From assembly GCA_013285655.1 (NCBI GenBank), contig JABDHI010000015.1:1-50506 (forward strand): DNA of 50,506 nucleotides. The letters are read 5' to 3'. Source of the stretch: Bacteroidota bacterium (GTDB lineage: Bacteria > Bacteroidota > Bacteroidia > JABEUT01). Under the pieces are notes generated by a model. It ran no database searches. It saw nothing but the letters and a program-made list of their open reading frames with translations, and had not been told where the DNA came from. Positions 1 through 50,506 of this stretch are shown one piece after another (within the stretch, counting starts at the first letter, position 1; each line of letters begins with the position of its first letter). The translations under genes and the position numbers were made by a program.

Positions 1-1704
1 GGAAGCTCTTTTCAATTACTGGCATTCGACTCACTTACCAATATTGCAATGAATACTGCTGTGTGTCTTCCTCCCGGCTCGCCCTTTGTTACTAATAAAT
101 GGTCGGTAACACCTAATGCGGTGTCATTTAATCCAATATCTACCTGTCCTTCCACAGATAGCTTTACGCCGAAAGATTCCGGTATATGGTATCATATAAC
201 CGATACAATTAAAAGGGCTAATAAGTGTGATACATTAATATCTGTAGTTTACGATTCTGTTTATGTAACATTATTTCCAATTCCGACACTGGCTGCTTTA
301 AAAATAACACCTGCCAATGCTTCTTTGTGTCCTGGCGATTCTGTTCTTCTTACAGCCTCCGGTATTACGCCCGGTGCGGGCTTTCACTGGTCGAACGGTA
401 GCACACTCGATAGTATGTGGGTTAAGATAGGTGGTTATGGCGTTTCTGAATTGCTTAGTAACTCATTCGGTTGTACCGCAACAGCAGGGGCAGGTGCCAG
501 TGTAACTGCAAAAGTTGCACCCACTATTTCGGTTAGCCCAACAAGTGGAATTATATGTCCGAATGATTCATTGATGTTGGTATGTAGCGGGGGTAACGGA
601 TATTTCTATTGGCAAGGTCCTAACGGCCCTGTAGGTGGTAGCCACGATACTATTTATGTTAAAACACCAGGGCAATATTATTGTATTGTAAGTGACTCAA
701 GTCTTTATTGTGCTCCTATATTATCAGGTACTGCCAATATATATCAATACGCTACTCCTCAGTTGGTATCCTCACCCGGTAATGCCATATGCCCCGGAGA
801 TTCTGTGATTGTGCATGTATTAGCTCCTGGGGCAACTATAGTATGGTTATCGCCGCTGAGTGGTAATGATTCAGTACAAGTAATTAAAACTCCGGGAACG
901 TATAGCTGCCAAATAAGTAGTTGTGGCATTACACAAACCTATCCAATTACACTTACTTTAGATCATCCTGTTGCAAGTATAACCGCTTCAGGCCCTGAAA
1001 CATTTTGTGTGGGAGATTCGGTTACTTTAACGGGTAATACCGGAATGACTCAATATGTATGGAATCCGGGTGGTTTAAGCGGTCAATCCATTGTGGTTAA
1101 AACTGCTGGAACGTATACTTTAATTACTACCGATAGTAATAGTTGCAAGGCACATGATTCAACAGATGTTGTAGTAACGGCTAATAATGTTAAGCCTCCT
1201 ATGGTATCTGATACTAACGTTTGCCCGGGTACTGTAGCTACTTTAAAAGTGAATAGCGGTACTAATGTGGCATGGTATTTGTTCCAAACTGGTGGAACAC
1301 CAATAGCTACAGGTGCGTCGTTGACAACTCCTATTATAAATGGCTATACAGTTTACTTTGTACAGGATGAGCAGAATGGCTGTATAAGCCCGCGAGCTGG
1401 AGTAAGTGTGGATACAACAAATTGCGGGGGAGAATATATACCTAATGTATTTACACCGAATGGCGATGGACAGAACGATATATTTAAGGTTACTGTAAAA
1501 GGTGCCACTTGTTTCCACGGAGAGATATTTAACCGTTGGGGCGTTAAAGTGTATGAGTGGAATGATGCCTTAGGCGGTTGGGATGGTATTATTATGCAAA
1601 CCCATAAAATAGCAGCTGACGGCACCTACTACTACATTATTAACTACTGCGATTATCTTGGCAAACAAGGTAAAAAGGATGGGTTCCTTACATTAATAAA
1701 ATAG
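1..1704 (+). CDS. Surface protein with type IX (type B) sorting tail, 5' truncated
   Basis: The reading frame is open from base 1, so the true start lies outside the window; the first internal Met is at 49. The visible part is a series of Ig-like repeats of roughly 80-90 residues, each opening with a CPGDSV, CPNDSL or CVGDSV motif, typical of Bacteroidota adhesin-like surface proteins. The last ~90 residues carry the CHU_C / gliding-motility-associated tail (YIPNVFTPNGDGQNDIF, then FNRWG, then WDG). In known family members this tail sends the protein through the type IX secretion system and anchors it at the cell surface. The ligand or role is unknown. The next gene begins 16 nt downstream without a visible terminator. 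Confidence 0.9.
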   Translation, partial: GSSFQLLAFDSLTNIAMNTAVCLPPGSPFVTNKWSVTPNAVSFNPISTCPSTDSFTPKDSGIWYHITDTIKRANKCDTLISVVYDSVYVTLFPIPTLAALKITPANASLCPGDSVLLTASGITPGAGFHWSNGSTLDSMWVKIGGYGVSELLSNSFGCTATAGAGASVTAKVAPTISVSPTSGIICPNDSLMLVCSGGNGYFYWQGPNGPVGGSHDTIYVKTPGQYYCIVSDSSLYCAPILSGTANIYQYATPQLVSSPGNAICPGDSVIVHVLAPGATIVWLSPLSGNDSVQVIKTPGTYSCQISSCGITQTYPITLTLDHPVASITASGPETFCVGDSVTLTGNTGMTQYVWNPGGLSGQSIVVKTAGTYTLITTDSNSCKAHDSTDVVVTANNVKPPMVSDTNVCPGTVATLKVNSGTNVAWYLFQTGGTPIATGASLTTPIINGYTVYFVQDEQNGCISPRAGVSVDTTNCGGEYIPNVFTPNGDGQNDIFKVTVKGATCFHGEIFNRWGVKVYEWNDALGGWDGIIMQTHKIAADGTYYYIINYCDYLGKQGKKDGFLTLIK

Positions 1705-1720
1705 ACAGGCTATTTGATTT

Positions 1721-2314
1721 ATGATTAGTGAGAGTGCCATTGACCTGAACGTAACTGATGAAGAATTTAATCTCATTTATCCGGATAAGATTAGGGAGCT
1801 AGCTTTTCATCAATGGACACCTTTAGATGTAGCCAAGCTTGCTGCTAAGTTTTTAGCAGAAAAAGATGGGGCCAAGGTGCTTGATATTGGTTCGGGTGTG
1901 GGTAAGTTTTGTATAGTGGGCTCACTATGTACTCAAGGAATATTTACAGGAGTTGAGCAACGAGATTACCTGGTAGAGATGTCGAAAAAGATATCTGCCA
2001 AGCATCATATTGCAAATACGTCTTTCCTTTGTGCCAACATTACCGATGTGTCGTTTGCAGAGTATGATTCATTCTATTTTTTTAATGCGTTTTACGAGAA
2101 TATAGATAAAGCAGCTGTGATCGACGATACTGTTGAACGCGGTTTTGGACTTTATAAAGTATACACGCGCTATGTAAGTGGCCAATTAGCTAAAATGAAA
2201 GTAGGTACACGGCTAGCTACATACTGGAGCCCTGAAGATCAGGTGCCTGATAATTATGAATTGCGATTTTCGGCATTCGAGCGTAAGCTGAATTGTTGGG
2301 AGAAGATACGATAG
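1721..2314 (+). CDS. Class I SAM-dependent methyltransferase
   Basis: A 197-residue protein with a Rossmann-type SAM-binding motif near residue 50 (VLDIGSGVGKF), followed by GVEQRDYLVEM, where the acidic residue after beta-strand 2 normally contacts the SAM ribose. The region around residue 105 (FLCANITDVSF) fits motif III. The substrate cannot be read from the sequence. It follows the surface-protein gene by 16 nt and precedes an S1-domain protein that has its own promoter-like box. The family assignment is firm; the target (small molecule, protein or RNA) is unknown. Confidence 0.8.
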   Translation: MISESAIDLNVTDEEFNLIYPDKIRELAFHQWTPLDVAKLAAKFLAEKDGAKVLDIGSGVGKFCIVGSLCTQGIFTGVEQRDYLVEMSKKISAKHHIANTSFLCANITDVSFAEYDSFYFFNAFYENIDKAAVIDDTVERGFGLYKVYTRYVSGQLAKMKVGTRLATYWSPEDQVPDNYELRFSAFERKLNCWEKIR

Positions 2315-2326
2315 AAACCTTTAGTG

Positions 2327-2334
2327 TATCTTTG
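2327..2334 (+). promoter_or_regulatory. Bacteroidota -7 promoter box (TATCTTTG)
   Basis: This is a perfect TAnnTTTG box 20 nt before the ATG of the S1-domain gene. No clear -33 box was seen. It suggests that the S1-domain gene starts its own transcript. Confidence 0.55.
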
Positions 2335-2353
2335 TTAGTGTAATTAATGCATT

Positions 2354-3184
2354 ATGGCAGATATCGGAAAATGGAATTCCTTACGGGTTGTTAAGTTATT
2401 AGACTTTGGTGCTTACCTTGATGGTGGCGAACATGGTGAGATACTTATGCCCATACGTTACGTTCCTGCCGATTGTGAAATTGATGACGATGTGGAGGTA
2501 TTCATTTATCTCGATTCCGAAGATCGTTTAATTGCAACTACTGAAAAACCTATAGCACAAGTGGGCGATTTTGCATTGCTTGATGTGGTATCGGTAAGTG
2601 GTATTGGGGCATTCCTTAACTGGGGATTAATGAAAGATCTTTTTGTTCCGTTCAGGGAGCAAAGGCAAAAGATGGAAGAAGGAAATTCTTACGTGGTCTA
2701 TATTTACATTGACGAGATGAGCAATCGTATTGTAGGTTCGGCCAAGGTGGAAGATTTTTTAGATAAAGAGCCACACAATTTTGTAGAAGGACAAGAAGTA
2801 GACCTCGTTTTATATAACCATACAGATATTGGATTTAAGGCCATTATAAATGGCACACATACGGGAGTTGTTTATGATGGCGATGTTTTCAGGGTTGTGG
2901 AAAGGGGAGAGAAGACTAAAGGTTATATAAAGCGAATCCGTTTAGATAAGAAGATTGATTTACTGCTGGATAAACCCGGCTATCAGAAAGTAGACGAGGT
3001 ATCACAAAATATATTAGACAAACTGAAAGACGAAAAAGGCTTTATACCATTAGTCGATAAAAGTCCGGCTGAAGATATTTACAATATGTTCGGTATAAGT
3101 AAAAAGACATTTAAGAAAGCCATAGGCAGCCTTTATAAGGCAAGGCTAATAACCATTGAAGAGACAGGTATAAAACTGAACTGA
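2354..3184 (+). CDS. CvfB-like S1 RNA-binding protein
   Basis: A 276-residue protein matching the layout of the CvfB/YitL family: repeated S1-like OB folds (about residues 5-65, 70-130 and 145-205) followed by a C-terminal winged-helix segment that ends in an alpha-helical GISKKTFKKAIGSLYKARL stretch. The second S1 fold contains GDFALLDVVSVSGIGAFLNWG. CvfB in Firmicutes binds RNA and affects virulence gene expression; whether the same role holds here is inference. The ATG at 2354 is preceded by a TATCTTTG promoter box, and the next gene starts one nucleotide after its stop, so they are co-transcribed. Confidence 0.82.
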   Translation: MADIGKWNSLRVVKLLDFGAYLDGGEHGEILMPIRYVPADCEIDDDVEVFIYLDSEDRLIATTEKPIAQVGDFALLDVVSVSGIGAFLNWGLMKDLFVPFREQRQKMEEGNSYVVYIYIDEMSNRIVGSAKVEDFLDKEPHNFVEGQEVDLVLYNHTDIGFKAIINGTHTGVVYDGDVFRVVERGEKTKGYIKRIRLDKKIDLLLDKPGYQKVDEVSQNILDKLKDEKGFIPLVDKSPAEDIYNMFGISKKTFKKAIGSLYKARLITIEETGIKLN

Positions 3185-3185
3185 T

Positions 3186-3701
3186 ATGCCTCGGCTTACC
3201 AAGAAGGCTTTATTGAAGCACCTCCATAAATCTGATAAGGAAGATATTATCAGAGAAGTCATTACACTATTCGATAAGTTTAAGAATGTGAAGGAGTTCT
3301 ATTCGGCAGAATTGACCGATGAGGCAAACCCATTACTGCTTAAGTATAAGAAAAAAATAGCCGAAGCCTATGCAAGGCCCAACCCTAAAGAAAAAACCAC
3401 TAATAGTAACATTAACAGGCTGGTAGCTGAATTTAAAAAGGTCAGTATTTACGACAGAGAGACCGTGGATGTTATGCTTTATCGCGTGGAATGTGGGGTT
3501 GCTGCATTCAGGTATGATATTAATCGTACCGCAACATTTTATAACTCCATTTTAACTACTTTTGAAGAAGCAATAAGGTTAATATACTCAGAAGGTTACG
3601 AAGAAGAGTTTAAGGCAAGGATAAAGAAAGTGGTTAAAGAGGCTGAGCCTGGTAAATATGCAATAGCTGAGAGAATGGCCGATATTGCTATAAGTATTTA
3701 A
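3186..3701 (+). CDS. DUF6155 family protein
   Basis: A basic, largely helical protein of 171 residues starting MPRLTKKALLKHLHKSDKED, without signal peptide or membrane segment. It resembles the Bacteroidota hypothetical family DUF6155, which has the same Lys-rich N-terminus and conserved SDKEDII-type motif. No catalytic motif is visible. Its start is one nucleotide after the stop of the CvfB-like gene, so translation is probably coupled and a nucleic-acid-related function is conceivable, but the function is unknown. Confidence 0.7.
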   Translation: MPRLTKKALLKHLHKSDKEDIIREVITLFDKFKNVKEFYSAELTDEANPLLLKYKKKIAEAYARPNPKEKTTNSNINRLVAEFKKVSIYDRETVDVMLYRVECGVAAFRYDINRTATFYNSILTTFEEAIRLIYSEGYEEEFKARIKKVVKEAEPGKYAIAERMADIAISI

Positions 3702-3716
3702 AGATAAAAACAGTTT

Positions 3717-4205
3717 ATGATAGCAAAGCCTGCTCCGAAAGGCATTTTTTTAAAGACTACATTAAGTATTTTACTTGTTGTGATTTTAGTTACAACCGGT
3801 AAAAGCCAACGACACGGTGGTATGGATACTACATTCCGAAACAAGACAGTATCGGATGTGCGAAAGATGCTGATGGGTACATGGCAAATGGTTGACGATA
3901 GTACCATTAAAATAAGCATTACTGCTGATTCTATCTTCTATTTAAGGCAGAACCACAATGGCATACCAACGCACCATAACAGGGCCGATGCGTATACACT
4001 TACCCAAACACATTGTGGCGCTTCATTTGTAAATAGTATAACAGGTTTTTATGTGGTAGAGCAAACGATGCAATATGCTAAAGAAGTTGATTCTTGTTTG
4101 CCGATACAGGTGCTGAACGATAATTTCCTGACCCTGTTTCAAAGTATACCACAAGCCGACATCTATTCAGGTGCGCTTGAGTTGAGGTACAAAAAAACGA
4201 AGTAA
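3717..4205 (+). CDS. Secreted lipocalin-like hypothetical protein
   Basis: A 162-residue protein with a hydrophobic N-terminal segment (residues 12-26, LKTTLSILLVVILVTTG) ending KSQ, consistent with a signal peptide. The mature part contains MLMGTWQMVDDSTIKISI, resembling the GxW opening of small lipocalin-like domains, then a TGFYVVEQTMQYA segment near residue 110. The same succession (MLKGQWVSKDDTSFTITI, then TGFYLNESSMAF) occurs in the protein at 24336-24746, so the two look like distant paralogues. Function unknown. It follows the DUF6155 gene by 15 nt and probably belongs to the same transcript. Confidence 0.6.
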   Translation: MIAKPAPKGIFLKTTLSILLVVILVTTGKSQRHGGMDTTFRNKTVSDVRKMLMGTWQMVDDSTIKISITADSIFYLRQNHNGIPTHHNRADAYTLTQTHCGASFVNSITGFYVVEQTMQYAKEVDSCLPIQVLNDNFLTLFQSIPQADIYSGALELRYKKTK

Positions 4206-4221
4206 TTCATCTTTTCTTAGA

Positions 4222-4539
4222 ATGAAAATCACTCTGCTATTATTTGTGATAATGCTAGTCGGGTGTGATGCCATGCAGTCTGTTCAAGGGCATGTAATGG
4301 ATAAACAAACAGGAAGACCAATTGACAGTGTTTCAATTGGTAAAACTGAGAAAGAAGACCCTGCGAATTCTTTTACCCGAAGAACATATAGTGCAAAAGA
4401 CGGAGAGTTTCACTTTAATCAAGTTGGTGGTACCAATAGCGTTGAGTTATACTACAGTAAACCAGGATATAAAACTTTTAAGCAGTATTATCCGGGAGTA
4501 ACAGACTCAGTTAAAGTTTATCTTGAAAAGGCTAACTAA
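4222..4539 (+). CDS. Small lipoprotein with carboxypeptidase-regulatory-like fold
   Basis: A 105-residue protein. Residues 1-15 form a lipoprotein signal (LLLFVIMLVGC), with Cys15 in a lipobox-like position. The mature part carries a single carboxypeptidase-regulatory-like/CarboxypepD_reg beta-sandwich pattern (VQGHVMDKQTGRPIDSVSIG, then SAKDGEFHF, then VELYYSKPGYKTF), typical of Bacteroidota periplasmic or outer-membrane lipoproteins. The start lies 16 nt after the previous gene. Its TAA abuts the stop of the convergent ABC-F gene with no intervening base. Confidence 0.7.
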   Translation: MKITLLLFVIMLVGCDAMQSVQGHVMDKQTGRPIDSVSIGKTEKEDPANSFTRRTYSAKDGEFHFNQVGGTNSVELYYSKPGYKTFKQYYPGVTDSVKVYLEKAN

Positions 4540-6186
<1,647 letters not shown>

Positions 6187-6244
6187 TCAGAGGTGCGAAG
6201 CTACGTTATTTTAGGCAAATTGACTATATAAACTGGGGAAGATA

Positions 6245-6327
6245 GAAGCCTGAAGGGCTTCAATATGAGTAGCCCCCGATGAAATCGGGGGTATTGTGAT
6301 TTGAATTTTACAACCCTGAAGGGGTTG
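6245..6327. repeat. Left REP-like end: three hairpins before the RAYT gene
   Basis: Three short palindromes lie in order: GAAGCC/GGCTTC (6245-6261), a perfect 8-bp stem CCCCCGAT-GAA-ATCGGGGG (6273-6291) and CAACCC/GGGTTG (6311-6327). Read on the minus strand this block corresponds to the right block at 6825-6908, forming imperfect terminal inverted repeats of about 84 bp around the transposase gene. This is the layout expected of REP palindromes recognised by an IS200-like tyrosine transposase. Confidence 0.75.
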
Positions 6328-6342
6328 AATGTGCCCATTTTC

Positions 6343-6350
6343 TATTTTTG
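6343..6350 (+). promoter_or_regulatory. Bacteroidota -7 box (TATTTTTG) for the RAYT gene
   Basis: This is a perfect TAnnTTTG match 18 nt before the ATG at 6368. Because it lies inside a possible longer reading frame starting at 6329, it favours the ATG at 6368 as the real start. Confidence 0.5.
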
Positions 6351-6367
6351 CATTATTAAATATTACC

Positions 6368-6814
6368 ATGAGTAGTTTCCACCAAATAACTTATCAAATT
6401 ATCATAGGCACTAAAACACGCGAGCGAACTATTACAGAAGATCACTCTGAAGAACTCTATAAGTATATATGGGGAATAATTAAAGGGAAAAAATGCCATT
6501 TATATCGGATTAACGGCGTCGAAGACCACATCCATATTGTTTCAGATTTGCATCCTTCTATTTCTTTGGCAGATTTTGTGAAAGCGATAAAGGTTGCAAG
6601 TAGTTTATGGATAAAAGAAAGCGGGAAGTTTCCGCGGTTTAAGGGTTGGCAAGATGGCTACGGGGCATTTACATATTCAGTAAATGACAGAAATAGTTTG
6701 ATTGAATATGTTAAGAATCAAAAGGAGCATCACAGAAAAGAAACCTTTATAGACGAATACAAACGGATTCTAAAAGAACAAAATATTGAGTTTGATGAAA
6801 AATATCTGTTGTGA
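6368..6814 (+). CDS. REP-associated tyrosine transposase (IS200-like, RAYT)
   Basis: A 148-residue Y1 transposase. It has the HUH metal-binding motif in DHIHIVSDL (about residues 55-63) and a candidate catalytic tyrosine in IEYVKNQKEHH (about residue 118), followed by a helix. Length and motifs fit single-strand DNA transposases of the IS200/REP-associated type; no tnpB is present. I chose the ATG at 6368 (protein starting MSSFHQI) because a promoter box lies just before it, although the frame extends to 6329. The gene is framed on each side by three hairpins in mirror order, so it probably acts on those ends. The frame is intact and there is no sign of decay. Confidence 0.88.
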   Translation: MSSFHQITYQIIIGTKTRERTITEDHSEELYKYIWGIIKGKKCHLYRINGVEDHIHIVSDLHPSISLADFVKAIKVASSLWIKESGKFPRFKGWQDGYGAFTYSVNDRNSLIEYVKNQKEHHRKETFIDEYKRILKEQNIEFDEKYLL

Positions 6815-6824
6815 AACTTTTATT

Positions 6825-6908
6825 CAACCCCTTCAGGGTTGGAATGGTTAGGTGGACTTAACCACTGGTTTCACCAGTGGTTACTCACATTGAAGCCCTT
6901 CGGGCTTC
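6825..6908. repeat. Right REP-like end: three hairpins after the RAYT gene
   Basis: Three palindromes lie in mirror order to the left block: CAACCC/GGGTTG (6825-6841), a perfect 10-bp stem AACCACTGGT-TTC-ACCAGTGGTT (6860-6882) and GAAGCCC-TTC-GGGCTTC (6892-6908). The outer and inner hairpins match the left end in sequence. The middle one differs in sequence but keeps its stem and TTC loop. The block ends 7 nt before the stop of the convergent PLD-like gene. Confidence 0.75.
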
Positions 6909-6915
6909 TGATAAA

Positions 6916-7614
6916 TTATAGATTGAATAGTTCCTTTGCCTTCTTCCAGTTTTTTTTCAAAACAGGATGATTAAAACTTGTTTCTCCATTTGAGGTTTCT
7001 CCTGAAAAATGACAAAACTTCTCTTTGTAATCCTTATCACCGTATTCGTTCCACTTTTTATAAGCTTCAGTACTAAATGGCTTTTCAATATTAAATGGAA
7101 TTTTAACACCTGTTCTAATACAGTAGCCTATACCTTTATTTACTGAATCAGTTTTTTTGATTTCTACTTTTTGAACAGATATGGTTCTATGCTCACTTCC
7201 TCTCTTAATTCTATCAACCTCGCTTGAAATTTGTTTGTATAGTTCCTCATCTTTTTCTTTTGTTATATATATACCCATTTCAACATTGTTTTGTTGTGAG
7301 AACATATACAAGTTCATGGAAGTAATTATTGCTTCTTTTTCATTATAGTAACATTTGGCATGAAGGTCTTTGTGAAACATTAATTTGATTCCAGGCATTG
7401 ATTTCAACCATTCACTATCGTCCGGATTAATCTCGCTTACTTTTCCGTAAATAATAATTATATCAATCGAAAATTTGTGTCGATCTTCCAATGATAGCTT
7501 AAGCTGATTGTTAAGCTGTAAATAAGGACTGATTAAGTATAACTTGTCAGTTGAATTATTAATTAGTTTCTTTAAATAATAAGAAACTCCTTGCGTGTCT
7601 AGAAATTCAGCCAT
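6916..7614 (-). CDS. Phospholipase D-like domain protein
   Basis: A 232-residue protein. Residues ~1-130 form one PLD-like half: a core around LYLISPYLQL and an H-x-K motif in HKDLHAKCYYNEKEAIITSMNLY. Only one such motif is present, so activity would require dimerisation, as in single-HKD nucleases. The C-terminal ~70 residues (GYCIRTGVKIPFN to FCHFSGE) resemble a small zinc-ribbon-like domain often found on this family, but several expected cysteines read Thr, Ser or Ala. A nuclease-like role is inference. It sits between the RAYT element and paaZ, and it looks AT-richer than its neighbours. Confidence 0.7.
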   Translation of the reverse strand: MAEFLDTQGVSYYLKKLINNSTDKLYLISPYLQLNNQLKLSLEDRHKFSIDIIIIYGKVSEINPDDSEWLKSMPGIKLMFHKDLHAKCYYNEKEAIITSMNLYMFSQQNNVEMGIYITKEKDEELYKQISSEVDRIKRGSEHRTISVQKVEIKKTDSVNKGIGYCIRTGVKIPFNIEKPFSTEAYKKWNEYGDKDYKEKFCHFSGETSNGETSFNHPVLKKNWKKAKELFNL

Positions 7615-7629
7615 ATATATATATGATTC

Positions 7630-9672
7630 CTATTTATTCTTCCTTGCCACAATGGTTAATATGGTAGCCATTGCAACGGTTTCTCCGGTCTCATCATATA
7701 CATCAACCTGCCATTTAACAATGCCTTGTGGTATTTCGCCTTCACGGTTTTCTTTCGCTACTTTTTCTTTTACAGTTAAACGTACGCCAATAGTAGCACC
7801 TACATAAACTGGTTTTACAAAACGGCACTCATCTAAGCCATAGTTAGCCAATACAGGTCCTTTTTTAGGATCAACAAATAAACCTGCAGCGGCAGATAAT
7901 ACAAAGTATCCGTGTGCTACACGGCTGGTAAACATGGTGCCTTCTAGTGATGTAACATCCATGTGTGCATAGAAGTTGTCGCCACTGATGTTAGCAAAGT
8001 TTACTATGTCGGCTTCAGTTACAGTGCGCTTATGTGTGGTTACGGTTTCACCGATCTTTAAATCTTCAAAATGCTTACGGAACGGATGTGTGAGGTCTTC
8101 CCATTGCTCAGCTTTAGGTTGGTATACATCGGTTATCCTGGTAATGGTAGTCGGGTGCGATTGTATTGCAGTACGTTGCATGTAATGGAAGATGCCGCGC
8201 ATACCGCCCATTTCTTCCCCGCCTCCTGCTCTTCCTGGTCCGCCATGCACTAGGTGAGGCAGTGGAGAACCGTGGCCTGTACTTTCTCCTGCACAACGGG
8301 AGTTGATAATGACCATACGGCCATGGTACGCTGCAGTACCTAAAACTATTTCGCGGGCGTAATCATCATTCTCAGTAAATACCGAACCTACCAGGCTGCC
8401 TTTACCCATACGAGCTAATTGAGCAGCATCAGCAATGTTCTTATAAGGCATAATAGTACTTATCGGTCCGAATGCTTCTATTTCGTGCGGAGCCTTGTTG
8501 GTAAGCGGGTCAGCAGAATATAATAACATGGATGGGAAGAATGCGCCTTTCTTTTTATCGGCTGCCATTACTTCAAAATCATCATAGTTACCATAAACGG
8601 TCTGGCAGCTCTTCTGTAATTCCTTTACTTTTTCAAGTACTTCTTTCACCTGGTCTTTACCAGCTAACGGCCCCATGCGGACACCTTCAGTTGAAGGATC
8701 ACCTAATGCAATGGTCGATAATCTTTTCTTTAATGCTTCTATGGCAGGTTCAGCAAGTTCGGCAGGTAATATAGTGCGGCGTATAGCGGTACATTTTTGT
8801 CCCGCTTTCACGGTCATCTCTTTCGCAACTTCTTTAATAAATAAGTCGAAAATAGGCGTACCTGGTTTAGCATCAGGCCCGAGTATACAGCAGTTCAATG
8901 AATCTGCCTCCATATTGAAACGAATGGAGTTCTCTAAAATATTAGGATGCGATTTTAATTTTTTACCTGTAGATGCGCTACCGGTAAAGGTTACCACATC
9001 TTGTAAGGTTAAATGATCGAGCATATCACCCGTGCTACCGCAAAGCAATTGTAAAGCGCCTTCAGGTAAAATGCCTGATGCTATAATTTCTTTTACCATT
9101 ATTTGGGTAAGGTATGATGTAACGGTAGCAGGCTTTACAATAGCGGGCATACCTGCAAGCAGGTTAACCGCAATCTTCTCAAGCATACCCCAGCACGGGA
9201 AGTTGAATGCATTAATATGTAATGCAACACCCTCGAGTGGAACACAAATATGGTGGCCTAAAAAAGTACCGTTCTTCGATATCATTTCGGGCTTGCCATC
9301 TACAAAAAATGGTTCGTTAGGCAGTTCGCGCCTGCCTTTGCTGGCATAAACAAAGAGGTTGCCAATGCCACCTTCTATATCAATCCACGAATCGACCTTG
9401 GTGGCACCGGTTGAAGCAGAAACTTTATAAAAAATATCTTTTTTCTCAGTCAGGTATAAGGCCAGTTTCTTAAGCATTAAAGCACGCTCATGAAAAGTCA
9501 TTTTGCGAAGCTTTGGCCCGCCCACTGTGCGTGCATAATTTAAGATGCCATTAAAATCGAGGCCTTTGGTTGTAGCTTCAGCAATTTGCTGGCCATTAAC
9601 AGCATTAAAGAGGGCAACGCCGTCGCCATCTCCCTCTATCCATTTACCTTGTACATAATTGGCAAGTTTCAT
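7630..9672 (-). CDS. paaZ: Bifunctional aldehyde dehydrogenase / oxepin-CoA hydrolase PaaZ
   Basis: A 680-residue fusion of the usual PaaZ length. Residues ~1-520 are an aldehyde dehydrogenase: NAFNFPCWG, the glycine motif FTGSASTGKK, the general base Glu in NMEADSLN (~255) and the nucleophile Cys in GQKCTAIRR (~295). Residues ~530-680 are an R-specific MaoC-type hydratase with the ANISGDNFYAHMD motif (Asp and His catalytic). In phenylacetate degradation this enzyme opens the oxepin-CoA ring and oxidises the resulting semialdehyde. No other paa gene lies in the window, so it is isolated here; it may serve related CoA-thioester catabolism. ATG at 9672. Confidence 0.93.
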   Translation of the reverse strand: MKLANYVQGKWIEGDGDGVALFNAVNGQQIAEATTKGLDFNGILNYARTVGGPKLRKMTFHERALMLKKLALYLTEKKDIFYKVSASTGATKVDSWIDIEGGIGNLFVYASKGRRELPNEPFFVDGKPEMISKNGTFLGHHICVPLEGVALHINAFNFPCWGMLEKIAVNLLAGMPAIVKPATVTSYLTQIMVKEIIASGILPEGALQLLCGSTGDMLDHLTLQDVVTFTGSASTGKKLKSHPNILENSIRFNMEADSLNCCILGPDAKPGTPIFDLFIKEVAKEMTVKAGQKCTAIRRTILPAELAEPAIEALKKRLSTIALGDPSTEGVRMGPLAGKDQVKEVLEKVKELQKSCQTVYGNYDDFEVMAADKKKGAFFPSMLLYSADPLTNKAPHEIEAFGPISTIMPYKNIADAAQLARMGKGSLVGSVFTENDDYAREIVLGTAAYHGRMVIINSRCAGESTGHGSPLPHLVHGGPGRAGGGEEMGGMRGIFHYMQRTAIQSHPTTITRITDVYQPKAEQWEDLTHPFRKHFEDLKIGETVTTHKRTVTEADIVNFANISGDNFYAHMDVTSLEGTMFTSRVAHGYFVLSAAAGLFVDPKKGPVLANYGLDECRFVKPVYVGATIGVRLTVKEKVAKENREGEIPQGIVKWQVDVYDETGETVAMATILTIVARKNK

Positions 9673-9742
9673 AAAAAAAGTAATAAAAAGGTTTTGCCCA
9701 AAGATAGGAAAGGTTTTGCATTTAATCTTACCCGAAATGCCT

Positions 9743-9875
9743 ACCCCAAACCCCTAAAGGGGCTTTGAATAAAACGATGCCATGTCGAGCCCGTTGAAAC
9801 ATATTCTGTATAATAAACGGAAGGTCTTCGACAAGCTCAGACTGACTTGTTGAAGCCCCTTTGGGGGTTTGGGGT
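9743..9875. repeat. Composite intergenic inverted repeat
   Basis: The ends (9743-9766, containing CCCCAAACCCCTAAAGGGG, and 9853-9875, containing CCCCTTTGGGGGTTTGGGG) are near-perfect inverted repeats of each other, and each also holds its own short palindrome. The inner 86 bp include TCTTCGACAAGCTCAGACTG, which I recognise as a kind of sequence recurrent between genes in Bacteroidota. No coding capacity is evident. It looks like a small REP/MITE-type element ending about 30 bp upstream of the DUF5606 promoter box. Confidence 0.6.
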
Positions 9876-9905
9876 AAAACAGGATAACGCGTATTATAAA
9901 AACCT

Positions 9906-9913
9906 TATATTTG
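9906..9913 (+). promoter_or_regulatory. Bacteroidota -7 box (TATATTTG) for the DUF5606 gene
   Basis: A perfect TAnnTTTG match 17 nt before the ATG at 9931. It shows that the longer frame beginning at 9847 is not the real start. Confidence 0.6.
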
Positions 9914-9930
9914 CATTAAAACATACCGAA

Positions 9931-10479
9931 ATGAATTTAAGTGAAATTATAGCAGTAGCAGGTCAGCCTGGCCTTTTTAAAACAATAGCGCAATCGAAGA
10001 ACAGCGTTATTGTAGAATCGTTAGTAGATAAAAAACGTATGCCGGTTTATGCCACCCAACGTGTACATACATTAGAGGCTATCAGTGTTTATTGTACCGA
10101 TAAGGATATGCCTTTGGGAGAAGTATTTAAGAAGATAAGCGAAAAGGAAAAGAAAGGCGCAACCCCGGTTGACCATAAAGCTGCTGAACCTGATATGTTA
10201 AAGTATTTTGGCGAAGTATTACCTGAGTTCGACAAAGATCGCGTACATATTTCTGACGTGCGTAAGCTTATACAGTGGTACAACATTTTGCAAAAGGCAG
10301 ACATGTTGAACTTTGACGAAGCTAAGACTGAAGAAGGCGAAGAAACAAAATCAGCAGTACATGCTGATAATATGAAAGCTAAACCTACACACGCAAAGAC
10401 TCAAAGAGCAACGGGTAAACCTCGTACACAATCAGCTGCTGTGCAAAAGCAGACTGTACGTAAAACCGGTGCGGCTTAA
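9931..10479 (+). CDS. DUF5606 family protein
   Basis: A 182-residue protein. Residues 1-~130 match the Bacteroidota-specific DUF5606 pattern: MNLSEIIAVAGQPGLFKTIA, then SVIVESLVDKKRMPVYATQR, then a GEVFKKISEKE helix and a VRKLIQWYNILQKADML helix. The last ~50 residues are a low-complexity, Lys/Thr/Gln-rich basic tail. The biochemical role is unknown. The start at 9931 is supported by the promoter box at 9906 and by conservation of the MNL opening in the family. A bidirectional terminator follows. Confidence 0.83.
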   Translation: MNLSEIIAVAGQPGLFKTIAQSKNSVIVESLVDKKRMPVYATQRVHTLEAISVYCTDKDMPLGEVFKKISEKEKKGATPVDHKAAEPDMLKYFGEVLPEFDKDRVHISDVRKLIQWYNILQKADMLNFDEAKTEEGEETKSAVHADNMKAKPTHAKTQRATGKPRTQSAAVQKQTVRKTGAA

Positions 10480-10530
10480 GAACCGGCCTACCCCTCTATC
10501 CCTTAAAGGGGAAGATGTATATAGATTTGA

Positions 10531-10560
10531 AAATGCCTCCTTCGGGAGGCATTTTTGTTT
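10531..10560. terminator. Bidirectional rho-independent terminator
   Basis: A perfect stem (AAATGCCTCC-TTC-GGGAGGCATTT) is followed by T-rich sequence on + and preceded by A-rich sequence, so it can work in both directions. It lies between the convergent DUF5606 gene (+) and the secreted-protein gene (-). Confidence 0.85.
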
Positions 10561-10572
10561 TGGCAGGTAGCT

Positions 10573-12012
10573 TTATTCTATTATCAATTTCCCACTCGTA
10601 ATATATTCGCCTTGTTCTGAGGCAATGCGATATAAATAAATACCGGAGGGTTGTTGACTTAAATTAAGCAGAATAGTATTAGCACCCTTTTGCATAGGCG
10701 CAGAATAAATATTCTCTCCAAGTACATTATATACTTCTAAAGAAGCATTTTCACTTGTTAATTTCATTTGAAGTGTAAATATGCCATTCGATGGGTTAGG
10801 AAATATCCTGGCTTCTGATTTTGAGTTGATAGTGTTTATTCCATTGGGAGCAGAATTGAATTCAACGATATGGTTATATGATGCGGATTGAGGATTACGC
10901 CCTTTTGATATAACCGGGGCAGCTGATGTGAAATCACCGGCAATATATAATACACTACCATTTGCCACCATAGACTGAACATGATTATTTAATGTGATTA
11001 CCGAATCCCATGTAGAACCATTCCACGCAGCTATGTAGCCTACACGTAATCCTCCCGCAGTGTCAAACGCTCCCCCTGCATATATATCTGAATTATAGTT
11101 GGCCATACAATAAACAGAATTATTAACACCAGAGCCCATTGTGGTCCATTGCAGTTGAGGCGGCGAGGTAAGGTTTACATACCCTATATATTGTTTCTTT
11201 CCGCCAGAAGTAAAGTAACCATTCCCTGCTACCATTAAGTTTGTACCATAGTTTGCAAAAGCCAAAATTCCATTAGAATCTAAAACAGTTTGATCGGCAT
11301 CAGTAAACCATTGGGTAAGATCGAACTGAACAAACCCTGCATATTTAAGATATGGCCCACTGCCGGCGTTTGAAAAAATCCCTCCAATATCAATATCCTG
11401 GTAATAATCTGAAATTAAGGCGTGAACCGTATTATCGGGTACAGTGTGAATATATGAATTATCAAACTTTGTTCTGCGGATGGAATCTAGTTTTATACCA
11501 TTCCATAAGGCAAGATATTTCAATGATAATTTTGCGGAGGAGGTGAATGCTCCACCTATCATTAATAATGAAGGCCCGGAGGTCTGTAATGAGTCATACG
11601 TAATCATAGAATAAACATTCCCGTTTAACCCTCTGCTAACACTATCCCATTTTGTCCCGTTCCACATAGCCAGATGATTAACACTAACCTTACCTGATTT
11701 TGTAAATGCTCCTCCGGCATAGAGATTTCCTTTATATACACATAATGAAAATACAGTATCATTCAAACCTGTGCTAAGGCTATCCCAGCTTGTTCCATTC
11801 CACTCTGCTATGCAGTTTGCTGCTACACCGCCAGCAGTTGTAAACGAACCACCTGCATAGAGGTTGCCATTATACATTGTTAGCGCACGTACGGTGCCAT
11901 TAAGCCCGGTCCCGAGCGATGTAATGGTTTGACATTTGGTTTTTTCTGTGAACAAAAGGGATACTGTTACTATAATGAATAGATACAGTAGATTGGCAAT
12001 TCTTTTTTTCAT
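10573..12012 (-). CDS. Secreted type IX cargo protein with propeller-like repeats
   Basis: A 479-residue protein with an N-terminal signal peptide (MKKRIANLLYLFIIVTVSLL). It contains repeats of about 45-50 residues of the form GNLYAGGSFTTAGG ... AEWNGTSWDSL, which suggest a beta-propeller. The ~75-residue C-terminal tail is a type A sorting domain (IFPNPSNGIFTLQM, VYNVLGENIY, GIYLYRI ... GKLIIE). Family knowledge predicts export by the type IX system and surface attachment or release. The ligand is unknown. Its upstream region contains a TATATTTG promoter box and the long non-coding element at 12109-12483. Confidence 0.88.
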   Translation of the reverse strand: MKKRIANLLYLFIIVTVSLLFTEKTKCQTITSLGTGLNGTVRALTMYNGNLYAGGSFTTAGGVAANCIAEWNGTSWDSLSTGLNDTVFSLCVYKGNLYAGGAFTKSGKVSVNHLAMWNGTKWDSVSRGLNGNVYSMITYDSLQTSGPSLLMIGGAFTSSAKLSLKYLALWNGIKLDSIRRTKFDNSYIHTVPDNTVHALISDYYQDIDIGGIFSNAGSGPYLKYAGFVQFDLTQWFTDADQTVLDSNGILAFANYGTNLMVAGNGYFTSGGKKQYIGYVNLTSPPQLQWTTMGSGVNNSVYCMANYNSDIYAGGAFDTAGGLRVGYIAAWNGSTWDSVITLNNHVQSMVANGSVLYIAGDFTSAAPVISKGRNPQSASYNHIVEFNSAPNGINTINSKSEARIFPNPSNGIFTLQMKLTSENASLEVYNVLGENIYSAPMQKGANTILLNLSQQPSGIYLYRIASEQGEYITSGKLIIE

Positions 12013-12088
12013 GATTGTGGGATGAGTGATGAGGAGTTTAATGGTATAATGTATTTAGAAATAAAAACTAAACACACGTTTATTATTT

Positions 12089-12096
12089 CAAATATA
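12089..12096 (-). promoter_or_regulatory. Bacteroidota -7 box (TATATTTG on -) for the secreted-protein gene
   Basis: A perfect TAnnTTTG on the minus strand, 76 nt before the ATG at 12012. It lies just past the gene-proximal end of the 375-bp element, whose TTTTCAACAACT terminus is 12 nt upstream. Confidence 0.5.
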
Positions 12097-12108
12097 GTGA
12101 AAAATATG

Positions 12109-12483
12109 AGTTGTTGAAAATGTATTTAATTAATAGGTTAGTATAGTAAACATAATAGGTAAATTTGTGTGGCTAAGTATAAAGCCTGAACTATAAATTA
12201 AGATGTTTTTATGTTCTGCAATTTTTGTCGCGAGGTAAGTGCTGATAATCAGCTTATCAAGAACCAATACGACAACTACGACACAAATTTCCCAAGCAGA
12301 ATATCGGTAAAGAGATTGAAAATCAATGAGTAGAGAAAGAATGAAAATGTATATACGACAGAAAACGACAAAAACCGACAAGTTTAAAATGGCAAAGTGG
12401 GGTTACAAAACAGCAATATTTTTCGAAATCATATTTTGGAAATCAACCAGTTGATGGGTGACAAAATGCAAATTTGTAACCCC
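12109..12483 (-). repeat. Non-coding element copy A (pairs with 47016-47393)
   Basis: Read on the minus strand, this ~375-bp stretch lines up block by block with 47016-47393 on plus: GGGGTT(T)ACA, AAAAATATT, TTTTGTAACCCC, a triple TGTCG array at exact 10-bp spacing, CATTGATTTTCAAT (14 of 14 identical), a 58-bp ungapped block from GTGTCG to GCGAC (12227-12284; 37 of 58 identical by hand count), and TTTTCAACAACT (12 of 12). It ends 97 bp upstream of the secreted-protein ATG. It does not look coding. Function unknown; regulatory leader or recombination site are both possible. Confidence 0.75.
12456..12483. other. Inverted-arm site within element A
   Basis: GGGTGACAAA, seven bases, then TTTGTAACCC: the arms are inverted copies matching at 9 of 10 positions. 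A further exact inverted copy of the right arm, GGGGTTACAAAA, lies at 12399-12410. The geometry resembles a tyrosine-recombinase core site, but it could equally be an operator. Confidence 0.4.
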
Positions 12484-12544
12484 ATTACAGCGGTTTTAGT
12501 TCTTTGAAAATTAGAGGAGATTTCTCATTTTGTTCTTTCTCGTT

Positions 12545-12622
12545 AGGGATAGCAGCGGAAAGCCCGGAGTGAAGCGAGGACTTGCAGCGTATAGCCCGAC
12601 CCGAGGTACGAGGGGAACGCCC
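12545..12622. repeat. GC-rich two-unit intergenic element
   Basis: Two imperfect tandem units begin GCAGCGGAAAGCCCG (12552) and GCAGCGTATAGCCCG (12584), each followed by a GAAG/GAGG plus CGAGG segment. The block is much richer in GC than its surroundings. I recognise this kind of sequence as recurrent between genes in Bacteroidota, but cannot name a family. It lies 16 bp downstream of the aminotransferase stop. It may be a REP-type repeat or a structured RNA. Confidence 0.5.
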
Positions 12623-12637
12623 AAAAGATAATGATTG

Positions 12638-13777
12638 TTACTTCAAAAACTCCAAAACCGAAGCCACTATGTGGCTCTGTACTTCTTCGGTAAGCTCAGT
12701 ATGGATAGGCAACGAGATAACCGATGCACAAAGGTGTTCAGTTATGGGGAAAGCTCCTTCTTTGTAACGTGGGTCGCGGTAAGCCTTTTGTAAGTGTAGC
12801 GGCACAGGATAATACACCATCGCAGGAATCTCCTTGGTAGCTAAATGTTCTTTTAGTTTATTCCTGTCAGCACCTTTTAACACCAATGTATATTGGTGGA
12901 ATACGTGAGTAGAGCTCTTATCGCGTGCAGGTATTTGTATTTTAGGGTGATTAGCAAATGCCTTATCATAAAATGCAGCAGCCTTTTGACGTGCAGCGGC
13001 ATACTCATCAAGGTGACGTAATTTTATACGAAGGATAGCAGCTTGTATGCTATCCAGGCGAGAGTTAACACCTACCACATCGTGATAATATTGTACGGAT
13101 TGGCCATGGTTAGCTATCATACGCATCTTCTTAGCCAACTCATCATCGTTGGTAAACATTGCACCGCCATCGCCATAACAACCCAGGTTTTTAGATGGGA
13201 AGAATGAAGTACAACCGATTTGGCCTATTGTTCCTGCCTTTACCTTTTTACCATCAGGGTAGGTATAGTCGGCACCAATGGCTTGTGCAGTATCTTCAAT
13301 AACAAATAACTTATGTTCAGCAGAAAGTTTCATCAGCGCATCCATTTCAGCACACTGGCCAAACAGGTGAACAGGAACAATGGCTTTAGTTTTAGGGGTA
13401 ATGGCCTTCTTTACTTCTTCAATATTCAGCGTAAAGGTGCCGGGGTAAACATCAACCAGTACCGGCTTAAGCCCAAGCAATGCAATAACTTCGGCAGTAG
13501 CAACGTAAGTAAAATCGGCAGTAATAACTTCATCGCCCGGTTTCAGGTCGAGGGCCATCATAGCTATTTGCAAAGCATCAGTGCCGTTAGCGCAAGGTAT
13601 TACATGCTTAACGCCAAGATACTTTTCAAGGTCGGCTTGAAAAGCTTTTACTTCAGGCCCGTTAATAAATGCAGCAGAACGTACTACATCAATAATGGCT
13701 TTATCTATTTCTTGTTGTATCTTTTCGTATTGGCCAACCAGGTCGACCATTTGTATCTTTTTTACGGCTGTTTGCAT
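12638..13777 (-). CDS. DegT/DnrJ/EryC1/StrS-type PLP aminotransferase
   Basis: A 379-residue sugar aminotransferase-type enzyme. Visible features are MVDLVGQYEKIQQEID at the start, the substrate/PLP loop PCANGTDALQIAM, PVHLFGQCAEMDAL with FVIEDTAQAIGADY (PLP-contacting Asp), and the Schiff-base Lys in SFFPSKNLGCYGDGGA (~residue 185). Such enzymes transaminate keto-sugars attached to nucleotides for LPS, capsule or glycoprotein glycans. I use the ATG at 13777: a TACATTCG promoter-like box sits 17 nt before it, and the 20 extra upstream residues look unlike the family. It is monocistronic here, so the exact sugar is unknown. Confidence 0.9.
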   Translation of the reverse strand: MQTAVKKIQMVDLVGQYEKIQQEIDKAIIDVVRSAAFINGPEVKAFQADLEKYLGVKHVIPCANGTDALQIAMMALDLKPGDEVITADFTYVATAEVIALLGLKPVLVDVYPGTFTLNIEEVKKAITPKTKAIVPVHLFGQCAEMDALMKLSAEHKLFVIEDTAQAIGADYTYPDGKKVKAGTIGQIGCTSFFPSKNLGCYGDGGAMFTNDDELAKKMRMIANHGQSVQYYHDVVGVNSRLDSIQAAILRIKLRHLDEYAAARQKAAAFYDKAFANHPKIQIPARDKSSTHVFHQYTLVLKGADRNKLKEHLATKEIPAMVYYPVPLHLQKAYRDPRYKEGAFPITEHLCASVISLPIHTELTEEVQSHIVASVLEFLK

Positions 13778-13793
13778 AAGCTTAAAATTTATG

Positions 13794-13801
13794 CGAATGT
13801 A
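13794..13801 (-). promoter_or_regulatory. -7 promoter-like box (TACATTCG on -)
   Basis: One mismatch to TAnnTTTG, 16 nt from the aminotransferase ATG at 13777. It overlaps the alternative longer frame, which supports the shorter start. Confidence 0.35.
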
Positions 13802-13890
13802 GGCATTTTTGCTATTGGCAGCAGTGCTTAGCGCCAATTTTAGAGTGCACCTGAAAAATTAGTAACTTGCATCACTTAAATCCATTTCTT

Positions 13891-14850
13891 ATGACAAATA
13901 TTGTTGGAATTGTAGCGGTTGTTTTTGTTATCCTGTTTGTTTTCTCAGGTTTTGTAACTGTGCAGCAGGGCTATATAGCGGTAATTACCGTTTTTGGTAA
14001 ATACAAAAGAATACTTACTCCGGGTCTTAATTTTAAGATTCCTTTTATTGAATCTATCTACCGCCGTATCAGTATTCAAAACAACTCTGTTGAATTGGAG
14101 TTTCAGGCGATTACACAAGACCAGGCGAATGTCAACTTTAAAGCTATGTTACTTTTTGCAGTAATGGATCAACAAGAGGCAACAATATTAAATGTGGCCT
14201 TTAAGTTTATAGATAACAAGAACCTGATGCAAGCACTTATACGGACTATTGAAGGTGCCATTAGAAGTTATGTTGCTAATTTAAAACAGGCAGAGATATT
14301 AGGCTTGCGTGGCGAAATAGTGGTGCATGTAAAAGAACAGTTGGACCCAACCCTTGCTGGCTGGGGTTACCATTTAATAGATATGCAGTTGAATGATATT
14401 GCTTTTGACGATGCCATTATGAAATCGATGGCAAAGGTTGTTGCTGCGAATAACTTAAAGCAAGCTGCCGAAAACGAAGGACAAGCATTACTGATAACTA
14501 AGACCAAAGCAGCTGAAGCAGAAGGTAACGCTATACGTATTACTGCTGAAGCTGAGCGTTTGGCTGCACAGTTACGCGGACAGGGTGTGGCATTATTCAG
14601 AGAAGAAGTTGCAAAAGGTATTTTGGCAGCTGCTAAAGAAATGCAGAGTATTGACGCTGATATGTCTGTTATCATGTTTTCCATGTGGACTGAGGCTATC
14701 AAGAATTTTGCCGAAGCCGGTAAGGGTAACGTTATATTCCTGGATGGTTCATCGGACGGTATGCAACGTACTATGCAACAGTTAATGGCATTCTCAAATA
14801 AAAGCCTGTTTAGTCAGGCTGCGGAACAAAGTACTGGAGATAAAAAATAG
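13891..14850 (+). CDS. SPFH/Band 7 (stomatin/prohibitin-like) membrane protein
   Basis: A 319-residue protein. Residues ~4-24 form one N-terminal membrane anchor (GIVAVVFVILFVFSGFVTV). A Band 7 domain follows (QQGYIAVITVFGKYKRILTPGLNFKIP, with a conserved central NLKQAEILGLRGEI region), then a long Ala/Glu-rich coiled coil (AAENEGQALLITKTKAAEAEG) as in flotillin/stomatin homologues. The family organises membrane microdomains or regulates membrane proteases; the specific role here is unknown. A TTG at 13867 could extend the frame, but the ATG at 13891 directly precedes the anchor. The next gene starts 2 nt after its stop. Confidence 0.85.
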   Translation: MTNIVGIVAVVFVILFVFSGFVTVQQGYIAVITVFGKYKRILTPGLNFKIPFIESIYRRISIQNNSVELEFQAITQDQANVNFKAMLLFAVMDQQEATILNVAFKFIDNKNLMQALIRTIEGAIRSYVANLKQAEILGLRGEIVVHVKEQLDPTLAGWGYHLIDMQLNDIAFDDAIMKSMAKVVAANNLKQAAENEGQALLITKTKAAEAEGNAIRITAEAERLAAQLRGQGVALFREEVAKGILAAAKEMQSIDADMSVIMFSMWTEAIKNFAEAGKGNVIFLDGSSDGMQRTMQQLMAFSNKSLFSQAAEQSTGDKK

Positions 14851-14852
14851 AT

Positions 14853-15599
14853 ATGCGTAAGAGTATTTGTAGTTTAATACTTGTATTGTTTTTTAGTGGA
14901 ATTGCATCTGCACAGTTCAATGTAAAGGATTCTGTTGCAAAAGGTTTCCTTGTGGAAGCTTCGTATGCGGCGCAATTGCCCGGAGGCGATATGGCCAAAG
15001 AATTTGGTTGGAATTCAAACGTTCAGTTAGGTGTTTACTATAAAACCAAGCATAATTGGATATTTGGTGTTGAGGGTGCATTTATATTTGGTGATGTATT
15101 AAAGGAAACCGGCATATTTGATAGTATTGCCACCAGCGATCGTAACCTTATTGCTAATGACGGAAGCTACCCATCCGTAAGTTATTTTGAAAGAGGATAT
15201 GACATTCAGTTTTCAGTAGGGAAGTTGTTTACGTTCAATAAGCCAAACCCTAACTCTGGTATATTGGTTACAGTGGGCGGAGGATATATGAGGCATCATA
15301 TACGCATTCAGGCTCCCGGGGCACCACAGGTCGATAGCCTTTACGAACAAGGATATGATCGTCTTTCGGAAGGATTTTGTTTTACAGAATTTGTCGGGTA
15401 TCAATATTTGGGTACAAGGCGCATGGTTAACTTTTTTGCTGGCTTTGAATTTACTCAGGCGTTCACTCGGGGACTTCGCTACGATTTTGACCTGATGCAC
15501 ATGGATTCACAAAACAAACATGACCTGCTCAGCGGCTTCCGTATTGGTTGGATATTGCCTATCTACCAGCAGGAATCAACCAAGTTCTATACTTACTAA
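14853..15599 (+). CDS. Outer-membrane beta-barrel-like hypothetical protein
   Basis: A 248-residue protein with a clear signal peptide (MRKSICSLILVLFFSGIASA, cleavage before QF). The mature part alternates short hydrophobic/aromatic strands such as NVQLGVYYKTKHNWIFGVEG, ILVTVGGGYMRHHI and RMVNFFAGFEF, as expected for an outer-membrane barrel of 8-10 strands. I do not recognise a named family. It starts 2 nt after the SPFH gene, so the two are co-transcribed. Its stop is separated by only 4 bp from the stop of the convergent VPS10-like gene. Confidence 0.65.
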   Translation: MRKSICSLILVLFFSGIASAQFNVKDSVAKGFLVEASYAAQLPGGDMAKEFGWNSNVQLGVYYKTKHNWIFGVEGAFIFGDVLKETGIFDSIATSDRNLIANDGSYPSVSYFERGYDIQFSVGKLFTFNKPNPNSGILVTVGGGYMRHHIRIQAPGAPQVDSLYEQGYDRLSEGFCFTEFVGYQYLGTRRMVNFFAGFEFTQAFTRGLRYDFDLMHMDSQNKHDLLSGFRIGWILPIYQQESTKFYTY

Positions 15600-15603
15600 T
15601 AAT

Positions 15604-18558
15604 TTATTTCCCGGGTTCTTCCTGTTCTCTCTGTGGCTTTTCGGCAGGCTTAACAGTAAAGCTGGTTTTAGTGCTTGCACCTTTGGCAGTTGTAATAATT
15701 AGCTCGTACTTGCCCGGCCTTAAATAATACTTCTTGTTATCGCCTGCTTCAAGTTTCTTTTCATCCGCATTCAGTTCTTTGTTATTATTTAAAATAGTTT
15801 GGTACTGAGTTTTGTAAGTAGAATCAATACTCAAATCGTAGTTGGTAAAATTCAACCCGGCTTTAGATGTATCAGTAAAGGTCTTTAATACAGTACTGTT
15901 ATCGCCACTTGTTTTAATAGTGATAGTAGTGTTGCCTTTATCTTTTACAAAATATGCAAAGGTTGTTTTGCCTTCAACGGTATCTCCCCACGATACAGGT
16001 ATTTTGCCCCACGATGCTTTGTACTTAATAGGTTTGCTTTTGAATACAAATACATTCTTGCTAAGAATGCTATCGGTTAATTGTTGCAATTCTTCTACAT
16101 GAGCAATGTAAATTGAACGACCATGCGTACCAACTATAAGATCATTGTCGCGCGGATGCACAATAAGATCATGAACCGATACAGCAGGCATGCCACCTTC
16201 CATACGCATAAATGATTTACCGCGAGTAAGCGAAACATATAAACCATTATCAGTGCCCACATATACAATGTTCTTATTCTTTGGATCTTCTTTAACCACG
16301 TTCACAATTTCACCCATAGGTAGATCGGTTCCAATTTGTTCCCAGGTCTTACCATAGTTCTTTGACATATATATATAAGGCGTAAAGTCATCATTGAAAT
16401 AACCACTCAATGAAATGTAAACGGTTGCAGTATCAAAGTTAGAAGCTGATACACGAGTTACTTTCAGACTCTGTGGAAGGTTGTCAGATATCTTCTTCCA
16501 GTTGTAGCCATCATCTTGCGAAACATAAATGAGTCCATCATCTGTGCCGATATAAAGCAAACCAAATTTCAAAGGAGATTCATTAATGGTTGTAATTGTG
16601 CCGTAAGGTATGTTTCCTTTCTTACCACCTTTAGTCAGGTCAGGGGTAAGGGTTTTAAAGTCATCTCCTTTGTTCATAGCACGGTGGAACTTATCAGAAC
16701 CCATATATAATATATCTTGGTTGTGTTTTGATAACCAGATGGGTGTTTCCCAATTAAAACGTAATGGCCTTTCGCCAAGTTTATGTTTAGGCTGAATGAA
16801 TTTAGTATCGCCTGTATTTTTGTTTACACGATAGTAATAACCAAACTGGAAACCTGTATAACAAGTAGCGTTATCGCGGGTATCAACCATTACCTGCATG
16901 CCATCGCCACCCATAATACGTTTGAATGGATACTGTCCTTCCTGATACCATTCCATATTATCCTGGTTGGTTGATGGGCCGCACCATACGCCGTTATCTT
17001 GCAATCCACCATAAACGTTGTACGGTTTCTCCATATCCACATTTACAGAATAGAATTGGCCAACAGCAGGTGTATTAGCCTTGAAGTATGTTTTCCCATC
17101 GTCATAACTAATATTTATACCACCGTCGCATCCTACTATCATGTGTCCATCGTAATTAGGGTCTAGCCACAAGGCATGAAAGTCTCCGTGAGTATTACCT
17201 GCGTCGGCTGATCTCCATGTTTTTCCTCCATCAATCGATTTTACAATAGGTACGCCAACAATAAATATCTTATCAGGATTAACCGGTGATACACGTATTT
17301 GACCGAAATAGTAACCATACGTGTTTACAACCTCATCCAGATAACCTTCATGTGTGCGTTTCCATGTCTTTCCTGCGTCATCGGAACGGTATACTTCAGC
17401 GCCCTTAACATTGGTCTGGCTAATAGCTGTTTCTGCATCTTCTAAATATTCAACTAGGCTCGATGGTTTTATACTATCTGACTTTACCATTCTTATAATG
17501 CGTTCACCCGTGTACTCTTCTTCAAAATCATTATCATGTAGGAACTTATCTACAATAGAATCAGTCAACTTTAAGAATGCTTCTTTGGTCATGGTACGCA
17601 ATGTATCGACTGTTAAGCCGCTTTTCTTTTTCTTAATGCCTCTGTCGTCCTGGTTGTCTAATACTGCGTAAACAATGTTTGGGTTCTTAGGGTAGATAGC
17701 TAATCCGATTCTGCCAACTCCATTCCCGGTAGGGAAGCCGCTTTCTTTCGTTGTTATAAGGCTCCAGGTGTTTCCGCCATCAGTACTTTTGTAAATACCG
17801 CTGGTTGAACCACTTGCCTCAAAATTCCATGCCCTACGGGTGCGGTACCACATGGCTGTATAGAGAATTTTAGGGTTGGTTGGGTCCATTGTTAAATCAA
17901 TAGCTCCTGTATTATTATCAATATATAAGGTCTTTTTCCAAGTGGCTCCGCCATCGGTAGTTTTGTATACGCCACGGTCTTCATTAGGTGTATATAAATG
18001 ACCAAGCACTGCCACATCGACTGTATTAGGATCGTTCGGGTCAATAACAATTCTGCCAATGTGTTGAGATTCGCCTAAGCCTTTGTATTGCCATGTTTTG
18101 CCTTTATCTGAGCTTTTAAAAATACCAACACCGGCATACGATGAGCGACTCGAATTGTTCTCGCCAGTCCCAACCCAAATAGTTTCTCCATGATTCCAGT
18201 CTACGGCAATATCACCGATCGTCATAACTACCTGGTTATCGAATATCGGAGTAAAAGTTTGTCCGTTGTTATAGGTTACCCATAACCCTCCGGAAGCATA
18301 TGCTACATAAAAGTGTGTTGGGTCGGTTGGTGATACATCAACATCTACTACACGTCCGCTCATTACCGATGGTCCAACATTACGGAATTTAATGTTCGAT
18401 ACCAGCGAGTTCTCTTCAAGCTTCTTACGTTCGTCCAATCCCGAAAGCCTTTTAGCGGAAGGAGTAGGGGAGGGGGTAGTTTCTTTTTGAGCAATTGCAA
18501 AGAATGGCAAAAGAAGAAGAAATAATACTTTTAAAGTATCGGCGTAGGTTTTGGACAT
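15604..18558 (-). CDS. Secreted VPS10/sortilin-type BNR-repeat protein
   Basis: A 984-residue protein with a signal peptide (hydrophobic residues 10-23, VLFLLLLPFFAIAQ). It carries many Asp-box motifs of the S-x-D-x-G-x-T-W type (SSDKGKTW, TTDGGATW, STDGGNTW, SDDAGKTW, SIDGGKTW, SKNYGKTW), building two seven-bladed propellers as in sortilin-like 'glycosyl hydrolase' proteins. The last ~100 residues form an Ig-like domain (YLRPGKYELIITTAKGAST) and there is no type IX tail. It is annotated in many Bacteroidota as a glycosyl hydrolase, but catalytic residues are not evident, so enzymatic activity is uncertain. Confidence 0.85.
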   Translation of the reverse strand: MSKTYADTLKVLFLLLLPFFAIAQKETTPSPTPSAKRLSGLDERKKLEENSLVSNIKFRNVGPSVMSGRVVDVDVSPTDPTHFYVAYASGGLWVTYNNGQTFTPIFDNQVVMTIGDIAVDWNHGETIWVGTGENNSSRSSYAGVGIFKSSDKGKTWQYKGLGESQHIGRIVIDPNDPNTVDVAVLGHLYTPNEDRGVYKTTDGGATWKKTLYIDNNTGAIDLTMDPTNPKILYTAMWYRTRRAWNFEASGSTSGIYKSTDGGNTWSLITTKESGFPTGNGVGRIGLAIYPKNPNIVYAVLDNQDDRGIKKKKSGLTVDTLRTMTKEAFLKLTDSIVDKFLHDNDFEEEYTGERIIRMVKSDSIKPSSLVEYLEDAETAISQTNVKGAEVYRSDDAGKTWKRTHEGYLDEVVNTYGYYFGQIRVSPVNPDKIFIVGVPIVKSIDGGKTWRSADAGNTHGDFHALWLDPNYDGHMIVGCDGGINISYDDGKTYFKANTPAVGQFYSVNVDMEKPYNVYGGLQDNGVWCGPSTNQDNMEWYQEGQYPFKRIMGGDGMQVMVDTRDNATCYTGFQFGYYYRVNKNTGDTKFIQPKHKLGERPLRFNWETPIWLSKHNQDILYMGSDKFHRAMNKGDDFKTLTPDLTKGGKKGNIPYGTITTINESPLKFGLLYIGTDDGLIYVSQDDGYNWKKISDNLPQSLKVTRVSASNFDTATVYISLSGYFNDDFTPYIYMSKNYGKTWEQIGTDLPMGEIVNVVKEDPKNKNIVYVGTDNGLYVSLTRGKSFMRMEGGMPAVSVHDLIVHPRDNDLIVGTHGRSIYIAHVEELQQLTDSILSKNVFVFKSKPIKYKASWGKIPVSWGDTVEGKTTFAYFVKDKGNTTITIKTSGDNSTVLKTFTDTSKAGLNFTNYDLSIDSTYKTQYQTILNNNKELNADEKKLEAGDNKKYYLRPGKYELIITTAKGASTKTSFTVKPAEKPQREQEEPGK

Positions 18559-18667
18559 AATGGTAATGATTTGCTTTCGAAAATAACGTTTTTATTCTAT
18601 TGAATAATGTGCGAATAGTATAAAGATTAAGAAACTATTTTTATTTTTACTCGAAAGAACGAATTGT

Positions 18668-19270
18668 ATGTTTAATAAGATATTTACAACAGGCTTACTA
18701 ATTGCTGGCATAGGTGCATTGCTGTTTTTTACTGCATATAAAACACCTGGCGAGGAAATTAAAGGAGATCAACAACAAGCCATACGTGGTTTTGAATACC
18801 TGAAGAAGGTGCGTAAAGATCCTAACGCTTATACCGAGCGATTGAGGGTGAGTTTGAAAGATATACCTGCCGGGCCTGAACTTCATTGGAATGATACCTT
18901 GGCAATGGTAGCCCAGGAAAGAGCATTGGATATGGCATCGAAAGGTTATTTTGATGGAGTGGATAAAGATGGTTATGGTATTAATTATTATATCAACAAA
19001 GCTGGTTACAGATTGGCTGATCAATATTTGAAACATAAGCGGGATGATGACTTTGAGGTGATGATAGCCGGTGGATGGAAATCGGGAGAAGAGGCAATTG
19101 GTGGACTGATAACAGATAAAGAATCATCTAGTGGGACAGACCGTAAGCTCTTATTAGCAATGACAGACTTTAGTAAAGGCCTTACAGATATAGGAATTGG
19201 ATTCGTTATAGGCACCAAAGAAACAAAGTTCAGGTACTATACTGTGGTTGTTATGGCAAAAAGGAAATAA
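18668..19270 (+). CDS. CAP-domain (SCP/PR-1-like) secreted protein
   Basis: A 200-residue protein with an N-terminal hydrophobic segment (residues 8-24, GLLIAGIGALLFFTAYK). A CAP-like domain follows: a helical FEYLKKVRKDPNAYTERL, LHWNDTLAMVAQERALDMASKGYFDG, then AGYRLADQYL and a C-terminal strand YYTVVVMAKRK. The residue that is usually His in the FSH motif reads Asp here (YFDG), and the second conserved His is not obvious, so the classic metal-binding tetrad looks incomplete. Function unknown. Its TAA abuts the stop of the convergent gene. Confidence 0.72.
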   Translation: MFNKIFTTGLLIAGIGALLFFTAYKTPGEEIKGDQQQAIRGFEYLKKVRKDPNAYTERLRVSLKDIPAGPELHWNDTLAMVAQERALDMASKGYFDGVDKDGYGINYYINKAGYRLADQYLKHKRDDDFEVMIAGGWKSGEEAIGGLITDKESSSGTDRKLLLAMTDFSKGLTDIGIGFVIGTKETKFRYYTVVVMAKRK

Positions 19271-21121
19271 CTAACGCAACAGCGTTACTTTGCCCATATA
19301 GCTGCGGGTAGTGTTGAAGGAATCATTCGCATCTATGAGCCATATATAGGTGTCTTCTTCGCATTTAACAGATGAATGTGAATTTTGTAATGTACCATCC
19401 CATCCTGTATTTATATCTGAGCTATGGAATATTTGTTGTCCCCAGCGATCGAATATCCACATATCAAAAGAGCGCATACCTTCTCCTTTAGCCATAAATA
19501 AATCATTCATCCCATTATGATTAGGTGTAAAAGCATTAGGTATATAAAGAGCAAATAGTGGATTTATTTCGGCACAGCGGTGCGTGGTATCATGGCATCC
19601 ATGAATATTTGTGACTATGAGAGTAGTACAAAAAGTGCCGGTATCAGCGTACGTGTGACTTAAACTTATAACTGCACCTGTATCTGTTCCATCGCCGAAT
19701 TCCCATTCCCAAGTCTGTATTCCGTATACATCTGTCGATTGGTTGGTGAAAGTTATAGTTGGGTTAAATTGATCGGTCGCAATCGGATAGATGGAAAAAA
19801 TGGAATGGGGCGGTTCATATACGTTTATCAAACTCAGGATGCTTTTGGTATTACTACATCCTTCTTTGGTAGTGATTTTTAGACTTACTGTAAATGCGCC
19901 GGGCGTTTTATAACAATAATTTAATGTTGAATTTGTGCTGGTATCTCCATTACCAAAGTTCCATAACCAGTTTGAAATATTACCTGAGGCTACTGTTGAT
20001 AGATCGGTAAAGTTTACGCATACCGGATAACATCCTGAAAGACTATCGGCGCTAAAGTTAGCTACCGGTGTTGGGTTAACGCGCACACTGATGCTGTCAG
20101 AAGATTTGCAAGTGCCTGCTTCAGTTGCATTAACTGTATATATAACCGATGAGTTTGGGTTAACTGTTATAATGTTACCGGTTGAAGAACTGATGCCAAT
20201 TGAGGGACTCCAGGTATAATTTGAACCACCGCTGGCGATTAATGTGGTGTTTTGCCCGGTACATAAAATGGAGTCCTTAGTAGTAACAGAAAGTATTTGA
20301 TCTTGTGCGCAGGCAAGGCTCTTGAACTTTAAAAATACACCGGAATCATAGCCTGGATTTCCAATATCAACAACTGCCACTTTCATGTGGTAACTGGTAC
20401 AAGGGACTACTGGTATAGTTGCTACTAAGGGCACTGTAAGTCCGTTGTATTGAAAATCGTTATAAAGATTACTGCTGTTTTTATGATTGTCTCTATAGTA
20501 GGCTGTATTGGTATTATAATTCACATTATTAATACTAACGATGTTAGTTGATCCGGGAATCAGAGCAAAATCTTGACAGCTATAAGCACCGCCTGCCGGG
20601 TTGGGACCGGTCACAAAGAACCCGAATACATCGTTATATCCACCAATACCTGTATTATATTCCTCCGAGCCAAATACATAGGAAACATTAAAGGTGTCGC
20701 AAGTGGGTATTATATCAAATTCAATAATACAAGGGTCGAATTGCCTTTCTGCCAATCCAACCTCTGCTGCAATGCATGCATCATGAGAAGTTGTGCCTAC
20801 AGTTATGGAGGAGCAACATTGGTTATCTGGTCCCACGGCTTCTTGTATAGTACCTGTTGTAATTAGTAAACCACTGTCTATGCCTAATTGAGTGGCCTGC
20901 GCATTAAATGTGCCAAACTGATTTAAGCCGGAACATTTAATTGATATGTTACTGATCTTTACACCTGGGCCGAACAAGTAGTTTTGAATAGTGGCGCTTG
21001 ATGCACCTCCGGTAACCTTAAGTTGTCCCTCGGATATAGAGCAAAGTGCAATTACAGAAATAAAAATGAGAAACCTTGTTTTCTGTCTTGAATTAAATAG
21101 AAAGGTAAAGAGCTTTACCAA
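19271..21121 (-). CDS. Anchor-L/PKD surface protein with type B sorting tail
   Basis: A 616-residue surface protein. A signal peptide (FLIFISVIALCSISEG, residues ~17-32) is followed by a 'choice-of-anchor L' domain over residues ~40-270 (SGLLITTGTIQEAVGPDN, DVFGFFVTGPNPAGG, YHMKVAVVDIGNPGYDSGVF). An Ig-like repeat and two PKD domains follow (VNFTDLST ... WLWNFGNGDTS; TFTNQST ... WEWEFGDGTDT). The last ~90 residues carry the gliding-motility-type tail YIPNAFTPNHNGMNDLF ... FDRWG ... GWDG. Secretion by the type IX system and adhesion to the surface are predicted from the family. The ligand is unknown. Confidence 0.9.
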   Translation of the reverse strand: MVKLFTFLFNSRQKTRFLIFISVIALCSISEGQLKVTGGASSATIQNYLFGPGVKISNISIKCSGLNQFGTFNAQATQLGIDSGLLITTGTIQEAVGPDNQCCSSITVGTTSHDACIAAEVGLAERQFDPCIIEFDIIPTCDTFNVSYVFGSEEYNTGIGGYNDVFGFFVTGPNPAGGAYSCQDFALIPGSTNIVSINNVNYNTNTAYYRDNHKNSSNLYNDFQYNGLTVPLVATIPVVPCTSYHMKVAVVDIGNPGYDSGVFLKFKSLACAQDQILSVTTKDSILCTGQNTTLIASGGSNYTWSPSIGISSSTGNIITVNPNSSVIYTVNATEAGTCKSSDSISVRVNPTPVANFSADSLSGCYPVCVNFTDLSTVASGNISNWLWNFGNGDTSTNSTLNYCYKTPGAFTVSLKITTKEGCSNTKSILSLINVYEPPHSIFSIYPIATDQFNPTITFTNQSTDVYGIQTWEWEFGDGTDTGAVISLSHTYADTGTFCTTLIVTNIHGCHDTTHRCAEINPLFALYIPNAFTPNHNGMNDLFMAKGEGMRSFDMWIFDRWGQQIFHSSDINTGWDGTLQNSHSSVKCEEDTYIWLIDANDSFNTTRSYMGKVTLLR

Positions 21122-21214
21122 AGGATAGTTTATTAACTATCAAAATACGGCAACAGATGTTAAGCAATTGTTAAGCCGCTTGATTAAATGCCTCTAATAA
21201 AGTATGAAAATAGG

Positions 21215-22711
21215 TTAGTGCTTCCTTCTTCTCCAAGCCGAAATACCCTTGTCTGAAGATTGGGCTGTTAGCGGTGCCGATGTTGCTTTATCTTTTTTAG
21301 ATACAAATAAAGTGGCAGCAATTGCAGCAATCATTTCTTGTTCCTTGTTATCCGGGTTTTGTTTCAGCATCTCTGGTTTGAAATGTTGGGCAACAAAATG
21401 AGTATCGAACTTGCCTGATGTAAATGCCTTGTGCTTCATCACAAACTTACAGAACTCTAATGTAGTTTGTACCCCAGATATTTTGTACTCATCAATAGCG
21501 CGTATCATTCGAGCAATAGCTTCATTTCTATCAGCACCATGCACAATTAATTTGGCTATCATCGGATCATAATAGATTGGTATGTCCATGCCTTCTTCCA
21601 TACCATCATCTACTCGTACTCCAGGTCCTTTTGGTGGAGAGTAGGTAGTTAGCTTACCAATATCTGGCAGGAAGTTATTGGTGGGGTCTTCCGCGCAAAC
21701 ACGTATTTCTATGGAGTGTCCGTTTATTTTAAGGTCATCCTGACTAAAACTAAGTTTATTACCACGGGCGACATTTATTTGTTCTTTAACCAGATCAGTA
21801 CCTGTTATAAGTTCAGTCACAGGATGCTCTACTTGTAGGCGAGTATTCATTTCTAAAAAGTAGAAATTCATGTTCTCGTCTAAAAGGAACTCAACTGTCC
21901 CTGCGCCTGAATAGTTACAAGCTTTAGCAATATCAACTGCACATTGGCCCATCTTTTTTCTGATCTCGGGAGTGAGTACAGATGAAGGAGCCTCTTCAAC
22001 TACCTTTTGATGGCGGCGTTGTATGGAACATTCTCTTTCGAATAAATAAACAGCATTGCCATGGTTGTCGGCCATTAATTGTATTTCGATATGGCGAGGA
22101 CCTTTTACATAACGTTCAATAAATACGGAGCCATCACCAAATGCTGATTTGGCTTCACTTGTAGCAAGTTTAATTTGTTCTTCCAGCATTTCTGCTTTCT
22201 CAACCACACGCATGCCTTTTCCGCCACCGCCTGCGCTGGCTTTAATAAGTACAGGTAACCCTACTTTCTTGGCTACTTCCTGTGCTTCTTTAATATCGGT
22301 AATGGCTCCTTCACTACCCGGAACCATTGGGATGTTATATTTTTTCGCGGTATGCTTAGCAGATAATTTATCGCCCATCATCCTCATTGCCTCTGCCGAA
22401 GGGCCAATGAAAATAAGCCCTGCATCTTTTACTTTTTGAGCAAATGCAGCGTTCTCTGAAAGGAATCCATAGCCCGGGTGTATGCCGTCAACGTGTAAGT
22501 TCTTAGCTACTTCAATTATCTTATCGCCTAACAGGTATGATTTGTTTGATTCAGGAGGGCCTATACAAACGGCTTCATCGGCATAGCGCACAAAAGGCGC
22601 TTTACGGTCAGCTTCTGAAAAAACAGCAACAGTACTAATACCCATATCGCGGCATGTACGCATAATACGTAAAGCTATTTCACCGCGATTGGCGATAAGG
22701 ATCTTTTTCAT
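21215..22711 (-). CDS. accC: Biotin carboxylase subunit of acetyl-CoA (or related acyl-CoA) carboxylase
   Basis: A 498-residue ATP-grasp enzyme that carboxylates biotin on a carrier protein. Visible features are the N-terminal KKILIANRGEIALRIMRTC, the ATP-binding glycine loop KASAGGGGKGMRVV (~residue 165), the metal-binding FLEMNTRLQVEHPVTE with its catalytic Arg and Glu, and the C-terminal domain to ~residue 450. The ~45-residue tail ends WRRRKH, as in other Bacteroidota copies. No biotin carrier or carboxyltransferase gene is adjacent, so the acyl-CoA substrate is not fixed by context. It starts 18 nt after sucC, implying co-transcription. Confidence 0.92.
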   Translation of the reverse strand: MKKILIANRGEIALRIMRTCRDMGISTVAVFSEADRKAPFVRYADEAVCIGPPESNKSYLLGDKIIEVAKNLHVDGIHPGYGFLSENAAFAQKVKDAGLIFIGPSAEAMRMMGDKLSAKHTAKKYNIPMVPGSEGAITDIKEAQEVAKKVGLPVLIKASAGGGGKGMRVVEKAEMLEEQIKLATSEAKSAFGDGSVFIERYVKGPRHIEIQLMADNHGNAVYLFERECSIQRRHQKVVEEAPSSVLTPEIRKKMGQCAVDIAKACNYSGAGTVEFLLDENMNFYFLEMNTRLQVEHPVTELITGTDLVKEQINVARGNKLSFSQDDLKINGHSIEIRVCAEDPTNNFLPDIGKLTTYSPPKGPGVRVDDGMEEGMDIPIYYDPMIAKLIVHGADRNEAIARMIRAIDEYKISGVQTTLEFCKFVMKHKAFTSGKFDTHFVAQHFKPEMLKQNPDNKEQEMIAAIAATLFVSKKDKATSAPLTAQSSDKGISAWRRRKH

Positions 22712-22729
22712 AAAGAGCCGGGTAAGATG

Positions 22730-23923
22730 TTAGTTCTTCAGCACTTTGCTAACCAAGTCAGCAGCTTCTTGCAACAATATGGCAGAAGAAACTTTAAGGC
22801 CTGAATCTTCAATTAGTTTCTTTGCTTCAGTTGCATTGGTGCCTTGTAAACGAACAATAATAGGAACTTTGATCTCGCCTATATTCTTGTATGCGTCTAC
22901 AATACCTTGTGCAACACGGTCGCAACGGACAATACCACCAAATATATTTACTAATATGGCTTTTACACCTTCTTCTCTTAGTATAATACGGAATGCTTTT
23001 TCAACGCGTTCTGCATTGGCTGTTCCACCTACGTCGAGGAAGTTAGCCGGGTTACCGCCTGCAAGCTTAATAATATCCATGGTAGCCATAGCAAGTCCTG
23101 CTCCATTAACCATGCAACCTACGTTGCCATCAAGTTTTACAAAGTTCAATTTGTTATCAGCAGCCTCTACTTCAATAGGATCTTCTTCAGTAATATCGCG
23201 CATAGCTGCATAGTTAGGATGACGGAACAATGCATTACCATCCATTATCATCTTACAATCAACTGCTATAATTTTATCATCAGATGCTTTAAGCACAGGG
23301 TTGATTTCAACCATCGATGCATCAACATTTTCGTAAGCTTTGTAAACATTAGTTACAAACTTTACCATATTCTTAAACGCCTCGCCCGATAAACCAAAGT
23401 TGAAGGCTATTTTACGAGCCTGGAAAGCCTGGAAGCCCACTTTAGGGTCTATTTCTTCCTTAAAGATAAGTTCTGGTGTCTTTTCTGCTACTTCTTCAAT
23501 TTCCATACCACCGGCAGGAGAGTAAACAATCATGTTCCTTCCCTTTTGACGGTTAAGCATAACGCTCAGATAGAATTCAGCGGTTTTGCTAGCGCCTGGA
23601 TAATAAACGTCTTGTGCAATCAATATCTTATGTACTATTTTACCTTGTGGGCCTGTTTGACGAGATACAAGGTTCATACCTAATATGGCAGTAGCTTTTT
23701 CTTTAACAGCATCTAAGCTGGTTGCTACTTTAACACCACCTGCTTTTCCTCTGCCACCTGCGTGTATTTGAGCTTTTACAACCCAAACCTGTGTGCCGGT
23801 TTGCTTTTGTAATTCTTTAGCTGCATTTACCGCTTCATCAACGGTATTTGCTACAATGCCTTCTTGTATGGTTACGCCATACTCCTTAAGTATCGACTTA
23901 CCTTGATATTCGTGTAGATTCAT
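22730..23923 (-). CDS. sucC: Succinyl-CoA ligase beta subunit
   Basis: A 397-residue protein of typical length. It has MNLHEYQGKSILKEYGV at the start, the ATP-grasp segment VVKAQIHAGGRGKAGGVK, metal-binding VEINPVLKASDDKIIAVDCKM, and the CoA-ligase half with NGAGLAMATMDIIKLAGGNPANFLDVGG and NIFGGIVRCDRVAQGI. With the alpha subunit (sucD, not in this window) it interconverts succinyl-CoA and succinate with phosphorylation of a nucleotide in the TCA cycle. It is separated from rpmE2 upstream by a terminator, so it probably has its own promoter, and it leads into accC. Confidence 0.95.
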   Translation of the reverse strand: MNLHEYQGKSILKEYGVTIQEGIVANTVDEAVNAAKELQKQTGTQVWVVKAQIHAGGRGKAGGVKVATSLDAVKEKATAILGMNLVSRQTGPQGKIVHKILIAQDVYYPGASKTAEFYLSVMLNRQKGRNMIVYSPAGGMEIEEVAEKTPELIFKEEIDPKVGFQAFQARKIAFNFGLSGEAFKNMVKFVTNVYKAYENVDASMVEINPVLKASDDKIIAVDCKMIMDGNALFRHPNYAAMRDITEEDPIEVEAADNKLNFVKLDGNVGCMVNGAGLAMATMDIIKLAGGNPANFLDVGGTANAERVEKAFRIILREEGVKAILVNIFGGIVRCDRVAQGIVDAYKNIGEIKVPIIVRLQGTNATEAKKLIEDSGLKVSSAILLQEAADLVSKVLKN

Positions 23924-23959
23924 AAAATATGATTATTGACGTTTTTATGGTGTGAAAGT

Positions 23960-23994
23960 AATAAAAAAATAAAACCCCGCAGTTTTGCGGGGTT
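23960..23994 (-). terminator. Rho-independent terminator after rpmE2
   Basis: A perfect 9-bp stem AACCCCGCA-N4-TGCGGGGTT, followed on the minus strand by a T-rich run. It lies 20 bp after the rpmE2 stop and 37 bp before the sucC start. Confidence 0.88.
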
Positions 23995-24013
23995 CTACTT
24001 TTATAAAAGTTTA

Positions 24014-24268
24014 TTAAGCGTCTTTCTTTTTGTACCTGGTACGGAACTTGTCGATACGACCTGCGGTGTCTACCATCTTTATCTTACCTGTATAGAAAGG
24101 GTGAGACATGTTTGAAATTTCCAATTTTACTAATGGGTATTCGTTGCCGTCTTCCCATGTTATGGTATCTTTAGTTTCTGCTGTAGAACGCGAAAGAAAC
24201 GCGTAATCATTAGAAACGTCTTTAAAAACTACTAAACGATAATTCTCTGGATGAATGCCTTTTTTCAT
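24014..24268 (-). CDS. rpmE2: 50S ribosomal protein L31 type B
   Basis: An 84-residue ribosomal protein with the type B hallmarks: start [17 protein letters not shown], a central [13 protein letters not shown] motif, the [13 protein letters not shown] tail, and no zinc-binding cysteines. Type B (C-) paralogues work without zinc. A TATATTTG promoter box lies upstream on the minus strand, and a strong terminator follows. No other ribosomal gene is adjacent. The start codon is well supported by family conservation. Confidence 0.96.
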
Positions 24269-24290
24269 GACTATTTTTAATTAAGGGGTG

Positions 24291-24298
24291 CAAATATA
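24291..24298 (-). promoter_or_regulatory. Bacteroidota -7 box (TATATTTG on -) for rpmE2
   Basis: A perfect TAnnTTTG match 22 nt upstream of the L31 ATG. Confidence 0.6.
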
Positions 24299-24335
24299 TG
24301 AATTTCCTATAAAAGAACCCATACTTGATGAAAAA

Positions 24336-24746
24336 TTACTTTTTGCGGGTCAAATTCATCAATTTGCTGGTTGAAAACCATGTCATAGTACTATCTGAAA
24401 TAGATACCAGAATGTCGCAATACTCAACCCCATCAAAGGCCATACTGCTCTCATTCAAATAAAAACCGGTCATTGTAGCTGTTTTATACTTTCTGGCAAA
24501 CTTAGTATCTGCATCGGGGTCACATGTCTCCTTATCTATGGTAAAGGTAAAGCGTCTTCTTTCACTCGGCCTTTTTTCTACAATGGTATCTCCATGTATA
24601 GTTATTGTAAATGAGGTATCATCCTTAGAAACCCACTGCCCTTTCAGCATCTTGTCTATTTTATAGATGTTGAGTGCTGTGCCGGTTTGGGCTGTACATG
24701 TAATGCCAAGAATTATAAGTAATAGACTGAATATTAGTGTTTTCAC
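24336..24746 (-). CDS. Secreted lipocalin-like hypothetical protein
   Basis: A 136-residue protein with a signal peptide (MKTLIFSLLLIILGITCTAQ). It has a small beta-rich domain starting MLKGQWVSKDDTSFTITIHGDTI and later TGFYLNESSMAFDG, and ends in a basic NLTRKK. The order and spacing of these motifs match the protein at 3717-4205, suggesting two distant paralogues of a Bacteroidota lipocalin-like family. No ligand-binding residues can be named. It is transcribed divergently from the menaquinone operon, with its own -7 box. Confidence 0.62.
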   Translation of the reverse strand: MKTLIFSLLLIILGITCTAQTGTALNIYKIDKMLKGQWVSKDDTSFTITIHGDTIVEKRPSERRRFTFTIDKETCDPDADTKFARKYKTATMTGFYLNESSMAFDGVEYCDILVSISDSTMTWFSTSKLMNLTRKK

Positions 24747-24786
24747 TGTCGTTGTGTATGATTTTGATATAGCACCATGGTATACG

Positions 24787-24794
24787 CAAATATA
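24787..24794 (-). promoter_or_regulatory. -7 box (TATATTTG on -), divergent from the men promoter
   Basis: A perfect TAnnTTTG on minus, 40 nt before the ATG at 24746. The men operon's box lies 46 nt away on the other strand, so the two transcripts diverge from a compact intergenic region. Confidence 0.55.
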
Positions 24795-24839
24795 TTACTA
24801 TTAACGGTATTAATAATGGCTGCATATTACGTACTGGTA

Positions 24840-24847
24840 TATATTTG
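24840..24847 (+). promoter_or_regulatory. Bacteroidota -7 box (TATATTTG) for the menaquinone operon
   Basis: A perfect TAnnTTTG match 18 nt before the menF ATG at 24866. It overlaps a possible upstream TTG start, which argues for the ATG. Confidence 0.6.
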
Positions 24848-24865
24848 TGCGACGATAAATACAAG

Positions 24866-25939
24866 ATGGCACAAGCGGATAATAAAGACCTTCAAAACCT
24901 AATTAATAAGGGTGTAAGAGAACGGCTGCCTTTTGTATTCTACAGGTTGCCTGATAAGGAGGAAATCAATTGTATCACTCAATCTTCAAAAGAAAATAAT
25001 AGTGCTGAGAAACTTACCGGTTTCATGTTTTTCCCTTTTATAGCTAATGATTCTGCCCCATCATACTTTATTAAGGCAGATAGCCACCTAACTATGGGAC
25101 TAGATGAACTTGCTACATTAATTCTTAAAATAGAAGATATTTCAGGTGCGCAAACCGGAGTTTATACATCTAAGGCAGAGTTTGTTATACAAGTTGAGAA
25201 GGCGGTTAAAAAGATTAAAACAGGCAAGCTTAATAAGGTTATTCTATCGCGGATACAAAAGGTTGATATTAAAATAGAACCCTTGGATGTGTTTACTGAA
25301 TTGTGCAAAAAATATAAAACCGCATTTGTTTCTCTAGTGGTTATTCCCGATAAAGCAGTTTGGATAACTGCTTCTCCTGAACTATTAGTATCTATGGAAG
25401 GAAGTGATATGAAAACAGTAGCATTGGCAGGAACCAAGCCTGCAAATAATAACGCCCCCTGGAGTCATAAGGAGAAAGAAGAGCAGCAGATTGTAGCTGA
25501 TTATATAGGCAATGTGCTAAATAAATTTTGTACAGAGATAAAAGTGTCAGGACCAGTAGATGTTATTGCGGGGAATATAATGCACCTTAAAACTGAGTTT
25601 GGCGCAAAGCGAAACACAAGCTTAAAAGTATTGGTTGATGAACTTCATCCAACACCCGCAGTATGTGGTATGCCTAAAAAGGAAGCGATTGAATTTATTA
25701 ATACTACGGAGTTACATAAACGGAAATACTATACAGGCTATCTTGGCCCATACAATATTGATGGTAAGGCAGAATTGTTTGTTAATTTAAGGTGTGCAGA
25801 GGTGTTTAATGATTCTGTAAATATATATGTTGGCGGTGGAATTACTTCTGATTCTGTCGCCGAAAAGGAGTGGGATGAAACAGTAATGAAATCGCAAACA
25901 TTGCTTTCAGTAATGTTGCCTAAAGCCAAAATATTATGA
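24866..25939 (+). CDS. menF: Isochorismate synthase
   Basis: A 357-residue chorismate-utilising enzyme converting chorismate to isochorismate, the first committed step to menaquinone. Motifs in the C-terminal chorismate-binding domain are KVILSRIQKVDI, LAGTKPANN ... KEKEEQQIVADYI, LHPTPAVCGMPKKEA and YVGGGITSDSVAEKEW. The length is on the short side but common in Bacteroidota. It heads a six-gene operon and overlaps menD by 4 nt (ATGA). The start at 24866 is preferred over a TTG at 24845 that would lie within the promoter box. Use for siderophore salicylate or DHB is unlikely given the men neighbours. Confidence 0.93.
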   Translation: MAQADNKDLQNLINKGVRERLPFVFYRLPDKEEINCITQSSKENNSAEKLTGFMFFPFIANDSAPSYFIKADSHLTMGLDELATLILKIEDISGAQTGVYTSKAEFVIQVEKAVKKIKTGKLNKVILSRIQKVDIKIEPLDVFTELCKKYKTAFVSLVVIPDKAVWITASPELLVSMEGSDMKTVALAGTKPANNNAPWSHKEKEEQQIVADYIGNVLNKFCTEIKVSGPVDVIAGNIMHLKTEFGAKRNTSLKVLVDELHPTPAVCGMPKKEAIEFINTTELHKRKYYTGYLGPYNIDGKAELFVNLRCAEVFNDSVNIYVGGGITSDSVAEKEWDETVMKSQTLLSVMLPKAKIL

Positions 25940-27621
25940 CAACCAGCAAGCCTATAATTAATGCCATTGCAGAGCTTGCCGCTATTAAAGGAGTTGAGCA
26001 TGCAGTGATTTCTTCAGGCTCACGCAATGCACCTATAGTAATAGCATTCAATGCTCAAAAAAAGATAAAGTGCTTATCGGTAATTGACGAACGAAGTGCA
26101 GGTTTCTTTGCTTTAGGCATAGCGCAGCAAACTGGTAAACCGGTTGCACTAATATGTACATCAGGCTCAGCAGTTTTGAACTATGCCCCTGCAATTGTTG
26201 AGGCCTATTATCAAAAGGTGCCTTTACTTATACTTACAGCTGACAGGCCCATGGAGTGGATCGATCAGGATGATGGACAGACTATAAGGCAGTATAATAT
26301 TTTTTCTTCTTATGTGAAAGCTTCATTTATTATGCCTGCCGATAACTCACATCCTGACGAAATGTGGTATGCTGAAAAAGTTGTTTCGGAAGCATATAAT
26401 TGCGCTGCTAAAAAAGGTGATAAGGGGCCTGTGCATATAAATATACCATTAAGGGAGCCGCTTTATAATGAGGTAGAGAAGTCACGGGTTAAGTTAAAAA
26501 ACATTGAAGTTATAGATGTTAAAAGTAGTTTAAGCCATGCTGCAGAAAATGATTTGCTTAATGAATGGGGTACGGCTAAAAACAAAATGATAATTTGTGG
26601 CTTGCATAAGTCCGATGAAGAGTTAAATAAAGTTTTAAGTAAGCTAGCAGAAGATGAATCAGTTATCGTGATAACTGAATCTACATCGAACTTGTTTGAT
26701 GAAAAGTTTGTCAGTAGTGTTGACGGTTATTTTGAAACACTAACAGAAGTTGAGAAGAAGGAACTGCAACCGGAAATATTGGTTACCATCGGTGGACCTG
26801 TTACGACTAAAAAGTTCAAATCATATTTAAGAAAATACAAGCCTGAACAACAATGGCATGTTTCAACTTCTTCCTCACATATCGATACATATCAGACATT
26901 GACAAAGGTTATTCCAGTGGAGGCGGTAGACTTATTTTCAACTCTGGTGAAAGCAAAACCTGTCAAGTCTGATTATGCAAAAAAAATAAAGGATATTGAA
27001 GCAAAGGCTTTAGCCCAACTTGACGTTTACATTAAACAAGCCCCGTTTTCTGACCTTAAAGCTTTTCAGTCTATACTGAATCGTCTTCCAGCTGATTCAG
27101 ATGTTCAATTAGGGAATAGTACTCCAATACGTTATGCCAACTTATTTGATGTGGCTAAAACTAAGGCTCATTATTATAGTAATAGGGGCGTTAGTGGTAT
27201 TGATGGCTCAGTTAGTACTGCTGTTGGTGCAGCTTACGCTTCGGCTAAGATGACGACCTTAATTACGGGTGACCTTACTTTTTTTTATGATGCAAACGGG
27301 CTGTGGAACAAGCACCTTCCACCAAACCTGCGTATTATAGTTATTAATAATTCAGGTGGTGGAATTTTCAGGGTCATTGACTCGAAAGATACCCCATTGT
27401 TAGAAGAATACTTTGAGGCCACACATAACAGGAGGGCTGAGTCATTGGCTAAAATGTATGACTTGCCATATTATTCAGCCAATAATGAAAAGGACTTGGA
27501 AAAGACACTCGACGGATTTTATAAAGACCATAACGGGAAACCTGTAATTTTGGAAATATTTACACCGAATAAGATCAATGCAGAAGTATTGTTAGGATAT
27601 TTTAAATTTCTTAAAAAATAA
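25936..27621 (+). CDS. menD: SEPHCHC synthase
   Basis: A 561-residue thiamine-diphosphate enzyme adding decarboxylated 2-oxoglutarate to isochorismate. Visible features are an N-terminal pyrimidine-binding domain ([15 protein letters not shown], then [21 protein letters not shown] with its conserved Ser), a [17 protein letters not shown] active-site segment, and the ThDP/Mg motif [13 protein letters not shown] ... [12 protein letters not shown] near residue 450. The length is normal. The start overlaps the menF stop by 4 nt, and menB begins 2 nt after its stop. Confidence 0.95.
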
Positions 27622-27623
27622 TA

Positions 27624-28445
27624 ATGGCAACAAGAAAGTGGACAACCATAAAAAAGTATGAAGAGATACTTTTTACAAAGCATAACGGAATAGCCAAAAT
27701 AAGTATTAATCGCCCTAAGGTGCATAATGCATTTACTCCCCTTACTGTAAAGGAAATGATAAATGCTATGGAATTTTGCCGTGAAAGCACAGATATAGGA
27801 GTGATTATATTAACAGGAGAGGGTGGTAAAGCCTTTTGTTCAGGTGGTGACCAGAGTGTGCGAGGTCATGGTGGGTATGTTGGGAAGGATACCGTACCGA
27901 GACTAAATGTATTGGATCTTCAAAAGCTTATACGATCTATACCGAAGCCTGTAATAGCAATGGTAGCAGGATGGGCAATTGGCGGCGGACATGTATTGCA
28001 TGTGGTGTGTGATTTGACGATTGCTGCAGATAATGCTCGTTTTGGCCAAACTGGTCCTAAAGTAGGTAGTTTCGATGGAGGTTTTGGTGCATCATATCTT
28101 GCTCGTATTGTAGGACAGAAAAAAGCCAGAGAGATATGGTATTTATGTGATCAGTATGATGCAAAAGAAGCCCTTGATATGGGACTGGTTAATAAAGTTG
28201 TTCCATTGAAAAAGCTAGAAGATACAACCGTTGAATGGTGCGGTAAAATATTAGAAAAGAGTCCACTGGCATTGCGTATGTTAAAGTCATCATTTAATGC
28301 TGAGCTTGACGGACAGGCAGGTATCCAAGAATTGGCAGGCAATGCAACACTTCTTTATTATCTTTCTGAAGAAGCAAAAGAAGGTAAGAATGCATTCATT
28401 CAAAAGAGGAAGCCTGATTTCAGCAAATTTCCGAAGTTCCCGTAA
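27624..28445 (+). CDS. menB: 1,4-Dihydroxy-2-naphthoyl-CoA synthase
   Basis: A 273-residue crotonase-fold enzyme closing the naphthoquinone ring of o-succinylbenzoyl-CoA. The oxyanion-hole and substrate loops are present: [17 protein letters not shown] (~residue 72), [36 protein letters not shown] and the catalytic Asp region. It ends [13 protein letters not shown], as in typical MenB. Its stop overlaps the menA ATG. It comes before menC and menE in gene order although it acts after them. Confidence 0.96.
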
Positions 28446-29344
28446 TGAGCAACTTAAAAGCTTGGATGGTTTCATTTCGCTTGCGCACATTGCCATTGGC
28501 ATTGTCATGTACAGGAATGGGAAGCATTCTCGCATTTCAGTACAGAATATTTAGCTGGAAGATATTTATACTTACTTCAGTAACCGCCATTTTTCTTCAA
28601 GTGCTTTCTAACTTGGCTAATGATTATGGTGATACTGTGAAAGGTACTGACAATGCAGATAGGGTTGGCCCACAAAGAGCTTTACAAAGCGGTCATATTT
28701 CCTTAAAGTCAATGCGCATTGCTATTGCAATTTGTGCTTTGCTAGCATTGGTTTCAGGTATTTGGTTGTTGTCAATTGCCACACAAAACTCAACTATGTT
28801 CTTTGTTTTTTTTGTGCTTGGCTTGGCTTGCATTGCTGCAGCTATTAAATATACAATAGGTAAAAAGCCATATGGCTATGCCGGTTTTGGAGATATAGCC
28901 GTATTTCTGTTTTTTGGCTTAATCGGAGTTGCGGGTACATTCTATTTATATGCGCATGCCTTACCTATAATTATCTTGTTGCCAGCATGTGCTTTGGGTT
29001 TCTTAAGCGCAGGAGTGTTAAACGTAAATAATATGCGCGATATTGAAAATGATGCTGCAACTGGTAAAAGAACTATCGTTGTGAGAATGGGTTTGCAAAA
29101 TGCGAAGAAATATCATGACGTATTAATCATATTAGCGCTTCTATTCTTGTTTTTGTATACATCTGCTAACGCGATATCTGTGTTGCAAATGCTTTATTTG
29201 GCAGTAACTCCTTTGTTTATGATTCATCTGGTTTCTGTTATGGGAAAAGAATCAAAGGCAATGGATAGTAATTTAAAGCAACTTGCAATTTTTACATTTA
29301 TAATGGTTATTTGTTTCGCCATTAATACTATAGTTTGTGCTTAA
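28445..29344 (+). CDS. menA: 1,4-Dihydroxy-2-naphthoate polyprenyltransferase
   Basis: A 299-residue UbiA-family membrane protein with about eight transmembrane helices. The first Asp-rich motif is NDYGDTVKGTDNADR (~residue 60) with the flanking VGPQRALQSG; the second is NNMRDIENDAATGKRTI (~residue 195). It attaches the polyprenyl chain to DHNA in the inner membrane to form demethylmenaquinone. It shares one base with the menB stop and overlaps the GTG start of menC by 8 nt. The methyltransferase for the last step is not in the window. Confidence 0.94.
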   Translation: MSNLKAWMVSFRLRTLPLALSCTGMGSILAFQYRIFSWKIFILTSVTAIFLQVLSNLANDYGDTVKGTDNADRVGPQRALQSGHISLKSMRIAIAICALLALVSGIWLLSIATQNSTMFFVFFVLGLACIAAAIKYTIGKKPYGYAGFGDIAVFLFFGLIGVAGTFYLYAHALPIIILLPACALGFLSAGVLNVNNMRDIENDAATGKRTIVVRMGLQNAKKYHDVLIILALLFLFLYTSANAISVLQMLYLAVTPLFMIHLVSVMGKESKAMDSNLKQLAIFTFIMVICFAINTIVCA

Positions 29345-30386
29345 GGCGCGATATAAAAAATATACACTGCAGTTCAAGCGTCCATCAGGTACATCGCGAG
29401 GTGTTTTAACACAAAAAGACACTTACTTTATTATTCTTGGGCAAGATTCTGTCATGGGTATTGGCGAATGCAGCACGCTGAAGGAATTAAGTATGGACGA
29501 TAGACCTGATTATGAAGAGAAGCTCCAAGAAGTTTGCGCCCATATTAATGAATATGTAACTAAACCTTATGAAAAACTAATCGAGTGGCCATCTATTTCT
29601 TTTGGAATAGAGATGGCTATGAAAGATTTGGAGCATGAGGGTGAAATGGAATTATTTCCATCAGGATTTACGCAAGGAAGAGAAGGGATATATATGAATG
29701 GCCTTATATGGATGGGTAGTTTTGAATATATGCAAGAGCAGCTAGAGGCTAAGATAAATGAAGGGTTCAGGTGCATAAAAATAAAAATTGGTGGTATAGA
29801 TTTCGAAAAGGAATTAGAATTGCTCGCACAAATAAGAAAAGTTTATTCAGAAGAAAAAATAGAACTGAGGTTAGATGCTAATGGAGCCTTTAAGTTTGAA
29901 GAGGCATTGGATAAGTTAAATCGGTTATCAAAATATTCTATCCATTCTATCGAACAGCCAATAAAACAAGGATCTTGGGATAAGATGGCTTATTTATGCA
30001 GTAAATCTCCCATACCTATTGCGCTGGATGAAGAACTTATCGGGACATTTTCTAAAAGTGAAAAAGAAAAACTGGTTTCAACCATAATGCCTCAATACCT
30101 TATTTTAAAACCTTCATTATTAGGAGGCTTTGTTGCTTCTGAACATTGGATTGATTTGGCAAATAAATACAAAATAGGCTGGTGGGCAACTTCGGCATTA
30201 GAATCAAATGTTGGATTGAATGCCATTGCGCAATGGGCATATACGTTTGATAATGAAATGCCCCAGGGATTAGGTACAGGACAATTGTATACTAATAATA
30301 TCGAGTCACCTTTGATTGTGAAGAATTCGAGATTATGGTGTAAAAATGGCCAATGGGATTTAAATGAGATCATAAAAAATCAATGA
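29337..30386 (+). CDS. menC: o-Succinylbenzoate synthase
   Basis: A 349-residue enolase-superfamily enzyme dehydrating SHCHC to o-succinylbenzoate. Active-site pieces in order are the catalytic lysine pair in IKIKIGG (~residue 145), metal ligands Asp in LRLDANGAF, Glu in SIEQP and Asp/Glu in ALDEELIG, and the second base Lys in LILKPSLLGG. The start is a GTG (29337) inside the end of menA; the protein opening LKARYKKYTLQFKRPSGTSR fits the family, and no nearby ATG does. Confidence 0.93.
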   Translation: MLKARYKKYTLQFKRPSGTSRGVLTQKDTYFIILGQDSVMGIGECSTLKELSMDDRPDYEEKLQEVCAHINEYVTKPYEKLIEWPSISFGIEMAMKDLEHEGEMELFPSGFTQGREGIYMNGLIWMGSFEYMQEQLEAKINEGFRCIKIKIGGIDFEKELELLAQIRKVYSEEKIELRLDANGAFKFEEALDKLNRLSKYSIHSIEQPIKQGSWDKMAYLCSKSPIPIALDEELIGTFSKSEKEKLVSTIMPQYLILKPSLLGGFVASEHWIDLANKYKIGWWATSALESNVGLNAIAQWAYTFDNEMPQGLGTGQLYTNNIESPLIVKNSRLWCKNGQWDLNEIIKNQ

Positions 30387-30387
30387 T

Positions 30388-31485
30388 ATGTCATTTGACG
30401 GGCTTAAGTTTAATGGTAATGTTTATTCTAACTATGAGTTGGTGCACTTGGCTAATGGACTTTTGCAGCAAAAAAAAATAACAAACCACGATAAAGCCTT
30501 ATTGCAGTTTATTAAAGAATGTGTTGTCCCAGTAAAAACTATTCAAGTGAAAACATCTGGTTCTACTGGTGAACCTAAGCTGATAGAAATTGAAAAGAGC
30601 CAAATGTTGGAGAGTGCAAAAATGACATGTCGCTATTTCCACATTAGTAGACGCACCAATATGCTGTTGTGTTTGTCAGCAGAATACATTGCCGGTAAAA
30701 TGATGGTCGTACGTGCTTTTTTTAGTGGTGCTAATCTCGTGGTAGTTGACCCAACTAACAACCCATTAATAGATATTAAGCAAAAGATAGATTTTGTAGC
30801 CATGGTTCCTTTACAAGTTGAAAGTGCATTATCGAATCCTAAAACACGGAAAATATTCAACTCTATAGAAAATGTAATAATAGGCGGAGCAAGTGTATCT
30901 ATTAAACTACAAAAGAAACTCGCTAAATGCACTAACAATGTCTATTCAACCTTTGCCATGACGGAGACCTTAAGTCATTTTGCCCTAAAGAAGTTAAGTG
31001 GAAAGAATAAAAGTAATCTGTTCGAAGTGTTGCCGGGAATAAAAATTACAACAGATGACCGTGGATGCATGATAGTAAATGCACCATTATTAAATACTTC
31101 ACCAATTATTACAAATGATATTATTGAGTGTATTGACGAAACTCATTTCAAATGGCTTGGCCGGTATGATAATGTAATAAATAGTGGTGGAGTAAAAATA
31201 ATACCTGAAAAACTTGAAGAGAAGATAGTGCGGATAATTAAGGAGAATAGATTCTTTATTTCTTCGTTGCCTGATAAAAGACTGGGGCAGAAAGTTGTTA
31301 TTGTAATAGAGGGCGTTACCAGAATGGAAGCTAAAGAACTTGAAAAACATATTGAAAAACTGGTAGATAAATATGAAAAGCCGCGTAAATATTTATTGAT
31401 TGAAAAATTTGTGGAAACCCCCACAGGAAAGGTAAAAAGAGGAGAAACCCTGGCAATTGCAATGGGTGGTAAGAAGGCGAAATAG
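30388..31485 (+). CDS. menE: o-Succinylbenzoate-CoA ligase (short form)
   Basis: A 365-residue ANL-family adenylating enzyme, shorter than the ~450-residue proteobacterial and Firmicute forms but usual for Bacteroidota. It has the phosphate loop VKTSGSTGEPKLIEI (~residue 53), STFAMTETLSHFALK, the hinge GRYDNVINSGGVKIIPEKLEE, and the C-terminal lysine in ETPTGKVKRGE. It activates o-succinylbenzoate to its CoA thioester. It is the last men gene. Twenty bases separate its stop from the -7 box of the trp leader, with no terminator between. Confidence 0.92.
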   Translation: MSFDGLKFNGNVYSNYELVHLANGLLQQKKITNHDKALLQFIKECVVPVKTIQVKTSGSTGEPKLIEIEKSQMLESAKMTCRYFHISRRTNMLLCLSAEYIAGKMMVVRAFFSGANLVVVDPTNNPLIDIKQKIDFVAMVPLQVESALSNPKTRKIFNSIENVIIGGASVSIKLQKKLAKCTNNVYSTFAMTETLSHFALKKLSGKNKSNLFEVLPGIKITTDDRGCMIVNAPLLNTSPIITNDIIECIDETHFKWLGRYDNVINSGGVKIIPEKLEEKIVRIIKENRFFISSLPDKRLGQKVVIVIEGVTRMEAKELEKHIEKLVDKYEKPRKYLLIEKFVETPTGKVKRGETLAIAMGGKKAK

Positions 31486-31505
31486 TCAGGATGTAAAAAA
31501 AAGTC

Positions 31506-31513
31506 TATATTTG
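31506..31513 (+). promoter_or_regulatory. Bacteroidota -7 box (TATATTTG) for the aro-trp operon
   Basis: A perfect TAnnTTTG match whose last base is 5 nt before the ATG of the Trp-rich leader peptide. The transcription start is therefore predicted at or within a few bases of that ATG. No obvious -33 TTTG was found. Confidence 0.7.
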
Positions 31514-31517
31514 CGAT

Positions 31518-31598
31518 ATGAAAACAAAAGCGGTAATATATTTTTCTGGCGTTTCTGTAAAAAGAAATGCGACCGTTTCTAATTGGTGGTGGAGCTAG
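31518..31598 (+). CDS. trpL: Tryptophan leader peptide (three Trp codons in a row)
   Basis: A 26-codon reading frame starting MKTKAVIYFSG and ending SNWWWS then TAG. The TGG triplets occupy 31584-31592, followed by one Ser codon and the stop. Three consecutive Trp codons are very improbable by chance, and the peptide sits between an operon promoter and a 14-gene aro-trp operon, as leader peptides of attenuation systems do. Region 1 of the downstream RNA structure begins at the last Trp codon, so a stalled ribosome would mask it. No Shine-Dalgarno space exists between promoter and ATG, so translation may be leaderless. Confidence 0.85.
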   Translation: MKTKAVIYFSGVSVKRNATVSNWWWS

Positions 31599-31668
31599 TT
31601 TAATAAGCTCTTACTGCACTATTTCTATTAATTTATTTAAAGTTCAGCAGCGAGAGTCACAACTCCCG
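31591..31668 (+). promoter_or_regulatory. trp attenuator: mutually exclusive hairpins
   Basis: Four segments can pair in alternative ways. 1:2 is GGAGCT (31591-31596) with AGCTCT (31606-31611). 2:3 is CTCTTACTGC (31608-31617) with GCAGCGAGAG (31647-31656), nine pairs including one wobble, with one mismatch. 3:4 is CGAGAGT (31651-31657) with ACTCCCG (31662-31668) around a CACA loop, one mismatch. A ribosome stalled on the Trp codons would block 1 and favour 2:3; efficient translation would favour 1:2 and 3:4. A U-run right after 3:4 is missing (ATTGAGGATTATTATTG follows), so the terminator itself is weak by eye. Confidence 0.72.
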
Positions 31669-31702
31669 ATTGAGGATTATTATTGCTAATTTTATATCGA
31701 AT

Positions 31703-32665
31703 ATGGAACAGAAAATGAAAAATACAGAAGTCACATTGATAGCAGGCCCCTGCTCAATCAGTGAAAAGAATATAGGTGAAGTATACACCCTTTCGGAAAT
31801 GGAAGTGAAGAACAGCTTGGGTGAAACGCAACGCGCTGTTACTGGTGTGCGTATTGTTGGGGTTAAGAGTCGTACTTCATATACTGAGAAAGAAGGTGCT
31901 ATGGGTATTGATAGGGAGGTATTTGTAAATAACATGCGTAGTTATGCTCAAGGTGGTGGTATAAGAGATATGAAGATGTTGCCTAGCATCCAAATGACTG
32001 ATGAGTTTATTCGTAAAACAGGTATGATTGTTGCCACTGAAATTGTAGCTCCATTGATTCAGGTTCCTTTATGTGATAAAGTATTAAAGGACCACGAACT
32101 GCTTTTGTGGACACCGGCTGTATTGCAGATAGGCTGGAACTTGATGGAAATGTATGAGTGTAGTAAAAGTAATGCATGGAAATTGGGTATAAAGAACCCC
32201 AAATGGGTAGGTAAAGAAAGCGATGGGTTAAATAGCATGGAGAAAACCTGGTTAGGTATTGGTACTTATGTACCACAAATACACGACATACTTTATATAC
32301 ACAGAGGGGTAGATGTTGCGGAGAGCGGCCCCTATCGTAACCTTCCTGTGCATGAATCGGCTAAGAAGGTTAAGAAATTAAGCGGTAAACAAATGTATTT
32401 TGACCCATCTCATACGCTTGGCCCTAAGATGAAAGATAAGATTGTTGAAGGTACACTGGAAGCCATGAGAATGAAGTTAAGCGATGATGAATATTTGTAT
32501 GATGGTATATTGATAGAGGCCGGTACTTCGCAAACAGATACTGAACAACACATTACACATGCTGAATTACAAGATTTAATAAATAAGCTTGCCAAGTTCC
32601 GTGATATTGTCCCACCGAAAGAACATAAAAAGGTACTAAGTAGCAGTGCTAGCGGAAGTAAATAA
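31703..32665 (+). CDS. Atypical DAHP synthase (DAHPS/KDO8PS fold), head of the aro-trp operon
   Basis: A protein of ~320 residues related to the type I DAHP/KDO-8-phosphate synthase fold. It has LIAGPCSISEK at the start, MKMLPSIQMTDEF, LLLWTPAVLQIGWNL, ILYIHRGVDVAESGPYRNLPVHE and the metal/phosphate motif MYFDPSHTLGPKMKD with the late Glu in ILIEAGTSQTDTEQH. No chorismate mutase domain is fused, unlike the common Bacteroidota DAHPS-CM proteins, and several loops differ from typical DAHPS. Context (first gene, followed by aroB) strongly implies condensation of PEP with erythrose-4-phosphate. The start is 31703 or 31715; a TTG at 31670 would overlap the attenuator. Confidence 0.8.
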   Translation: MEQKMKNTEVTLIAGPCSISEKNIGEVYTLSEMEVKNSLGETQRAVTGVRIVGVKSRTSYTEKEGAMGIDREVFVNNMRSYAQGGGIRDMKMLPSIQMTDEFIRKTGMIVATEIVAPLIQVPLCDKVLKDHELLLWTPAVLQIGWNLMEMYECSKSNAWKLGIKNPKWVGKESDGLNSMEKTWLGIGTYVPQIHDILYIHRGVDVAESGPYRNLPVHESAKKVKKLSGKQMYFDPSHTLGPKMKDKIVEGTLEAMRMKLSDDEYLYDGILIEAGTSQTDTEQHITHAELQDLINKLAKFRDIVPPKEHKKVLSSSASGSK

Positions 32666-32671
32666 AATAGA

Positions 32672-33760
32672 ATGTCAATAAAGGAACAAATACGGTTAAC
32701 TGTTAATGCTGATAAAGTATCGGTGCCTATTTATGTGGGTAACGATATTTATGCTGATGTGAAAACTATAGCATCTATAAATGATTACAGCAAGGTTGGC
32801 GTGTTAATGGATAAAAATGTGGCATATCATTGGGGCGAGTCTATTAGAAAGGTGCTAAGGAAGAATGCCATATATATCATTGTCCCCGCCGGTGAAGAAA
32901 ATAAAACACTTGCAGCGGCTGGAAATGTTTTAGCAACTTTGCTGAAGCATGGCTTCGACCGGAAGTCTTTACTAATAAATTTTGGTGGTGGAATGATTTG
33001 CGATTTGGGCGGATTTGCTGCAAGTACCTATATGCGGGGTATAGCATTTGTAAATATGCCTACCACATTGCTTGCTCAAACTGATGCAGCCATTGGTGGA
33101 AAAACAGGAGTTGATTTTAATGGGTTTAAGAATATGGTGGGAAGTTTTGCTCACCCTAAAGCCATAATATGTGATTCGTTGCTGCTTTCTACTTTGCCCG
33201 AAAGGGAATTCAGGTCAGGCTTTGCCGAGGTTATTAAGCATGCTTTAGTAGCGGATAAGAAACTTTTTCATACGCTGGCAGAAGAGAGTTTTGGAGCAAT
33301 GGACGAAGATAAACTTGCCGAAATATTGTTACAATCGTGTGGTATAAAATGTAATGTGGTTTCTAAAGATGCAAATGAAAAGGGCCTAAGAAAGATATTG
33401 AACTTTGGACATACAATTGGGCACGCTATTGAAATGCTAAGTCATGATACCAGGAATCCGCTCTTGCATGGTGAAGCGATATCGATAGGGATGATTGCAG
33501 AGGCAAGGCTTTCATTGCTTTCAGGTTTGATAAGTAAAGAAGATTTCAAGAAAATAGAAGATATCATTGAGAAAGCTGAGCTTCCTTCAAGAATAAGCAA
33601 ATCTTATAAGAATAAGATATATGCAAAAATGATGGGAGACAAGAAGAACGAAAGGAATATAATTAAATGGGTTTTGTTGAAAGGAATTGGTAAAGCAGTA
33701 ATTGATGAAGAGCAACCAGGGAAGCTTATAAATAAAGCAATAGAGTATATATTAATATAA
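32672..33760 (+). CDS. aroB: 3-Dehydroquinate synthase
   Basis: A 362-residue NAD- and metal-dependent enzyme cyclising DAHP to 3-dehydroquinate. Characteristic stretches are GGGMICDLGGFAASTYMRGI (NAD loop, ~residue 105), FVNMPTTLLAQTDAAIGGKTGVD, EFRSGFAEVIKHAL and the metal-binding HTIGHAIEM with a second His in LHGEAISIGM. The length matches the family. It begins 6 nt after the DAHPS-like gene and 2 nt before aroA, the second of the 14 genes. Confidence 0.96.
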   Translation: MSIKEQIRLTVNADKVSVPIYVGNDIYADVKTIASINDYSKVGVLMDKNVAYHWGESIRKVLRKNAIYIIVPAGEENKTLAAAGNVLATLLKHGFDRKSLLINFGGGMICDLGGFAASTYMRGIAFVNMPTTLLAQTDAAIGGKTGVDFNGFKNMVGSFAHPKAIICDSLLLSTLPEREFRSGFAEVIKHALVADKKLFHTLAEESFGAMDEDKLAEILLQSCGIKCNVVSKDANEKGLRKILNFGHTIGHAIEMLSHDTRNPLLHGEAISIGMIAEARLSLLSGLISKEDFKKIEDIIEKAELPSRISKSYKNKIYAKMMGDKKNERNIIKWVLLKGIGKAVIDEEQPGKLINKAIEYILI

Positions 33761-33762
33761 TA

Positions 33763-35058
33763 ATGGAAAAAATCAGCAACATTGCATCTATATATCCTCT
33801 TGATAAACCAGTTCAGGCTTCCGTAAAGGTGCCTGGATCTAAAAGCTATACCAATAGGACTTTGGTGGTTGCTGCACTTGCAAATGGAATCACTATTATT
33901 AGTGGAGCTTCTGATGCTAATGATACTCGGATATTAATAAAATTACTCGATAGACTAGGTGTTGAGATAGTAGAAAGAGATGGTGTTATAGAAGTGAGAG
34001 GCAATGGCGGAAAGTTTGAGGAATTTAATGGCGTACTAAATGTTGAAGATGCTGGCACTGTTATGCGGTTTCTTACTGCATTGTGTTGCTTGGTTCCTGG
34101 CGAAATTACGTTAGGTGGGTCAGATCGTATGAATCAAAGGCCAATCAAAGAATTGGTAAGCGGATTAAAAAAACTTGGTGCAGAAATTACCTATACTGAG
34201 AATGATGGGTTCCCACCTGTAAAAATAAATGGCGGCTCTATAAACGGCGGACCTGTTCATATAAATGGCAGTGTATCTAGCCAATTTATTTCGGCTTTGT
34301 TAATGATAGCCCCTTTGTTAACTAGAGATACTGAAGTACATATTACTGGAGAGCAGGTTTCAGAACCTTATATTAATATGACTCTGGCCGTAATGAAGCA
34401 ATTTGGAATTGAAGCTGATAAGTCAGAAATGTATTATTCGATAAATGCCAATCAACAATACCAATCGTGTAAGTTTCAAGTGGAGGGTGATGCCTCTTCG
34501 GCATCTTACTTATTTGCTATTGCTGCTTTATCTCAAAGTAAAATTGAGGTTGCAAACCTATCTGGTAAAAGTTTGCAGAGTGATATAAGGTTTGCCGATA
34601 TACTTGAAAAAATGGGGTGCAAGGTAGATAGGTCTTTTTGTTCCATCGCCGTGACCGGCTGTAAAGAATTGAAAGCAATAAAAATAAATATGCAAGATAT
34701 GCCTGATACAGCGCAGACACTTGCTGTGTTAGCAGCATTTGCTAGGGGAGAAACAGTTATTACGGGCTTAAGGACATTGCAGCACAAAGAAAGTAAAAGA
34801 CTTACTGTTTTGGAAAAAGAACTCTCAAAAATGGGCGTGAAATGTGAAGCTGGTAACGACTACATTAAAATATCAGGTGGTAATCCTAAGGGTGCTGTAA
34901 TAGAAACATATTATGACCATCGCATGGCTATGGCATTTGCTGTTGCAGGGGTTAAAATACCTGGTATGATTATCGAATCACCTCAAGTGGTTAAAAAATC
35001 ATTTCCTTCTTTCTGGGAAACATTAAAATCAATTGGAATAAATGTTGAGATAGGATGA
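33763..35058 (+). CDS. aroA: EPSP synthase (3-phosphoshikimate 1-carboxyvinyltransferase)
   Basis: A 431-residue enzyme transferring enolpyruvate from PEP to shikimate-3-phosphate. Visible are KVPGSKSYTNRTLVVAALA at the N-terminus, the VEDAGTVMRFLTALC segment (~residue 95; class I enzymes usually read NAGTAMR), RPIKELVSGLKKLGA, SSQFISALLMIAPL, HKESKRLTVLEKEL and YYDHRMAMAFAVAG. It overlaps aroK by 4 nt. It comes before aroK and aroD, so gene order does not follow the order of reactions. Confidence 0.95.
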   Translation: MEKISNIASIYPLDKPVQASVKVPGSKSYTNRTLVVAALANGITIISGASDANDTRILIKLLDRLGVEIVERDGVIEVRGNGGKFEEFNGVLNVEDAGTVMRFLTALCCLVPGEITLGGSDRMNQRPIKELVSGLKKLGAEITYTENDGFPPVKINGGSINGGPVHINGSVSSQFISALLMIAPLLTRDTEVHITGEQVSEPYINMTLAVMKQFGIEADKSEMYYSINANQQYQSCKFQVEGDASSASYLFAIAALSQSKIEVANLSGKSLQSDIRFADILEKMGCKVDRSFCSIAVTGCKELKAIKINMQDMPDTAQTLAVLAAFARGETVITGLRTLQHKESKRLTVLEKELSKMGVKCEAGNDYIKISGGNPKGAVIETYYDHRMAMAFAVAGVKIPGMIIESPQVVKKSFPSFWETLKSIGINVEIG

Positions 35059-35567
35059 GAAACATTGCATTGATAGGTTTTATGGGGGCTGGTAAAAGCA
35101 CGGTTGCAGAGCTTTTGGCAGAAAAGCTTGGCGCGACTTTAGTAGAGACTGATATGGAAGTATTGCGCTTGTCTGGTTTTCCGAGTGTTAATTCTATATT
35201 CGATACTGAGGGTGAAGAGTATTTTAGGGCGGTGGAACAAGAAGCAATTAGAGAGGCTGTAAGAAAAGGGAATTGTGTAATATCATGTGGCGGTGGCGTA
35301 ATAAACTCGGTAGATAATATAAAGGTGCTTAAAGGCAATGCGTACATTGTTTTTCTACATGCCAGCTTTGACGCAATCAAAAAGAGATTGAAAGGTACCG
35401 ATACAAGGCCACTTTTCAGGCAAGAGGAAAAGGCTACGCTTCTATATGCATACAGATTACCATTATATGAGAAAAGTGCTGATGTAGTGATAAATACGGA
35501 TAGTAAGAAACCTGAGGAAGTAGTAAAGCTAATATTAGAGAAATTTAGACCAACAAATGCTAATTGA
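35055..35567 (+). CDS. aroK: Shikimate kinase
   Basis: A 170-residue P-loop kinase phosphorylating shikimate. Walker A is IGFMGAGKSTVAELLA (~residue 6). The shikimate-binding Asp is in LVETDMEVLRLSG, the Gly-rich VISCGGGVI lies near residue 78, and the lid Arg is in TRPLFRQEEK. The length is standard. The ATGA overlaps the aroA stop, and the gene overlaps the start of aroE by 11 nt. The long minus-strand frame lying across it is a shadow. Confidence 0.95.
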   Translation: MRNIALIGFMGAGKSTVAELLAEKLGATLVETDMEVLRLSGFPSVNSIFDTEGEEYFRAVEQEAIREAVRKGNCVISCGGGVINSVDNIKVLKGNAYIVFLHASFDAIKKRLKGTDTRPLFRQEEKATLLYAYRLPLYEKSADVVINTDSKKPEEVVKLILEKFRPTNAN

Positions 35568-36396
35568 CACAAATACAAAAGTTTGTTTGGTAATTGGCGA
35601 TCCTGTTGCTCATTCCCTATCACCTGCTATGCATAATGCTGCATATGAGGCTTTAGGATTAGGCTCTCAATATGTTTTTCTTCCTTCACGAGTAACAGCT
35701 TCTGAACTCGCACTTAAAATGTCGGAAGTAAAGGAATCTGCTAATATTCATGCGCTTGCAGTTACGGTGCCTCATAAGGAAACTATTATAAAATATTTGA
35801 ATAAGCTCGATGAAACAGCACGCCTGATTGGTGCAGTTAATACAGTTGTTAAAGAAGAAGGCAAGCTTGTGGGATACAATACAGATTATTATGGTGCAAT
35901 TGAAAGTTTGAAAGCTCATACTGGGTTGAATGGTAAAAAAGTTGCCGTACTGGGCGCAGGAGGCTCAGCCCGTGCAATAGTATATGGCTTGGCAAAAGAA
36001 AAATGCGACGTTATTATTTATAGTAGAAACATCGAGAAGGGAAAAGAAATTACAGATGAGTTTGGTGGCCAATCAATAGACTGGGAGAAGCGAAATAATA
36101 GTATAGATTGTGATATTATAATCAACGCCACAAATATTGGTAGAGAAGGAAAGGAATTGCCATTAGAAGAAGAAGTGATAGTATCAAAGCAAATAATATT
36201 TGATATTAACTATAACATTAATGGTACGGCCTTGCTAAATGCGTCAAAGCGTAAAGGTGCCGCTGTGGTTGATGGGTTGGAAATGTTGCTAAGGCAAGGA
36301 ATGAAGCAGTTTGAAATATATACCGGACTTAAGGCCCCAGAGGAAGCGATGAGGAATGCACTCAATAAAAAAGTGAATCATGCAAATGCCATATAA
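35557..36396 (+). CDS. aroE: Shikimate dehydrogenase
   Basis: A 279-residue NADP-dependent reductase from 3-dehydroshikimate to shikimate. The substrate site is VCLVIGDPVAHSLSPAMHNAAYEALG with the catalytic Lys-Asp pair in VTVPHKETIIKYL and VGYNTDYYGA. The NADP-binding loop is VAVLGAGGSARAIVYGLAKEK (~residue 129), followed by the basic YSRNIEKGKE that selects NADP. Its start lies inside aroK and its end overlaps aroD by 17 nt, an unusually deep overlap that suggests coupled translation. Confidence 0.95.
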   Translation: MLIDTNTKVCLVIGDPVAHSLSPAMHNAAYEALGLGSQYVFLPSRVTASELALKMSEVKESANIHALAVTVPHKETIIKYLNKLDETARLIGAVNTVVKEEGKLVGYNTDYYGAIESLKAHTGLNGKKVAVLGAGGSARAIVYGLAKEKCDVIIYSRNIEKGKEITDEFGGQSIDWEKRNNSIDCDIIINATNIGREGKELPLEEEVIVSKQIIFDINYNINGTALLNASKRKGAAVVDGLEMLLRQGMKQFEIYTGLKAPEEAMRNALNKKVNHANAI

Positions 36397-37063
36397 CATA
36401 TATACTGTTGTTCAAGGTAGTACTTTGCCTGCATTTCTAAAAAACATGAAGAAGGTTGGGTTACGCTCCGATAGGGTTGAGCTTCGCGCTGATTCAATAC
36501 GGAGCTTTAGAGTTGACGATGTCGAAATACTTAAAAACAACAGCCCTTCCCATTCCATATTCACATATAGGCATATAAAGGAAGGTGGACTATTTAAAGG
36601 CGATGTTAAAGAACAGAAAAATATTCTAAAAGAAGCATTTGTTTTTGAATTTGACTATATAGATGTTTCATTAGGTAATTCTATCTTAAATGAACTAACC
36701 CAAAAGGAGCGCAAGAAACTTTTGGTGTCTTACCACGAATATAAAGTAACCCCTACAATTGAAAGATTAATGGGAGTAATGAATAAAATGCGGAAAGAAT
36801 CCCCGGCAGTGATTAAAATTGCTACTATGGTTAATAGTCCGAAAGACGTTTTTGTGTTGGCCGATTTGCTTAAAGAAAAGAAAAAGAACGAAAAATTAAT
36901 TGTTATAGGGATGGGTGAAATGGGTAAGTTAACTCGTATTATGTTTCCTACCATGGGCAGTTACTTAACTTACGCTTCTATGGAAGGTGAAAAGATTGCT
37001 CCTGGGCTTATGAACCAGAAAGAGATGGAATCAGTATATAATATCATTACTAAATCAAAGTAG
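36380..37063 (+). CDS. aroD: Type I 3-dehydroquinate dehydratase
   Basis: A 227-residue class I (Schiff-base) enzyme converting 3-dehydroquinate to 3-dehydroshikimate. Substrate contacts are VELRADSIRSF; the catalytic His is in LLVSYHEYKVTPT (~residue 117), the Schiff-base Lys in VIKIATMVNSPKD (~residue 145), and the C-terminal FPTMGSYLTYASM holds the substrate Ser/Gln region. ATG 36380 gives MQMPYN; an ATG two codons later is equally possible. It overlaps aroE by 17 nt. Type I is common in Bacteroidota but contrasts with the type II aroQ of many bacteria. Confidence 0.93.
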   Translation: MQMPYNIYTVVQGSTLPAFLKNMKKVGLRSDRVELRADSIRSFRVDDVEILKNNSPSHSIFTYRHIKEGGLFKGDVKEQKNILKEAFVFEFDYIDVSLGNSILNELTQKERKKLLVSYHEYKVTPTIERLMGVMNKMRKESPAVIKIATMVNSPKDVFVLADLLKEKKKNEKLIVIGMGEMGKLTRIMFPTMGSYLTYASMEGEKIAPGLMNQKEMESVYNIITKSK

Positions 37064-37064
37064 T

Positions 37065-38150
37065 ATGCCAGGGAATTCATTTGGACAGCTTTTCCGTATT
37101 ACAACCTTCGGAGAATCTCATGGAGCTGCTGTTGGTGTTGTGGTTGACGGCTGCCCTCCGGGTTTAAAGTTGTCAGAAAAAGATATCCAACCTGAGCTTG
37201 ATCGTCGTAAACCAGGCCAAAGTAAAATAACTACTCCTAGGAAGGAAGAAGATACAATCCATATTCTTTCGGGAGTATTTGAAGGTAAAACTACCGGCAC
37301 TCCTATTTTGTTGATTGCGTATAACAAAGATGCCAAGCCTTCCGACTATGAAGCAATGAAAGATATTTACCGCCCATCTCATGGTGATTATACTTACGAT
37401 ATTAAGTACGGCATTCGTGATTGGAGGGGTAGTGGTAGGGCATCAGCCAGAGAGACCTTAGCAAGAGTTGCCGCAGGAGCAATTGCTAAAAAATATTTGT
37501 TTGAAAAATTTGGAACCGAATGCCTTAGTTATGTTGAACAGGTTGGCGGTATCAAATCAAATATCACCATTGATAAAGTCACAAAAGCATCTATTGATAA
37601 AAGTATGGTAAGGTGCCCTGATAAGGCGGTTGCGGATAAAATGGTTAAATTGATAGAAAAGGTTAAGAGTGAAAATGATTCGATAGGTGGGGTTATCAAA
37701 GGCTTTGTTAAGAATCCTCCCCCTGGCCTTGGTGAGCCAGTTTTTGATAAGCTTCCGGCCGATCTTGGGAAGGCAATGCTTAGTATAAACGCAGTTAAGG
37801 GTTTTGAATTCGGTTCAGGCTTTGAAGGTGTTACCATGAGAGGAAGTGAACATAATGATGGTTTTGTAGTAGGCAAGGATAGTAAAATAGAAATCTCCAC
37901 TAATAATGCAGGAGGTACATTAGCTGGCATTACAACGGGTGAAGATATTTATTATCGTGTGGCATTTAAACCGGTAGCTACTATATCAAAACCACAAAAA
38001 ACAGTAACACGTTTGGCGAAGCATGCTACTTTATCAGCTGCAGGTAGACACGACCCTTGTGTGTTACCAAGAGCTGTATCAATTGTAGATGCTATGGCAG
38101 CTATTGTGTTAATGGATCATTATTTACGTCATAAGGCACAGAATCTATAG
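37065..38150 (+). CDS. aroC: Chorismate synthase
   Basis: A 361-residue FMN-dependent enzyme forming chorismate. It has FRITTFGESHGAAVGVVVDGCPPG with the catalytic His, RRKPGQSKITTPRKEED, DWRGSGRASARETLARVAAGA with the conserved Arg residues, and RHDPCVLPRAVSIVDAMAA near the end. The length is normal. It begins 1 nt after aroD and 2 nt before trpE, so it is exactly the join between the shikimate and tryptophan parts of the operon. Confidence 0.97.
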   Translation: MPGNSFGQLFRITTFGESHGAAVGVVVDGCPPGLKLSEKDIQPELDRRKPGQSKITTPRKEEDTIHILSGVFEGKTTGTPILLIAYNKDAKPSDYEAMKDIYRPSHGDYTYDIKYGIRDWRGSGRASARETLARVAAGAIAKKYLFEKFGTECLSYVEQVGGIKSNITIDKVTKASIDKSMVRCPDKAVADKMVKLIEKVKSENDSIGGVIKGFVKNPPPGLGEPVFDKLPADLGKAMLSINAVKGFEFGSGFEGVTMRGSEHNDGFVVGKDSKIEISTNNAGGTLAGITTGEDIYYRVAFKPVATISKPQKTVTRLAKHATLSAAGRHDPCVLPRAVSIVDAMAAIVLMDHYLRHKAQNL

Positions 38151-38152
38151 GA

Positions 38153-39520
38153 ATGCAGAAGGTACAGTTGGACATATCCCATATACAAAGCCCTAAATAC
38201 AAAGAATTAGGCCGTATGGACTTTTTTGCTCTATTCAAAAAGGTAGAGAAAACATTTGATACTTGTTTTCTGTTAGAGTCATTAGGTGAGAATGCAAAGG
38301 ATGCCCGTTATTCGTTAATTGGTTTTAATCCAGCCTCAGTAATCAGTGCGACTGAGGATGAACTTATAGTAAATGGTAAGGCTTATTATTCAAATAATGC
38401 TTATAATGCTTTAAAACATTTCATTCCGGAACATTATGTTCCTTCTCAAATTTTCTCTGGTGGTTTGGTTGGATATATTAGTTATGATGCTGTTTCATTA
38501 TTTGAGCCGGCCTTATCTGTTAAGCAACACCAACAGTTTCCGTTATTCCTTTTTGGATTATATGAAGATGGTTTGATATATGATAAAACTACTGGCATTA
38601 CATCCTATTTTTATCATAAGGAAGATAGATCGGATGTTGTAAATAAAGTAATAAGCTCTAAAGGAGATGTAAAGCAAACTTCTTTGAAGATTAATGCAAA
38701 AGGTGATAGCATGTCAAAGCTCCGTCACCATGAAGCGGTGAACGAGATTATAGAAGAAATAAAAAAAGGCAATACGTTCCAGTGTCAGGTGGGTATTAAG
38801 CGTCTATTTGAAATTGAAGGTGATACTGTTTTGTTATATGATGAGTTAAGGAAGATTAACCCCTCACCACATATGTATTACCTGAAATTTAAGGAGAGGA
38901 CTATTATAGGTGCCAGCCCTGAGCTTTTACTAAACCTCCACGATGGTATAATGGAAACATACCCACTGGCAGGCACGATTAAACGAGGTAGTTCTGGTAA
39001 TGATGATATGGAACTTGCCCAGACTATGTTAACCGATCCAAAAGAATTAGCAGAACACAGGATGTTAGTTGATCTTCATCGGAATGATCTAGGTAAGGTA
39101 TCTCGTATAGGAACAGTTAAAATATCTGCCTTAATGGAAGTGAAGCGCTATAGCCACGTTCAGCATATATCAAGCGAGGTGGTGGGCGTTATTTCGCCTG
39201 ACGAGGATGCTTTCACTGCTTTAGCGGCAGTTTTTCCTGCGGGTACTTTATCAGGTACCCCAAAGATAGAATCAATGAAAATTATTGAAAGACTAGAAAA
39301 TAACCCGCGTGGTCCTTATGGCGGTGCAATTGGCTATTATGGTTTTAATGGCGATTGTAAAATGGCTATACCTATCCGTTCATTATTTATAAGTGATGGT
39401 CAAGGTTATGCACAGGCTTCAGGTGGAGTGGTATGGGACTCAACTCCTGAGGGAGAGTATCAGGAAATACAGAATAAACTTGCCGGTATGCAAAAGGCAA
39501 TAGACCCTTTTATAGTTTAA
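38153..39520 (+). CDS. trpE: Anthranilate synthase component I
   Basis: A 455-residue chorismate-binding subunit making anthranilate with ammonia supplied by TrpG. The N-terminal TCFLLESLGENAKDARYSLIG contains the LLES motif that in characterised TrpE forms the Trp feedback site, so allosteric inhibition is probably retained. The C-terminal half shows FQCQVGIKRLFEI, IGASPELLL, YPLAGTIKRGS, HRMLVDLHRNDLGKVS and PAGTLSGTPKIESM. It has no fused TrpG. It is the first trp gene of the operon, 2 nt after aroC and 2 nt before trpG. Confidence 0.96.
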   Translation: MQKVQLDISHIQSPKYKELGRMDFFALFKKVEKTFDTCFLLESLGENAKDARYSLIGFNPASVISATEDELIVNGKAYYSNNAYNALKHFIPEHYVPSQIFSGGLVGYISYDAVSLFEPALSVKQHQQFPLFLFGLYEDGLIYDKTTGITSYFYHKEDRSDVVNKVISSKGDVKQTSLKINAKGDSMSKLRHHEAVNEIIEEIKKGNTFQCQVGIKRLFEIEGDTVLLYDELRKINPSPHMYYLKFKERTIIGASPELLLNLHDGIMETYPLAGTIKRGSSGNDDMELAQTMLTDPKELAEHRMLVDLHRNDLGKVSRIGTVKISALMEVKRYSHVQHISSEVVGVISPDEDAFTALAAVFPAGTLSGTPKIESMKIIERLENNPRGPYGGAIGYYGFNGDCKMAIPIRSLFISDGQGYAQASGGVVWDSTPEGEYQEIQNKLAGMQKAIDPFIV

Positions 39521-39522
39521 GC

Positions 39523-40134
39523 ATGAGAGTAATAATAATAGATAACTACGATTCGTTTACTTATAATCTTTATCAAATGGTGGGTGATATATTAGCTCAA
39601 CAAGACGTAGGTAATGTACTCGATGTTATTCGTAATGATAAAATAACACTGGAGGAAATAGTAAAGCAGTACGATAAAGTTATTCTATCTCCAGGCCCTG
39701 GTAACCCAGCTGATAAGGCTTATTTCGGAGTCTGTGCTGATGTTTTGATGAATCCTCAGAAAAAAATATCCGTATTAGGCGTTTGTTTGGGCATGCAAGG
39801 TATTGCACATTATTTTGGCGGTAAAGTTATTCCATCAAATAAGCCAATGCATGGCAAAACAAGTCCTATTAAACATGATGCCAAAGGAGTATTTGCTAAT
39901 ATTCCACAATCAATTAATATTATGCGCTATCACTCCCTGATGGTAGATAGAAATACATTGCCTGCAAACCTTGAAGTAACTGCTGTAACCGATGATTCAG
40001 TAGAAGAGATAATGGGTCTGCGTCATAAAGATTACCCGATAGAAGGTATTCAATTCCACCCCGAGTCATTTGCAACTCAGGAAGGTAATGCCATGTTAAA
40101 GAATTTTCTTTTTCCTGTAATAAATCACAAGTGA
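39523..40134 (+). CDS. trpG: Anthranilate synthase component II (glutamine amidotransferase)
   Basis: A 203-residue class I glutamine amidotransferase feeding ammonia to TrpE. The catalytic Cys is in VLGVCLGMQGIAHYFGG (~residue 87), and the His-Glu pair is in GIQFHPESFATQEG (~residue 176). It has IIDNYDSFTYNLYQMVG at the start and PGPGNPAD for the oxyanion region. The length is that of a stand-alone TrpG, not fused to TrpD. The stop overlaps the GTG start of trpD. Confidence 0.95.
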   Translation: MRVIIIDNYDSFTYNLYQMVGDILAQQDVGNVLDVIRNDKITLEEIVKQYDKVILSPGPGNPADKAYFGVCADVLMNPQKKISVLGVCLGMQGIAHYFGGKVIPSNKPMHGKTSPIKHDAKGVFANIPQSINIMRYHSLMVDRNTLPANLEVTAVTDDSVEEIMGLRHKDYPIEGIQFHPESFATQEGNAMLKNFLFPVINHK

Positions 40135-41147
40135 GTAAAGGCGTAACATACAGCAATTTAATAAGAGAGAAGAAATATCTTTCTCAGGATGAAGCATATG
40201 CTATGCAAAAAGGTATTCTGGTAGGAGATATTAATGCGCAAGGTCTTTTGGATGTCTTCTCCGCTCTTGATGGGCGACATCTTTCAGTCGAAGAGATGAA
40301 TGGGATTAATGCCGCTACCAGAGAATCTATGTTGCCTGTACCAATTAAAACGGATGCACTTGATATAGTTGGTACTGGTGGAGACGGAATGCGAACCTTC
40401 AATATCTCTACCGTGGCTTCTATTGTTTGTGCAGCTTGCGATGTGCCGGTAGTTAAGCATGGTAGTCGTTCGGCTAGTAGCCGTTGTGGCAGTGCAGATG
40501 TGCTTGAGGCGTTAGGTGTGAATATTATGCTAGATCCTGTTCAAGCAGTAAACTGTTTTGAAGAGATTGGAATGGTATTTTTATTTGCGCAAAAGTTTCA
40601 CCCTGCACTTAAAAATGCAGCTGAGGCACGTAAGCAATATGGTAAGCGCACTTATTTTAATATTCTTGGTCCATTAGTTAACCCAGCCCAGGTTAGTCAT
40701 CAGACTCTTGGGGTTTTTGATGAGGGTATTAAAAAACTAATGGGTGAAGCTTCAGTTAACGCAGGCATTAAGCGCTTATGGGCTGTTAGAAGCAATGATG
40801 GGATGGATGAGATAAGTCTTTTTTCAGCCCCATCTGTAACAGAGTTTTCGATTCAATTTCCCAGGGGTAATAATGTAGGAATTTCTTTCCCTTTATATAA
40901 AACAGGAATAGAAGAGATACAAATAAACGAAGTGGACGAAAGCGCTAGGATTATTCTAGATATTGTTAATGATAGGGCTACCGAAGTGCAAAAGCAAACT
41001 GTTGCAGTAAATGCTGCTGTTGGCTTAATGACTTATGGAGTGACTAATGATTTGGATAAGGCAAGAAGTATGGCAATCGAGGCTATTGAGTCTGGTAAGG
41101 TATTGAAGAAGTTGAATCAATTAATTCAAGTTTCTAATCATGTATAG
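40131..41147 (+). CDS. trpD: Anthranilate phosphoribosyltransferase
   Basis: A 338-residue enzyme coupling anthranilate with PRPP. PRPP-binding GTGGDGMRTFNISTVASIV (~residue 82) and KHGSRSASSRCGSADVLEALG are intact, and FAQKFHPALKNAAEARKQYGKRTYFNILGPLVNPA follows the family pattern. The start is a GTG overlapping the trpG stop; it gives MSKGVTYSN, and no suitable ATG lies nearby. It overlaps trpC by 8 nt. Confidence 0.95.
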   Translation: MSKGVTYSNLIREKKYLSQDEAYAMQKGILVGDINAQGLLDVFSALDGRHLSVEEMNGINAATRESMLPVPIKTDALDIVGTGGDGMRTFNISTVASIVCAACDVPVVKHGSRSASSRCGSADVLEALGVNIMLDPVQAVNCFEEIGMVFLFAQKFHPALKNAAEARKQYGKRTYFNILGPLVNPAQVSHQTLGVFDEGIKKLMGEASVNAGIKRLWAVRSNDGMDEISLFSAPSVTEFSIQFPRGNNVGISFPLYKTGIEEIQINEVDESARIILDIVNDRATEVQKQTVAVNAAVGLMTYGVTNDLDKARSMAIEAIESGKVLKKLNQLIQVSNHV

Positions 41148-41940
41148 CAAAACTGGCACCATATTAGATACCATTTGCGAAAAGAAACTTGAAGAAATTG
41201 CTGCTATTTCTCCAAAACATTTCCACTTATGGAAGGAAACAGTGGGTAGCATGCCAAAGAATAAAGGCTTGAAATTTTCTGTTTCTATAGCTCAAAAAAA
41301 ACCAGGCATTATTGCTGAGATAAAGAAGGCATCTCCTTCGGAAGGCATTATTAAGCAGGATATAGACCCTACTCTTATTGCTCGTTCTTATGAAAAAAAC
41401 GGAGCATCAGCCATATCAGTTGTTACTGACAAGAGTTTTTTTCAAGGGGAAGTGAACTGGATAACGGAGATAAAGAATGTATCCATACTGCCTGTAATTC
41501 GTAAAGACTTTATTATAGATGAAAAGCAAGTATGGGAATCGAAGGTTATAGGTGCTGATGCGATGTTGCTTATAGCCGGAATATTGGAAGAATCAAAACT
41601 GAAAGACCTTTATCAATTGTGTTATGAGTTAGGTATGGAATCATTGGTAGAGGTGCATACTATGCAAGAACTGGAGAAGGCAATGAATATAGGAGCGGAA
41701 ATTATTGGGATAAATAACCGCAATTTGAAAAGTTTTGGTGTAGATAATTCAACTTTTTCTTCTATTGCAGAGCACATACCCGATGAGAAGATTGTAGTGG
41801 CGGAATCTGGTATCCATTCACGTGAAGATTTATTATTTATGAAAAGTGCCAATGCTGACGCCGTTTTAATTGGTACTCATTTTATGCGCGCTTCTGATCC
41901 GGGAAAAGCTTTGTTGGAACTTATTTCTGGTATCCAATGA
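41140..41940 (+). CDS. trpC: Indole-3-glycerol phosphate synthase
   Basis: A 266-residue TIM-barrel enzyme closing the indole ring. It has IIAEIKKASPSEGIIK (catalytic Lys region), SVVTDKSFFQG, LPVIRKDFIIDEKQV with the catalytic Lys, ADAMLLIAGIL, ESLVEVHTMQEL with its Glu, IIGINNRNLKSF and VAESGIHSREDL. It is not fused to TrpF, unlike in enteric bacteria. It overlaps both neighbours (8 nt with trpD and 4 nt with trpF). Confidence 0.96.
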   Translation: MYSKTGTILDTICEKKLEEIAAISPKHFHLWKETVGSMPKNKGLKFSVSIAQKKPGIIAEIKKASPSEGIIKQDIDPTLIARSYEKNGASAISVVTDKSFFQGEVNWITEIKNVSILPVIRKDFIIDEKQVWESKVIGADAMLLIAGILEESKLKDLYQLCYELGMESLVEVHTMQELEKAMNIGAEIIGINNRNLKSFGVDNSTFSSIAEHIPDEKIVVAESGIHSREDLLFMKSANADAVLIGTHFMRASDPGKALLELISGIQ

Positions 41941-42587
41941 GGAGGGTGAAGATCAAATTTTGTGGGATGCGTACCAAGAAAAGTATAAGCTATGCTATTG
42001 ATTTAGGTGTTGATTATTTGGGTTTTGTAGTTGATTACAATAAAAGCCCTCGCAGTGTATCATTGGTTAAGTTTCTTAAGATTGCGACTTGGTTGAAGAA
42101 AAATAAAAAAGGAAAGTATAAGATTGTGGCAGTGACCGTTGATATGCCAATAGATAATATTGATGAAATTGTGAAAAGTAAAGTGGTAGATGTCTTGCAG
42201 CTTCATGGTAATGAAAATGATGAAGTAATAAAGCAGATAAGTGGAATTGAGATATGGAAAGCATGGAACAATAAAAGCAAGGGAGATGTATTTAAAATAG
42301 CAAAGAAGGTGGACAAAATATTATTGGATTCAGGTGATGCTATGCAGAAGGCAACAAACAAATCAGGTGAGTTTAATGCCTTTAAGCTTTATAGCGACTT
42401 AAAGAAGAAGAAGATCGATGTTGTAGTTTCAGGTGGAATAGATAATGATAATTTAGAGATGTTCTTAGATAAATTAAAGCCTGAAACAATAGACATATCA
42501 AGGGGGATAGAAACATTACCAGGCAAGAAGAGTAAGCGTAAGATGAAAAAAATAGAAAAAACCGTGAATGATTATTATAAACCATGA
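41937..42587 (+). CDS. trpF: Phosphoribosylanthranilate isomerase
   Basis: A 216-residue TIM-barrel isomerase. The catalytic Cys lies in [18 protein letters not shown] and the catalytic Asp in [28 protein letters not shown] and [15 protein letters not shown] match the family, although the phosphate loops ([27 protein letters not shown]) vary somewhat. It is strikingly Lys-rich compared with its neighbours. It overlaps trpC and trpB by 4 nt each (ATGA junctions). Confidence 0.92.
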
Positions 42588-43786
42588 AAACTGTTATTAA
42601 GAAACAACGCAAAGGTTATTTTGGTGATTTTGGTGGCCAATTTGTTCCTGAAACATTAATGACTCCGTTAGCGGAGCTTGAAGAAGCTTATAGAAAACTA
42701 TCGAAAGATAAAGCATTTAAGAAGGAGTTATCGGGTTGGCTAATCAATTTTGTAGGTAGGCCTACACCTTTATATTTTGCAAAGCAACTTACACAAAAAG
42801 CTGGTGGAGCAAAAATATATTTGAAGCGTGAAGACTTAACGCATACTGGTGCACATAAAATAAATAACGCTTTAGGCCAGGCTTTGTTAGCAAAGCACAT
42901 GGGTAAAAAACGCTTGATTGCTGAGACAGGGGCAGGCCAACATGGTGTGGCAACAGCTACTGTAGCGGCGGCATTAGGATTAGAGTGCGTTGTGTATATG
43001 GGTGCAGTTGATATTGAAAGGCAGCAGGCGAATGTACAGCGTATGAAATTGTTGGGCGCAAAAGTAATTCCGGTAATTTCTGGAAGTAAGACGTTGAAAG
43101 ATGCCATTAATGAAGCGATTCGGGATTGGGTTACTAATATTAAGTCATCTCATTACTTAATTGGTTCTGTTTTGGGCCCACATCCATACCCAACTATTGT
43201 TCGCGACTTCCAAAAAATTATAGGAGAAGAAGCTAAGAAGCAACTGAAAGAACAAGCCAATCGGTTACCAGATTACCTTGTTGCTTGTGTAGGCGGTGGC
43301 AGCAATTCTATTGGATTGTTCTATGATTTTTTGAAAGAAAAGAAAATTAAAATAGTTGGAGTAGAAGCGGGTGGTTTTGGAATAAAGAGTAATAAACATG
43401 CTGCACGTTTTGAAGGTGGGAGGCCAGGTATATTGCACGGAACATTTTCATACGTATTACAAGATAAATATGGACAAATAACCGAAACACACAGCATATC
43501 AGCAGGGCTCGATTACCCAAGTATAGGTCCAGAGCATGCTGGGTTATATAAATCAGGGAGGGTTGAGTACACGCACATAAGTGACGAAGAAGCCTTGAAG
43601 GCTTTTATGTTGCTCTCTGAAACCGAAGGTATAATACCAGCGCTAGAATCGTCGCATGCAGTTGCGTATGCCATAAGATTGGCGAAGAAACTACCCAAAG
43701 AAAGGATAGTATTGGTTAATCTGTCGGGTAGGGGAGATAAAGACCTCACACAAGCTATTTACCACATTCAAAAAATGAAAGTATGA
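42584..43786 (+). CDS. trpB: Tryptophan synthase beta subunit
   Basis: A 400-residue PLP enzyme joining indole and serine. It has [19 protein letters not shown] at the start, the Schiff-base Lys in [21 protein letters not shown] (~residue 93), [20 protein letters not shown], the phosphate-binding [17 protein letters not shown] and [13 protein letters not shown] at the end. This is the TrpB1 type that partners TrpA. Overlaps of 4 nt with trpF and trpA imply tightly coupled translation. Confidence 0.97.
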
Positions 43787-44574
43787 GTAATCGATTTGAG
43801 ATAGTATTTCAAAGAACGAAGAAAGAAGTGCGGCCAGCATTTATGCCATTTTTGGTGGCCGGTGACCCTGACTATAAAACAAGCTTGGAGTTATTTAAAA
43901 GTATTGCCTCAAAAGCAGATATGCTCGAAATAGGTTTCCCGTATTCAGATCCTTTAGCTGATGGCCCAACCATTCAAGCTGCAGATGAGCGTGCACTGAA
44001 ATCTGAAATAAATACGGATAAAGTGTTTTCATTAATTAAAGAAATAAGAAAGTTCTATTCTCACCCTATATCGGTTCTTGTTTATGTTAACTTGGTTTAC
44101 CAATATGGTATTGATAAGTTTTATAGGCAGGCTTCATTAATGGGGATTGATGGAGTACTGATTCCTGATGTCCCATTAGAAGAGTCGCAAATATTTGTTG
44201 CTGCTGCAAAGAAGTATAAAGTATCTCCTGTTTTTATGATTACTCAAACTACCAATAATGAAAGACTGAAGAAGATTCTTAAAGTTGCTGAGGGCTATTT
44301 ATATCTGGTGTCAGTATTAGGTGTAACGGGTACTGGTAATTCACTGGGTAAAGAAACGTATGATTTTATTAAACGCATAAAGAAGAACAGTAAGTTACCT
44401 CTTGCATTGGGGTTTGGTATCTCAACTCGTGAACATATTGCTAATGCTGCTAAGGCTGGTATTGATGGTGTTATTGTAGGTAGCGCTATAATTAAGATAC
44501 TGGAAGCAAATTTGCAAAATCCTGACCAAGCGAAAAATAAAATAGAAACTTTTGTAAGCGAACTTATTGCTTAA
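43783..44574 (+). CDS. trpA: Tryptophan synthase alpha subunit
   Basis: A 263-residue TIM-barrel enzyme releasing indole from indole-3-glycerol phosphate. Catalytic Glu in [20 protein letters not shown] (~residue 49) and catalytic Asp in [15 protein letters not shown]. Phosphate binding is at LGVTGTGN and [12 protein letters not shown] ... [12 protein letters not shown]. It is the last gene of the operon; its final codons overlap the end of convergent ftsY by 11 bp, and no hairpin terminator is visible after it. Confidence 0.96.
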
Positions 44575-45514
44575 ACAGACTGTCTACAAATTCCTGTTTA
44601 TCGAACATACGTAAGTCTTCCATTTTCTCGCCTATGCCAATATAGCGCACAGGTATTTTAAACTGGTCCGATATTCCTATTACTACACCACCTTTAGCGG
44701 TACCATCAAGTTTAGTTAATGCCAAAGCGGTAACATCAGTTGCTTTGGTAAACTCTTTGCACTGTTCTACTGCATTTTGCCCTGTAGATGCATCCAGAAC
44801 CATTAATACCTCATGTGGCGCAGTTGGAATAACCTTTTGCATTACACGCTTAATTTTAGAAAGCTCTCCCATTAGGCCGGCTTTATTATGCAAGCGCCCT
44901 GCTGTATCAATAATTACTATATCAGCTTTTTGAGCTACAGCTGATTGCACCGCATCAAATGCTACTGCAGATGGATCAGCATTCATGCCACGAGATACTA
45001 TTGGCACGTCTACACGTTTTGCCCAAATGATAAGCTGGTCAACTGCAGCAGCACGAAAAGTATCAGCCGCACCTAAAACTACTTTCAATCCCGCCTTCTT
45101 AAAATTATGCGCAAGCTTACCAATGGTGGTTGTTTTACCAACTCCGTTTACACCTACAACCATAATTACATAAGGTACTCCTTCAGGTAATTCGGTTCGA
45201 ATATCATTATTACTTGCTGTTAGTAGTGCAGAAATTTCTTCTTTAAGCAAACTGTAAATCTCCCCACTCTGAATGTTCTTGTTCTTCTTAACACGCTCTT
45301 GCAAATTCACAATTATCTTTCCGGTTGTAGTAGTTCCTACATCCGATGCAATAAGGGTCTCTTCAATATTGTCTAAAACTTCAGAATCAATTACGGTTTT
45401 ACCGGTAATGGCACGCGCAAGCCTTGCAAAGAAGCCTTCCTTGGTTTTAGTTAAGCCAATGTCGAGTCCTGTGCTCTTTTCTTTCTTTCCGCCAAATAGA
45501 TCTCTTAGCTTCAT
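44564..45514 (-). CDS. ftsY: Signal recognition particle receptor FtsY
   Basis: A 316-residue SRP GTPase delivering ribosome-nascent chain complexes to the membrane translocon. The NG domain is complete: GVNGVGKTTTIGKLA (P-loop, ~residue 123), DTFRAAAVDQL, IIDTAGRLHNKAGLM, ALTKLDGTAKGGVV and RYIGIGEKMEDLRMF. The acidic A domain found in E. coli is absent, as in many phyla, leaving a short Lys-rich N-terminus. The ATG is 2 nt after the stop of the DinB-like gene, so both are on one transcript, most likely with rpmB-rpmG upstream. Confidence 0.96.
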   Translation of the reverse strand: MKLRDLFGGKKEKSTGLDIGLTKTKEGFFARLARAITGKTVIDSEVLDNIEETLIASDVGTTTTGKIIVNLQERVKKNKNIQSGEIYSLLKEEISALLTASNNDIRTELPEGVPYVIMVVGVNGVGKTTTIGKLAHNFKKAGLKVVLGAADTFRAAAVDQLIIWAKRVDVPIVSRGMNADPSAVAFDAVQSAVAQKADIVIIDTAGRLHNKAGLMGELSKIKRVMQKVIPTAPHEVLMVLDASTGQNAVEQCKEFTKATDVTALALTKLDGTAKGGVVIGISDQFKIPVRYIGIGEKMEDLRMFDKQEFVDSLFKQ

Positions 45515-45516
45515 AA

Positions 45517-46050
45517 TTATTTCTTATTCCCCATCATGGTGGCGTTAAACTGCTTCGATTGTCCTTTGGGTATCGATAATGTTTTCCATCCCGCATCCTT
45601 TTGTGCTTTAGCCAGGAAAATTATTTGCCCGATATGAGAACCATAATGAGCCAACTGTCTTTGCAACGCATCCATCACTGTGTGATCTTCTGCACGTATT
45701 TTAACAATGCGCCCCAAGTCTTCAGGTTTTAATGCATTAAGCGTATCCATCATACATTTCCATCCTTCTTCCCATTTCTCCATTAGCTGAACTCGGCTCT
45801 TTATATCTGCTGCTTCAAATTCTGCATCGCGGTCACGCCAATCCTTTTCTCCATCAGTAGTTAAGAAATCGGTCCACCGCGAAAGCATATTACCCCACAA
45901 ATGTTTCACTATTGCAGCTATACTGTTAGATTCCGGTGAAGGCGCCCATGCTATCTGTTCATCGGTAAGCTGGCTCATAGCTCCTTCTGCCATCTTTTTG
46001 TATTGCAAAAAGACCTTTCGGGTGGTATCGAGGTAATTAAATGTATCCAT
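45517..46050 (-). CDS. DinB/YfiT-fold protein (DUF1572-like)
   Basis: A 177-residue four-helix DinB-type protein. Candidate metal-binding His residues are in AAIVKHLWGNM (~residue 49) and the C-terminal pair in LAHYGSHIGQI (~residues 134-138), the usual triad spacing. It resembles the DUF1572 subfamily, proposed thiol-dependent metalloenzymes of unknown substrate. It lies between the L28/L33/DUF4295 operon and ftsY, 65 bp downstream of DUF4295 with a terminator hairpin between, and 2 nt from ftsY. Confidence 0.8.
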   Translation of the reverse strand: MDTFNYLDTTRKVFLQYKKMAEGAMSQLTDEQIAWAPSPESNSIAAIVKHLWGNMLSRWTDFLTTDGEKDWRDRDAEFEAADIKSRVQLMEKWEEGWKCMMDTLNALKPEDLGRIVKIRAEDHTVMDALQRQLAHYGSHIGQIIFLAKAQKDAGWKTLSIPKGQSKQFNATMMGNKK

Positions 46051-46061
46051 GCGCTTAAAAC

Positions 46062-46100
46062 AAAAAAAGCTTTCTCCGTTTGACAGAAGAAAGCTTTAGT
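46062..46100 (-). terminator. Terminator after the rpmB-rpmG-DUF4295 genes
   Basis: On the minus strand, AAAGCTTTCT and AGAAAGCTTT form a stem across a short loop, followed by a run of T (TTTTTTTGTTTT). It lies just downstream of DUF4295 and upstream of the DinB-like gene, so the latter may depend on readthrough or its own promoter. Confidence 0.75.
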
Positions 46101-46115
46101 TAAGAAATAATGAAA

Positions 46116-46274
46116 TTATTTCGCTGTGCTAAGGAAATCCTTTACGTGATCCTTATGTACAATTTCTTCTTTAAAGGTTAATGAACCTGTTTTAGGAGAT
46201 TTAACCATTTTAATCACCTTAACGAAGTCTTTACCTTTACCTGTTTTAAATGTTGCAACTGTCTTTTTTGCCAT
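46116..46274 (-). CDS. DUF4295 small basic protein
   Basis: A 52-residue gene: MAKKTVATFKTGKGKDFVKV at the N-terminus and HVKDFLSTAK at the end. It is the Bacteroidota-specific DUF4295 family, nearly always encoded right after rpmG, as here (23 nt after L33). The strong basic composition and this context suggest a ribosome-associated role, which is inference. Confidence 0.88.
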   Translation of the reverse strand: MAKKTVATFKTGKGKDFVKVIKMVKSPKTGSLTFKEEIVHKDHVKDFLSTAK

Positions 46275-46297
46275 GACGTTTAAGTATTATAAGTTGA

Positions 46298-46483
46298 TTA
46301 CTTAATTTCTTTGTGAACGGTCATCTTCCTCATTACCGGGTTGTATTTCTTCAACTCAATACGTTCAGGAGAATTCTTTTTATTCTTTTTGGTAATGTAC
46401 CTGGATGTACCTGGTAGGCCGCTAGCCTTATGTTCAGTACATTCTAAAATTACTTGTATACGGTTACCTCTTTTACGTGCCAT
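46298..46483 (-). CDS. rpmG: 50S ribosomal protein L33
   Basis: A 61-residue basic ribosomal protein. It has [19 protein letters not shown] at the start, then [21 protein letters not shown] and [14 protein letters not shown]. Only a single Cys (CTEH) occurs, so this is a zinc-free form. It lies between rpmB (22 nt upstream) and DUF4295 (23 nt downstream) in the order conserved across Bacteroidota. Confidence 0.95.
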
Positions 46484-46505
46484 GATGCTTTAGGTTTAGC
46501 TGTTT

Positions 46506-46745
46506 TTATTTTGCGAGGAATCCTTTTTCCCTTGCTTCTTTAATACAGGCAGAAATACCTCTCCTGTTAATTATTTTAATTGCTGATGTAGAAACCTTTA
46601 GGGTTACCCATTTCTTTTCTTCAGGTATAAAGAAACGCTTTTCTTGTAGGTTTGGGTTAAACCTGCGCTTGCTCTTACTGTTCGAGTGGGAAACGCTGTT
46701 TCCTACCATCGCCTTTTTCCCTGTAATTTCACAAATTCTTGACAT
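46506..46745 (-). CDS. rpmB: 50S ribosomal protein L28
   Basis: A 79-residue ribosomal protein with MSRICEITGKKAMVGNSVSH, the N-x-S-K-S-K-R-R-F-x-P-N-L motif (NSKSKRRFNPNLQEK) and WVTLKVSTSAIKIINRRGIS. It has no zinc Cys quartet. It is the first gene of the rpmB-rpmG-DUF4295 operon, with a TAGCTTTG box 26 nt upstream on the minus strand. Confidence 0.96.
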   Translation of the reverse strand: MSRICEITGKKAMVGNSVSHSNSKSKRRFNPNLQEKRFFIPEEKKWVTLKVSTSAIKIINRRGISACIKEAREKGFLAK

Positions 46746-46770
46746 GATATCCTGATTTTTTTTGGGAGTG

Positions 46771-46778
46771 CAAAGCTA
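46771..46778 (-). promoter_or_regulatory. Bacteroidota -7 box (TAGCTTTG on -) for rpmB
   Basis: A perfect TAnnTTTG on minus, 25 nt before the rpmB ATG. Between it and the inverted repeat at 46961 I see only AT-rich sequence with T-runs and no gene. Confidence 0.55.
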
Positions 46779-46960
46779 GTAAATAAATCTTACCGAAATA
46801 CACTGCAGGATGATTTTTTCATCTTCTTTCACCTTTTTGCCCTTTTTAGAGGGGATGGAATGAGTTAAGTTGCTGTTTATCAGGTTTTTTTTGTTTTCAT
46901 CCTTTGCTTCAAAGTTTTTATCAATATAAAGATCGGTTCTACTTTCTTATTTTCATCTTA

Positions 46961-47003
46961 AATGCGACACTTTTGCACACAGATCAAAAAAATGTGTCGC
47001 ATT
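46961..47003. repeat. Perfect 10-bp inverted repeat with TGTCG motif
   Basis: AATGCGACAC (46961-46970) and GTGTCGCATT (46994-47003) are perfect inverted copies around a 23-nt AT-rich centre. It lies 12 bp before element B and shares its TGTCG word, but is not repeated next to element A. It could be an operator; a U-run is lacking, so it is not an obvious terminator. Confidence 0.55.
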
Positions 47004-47015
47004 CTGTTTTTGCAC

Positions 47016-47393
47016 GGGGTTTACACTTTTAGTATTTTGTAAATACTCAAATGCCTCATTTTCAATAATAATACTAAAAATATTTTTATGATTTTGTAAC
47101 CCCCCATTGTCGTTTCGTGTCGTTTTATGTCGTGTATAATTCTTTAATATCATCCTATCCATTGATTTTCAATATGATAAATGATTTCAGGGTTGGGGAA
47201 TTCGTGTCGGAATTGTCGTGTTTCAGCGTATCGTACTGATTTTCAATATTTATTTTGCGACAGTAATTGGCTTTAAAAATATCTTGCATTTAGTCGAGAC
47301 TTTGTCATTTATGAGTTCATAATGCAGTGCACTACAAATTTAACGGTTATAATAACTTTACTTAGTCAAAATAGTATCCAGTTTTCAACAACT
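47016..47393 (+). repeat. Non-coding element copy B (pairs with 12109-12483)
   Basis: This ~378-bp stretch is colinear with 12109-12483 on the minus strand: the same ordered blocks GGGGTTTACA, AAAAATATT, TTTTGTAACCCC (47092-47103), TGTCG at 47108, 47118 and 47128 (10-bp steps), CATTGATTTTCAAT (47160-47173), TGTCG at 47205 and 47214 (9-bp step), GCGAC and TTTTCAACAACT (47382-47393). It occupies most of the 730-bp gap before the histidine kinase gene and ends 91 bp before its ATG. No reading frame is shared between the two copies. Confidence 0.75.
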
Positions 47394-47470
47394 AAGCATA
47401 CAGTATATTACCTTAAAAACATAATAGAACCATACACAACTCGGTATCCCTCGTTCTTGGCAGATTGATA

Positions 47471-47478
47471 TATATTTG
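47471..47478 (+). promoter_or_regulatory. Bacteroidota -7 box (TATATTTG) for the kinase-ccm operon
   Basis: A perfect TAnnTTTG match ending 6 nt before the ATG at 47485. The predicted transcript would start at or next to the start codon, implying a leaderless message. It excludes an alternative TTG start at 47476. Confidence 0.6.
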
Positions 47479-47484
47479 CAAGCT

Positions 47485-48933
47485 ATGGCAGATAGGGCGC
47501 TTAATAAAAGAGAAGTAAGTTATTTAATTGCTTGTATAGCAATTTCTATTGCTATTATTGTTTTTCAGTTGCTCACTACCTTAAGTGTAGTAGCTGCTTT
47601 TGCTTCCATTGCCATAGTGCTTATGACTATGTACATTCCGGGTAAATCGTACACTTACATTTTTGCCGGTGTTGCTTCCATTTTAATATTTATTGGTTTT
47701 TATTATTCCCGGTTTTTGGATAAAACTATTGACCCATCCAAATTTTCAAACCTTATATATAACCGCCTCTCTGCTTTGGGTAGTGTGTGGATAACGGCTT
47801 ACCTTATTGTTAAGTTTAAAATAAGCCGCACCGAAGAGCAACGTAGCAACCAGCGGATGAATGCCTTGTTTTTATATGCAAGTGAGGGTATTATAATTAC
47901 AGACGATCAGGGTAAAATAGTTTTGGTAAATCCTGAAGCTGAAAGACAGTTTGGGTATACGGGAAGTGAATTGGTAAGTAAGCGTATTGAAATACTAATA
48001 CCTGATCGTTACGGCCGCAAGCATGTAGAACATCGAAAAGGTTATTACGATAATCCCGGTGCCCGCTATATGGGTCGGGGTATGGAGTTATACGGAGTAA
48101 AAAAAGATGGAGCCGAATTCCCTTTACAAATAAGTTTGAGCAGTTTCTCTACCGAAGATGGAACCTTTGTTGTGAGCTTTATTTTAGATACTACTGAGTT
48201 AATTAAGCAAAAGGAATTGACCAAGGCACTTGAAAAGGAAATGGAACTGAATGAATTAAAATCAAGGTTCGTGGCCATGGCTTCTCATGAATTTCGTACC
48301 CCGCTTAGTACCATACTTTCTTCGGTAGCATTAGTTGAAAAATATAATGAGCCGTCGCAGCAGGAAGATAAGATAAGACACATTAACAGAATTCGGTCAA
48401 CCGTTAAGAATCTTACCAATATTCTTAATGATTTTCTATCGCTCGATAAGCTGGAGGATGGATTGGTTCGGGTAAACCGATCAAACTTCAGGCTCGATAA
48501 ATTTTGTGCTGAAGTAGTTGAAGAAATAAGGGTTGTTGCCAAGCCGGGCCAGCAAATAAACTATTTGTATGCTGCACATACCAGAGATATAAATATGGAC
48601 CAAAACTTATTACGGAATATTTTGAATAACCTACTTAATAATGCAATTAAATATTCTCCGGAGAAAAGCCTTATCGACTTTACAGTATCTGATAGTGAAA
48701 AGGAGCTCATTATATCCGTAAAAGATTGTGGCATGGGTATACCAGATGAAGATAAGCCATTCATGTTCGATCGATTCTTTAGGGCTAAAAACGCGTCGAA
48801 CATACAAGGTACCGGTTTGGGCTTGAATATTGTTAAGCGGTATATCGATCTGATGGGAGGTTCAATTGATTTTGAAACAGAACAAAACAAAGGCACTACC
48901 TTTACGGTTAAATTACCACTTGTAAAAGAATAG
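47485..48933 (+). CDS. PAS-domain membrane sensor histidine kinase
   Basis: A 482-residue kinase. Four membrane helices occupy residues ~12-108 with almost no periplasmic loops. A PAS domain follows at ~120-235 (EGIIITDDQGKIVLVNPEAERQFGYTG). The HisKA phosphoacceptor is in FVAMASHEFRTPLSTILS (~residue 268), and the HATPase has N-box NNLLNNAIKYSP, G1 DCGMGIPDEDK and G2 GTGLGLNIVKRYIDLMGG. No partner response regulator is adjacent. It is followed after 1 nt by ccmB, so sensing of redox state, haem or respiration is a reasonable guess but not shown. Confidence 0.9.
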   Translation: MADRALNKREVSYLIACIAISIAIIVFQLLTTLSVVAAFASIAIVLMTMYIPGKSYTYIFAGVASILIFIGFYYSRFLDKTIDPSKFSNLIYNRLSALGSVWITAYLIVKFKISRTEEQRSNQRMNALFLYASEGIIITDDQGKIVLVNPEAERQFGYTGSELVSKRIEILIPDRYGRKHVEHRKGYYDNPGARYMGRGMELYGVKKDGAEFPLQISLSSFSTEDGTFVVSFILDTTELIKQKELTKALEKEMELNELKSRFVAMASHEFRTPLSTILSSVALVEKYNEPSQQEDKIRHINRIRSTVKNLTNILNDFLSLDKLEDGLVRVNRSNFRLDKFCAEVVEEIRVVAKPGQQINYLYAAHTRDINMDQNLLRNILNNLLNNAIKYSPEKSLIDFTVSDSEKELIISVKDCGMGIPDEDKPFMFDRFFRAKNASNIQGTGLGLNIVKRYIDLMGGSIDFETEQNKGTTFTVKLPLVKE

Positions 48934-48934
48934 T

Positions 48935-49582
48935 ATGAACCAACTTGCTGCCATTATACAACGCGAACTAAGGCATGAGCTAAGAAGCAGGCGATCGTGG
49001 CTGGCCATATTGCTCTATATAAGCAGTGTGGTATACATTGCTTACCTGGCATTTCAGCACGATCTTGAACCTGTTACCTGGAACGCCTTGTTCTGGATAC
49101 TCACCATCTTTATTTCCATGTTTGCTGCATCGGGCAGTTTTGCCGGCCGCGAAAGCGAAATGCTGTATATATATACCATTACTTCTCCGCACAAATTTAT
49201 AATGGCAAGGTTAATATATAATGGCATGTTTATGTTGGTAGTAAGCATTGTGGCCATTGCTATATATAGTTTGTTGCTTGGCAACCCGGTAGGCAGCGGA
49301 TCGATCTTCTTTATTACGGTTTTGCTGGCAGTTTGGGGTATATCATCTTTGTTAACTATGGCATTTGCAATAGCTACTAAAGGTGGTGGTGGGTTTGCAC
49401 TTATGGCAATTATTAGTTTTCCGCTACTTGTGCCCCTGTTAATTACGGCTCAGCATTTGTCGGCATTAAGTATGATGCCAGACCCAACCAATTATACGGG
49501 AAATATGGCATCTTTACTGGCTATAGATGCCCTAATTGCGGCTCTCTGCTATTTATTATTTCCCTATCTTTGGCGCGATTAA
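48935..49582 (+). CDS. ccmB: Haem exporter/cytochrome c maturation protein CcmB
   Basis: A 215-residue membrane protein with about six transmembrane helices. It matches CcmB in length and pattern: RELRHELRSRRSW at the N-terminus, FAASGSFAGRESEMLYIYTITSPHKFIMARLIYN, AIATKGGGGFALMAIISFPLLVPLLI. CcmB is the permease of the CcmABC complex, which loads or releases haem for c-type cytochromes at the membrane. The ATPase ccmA is not adjacent. The start is 1 nt after the kinase stop. Confidence 0.92.
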   Translation: MNQLAAIIQRELRHELRSRRSWLAILLYISSVVYIAYLAFQHDLEPVTWNALFWILTIFISMFAASGSFAGRESEMLYIYTITSPHKFIMARLIYNGMFMLVVSIVAIAIYSLLLGNPVGSGSIFFITVLLAVWGISSLLTMAFAIATKGGGGFALMAIISFPLLVPLLITAQHLSALSMMPDPTNYTGNMASLLAIDALIAALCYLLFPYLWRD

Positions 49583-49617
49583 AAAAACAGTTGAAGGTGT
49601 ATAAAGTTCGTAAAGCT

Positions 49618-49684
49618 TAAAGTCAAAAGACTTTATGAACTTTAAAAACGCAGAGGCTTTATAAACTTTATGAACTTTAAAAAC
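49618..49684 (+). repeat. AT-rich hairpin and 19-bp direct repeat spanning the ccmC start
   Basis: TAAAGTC-AAAA-GACTTTA (49618-49635) is a perfect hairpin, and a longer stem can form from AAAGTTCGTAAAG to CTTTATGAACTTT. The 19-mer CTTTATGAACTTTAAAAAC occurs at 49631-49649 and again at 49666-49684; the second copy contains the ccmC start codon. The first copy encodes a short frame, MNFKNAEAL then stop, ending 5 nt before the real ATG. Confidence 0.7.
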
Positions 49685-50371
49685 TTTATAAACTCAAGGT
49701 GGTGGAAAGTAGTATGCGTGATTATGCTTGCCTATACTTTAATCATGGGCTTTCTAGCTCCTGTGCCGGCTAAGCCAATTTTGCACGAAACCATACGTAA
49801 TCTTTATTTTCACGTATGTATGTGGTTCTCTATGATGTTCATCTTCACAGTTTCGTTGGTTTACAGCATTAAATACCTTATGAACCCGACTGAAGAAAAC
49901 GATATTATTGCTTCAGAAAGTGCTAATACGGGCCTGGTATTTGGTATTTTGGGGCTTGTTACAGGCATGCTTTGGCTCAGGTATACCTGGGGTGAAACAG
50001 GCCATGACTGGTGGGCACCGGACCCTAAATTAAATGGCGCTCTTATTGCCCTGCTTAGCTATTTCGCTTATGTAGTTTTGCGTATGTCGATAGATGATGA
50101 GCAGAAAAAGGCGCGTGTTGCAGCTGTTTACAACATATTTGCCTATGTAATGATGATTGTATTTGTAATGATATACCCACGCCTTAATAATGTTGATTCG
50201 CTTCATCCCGGTAACGGTGGTAACCCTGGTTTTAATCAGTATGACCTTGATAATCATATGCGCATGGTATTTTACCCTGCCGTTATAGGCTGGGTAATGT
50301 TATCTGCCTGGATAGCATCTTTAAATATCAGGTTGGAGAAAATAAATCGGTATAATCATAATAAAATATGA
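49670..50371 (+). CDS. ccmC: Haem-handling cytochrome c maturation protein CcmC
   Basis: A 233-residue membrane protein with six predicted helices and the tryptophan-rich haem-binding segment YTWGETGHDWWAPDPKLNGAL (~residue 108), a variant of the WGxWWxWD motif. Candidate axial histidines lie in LYFHVCMWFSMMF (~residue 48) and in the last loop (DNHMRMVFYPAVIGW). It transfers haem toward CcmE at the periplasmic side. Its start codon lies in a repeated 19-mer, and its stop overlaps the next ATG (ATGA). Confidence 0.92.
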   Translation: MNFKNFINSRWWKVVCVIMLAYTLIMGFLAPVPAKPILHETIRNLYFHVCMWFSMMFIFTVSLVYSIKYLMNPTEENDIIASESANTGLVFGILGLVTGMLWLRYTWGETGHDWWAPDPKLNGALIALLSYFAYVVLRMSIDDEQKKARVAAVYNIFAYVMMIVFVMIYPRLNNVDSLHPGNGGNPGFNQYDLDNHMRMVFYPAVIGWVMLSAWIASLNIRLEKINRYNHNKI

Positions 50372-50506
50372 GAATAATCAAGAACTTTGTACTGTTTTTG
50401 TTCGTCCTTTGCACATCTGTGGTTTATGCGCAAACGCAACCGGGAGGTGATATTGAAATGGCCGATAAAATGAAGGCCGAAGGAAAAATATATGTGGTGG
50501 TTGGTG
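50368..50506 (+). CDS. ccmD: CcmD-family protein, cut by the window end
   Basis: The first 46 codons are visible, starting MRIIKNFVLFLFVLCTSVVY with a signal-peptide-like segment ending AQ, then EMADKMKAEGKIYVVVG. The MADKM ... GKIYVVV block is the characteristic core of the small Bacteroidota CcmD family, which normally continues into one transmembrane helix just beyond the edge. The start overlaps the ccmC stop. The identification rests on this short core and on context. Confidence 0.72.
   Translation, partial: MRIIKNFVLFLFVLCTSVVYAQTQPGGDIEMADKMKAEGKIYVVVG

Follow-up and report, generated by a model that had tools for sequence, protein, structure and literature searches.

A candidate trp-type attenuator preceding a shikimate-tryptophan operon in a Bacteroidota bacterium

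The trp leader of enterobacteria (trpL) combines a short open reading frame (ORF) bearing tandem Trp codons with a region 1 that overlaps them and with three RNA pairings, 1:2, 2:3 and 3:4, that exclude one another. In the aro-trp supraoperon of Bacillus subtilis, TRAP, a Trp-binding protein, acts before trpE and not before the aro genes. For Bacteroidota, Table 1 of PMC2864571 gives Bacteroid-trp (Rfam RF01692; Bacteroidete tryptophan peptide leader RNA) as a Bacteroidetes motif, with ‘y’ under both RNA and cis-regulatory. Single passages elsewhere see ‘strong clues’ that leader peptides attenuate amino-acid operons of F. psychrophilum (PMC9723704), mention leader-peptide-like ORFs in B. thetaiotaomicron (PMC7366714), and count leader genes, with Bacteroidetes among the groups covered (PMC4833913). 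The authors of PMC2965389 stated in a passage from 2010 that they knew of none beyond Proteobacteria and Actinobacteria, atypical cases excepted. Our text searches returned no paper on a trp attenuator in the phylum or before shikimate genes, a weak result since they also missed PMC2864571 and covered few subscription journals. The text of PMC1262725 lacks the terms DAHP, aroF, aroG, aroH, shikimate and trpE.

Here we describe a leader in a stretch of 50,506 nucleotides from a Bacteroidota bacterium (assembly GCA_013285655.1, contig JABDHI010000015.1), hereafter called the window. Like Bacteroid-trp, it is a Trp-codon leader RNA of Bacteroidota. Unlike members of that family, the leaders of the window and of three relatives match neither RF01692 nor Trp_leader (RF00513), even at E≤1, precede a DAHP-synthase-like gene and aro genes, and carry a weak terminator. 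The window leader resembles enterobacterial trpL in its ORF, in the overlap of region 1 and in its exclusive pairings; the enterobacterial architecture proposed in an initial annotation of this DNA is thus shared in layout, though RF00513 is unmatched. It differs from trpL in that its start codon would lie at +1, without a Shine-Dalgarno leader, and in having three Trp codons just 5′ of the stop, a weak terminator and shikimate targets. As in the B. subtilis supraoperon, shikimate and trp genes stand together and would be subject to Trp-responsive attenuation. A ribosome-mediated attenuator of the trp type, placed before a shikimate-tryptophan operon, is in our judgement very probably the best explanation for this region. 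The shikimate-first position, the weak terminator and a predicted transcript start 0–9 nt from the leader AUG are new.

Leader ORF and alternative pairings

The leader region, 31506–31702, is flanked by a menE-like gene that ends at 31485 and by a 14-gene block at 31703–44574; all features given below are on the forward strand. The promoter box TATATTTG (31506–31513) fits the Bacteroidota sigma-A −7 box, TAnnTTTG, and is separated by 4 nt from the ATG at 31518 that opens the leader ORF (31518–31598; MKTKAVIYFSGVSVKRNATVSNWWWS, then stop). The ORF encodes 26 residues and ends WWWS-stop. Its three tandem Trp codons, the putative control codons, occupy 31584–31592 and are directly followed by a Ser codon and TAG. 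Both the box and the 26-codon frame with its three Trp codons had been proposed in the initial annotation, and both are present. As in attenuators, a short leader ORF holds tandem codons for the amino acid that would be regulated. Within 0.85 Mb (the window plus stretches of G000, G004 and G002), no other short ORF linked to such a box contains a run of Trp codons. A sigma-70 promoter scan was set aside, Bacteroidota promoters being outside its coverage. A 40-codon ORF in another frame (31567–31689) stops early, by eye, in relatives G004 and G002, and we therefore attribute its presence to the Trp-codon core that it overlaps. Directly 5′ of the putative attenuator lies a menaquinone block (25936–31485; menD, menB, menA, menC and menE by appearance); a mere 20 nt separates the stop codon of menE from the promoter box.

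The three pairings claimed for this region could be drawn at 31506–31702 and exclude one another in silico, and each exceeds shuffled sequences in all four species compared (those of the window, G004, G002 and G006). Region 1 (GUGGUGGAGCU, 31586–31596) overlaps the Trp codons, and region 2 (AGCUCUUACUGC, 31606–31617) can serve as the partner of either region 1 or region 3; the overlap with the control codons and the exclusive choice between 1:2 and 2:3 are found in silico in 4/4. Region 1 has an invariant core, GAGCU, that starts at 31592, the final base of the third Trp codon, which is where the region had been said to begin. A G-U-rich extension carries region 1 back to 31586, so that pairing with region 2 involves the Trp codons as well. 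Pairing 1:2 is composed of an invariant GAGCU/AGCUC helix and a G-U-rich helix joining the Trp codons with UNCUGC, the latter with one broken pair in G004. Pairing 2:3 joins 31608–31617 with region 3 (GCAGCGAGAG, 31647–31656) through nine pairs and one mismatch, and it forms in 4/4.

Region 2 is identical at 11 of 12 positions across the four species, while two positions of region 3 vary between A and G opposite U with pairing kept; no 2:3 pair has changed on both sides among these four clade members. Pairs were tallied from anchored positions because MAFFT misplaced the window’s region 3 by one or two bases. Values of p for the window, G004, G002 and G006 (1000 shuffles each) are 0.003, 0.002, 0.028 and 0 for 2:3, and 0.038, 0.048, 0.012 and 0.014 for 1:2. 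A single-sequence fold of the whole window leader is not significant (z of −1.0 and −0.2); what exceeds chance is the WWWS-stop core common to four species and the shuffle results for the individual pairings.

The 3:4 hairpin (31644–31676) is a weak terminator-like stem of −7.4 kcal/mol, followed by a U-rich tail, UUAUUAUU (31677–31684), in which 6/8 bases are U. The initial annotation had noted the lack of a U-run after 3:4; this holds for an uninterrupted run, but the terminator is weak and not absent. When the terminator-position hairpin is defined as the best hairpin with ≥5 U among the eight bases that follow it, its stability is −7.4, −8.5, −6.9 and −8.4 kcal/mol in the window, G004, G002 and G006, with p of 0.013, 0.02, 0.033 and 0, respectively (150 shuffles each). 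As a candidate intrinsic terminator, 3:4 is above shuffles in 4/4, yet its stem is weak and its tail U-rich but interrupted. A simple terminator scan did not report this hairpin, whose stem is interrupted; in positions 1–20000 of the window the scan gave 18 sites versus 15.8 expected.

In the predicted mechanism, transcription would begin at or next to 31518, and a ribosome would load onto the leader AUG at the 5′ end of the RNA. Under a shortage of charged tRNA-Trp, this ribosome would stall on 31584–31592 and mask region 1, such that 2:3 forms and the polymerase continues into the shikimate-tryptophan operon. With ample Trp, the ribosome would reach the stop codon, which precedes region 2 by 7 nt in 4/4, and cover region 2; 3:4 would then fold, and part of transcription would end near 31677–31690. 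Start site, stalling, termination and Trp response are here predictions from sequence. The switch is probably leaky, since the 3:4 hairpin is weak. Such a leak would keep some chorismate available for Phe, Tyr, folate and menaquinone at high Trp.

In G000, G004 and G002, the excess of terminator-like sites over one shuffle is 8.7, 4.5 and 6.5 per 100 kb, respectively; in G116, G045 and G049, three genomes from elsewhere in the class, it is 22, 14 and 24. Strong terminators may therefore be scarcer in this lineage, and the weak hairpin may in part be a consequence. The low excess (4.5–8.7 versus 14–24), the weak hairpin and the interrupted U-tract would also suit a leader ORF that senses Trp but acts through Rho-dependent termination or a long-range structure instead of the 3:4 terminator. 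We consider this unlikely, given that all four leaders have, where a terminator would be expected, a hairpin followed by a U-rich tail, above shuffles, and that 2:3 would be purposeless unless region 3 had another partner.

The shikimate-tryptophan operon

The genes at 31703–44574 overlap or lie a few bases apart at most. The first of them (31703–32665), which begins 104 nt past the leader stop, is DAHP-synthase-like and divergent, scoring 19.9 bits with NF006421 and 16.4 bits with PF00793, both below cut-off. It is followed by aroB (32672–33760; TIGR01357, 361.7 bits), aroA (33763–35058; TIGR01356, 436.2 bits), aroK for shikimate kinase (35055–35567; NF010553, 129.3 bits, below cut-off), aroE (35557–36396; TIGR00507, 232.1 bits), aroD for type I dehydroquinase (36380–37063; TIGR01093, 128.6 bits, slightly below cut-off), aroC (37065–38150; NF003793, 472.1 bits), trpE (38153–39520; TIGR01820, 436.4 bits, below cut-off) and trpG (39523–40134; TIGR00566, 187 bits). 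The NCBIfam profile scan covered these first nine genes; trpD, trpC, trpF, trpB and trpA (40131–44574) were named from translations, and trpB served as a search query. The targets of the putative attenuator thus include, in the same tight block, genes for the amino acid of its own control codons. The initial proposal of a trp-type attenuator heading a shikimate-first operon is supported by this tight block together with the conserved Trp codons and pairings.

The first gene has an above-cut-off match in neither NCBIfam nor Pfam, and a phmmer search of the PDB gave no match. For its AlphaFold model, based on an eight-sequence alignment (mean pLDDT 70), the structural matches are KDO8P and DAHP synthases, with a best E of 1.9e-8 and a TM of about 0.5. 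The model fold and the position ahead of aroB suggest a divergent DAHP synthase, with the fold alone being compatible with a KDO8P synthase too. This very divergent DAHP-synthase-like protein, seen in the window and in relatives L013, L015, L008, L016 and L017, is 46–48% identical to a protein from a Dojkabacteria metagenome-assembled genome (MAG), and 47% identity over part of the length was seen with an Elusimicrobium MAG protein. Open frames of 375–378 aa with PF00793 matches in G002 and G001 may represent further DAHP synthases.

The genome containing the window is about 69% complete (68.7%), and its only chorismate synthase match is the aroC inside the operon. One chorismate synthase per genome is found in 8/11 genomes of the order, sharing a contig with the first gene in six. 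With one such enzyme found per genome, a complete Trp-dependent shut-off would affect everything made from chorismate. Since an attenuator-like leader heads the 14-gene operon, its sequence suggests that tryptophan supply probably tunes the entire shikimate and tryptophan pathway.

Trp leaders in relatives and across the class

The order sample comprises 11 genomes of one genus, eight of which have a relative of the first gene; the genomes with no match (G003, G005 and G007) are incomplete. In G004, G002 and G006 the first gene is 86–87% identical to that of the window, and the leader ORFs likewise end WWWS-stop. The leader peptides of this set are MKLKTGKYIVKVAASGSDAVSNWWWS, MKTTANNIVNMAPVKGFTGVAAFSFWWWS and MITKTGSYYTSNKAASGGTVLNWWWS, each followed by a stop. 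All three relatives keep TGGTGGTGGAGCTA and its reading frame, and both 1:2 and 2:3 can still form, while the remaining peptide drifts. The distance from the first Trp codon to the ATG of the first gene is 114–119 nt in the window and these relatives. Among the matches listed, exact ones first, the core TGGTGGTGGAGCTAR occurs exactly, once each, in 4/11 genomes of the order, and every exact match is upstream of a DAHP-synthase-like gene. Only exact matches were counted, as a search allowing two mismatches gave many chance matches and its backward control was similar. A menE-like gene lies 5′ of the leader in the window and in G004, and, by reading, another gene does so in G002 and G006; because this neighbor varies, leader and operon seem to move together. 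Aligning the relatives’ leaders, a check suggested at the outset, bore out conservation of the Trp codons and of 1:2 and 2:3 in the four sequences and revealed no two-sided covariation.

Relatives with 59–66% identity in the first gene lack the leader. The near-complete genomes G009 and G010 (L008 and L007) have an aro operon with no leader, an absence that fits because trpB is unmatched and trpE-like matches are weak. Both organisms are possibly tryptophan auxotrophs. Genes for tryptophan synthesis are present in G008 (99% complete), where no Trp leader was found near the first gene and the single W-rich short ORF within 1500 nt is 1.2 kb away, and in G001, where there is no Trp leader in the 150 nt upstream of the first gene. 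These two trp-bearing genomes without a leader count against the attenuator reading. They also lend some weight to decay from an ancestral trpE leader that has lost its terminator and retains minimal regulation, as does the weakness of the terminator at the window when terminators elsewhere in the class are strong. Nonetheless, we regard decay as improbable: four species retain the Trp codons, their frame and both 1:2 and 2:3 while the flanks have diverged, which argues for present selection on the leader.

A search with the TrpE of the window gave matches, pabB-like ones included, in 191/197 genomes of the class. We took the best 64 trpE-like places (E down to 6.7e-54), presuming weaker ones to be mostly pabB-like, and kept 57 after removing four from the window’s own order and three with <250 nt upstream. 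A short ORF with WW lies ≤250 nt upstream in 38/57, compared with 0 in the reverse complement and a mean of 0.8 in 20 shuffles; for WWW the count is 26/57, against 0 and 0.0, respectively. Among ten other residues, NN alone is clearly high (29 versus 11.0) and KK slightly so (24 versus 19.4, maximum 23). When either WW or W-x-W is allowed, 47/57 trpE places have a leader ORF. A hairpin with a T-rich tail accompanies 45 of these 47 leaders, with 44 being strong (hairpins counted without a shuffle control). The strong hairpins start 55–92 nt after the first Trp codon. Across the class, the median hairpin energy is −18.7 kcal/mol, compared with −6.9 to −8.5 kcal/mol for the window and its three relatives, and the median tail has 7 T of 8. 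Pairings reach p≤0.05 in 21/45 for 2:3 and in only 10/45 for 1:2. Outside the class, with one place per family, an uncontrolled count gave a W-W or W-x-W short ORF in 8/20 places of the phylum.

Like the leader in the window, the class trpE leaders have a TAnnTTTG box near the leader AUG, a W-run and a downstream hairpin. They stand before trpE, whereas that of the window precedes a DAHP-synthase-like gene and aro genes, and from first Trp to stop they span 6–17 codons as opposed to four. It is very unlikely that the leader ORF controls translation of the first gene rather than termination of transcription, for although that gene, 104 nt past the leader stop, is within reach of a structure, regions 3 and 4 show no pairing with the AUG region when the sequence is read by eye, and class members have clear terminators.

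At gathering scores, Bacteroid-trp matches four of all 47 class leaders (L058, L084, L098 and L101), and this model therefore looks too narrow. At E≤1, a scan of 27 of the 47 added four weak Bacteroid-trp matches, and six leaders among these 27 matched RF00513 below its gathering score (E≤0.061). A U6 match in the window (E 0.013) was discarded, being far below the gathering score. The window leader is thus a kind of device known in the phylum, yet outside the Bacteroid-trp model. Its occurrence in this phylum is no surprise, because RF01692 has been described and leaders precede 47/57 trpE genes.

A predicted near-leaderless transcript start

In a passage of PMC9723704, TAnnTTTG is placed at −12 to −5. 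If the box in the window is taken in this way, transcription would start at 31518, on the leader AUG itself. The spacing from box to ATG, by eye, is 12 in the window, G004 and G006 and 20 in G002. A strict box is located ≤45 nt upstream in 36/47 class leaders, and with leader starts picked by rule and transcript starts predicted from boxes, 29/36 have a box start 12–21 nt before the AUG and hence an implied 5′ UTR of 0–9 nt. For comparison, among ordinary first genes that have a strict box ≤150 nt upstream, taken from six genomes, 32/186 have such a UTR, or 32/106 in the nearest like-for-like comparison, which considers only implied UTRs of 0–30 nt. Passages in two studies give 5.5% for leaderless mRNAs (PMC9723704) and 3.7% for 5′ UTRs <10 nt (PMC7366714).

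Taken jointly, these observations can be read, tentatively, as a Bacteroidota trp attenuator that is near-leaderless and that in the window’s order is placed before the whole shikimate pathway with a terminator tuned to leak. In the near-leaderless form, the leader AUG would lie at the point where RNA polymerase starts or just past it, and ribosomes would load at the transcript end. Tuning of the terminator might be expected because full shut-off would starve the cell of Phe, Tyr, folate and menaquinone.

The class leaders suggest that Bacteroidota have trp leaders in much greater number and variety than the single Rfam model captures. A near-leaderless start, if correct, would raise the question of how transcription and translation stay in step when ribosomes have to load on the first bases of the RNA. 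If the attenuator operates as proposed, the entire route to chorismate in this lineage would respond to tryptophan supply.
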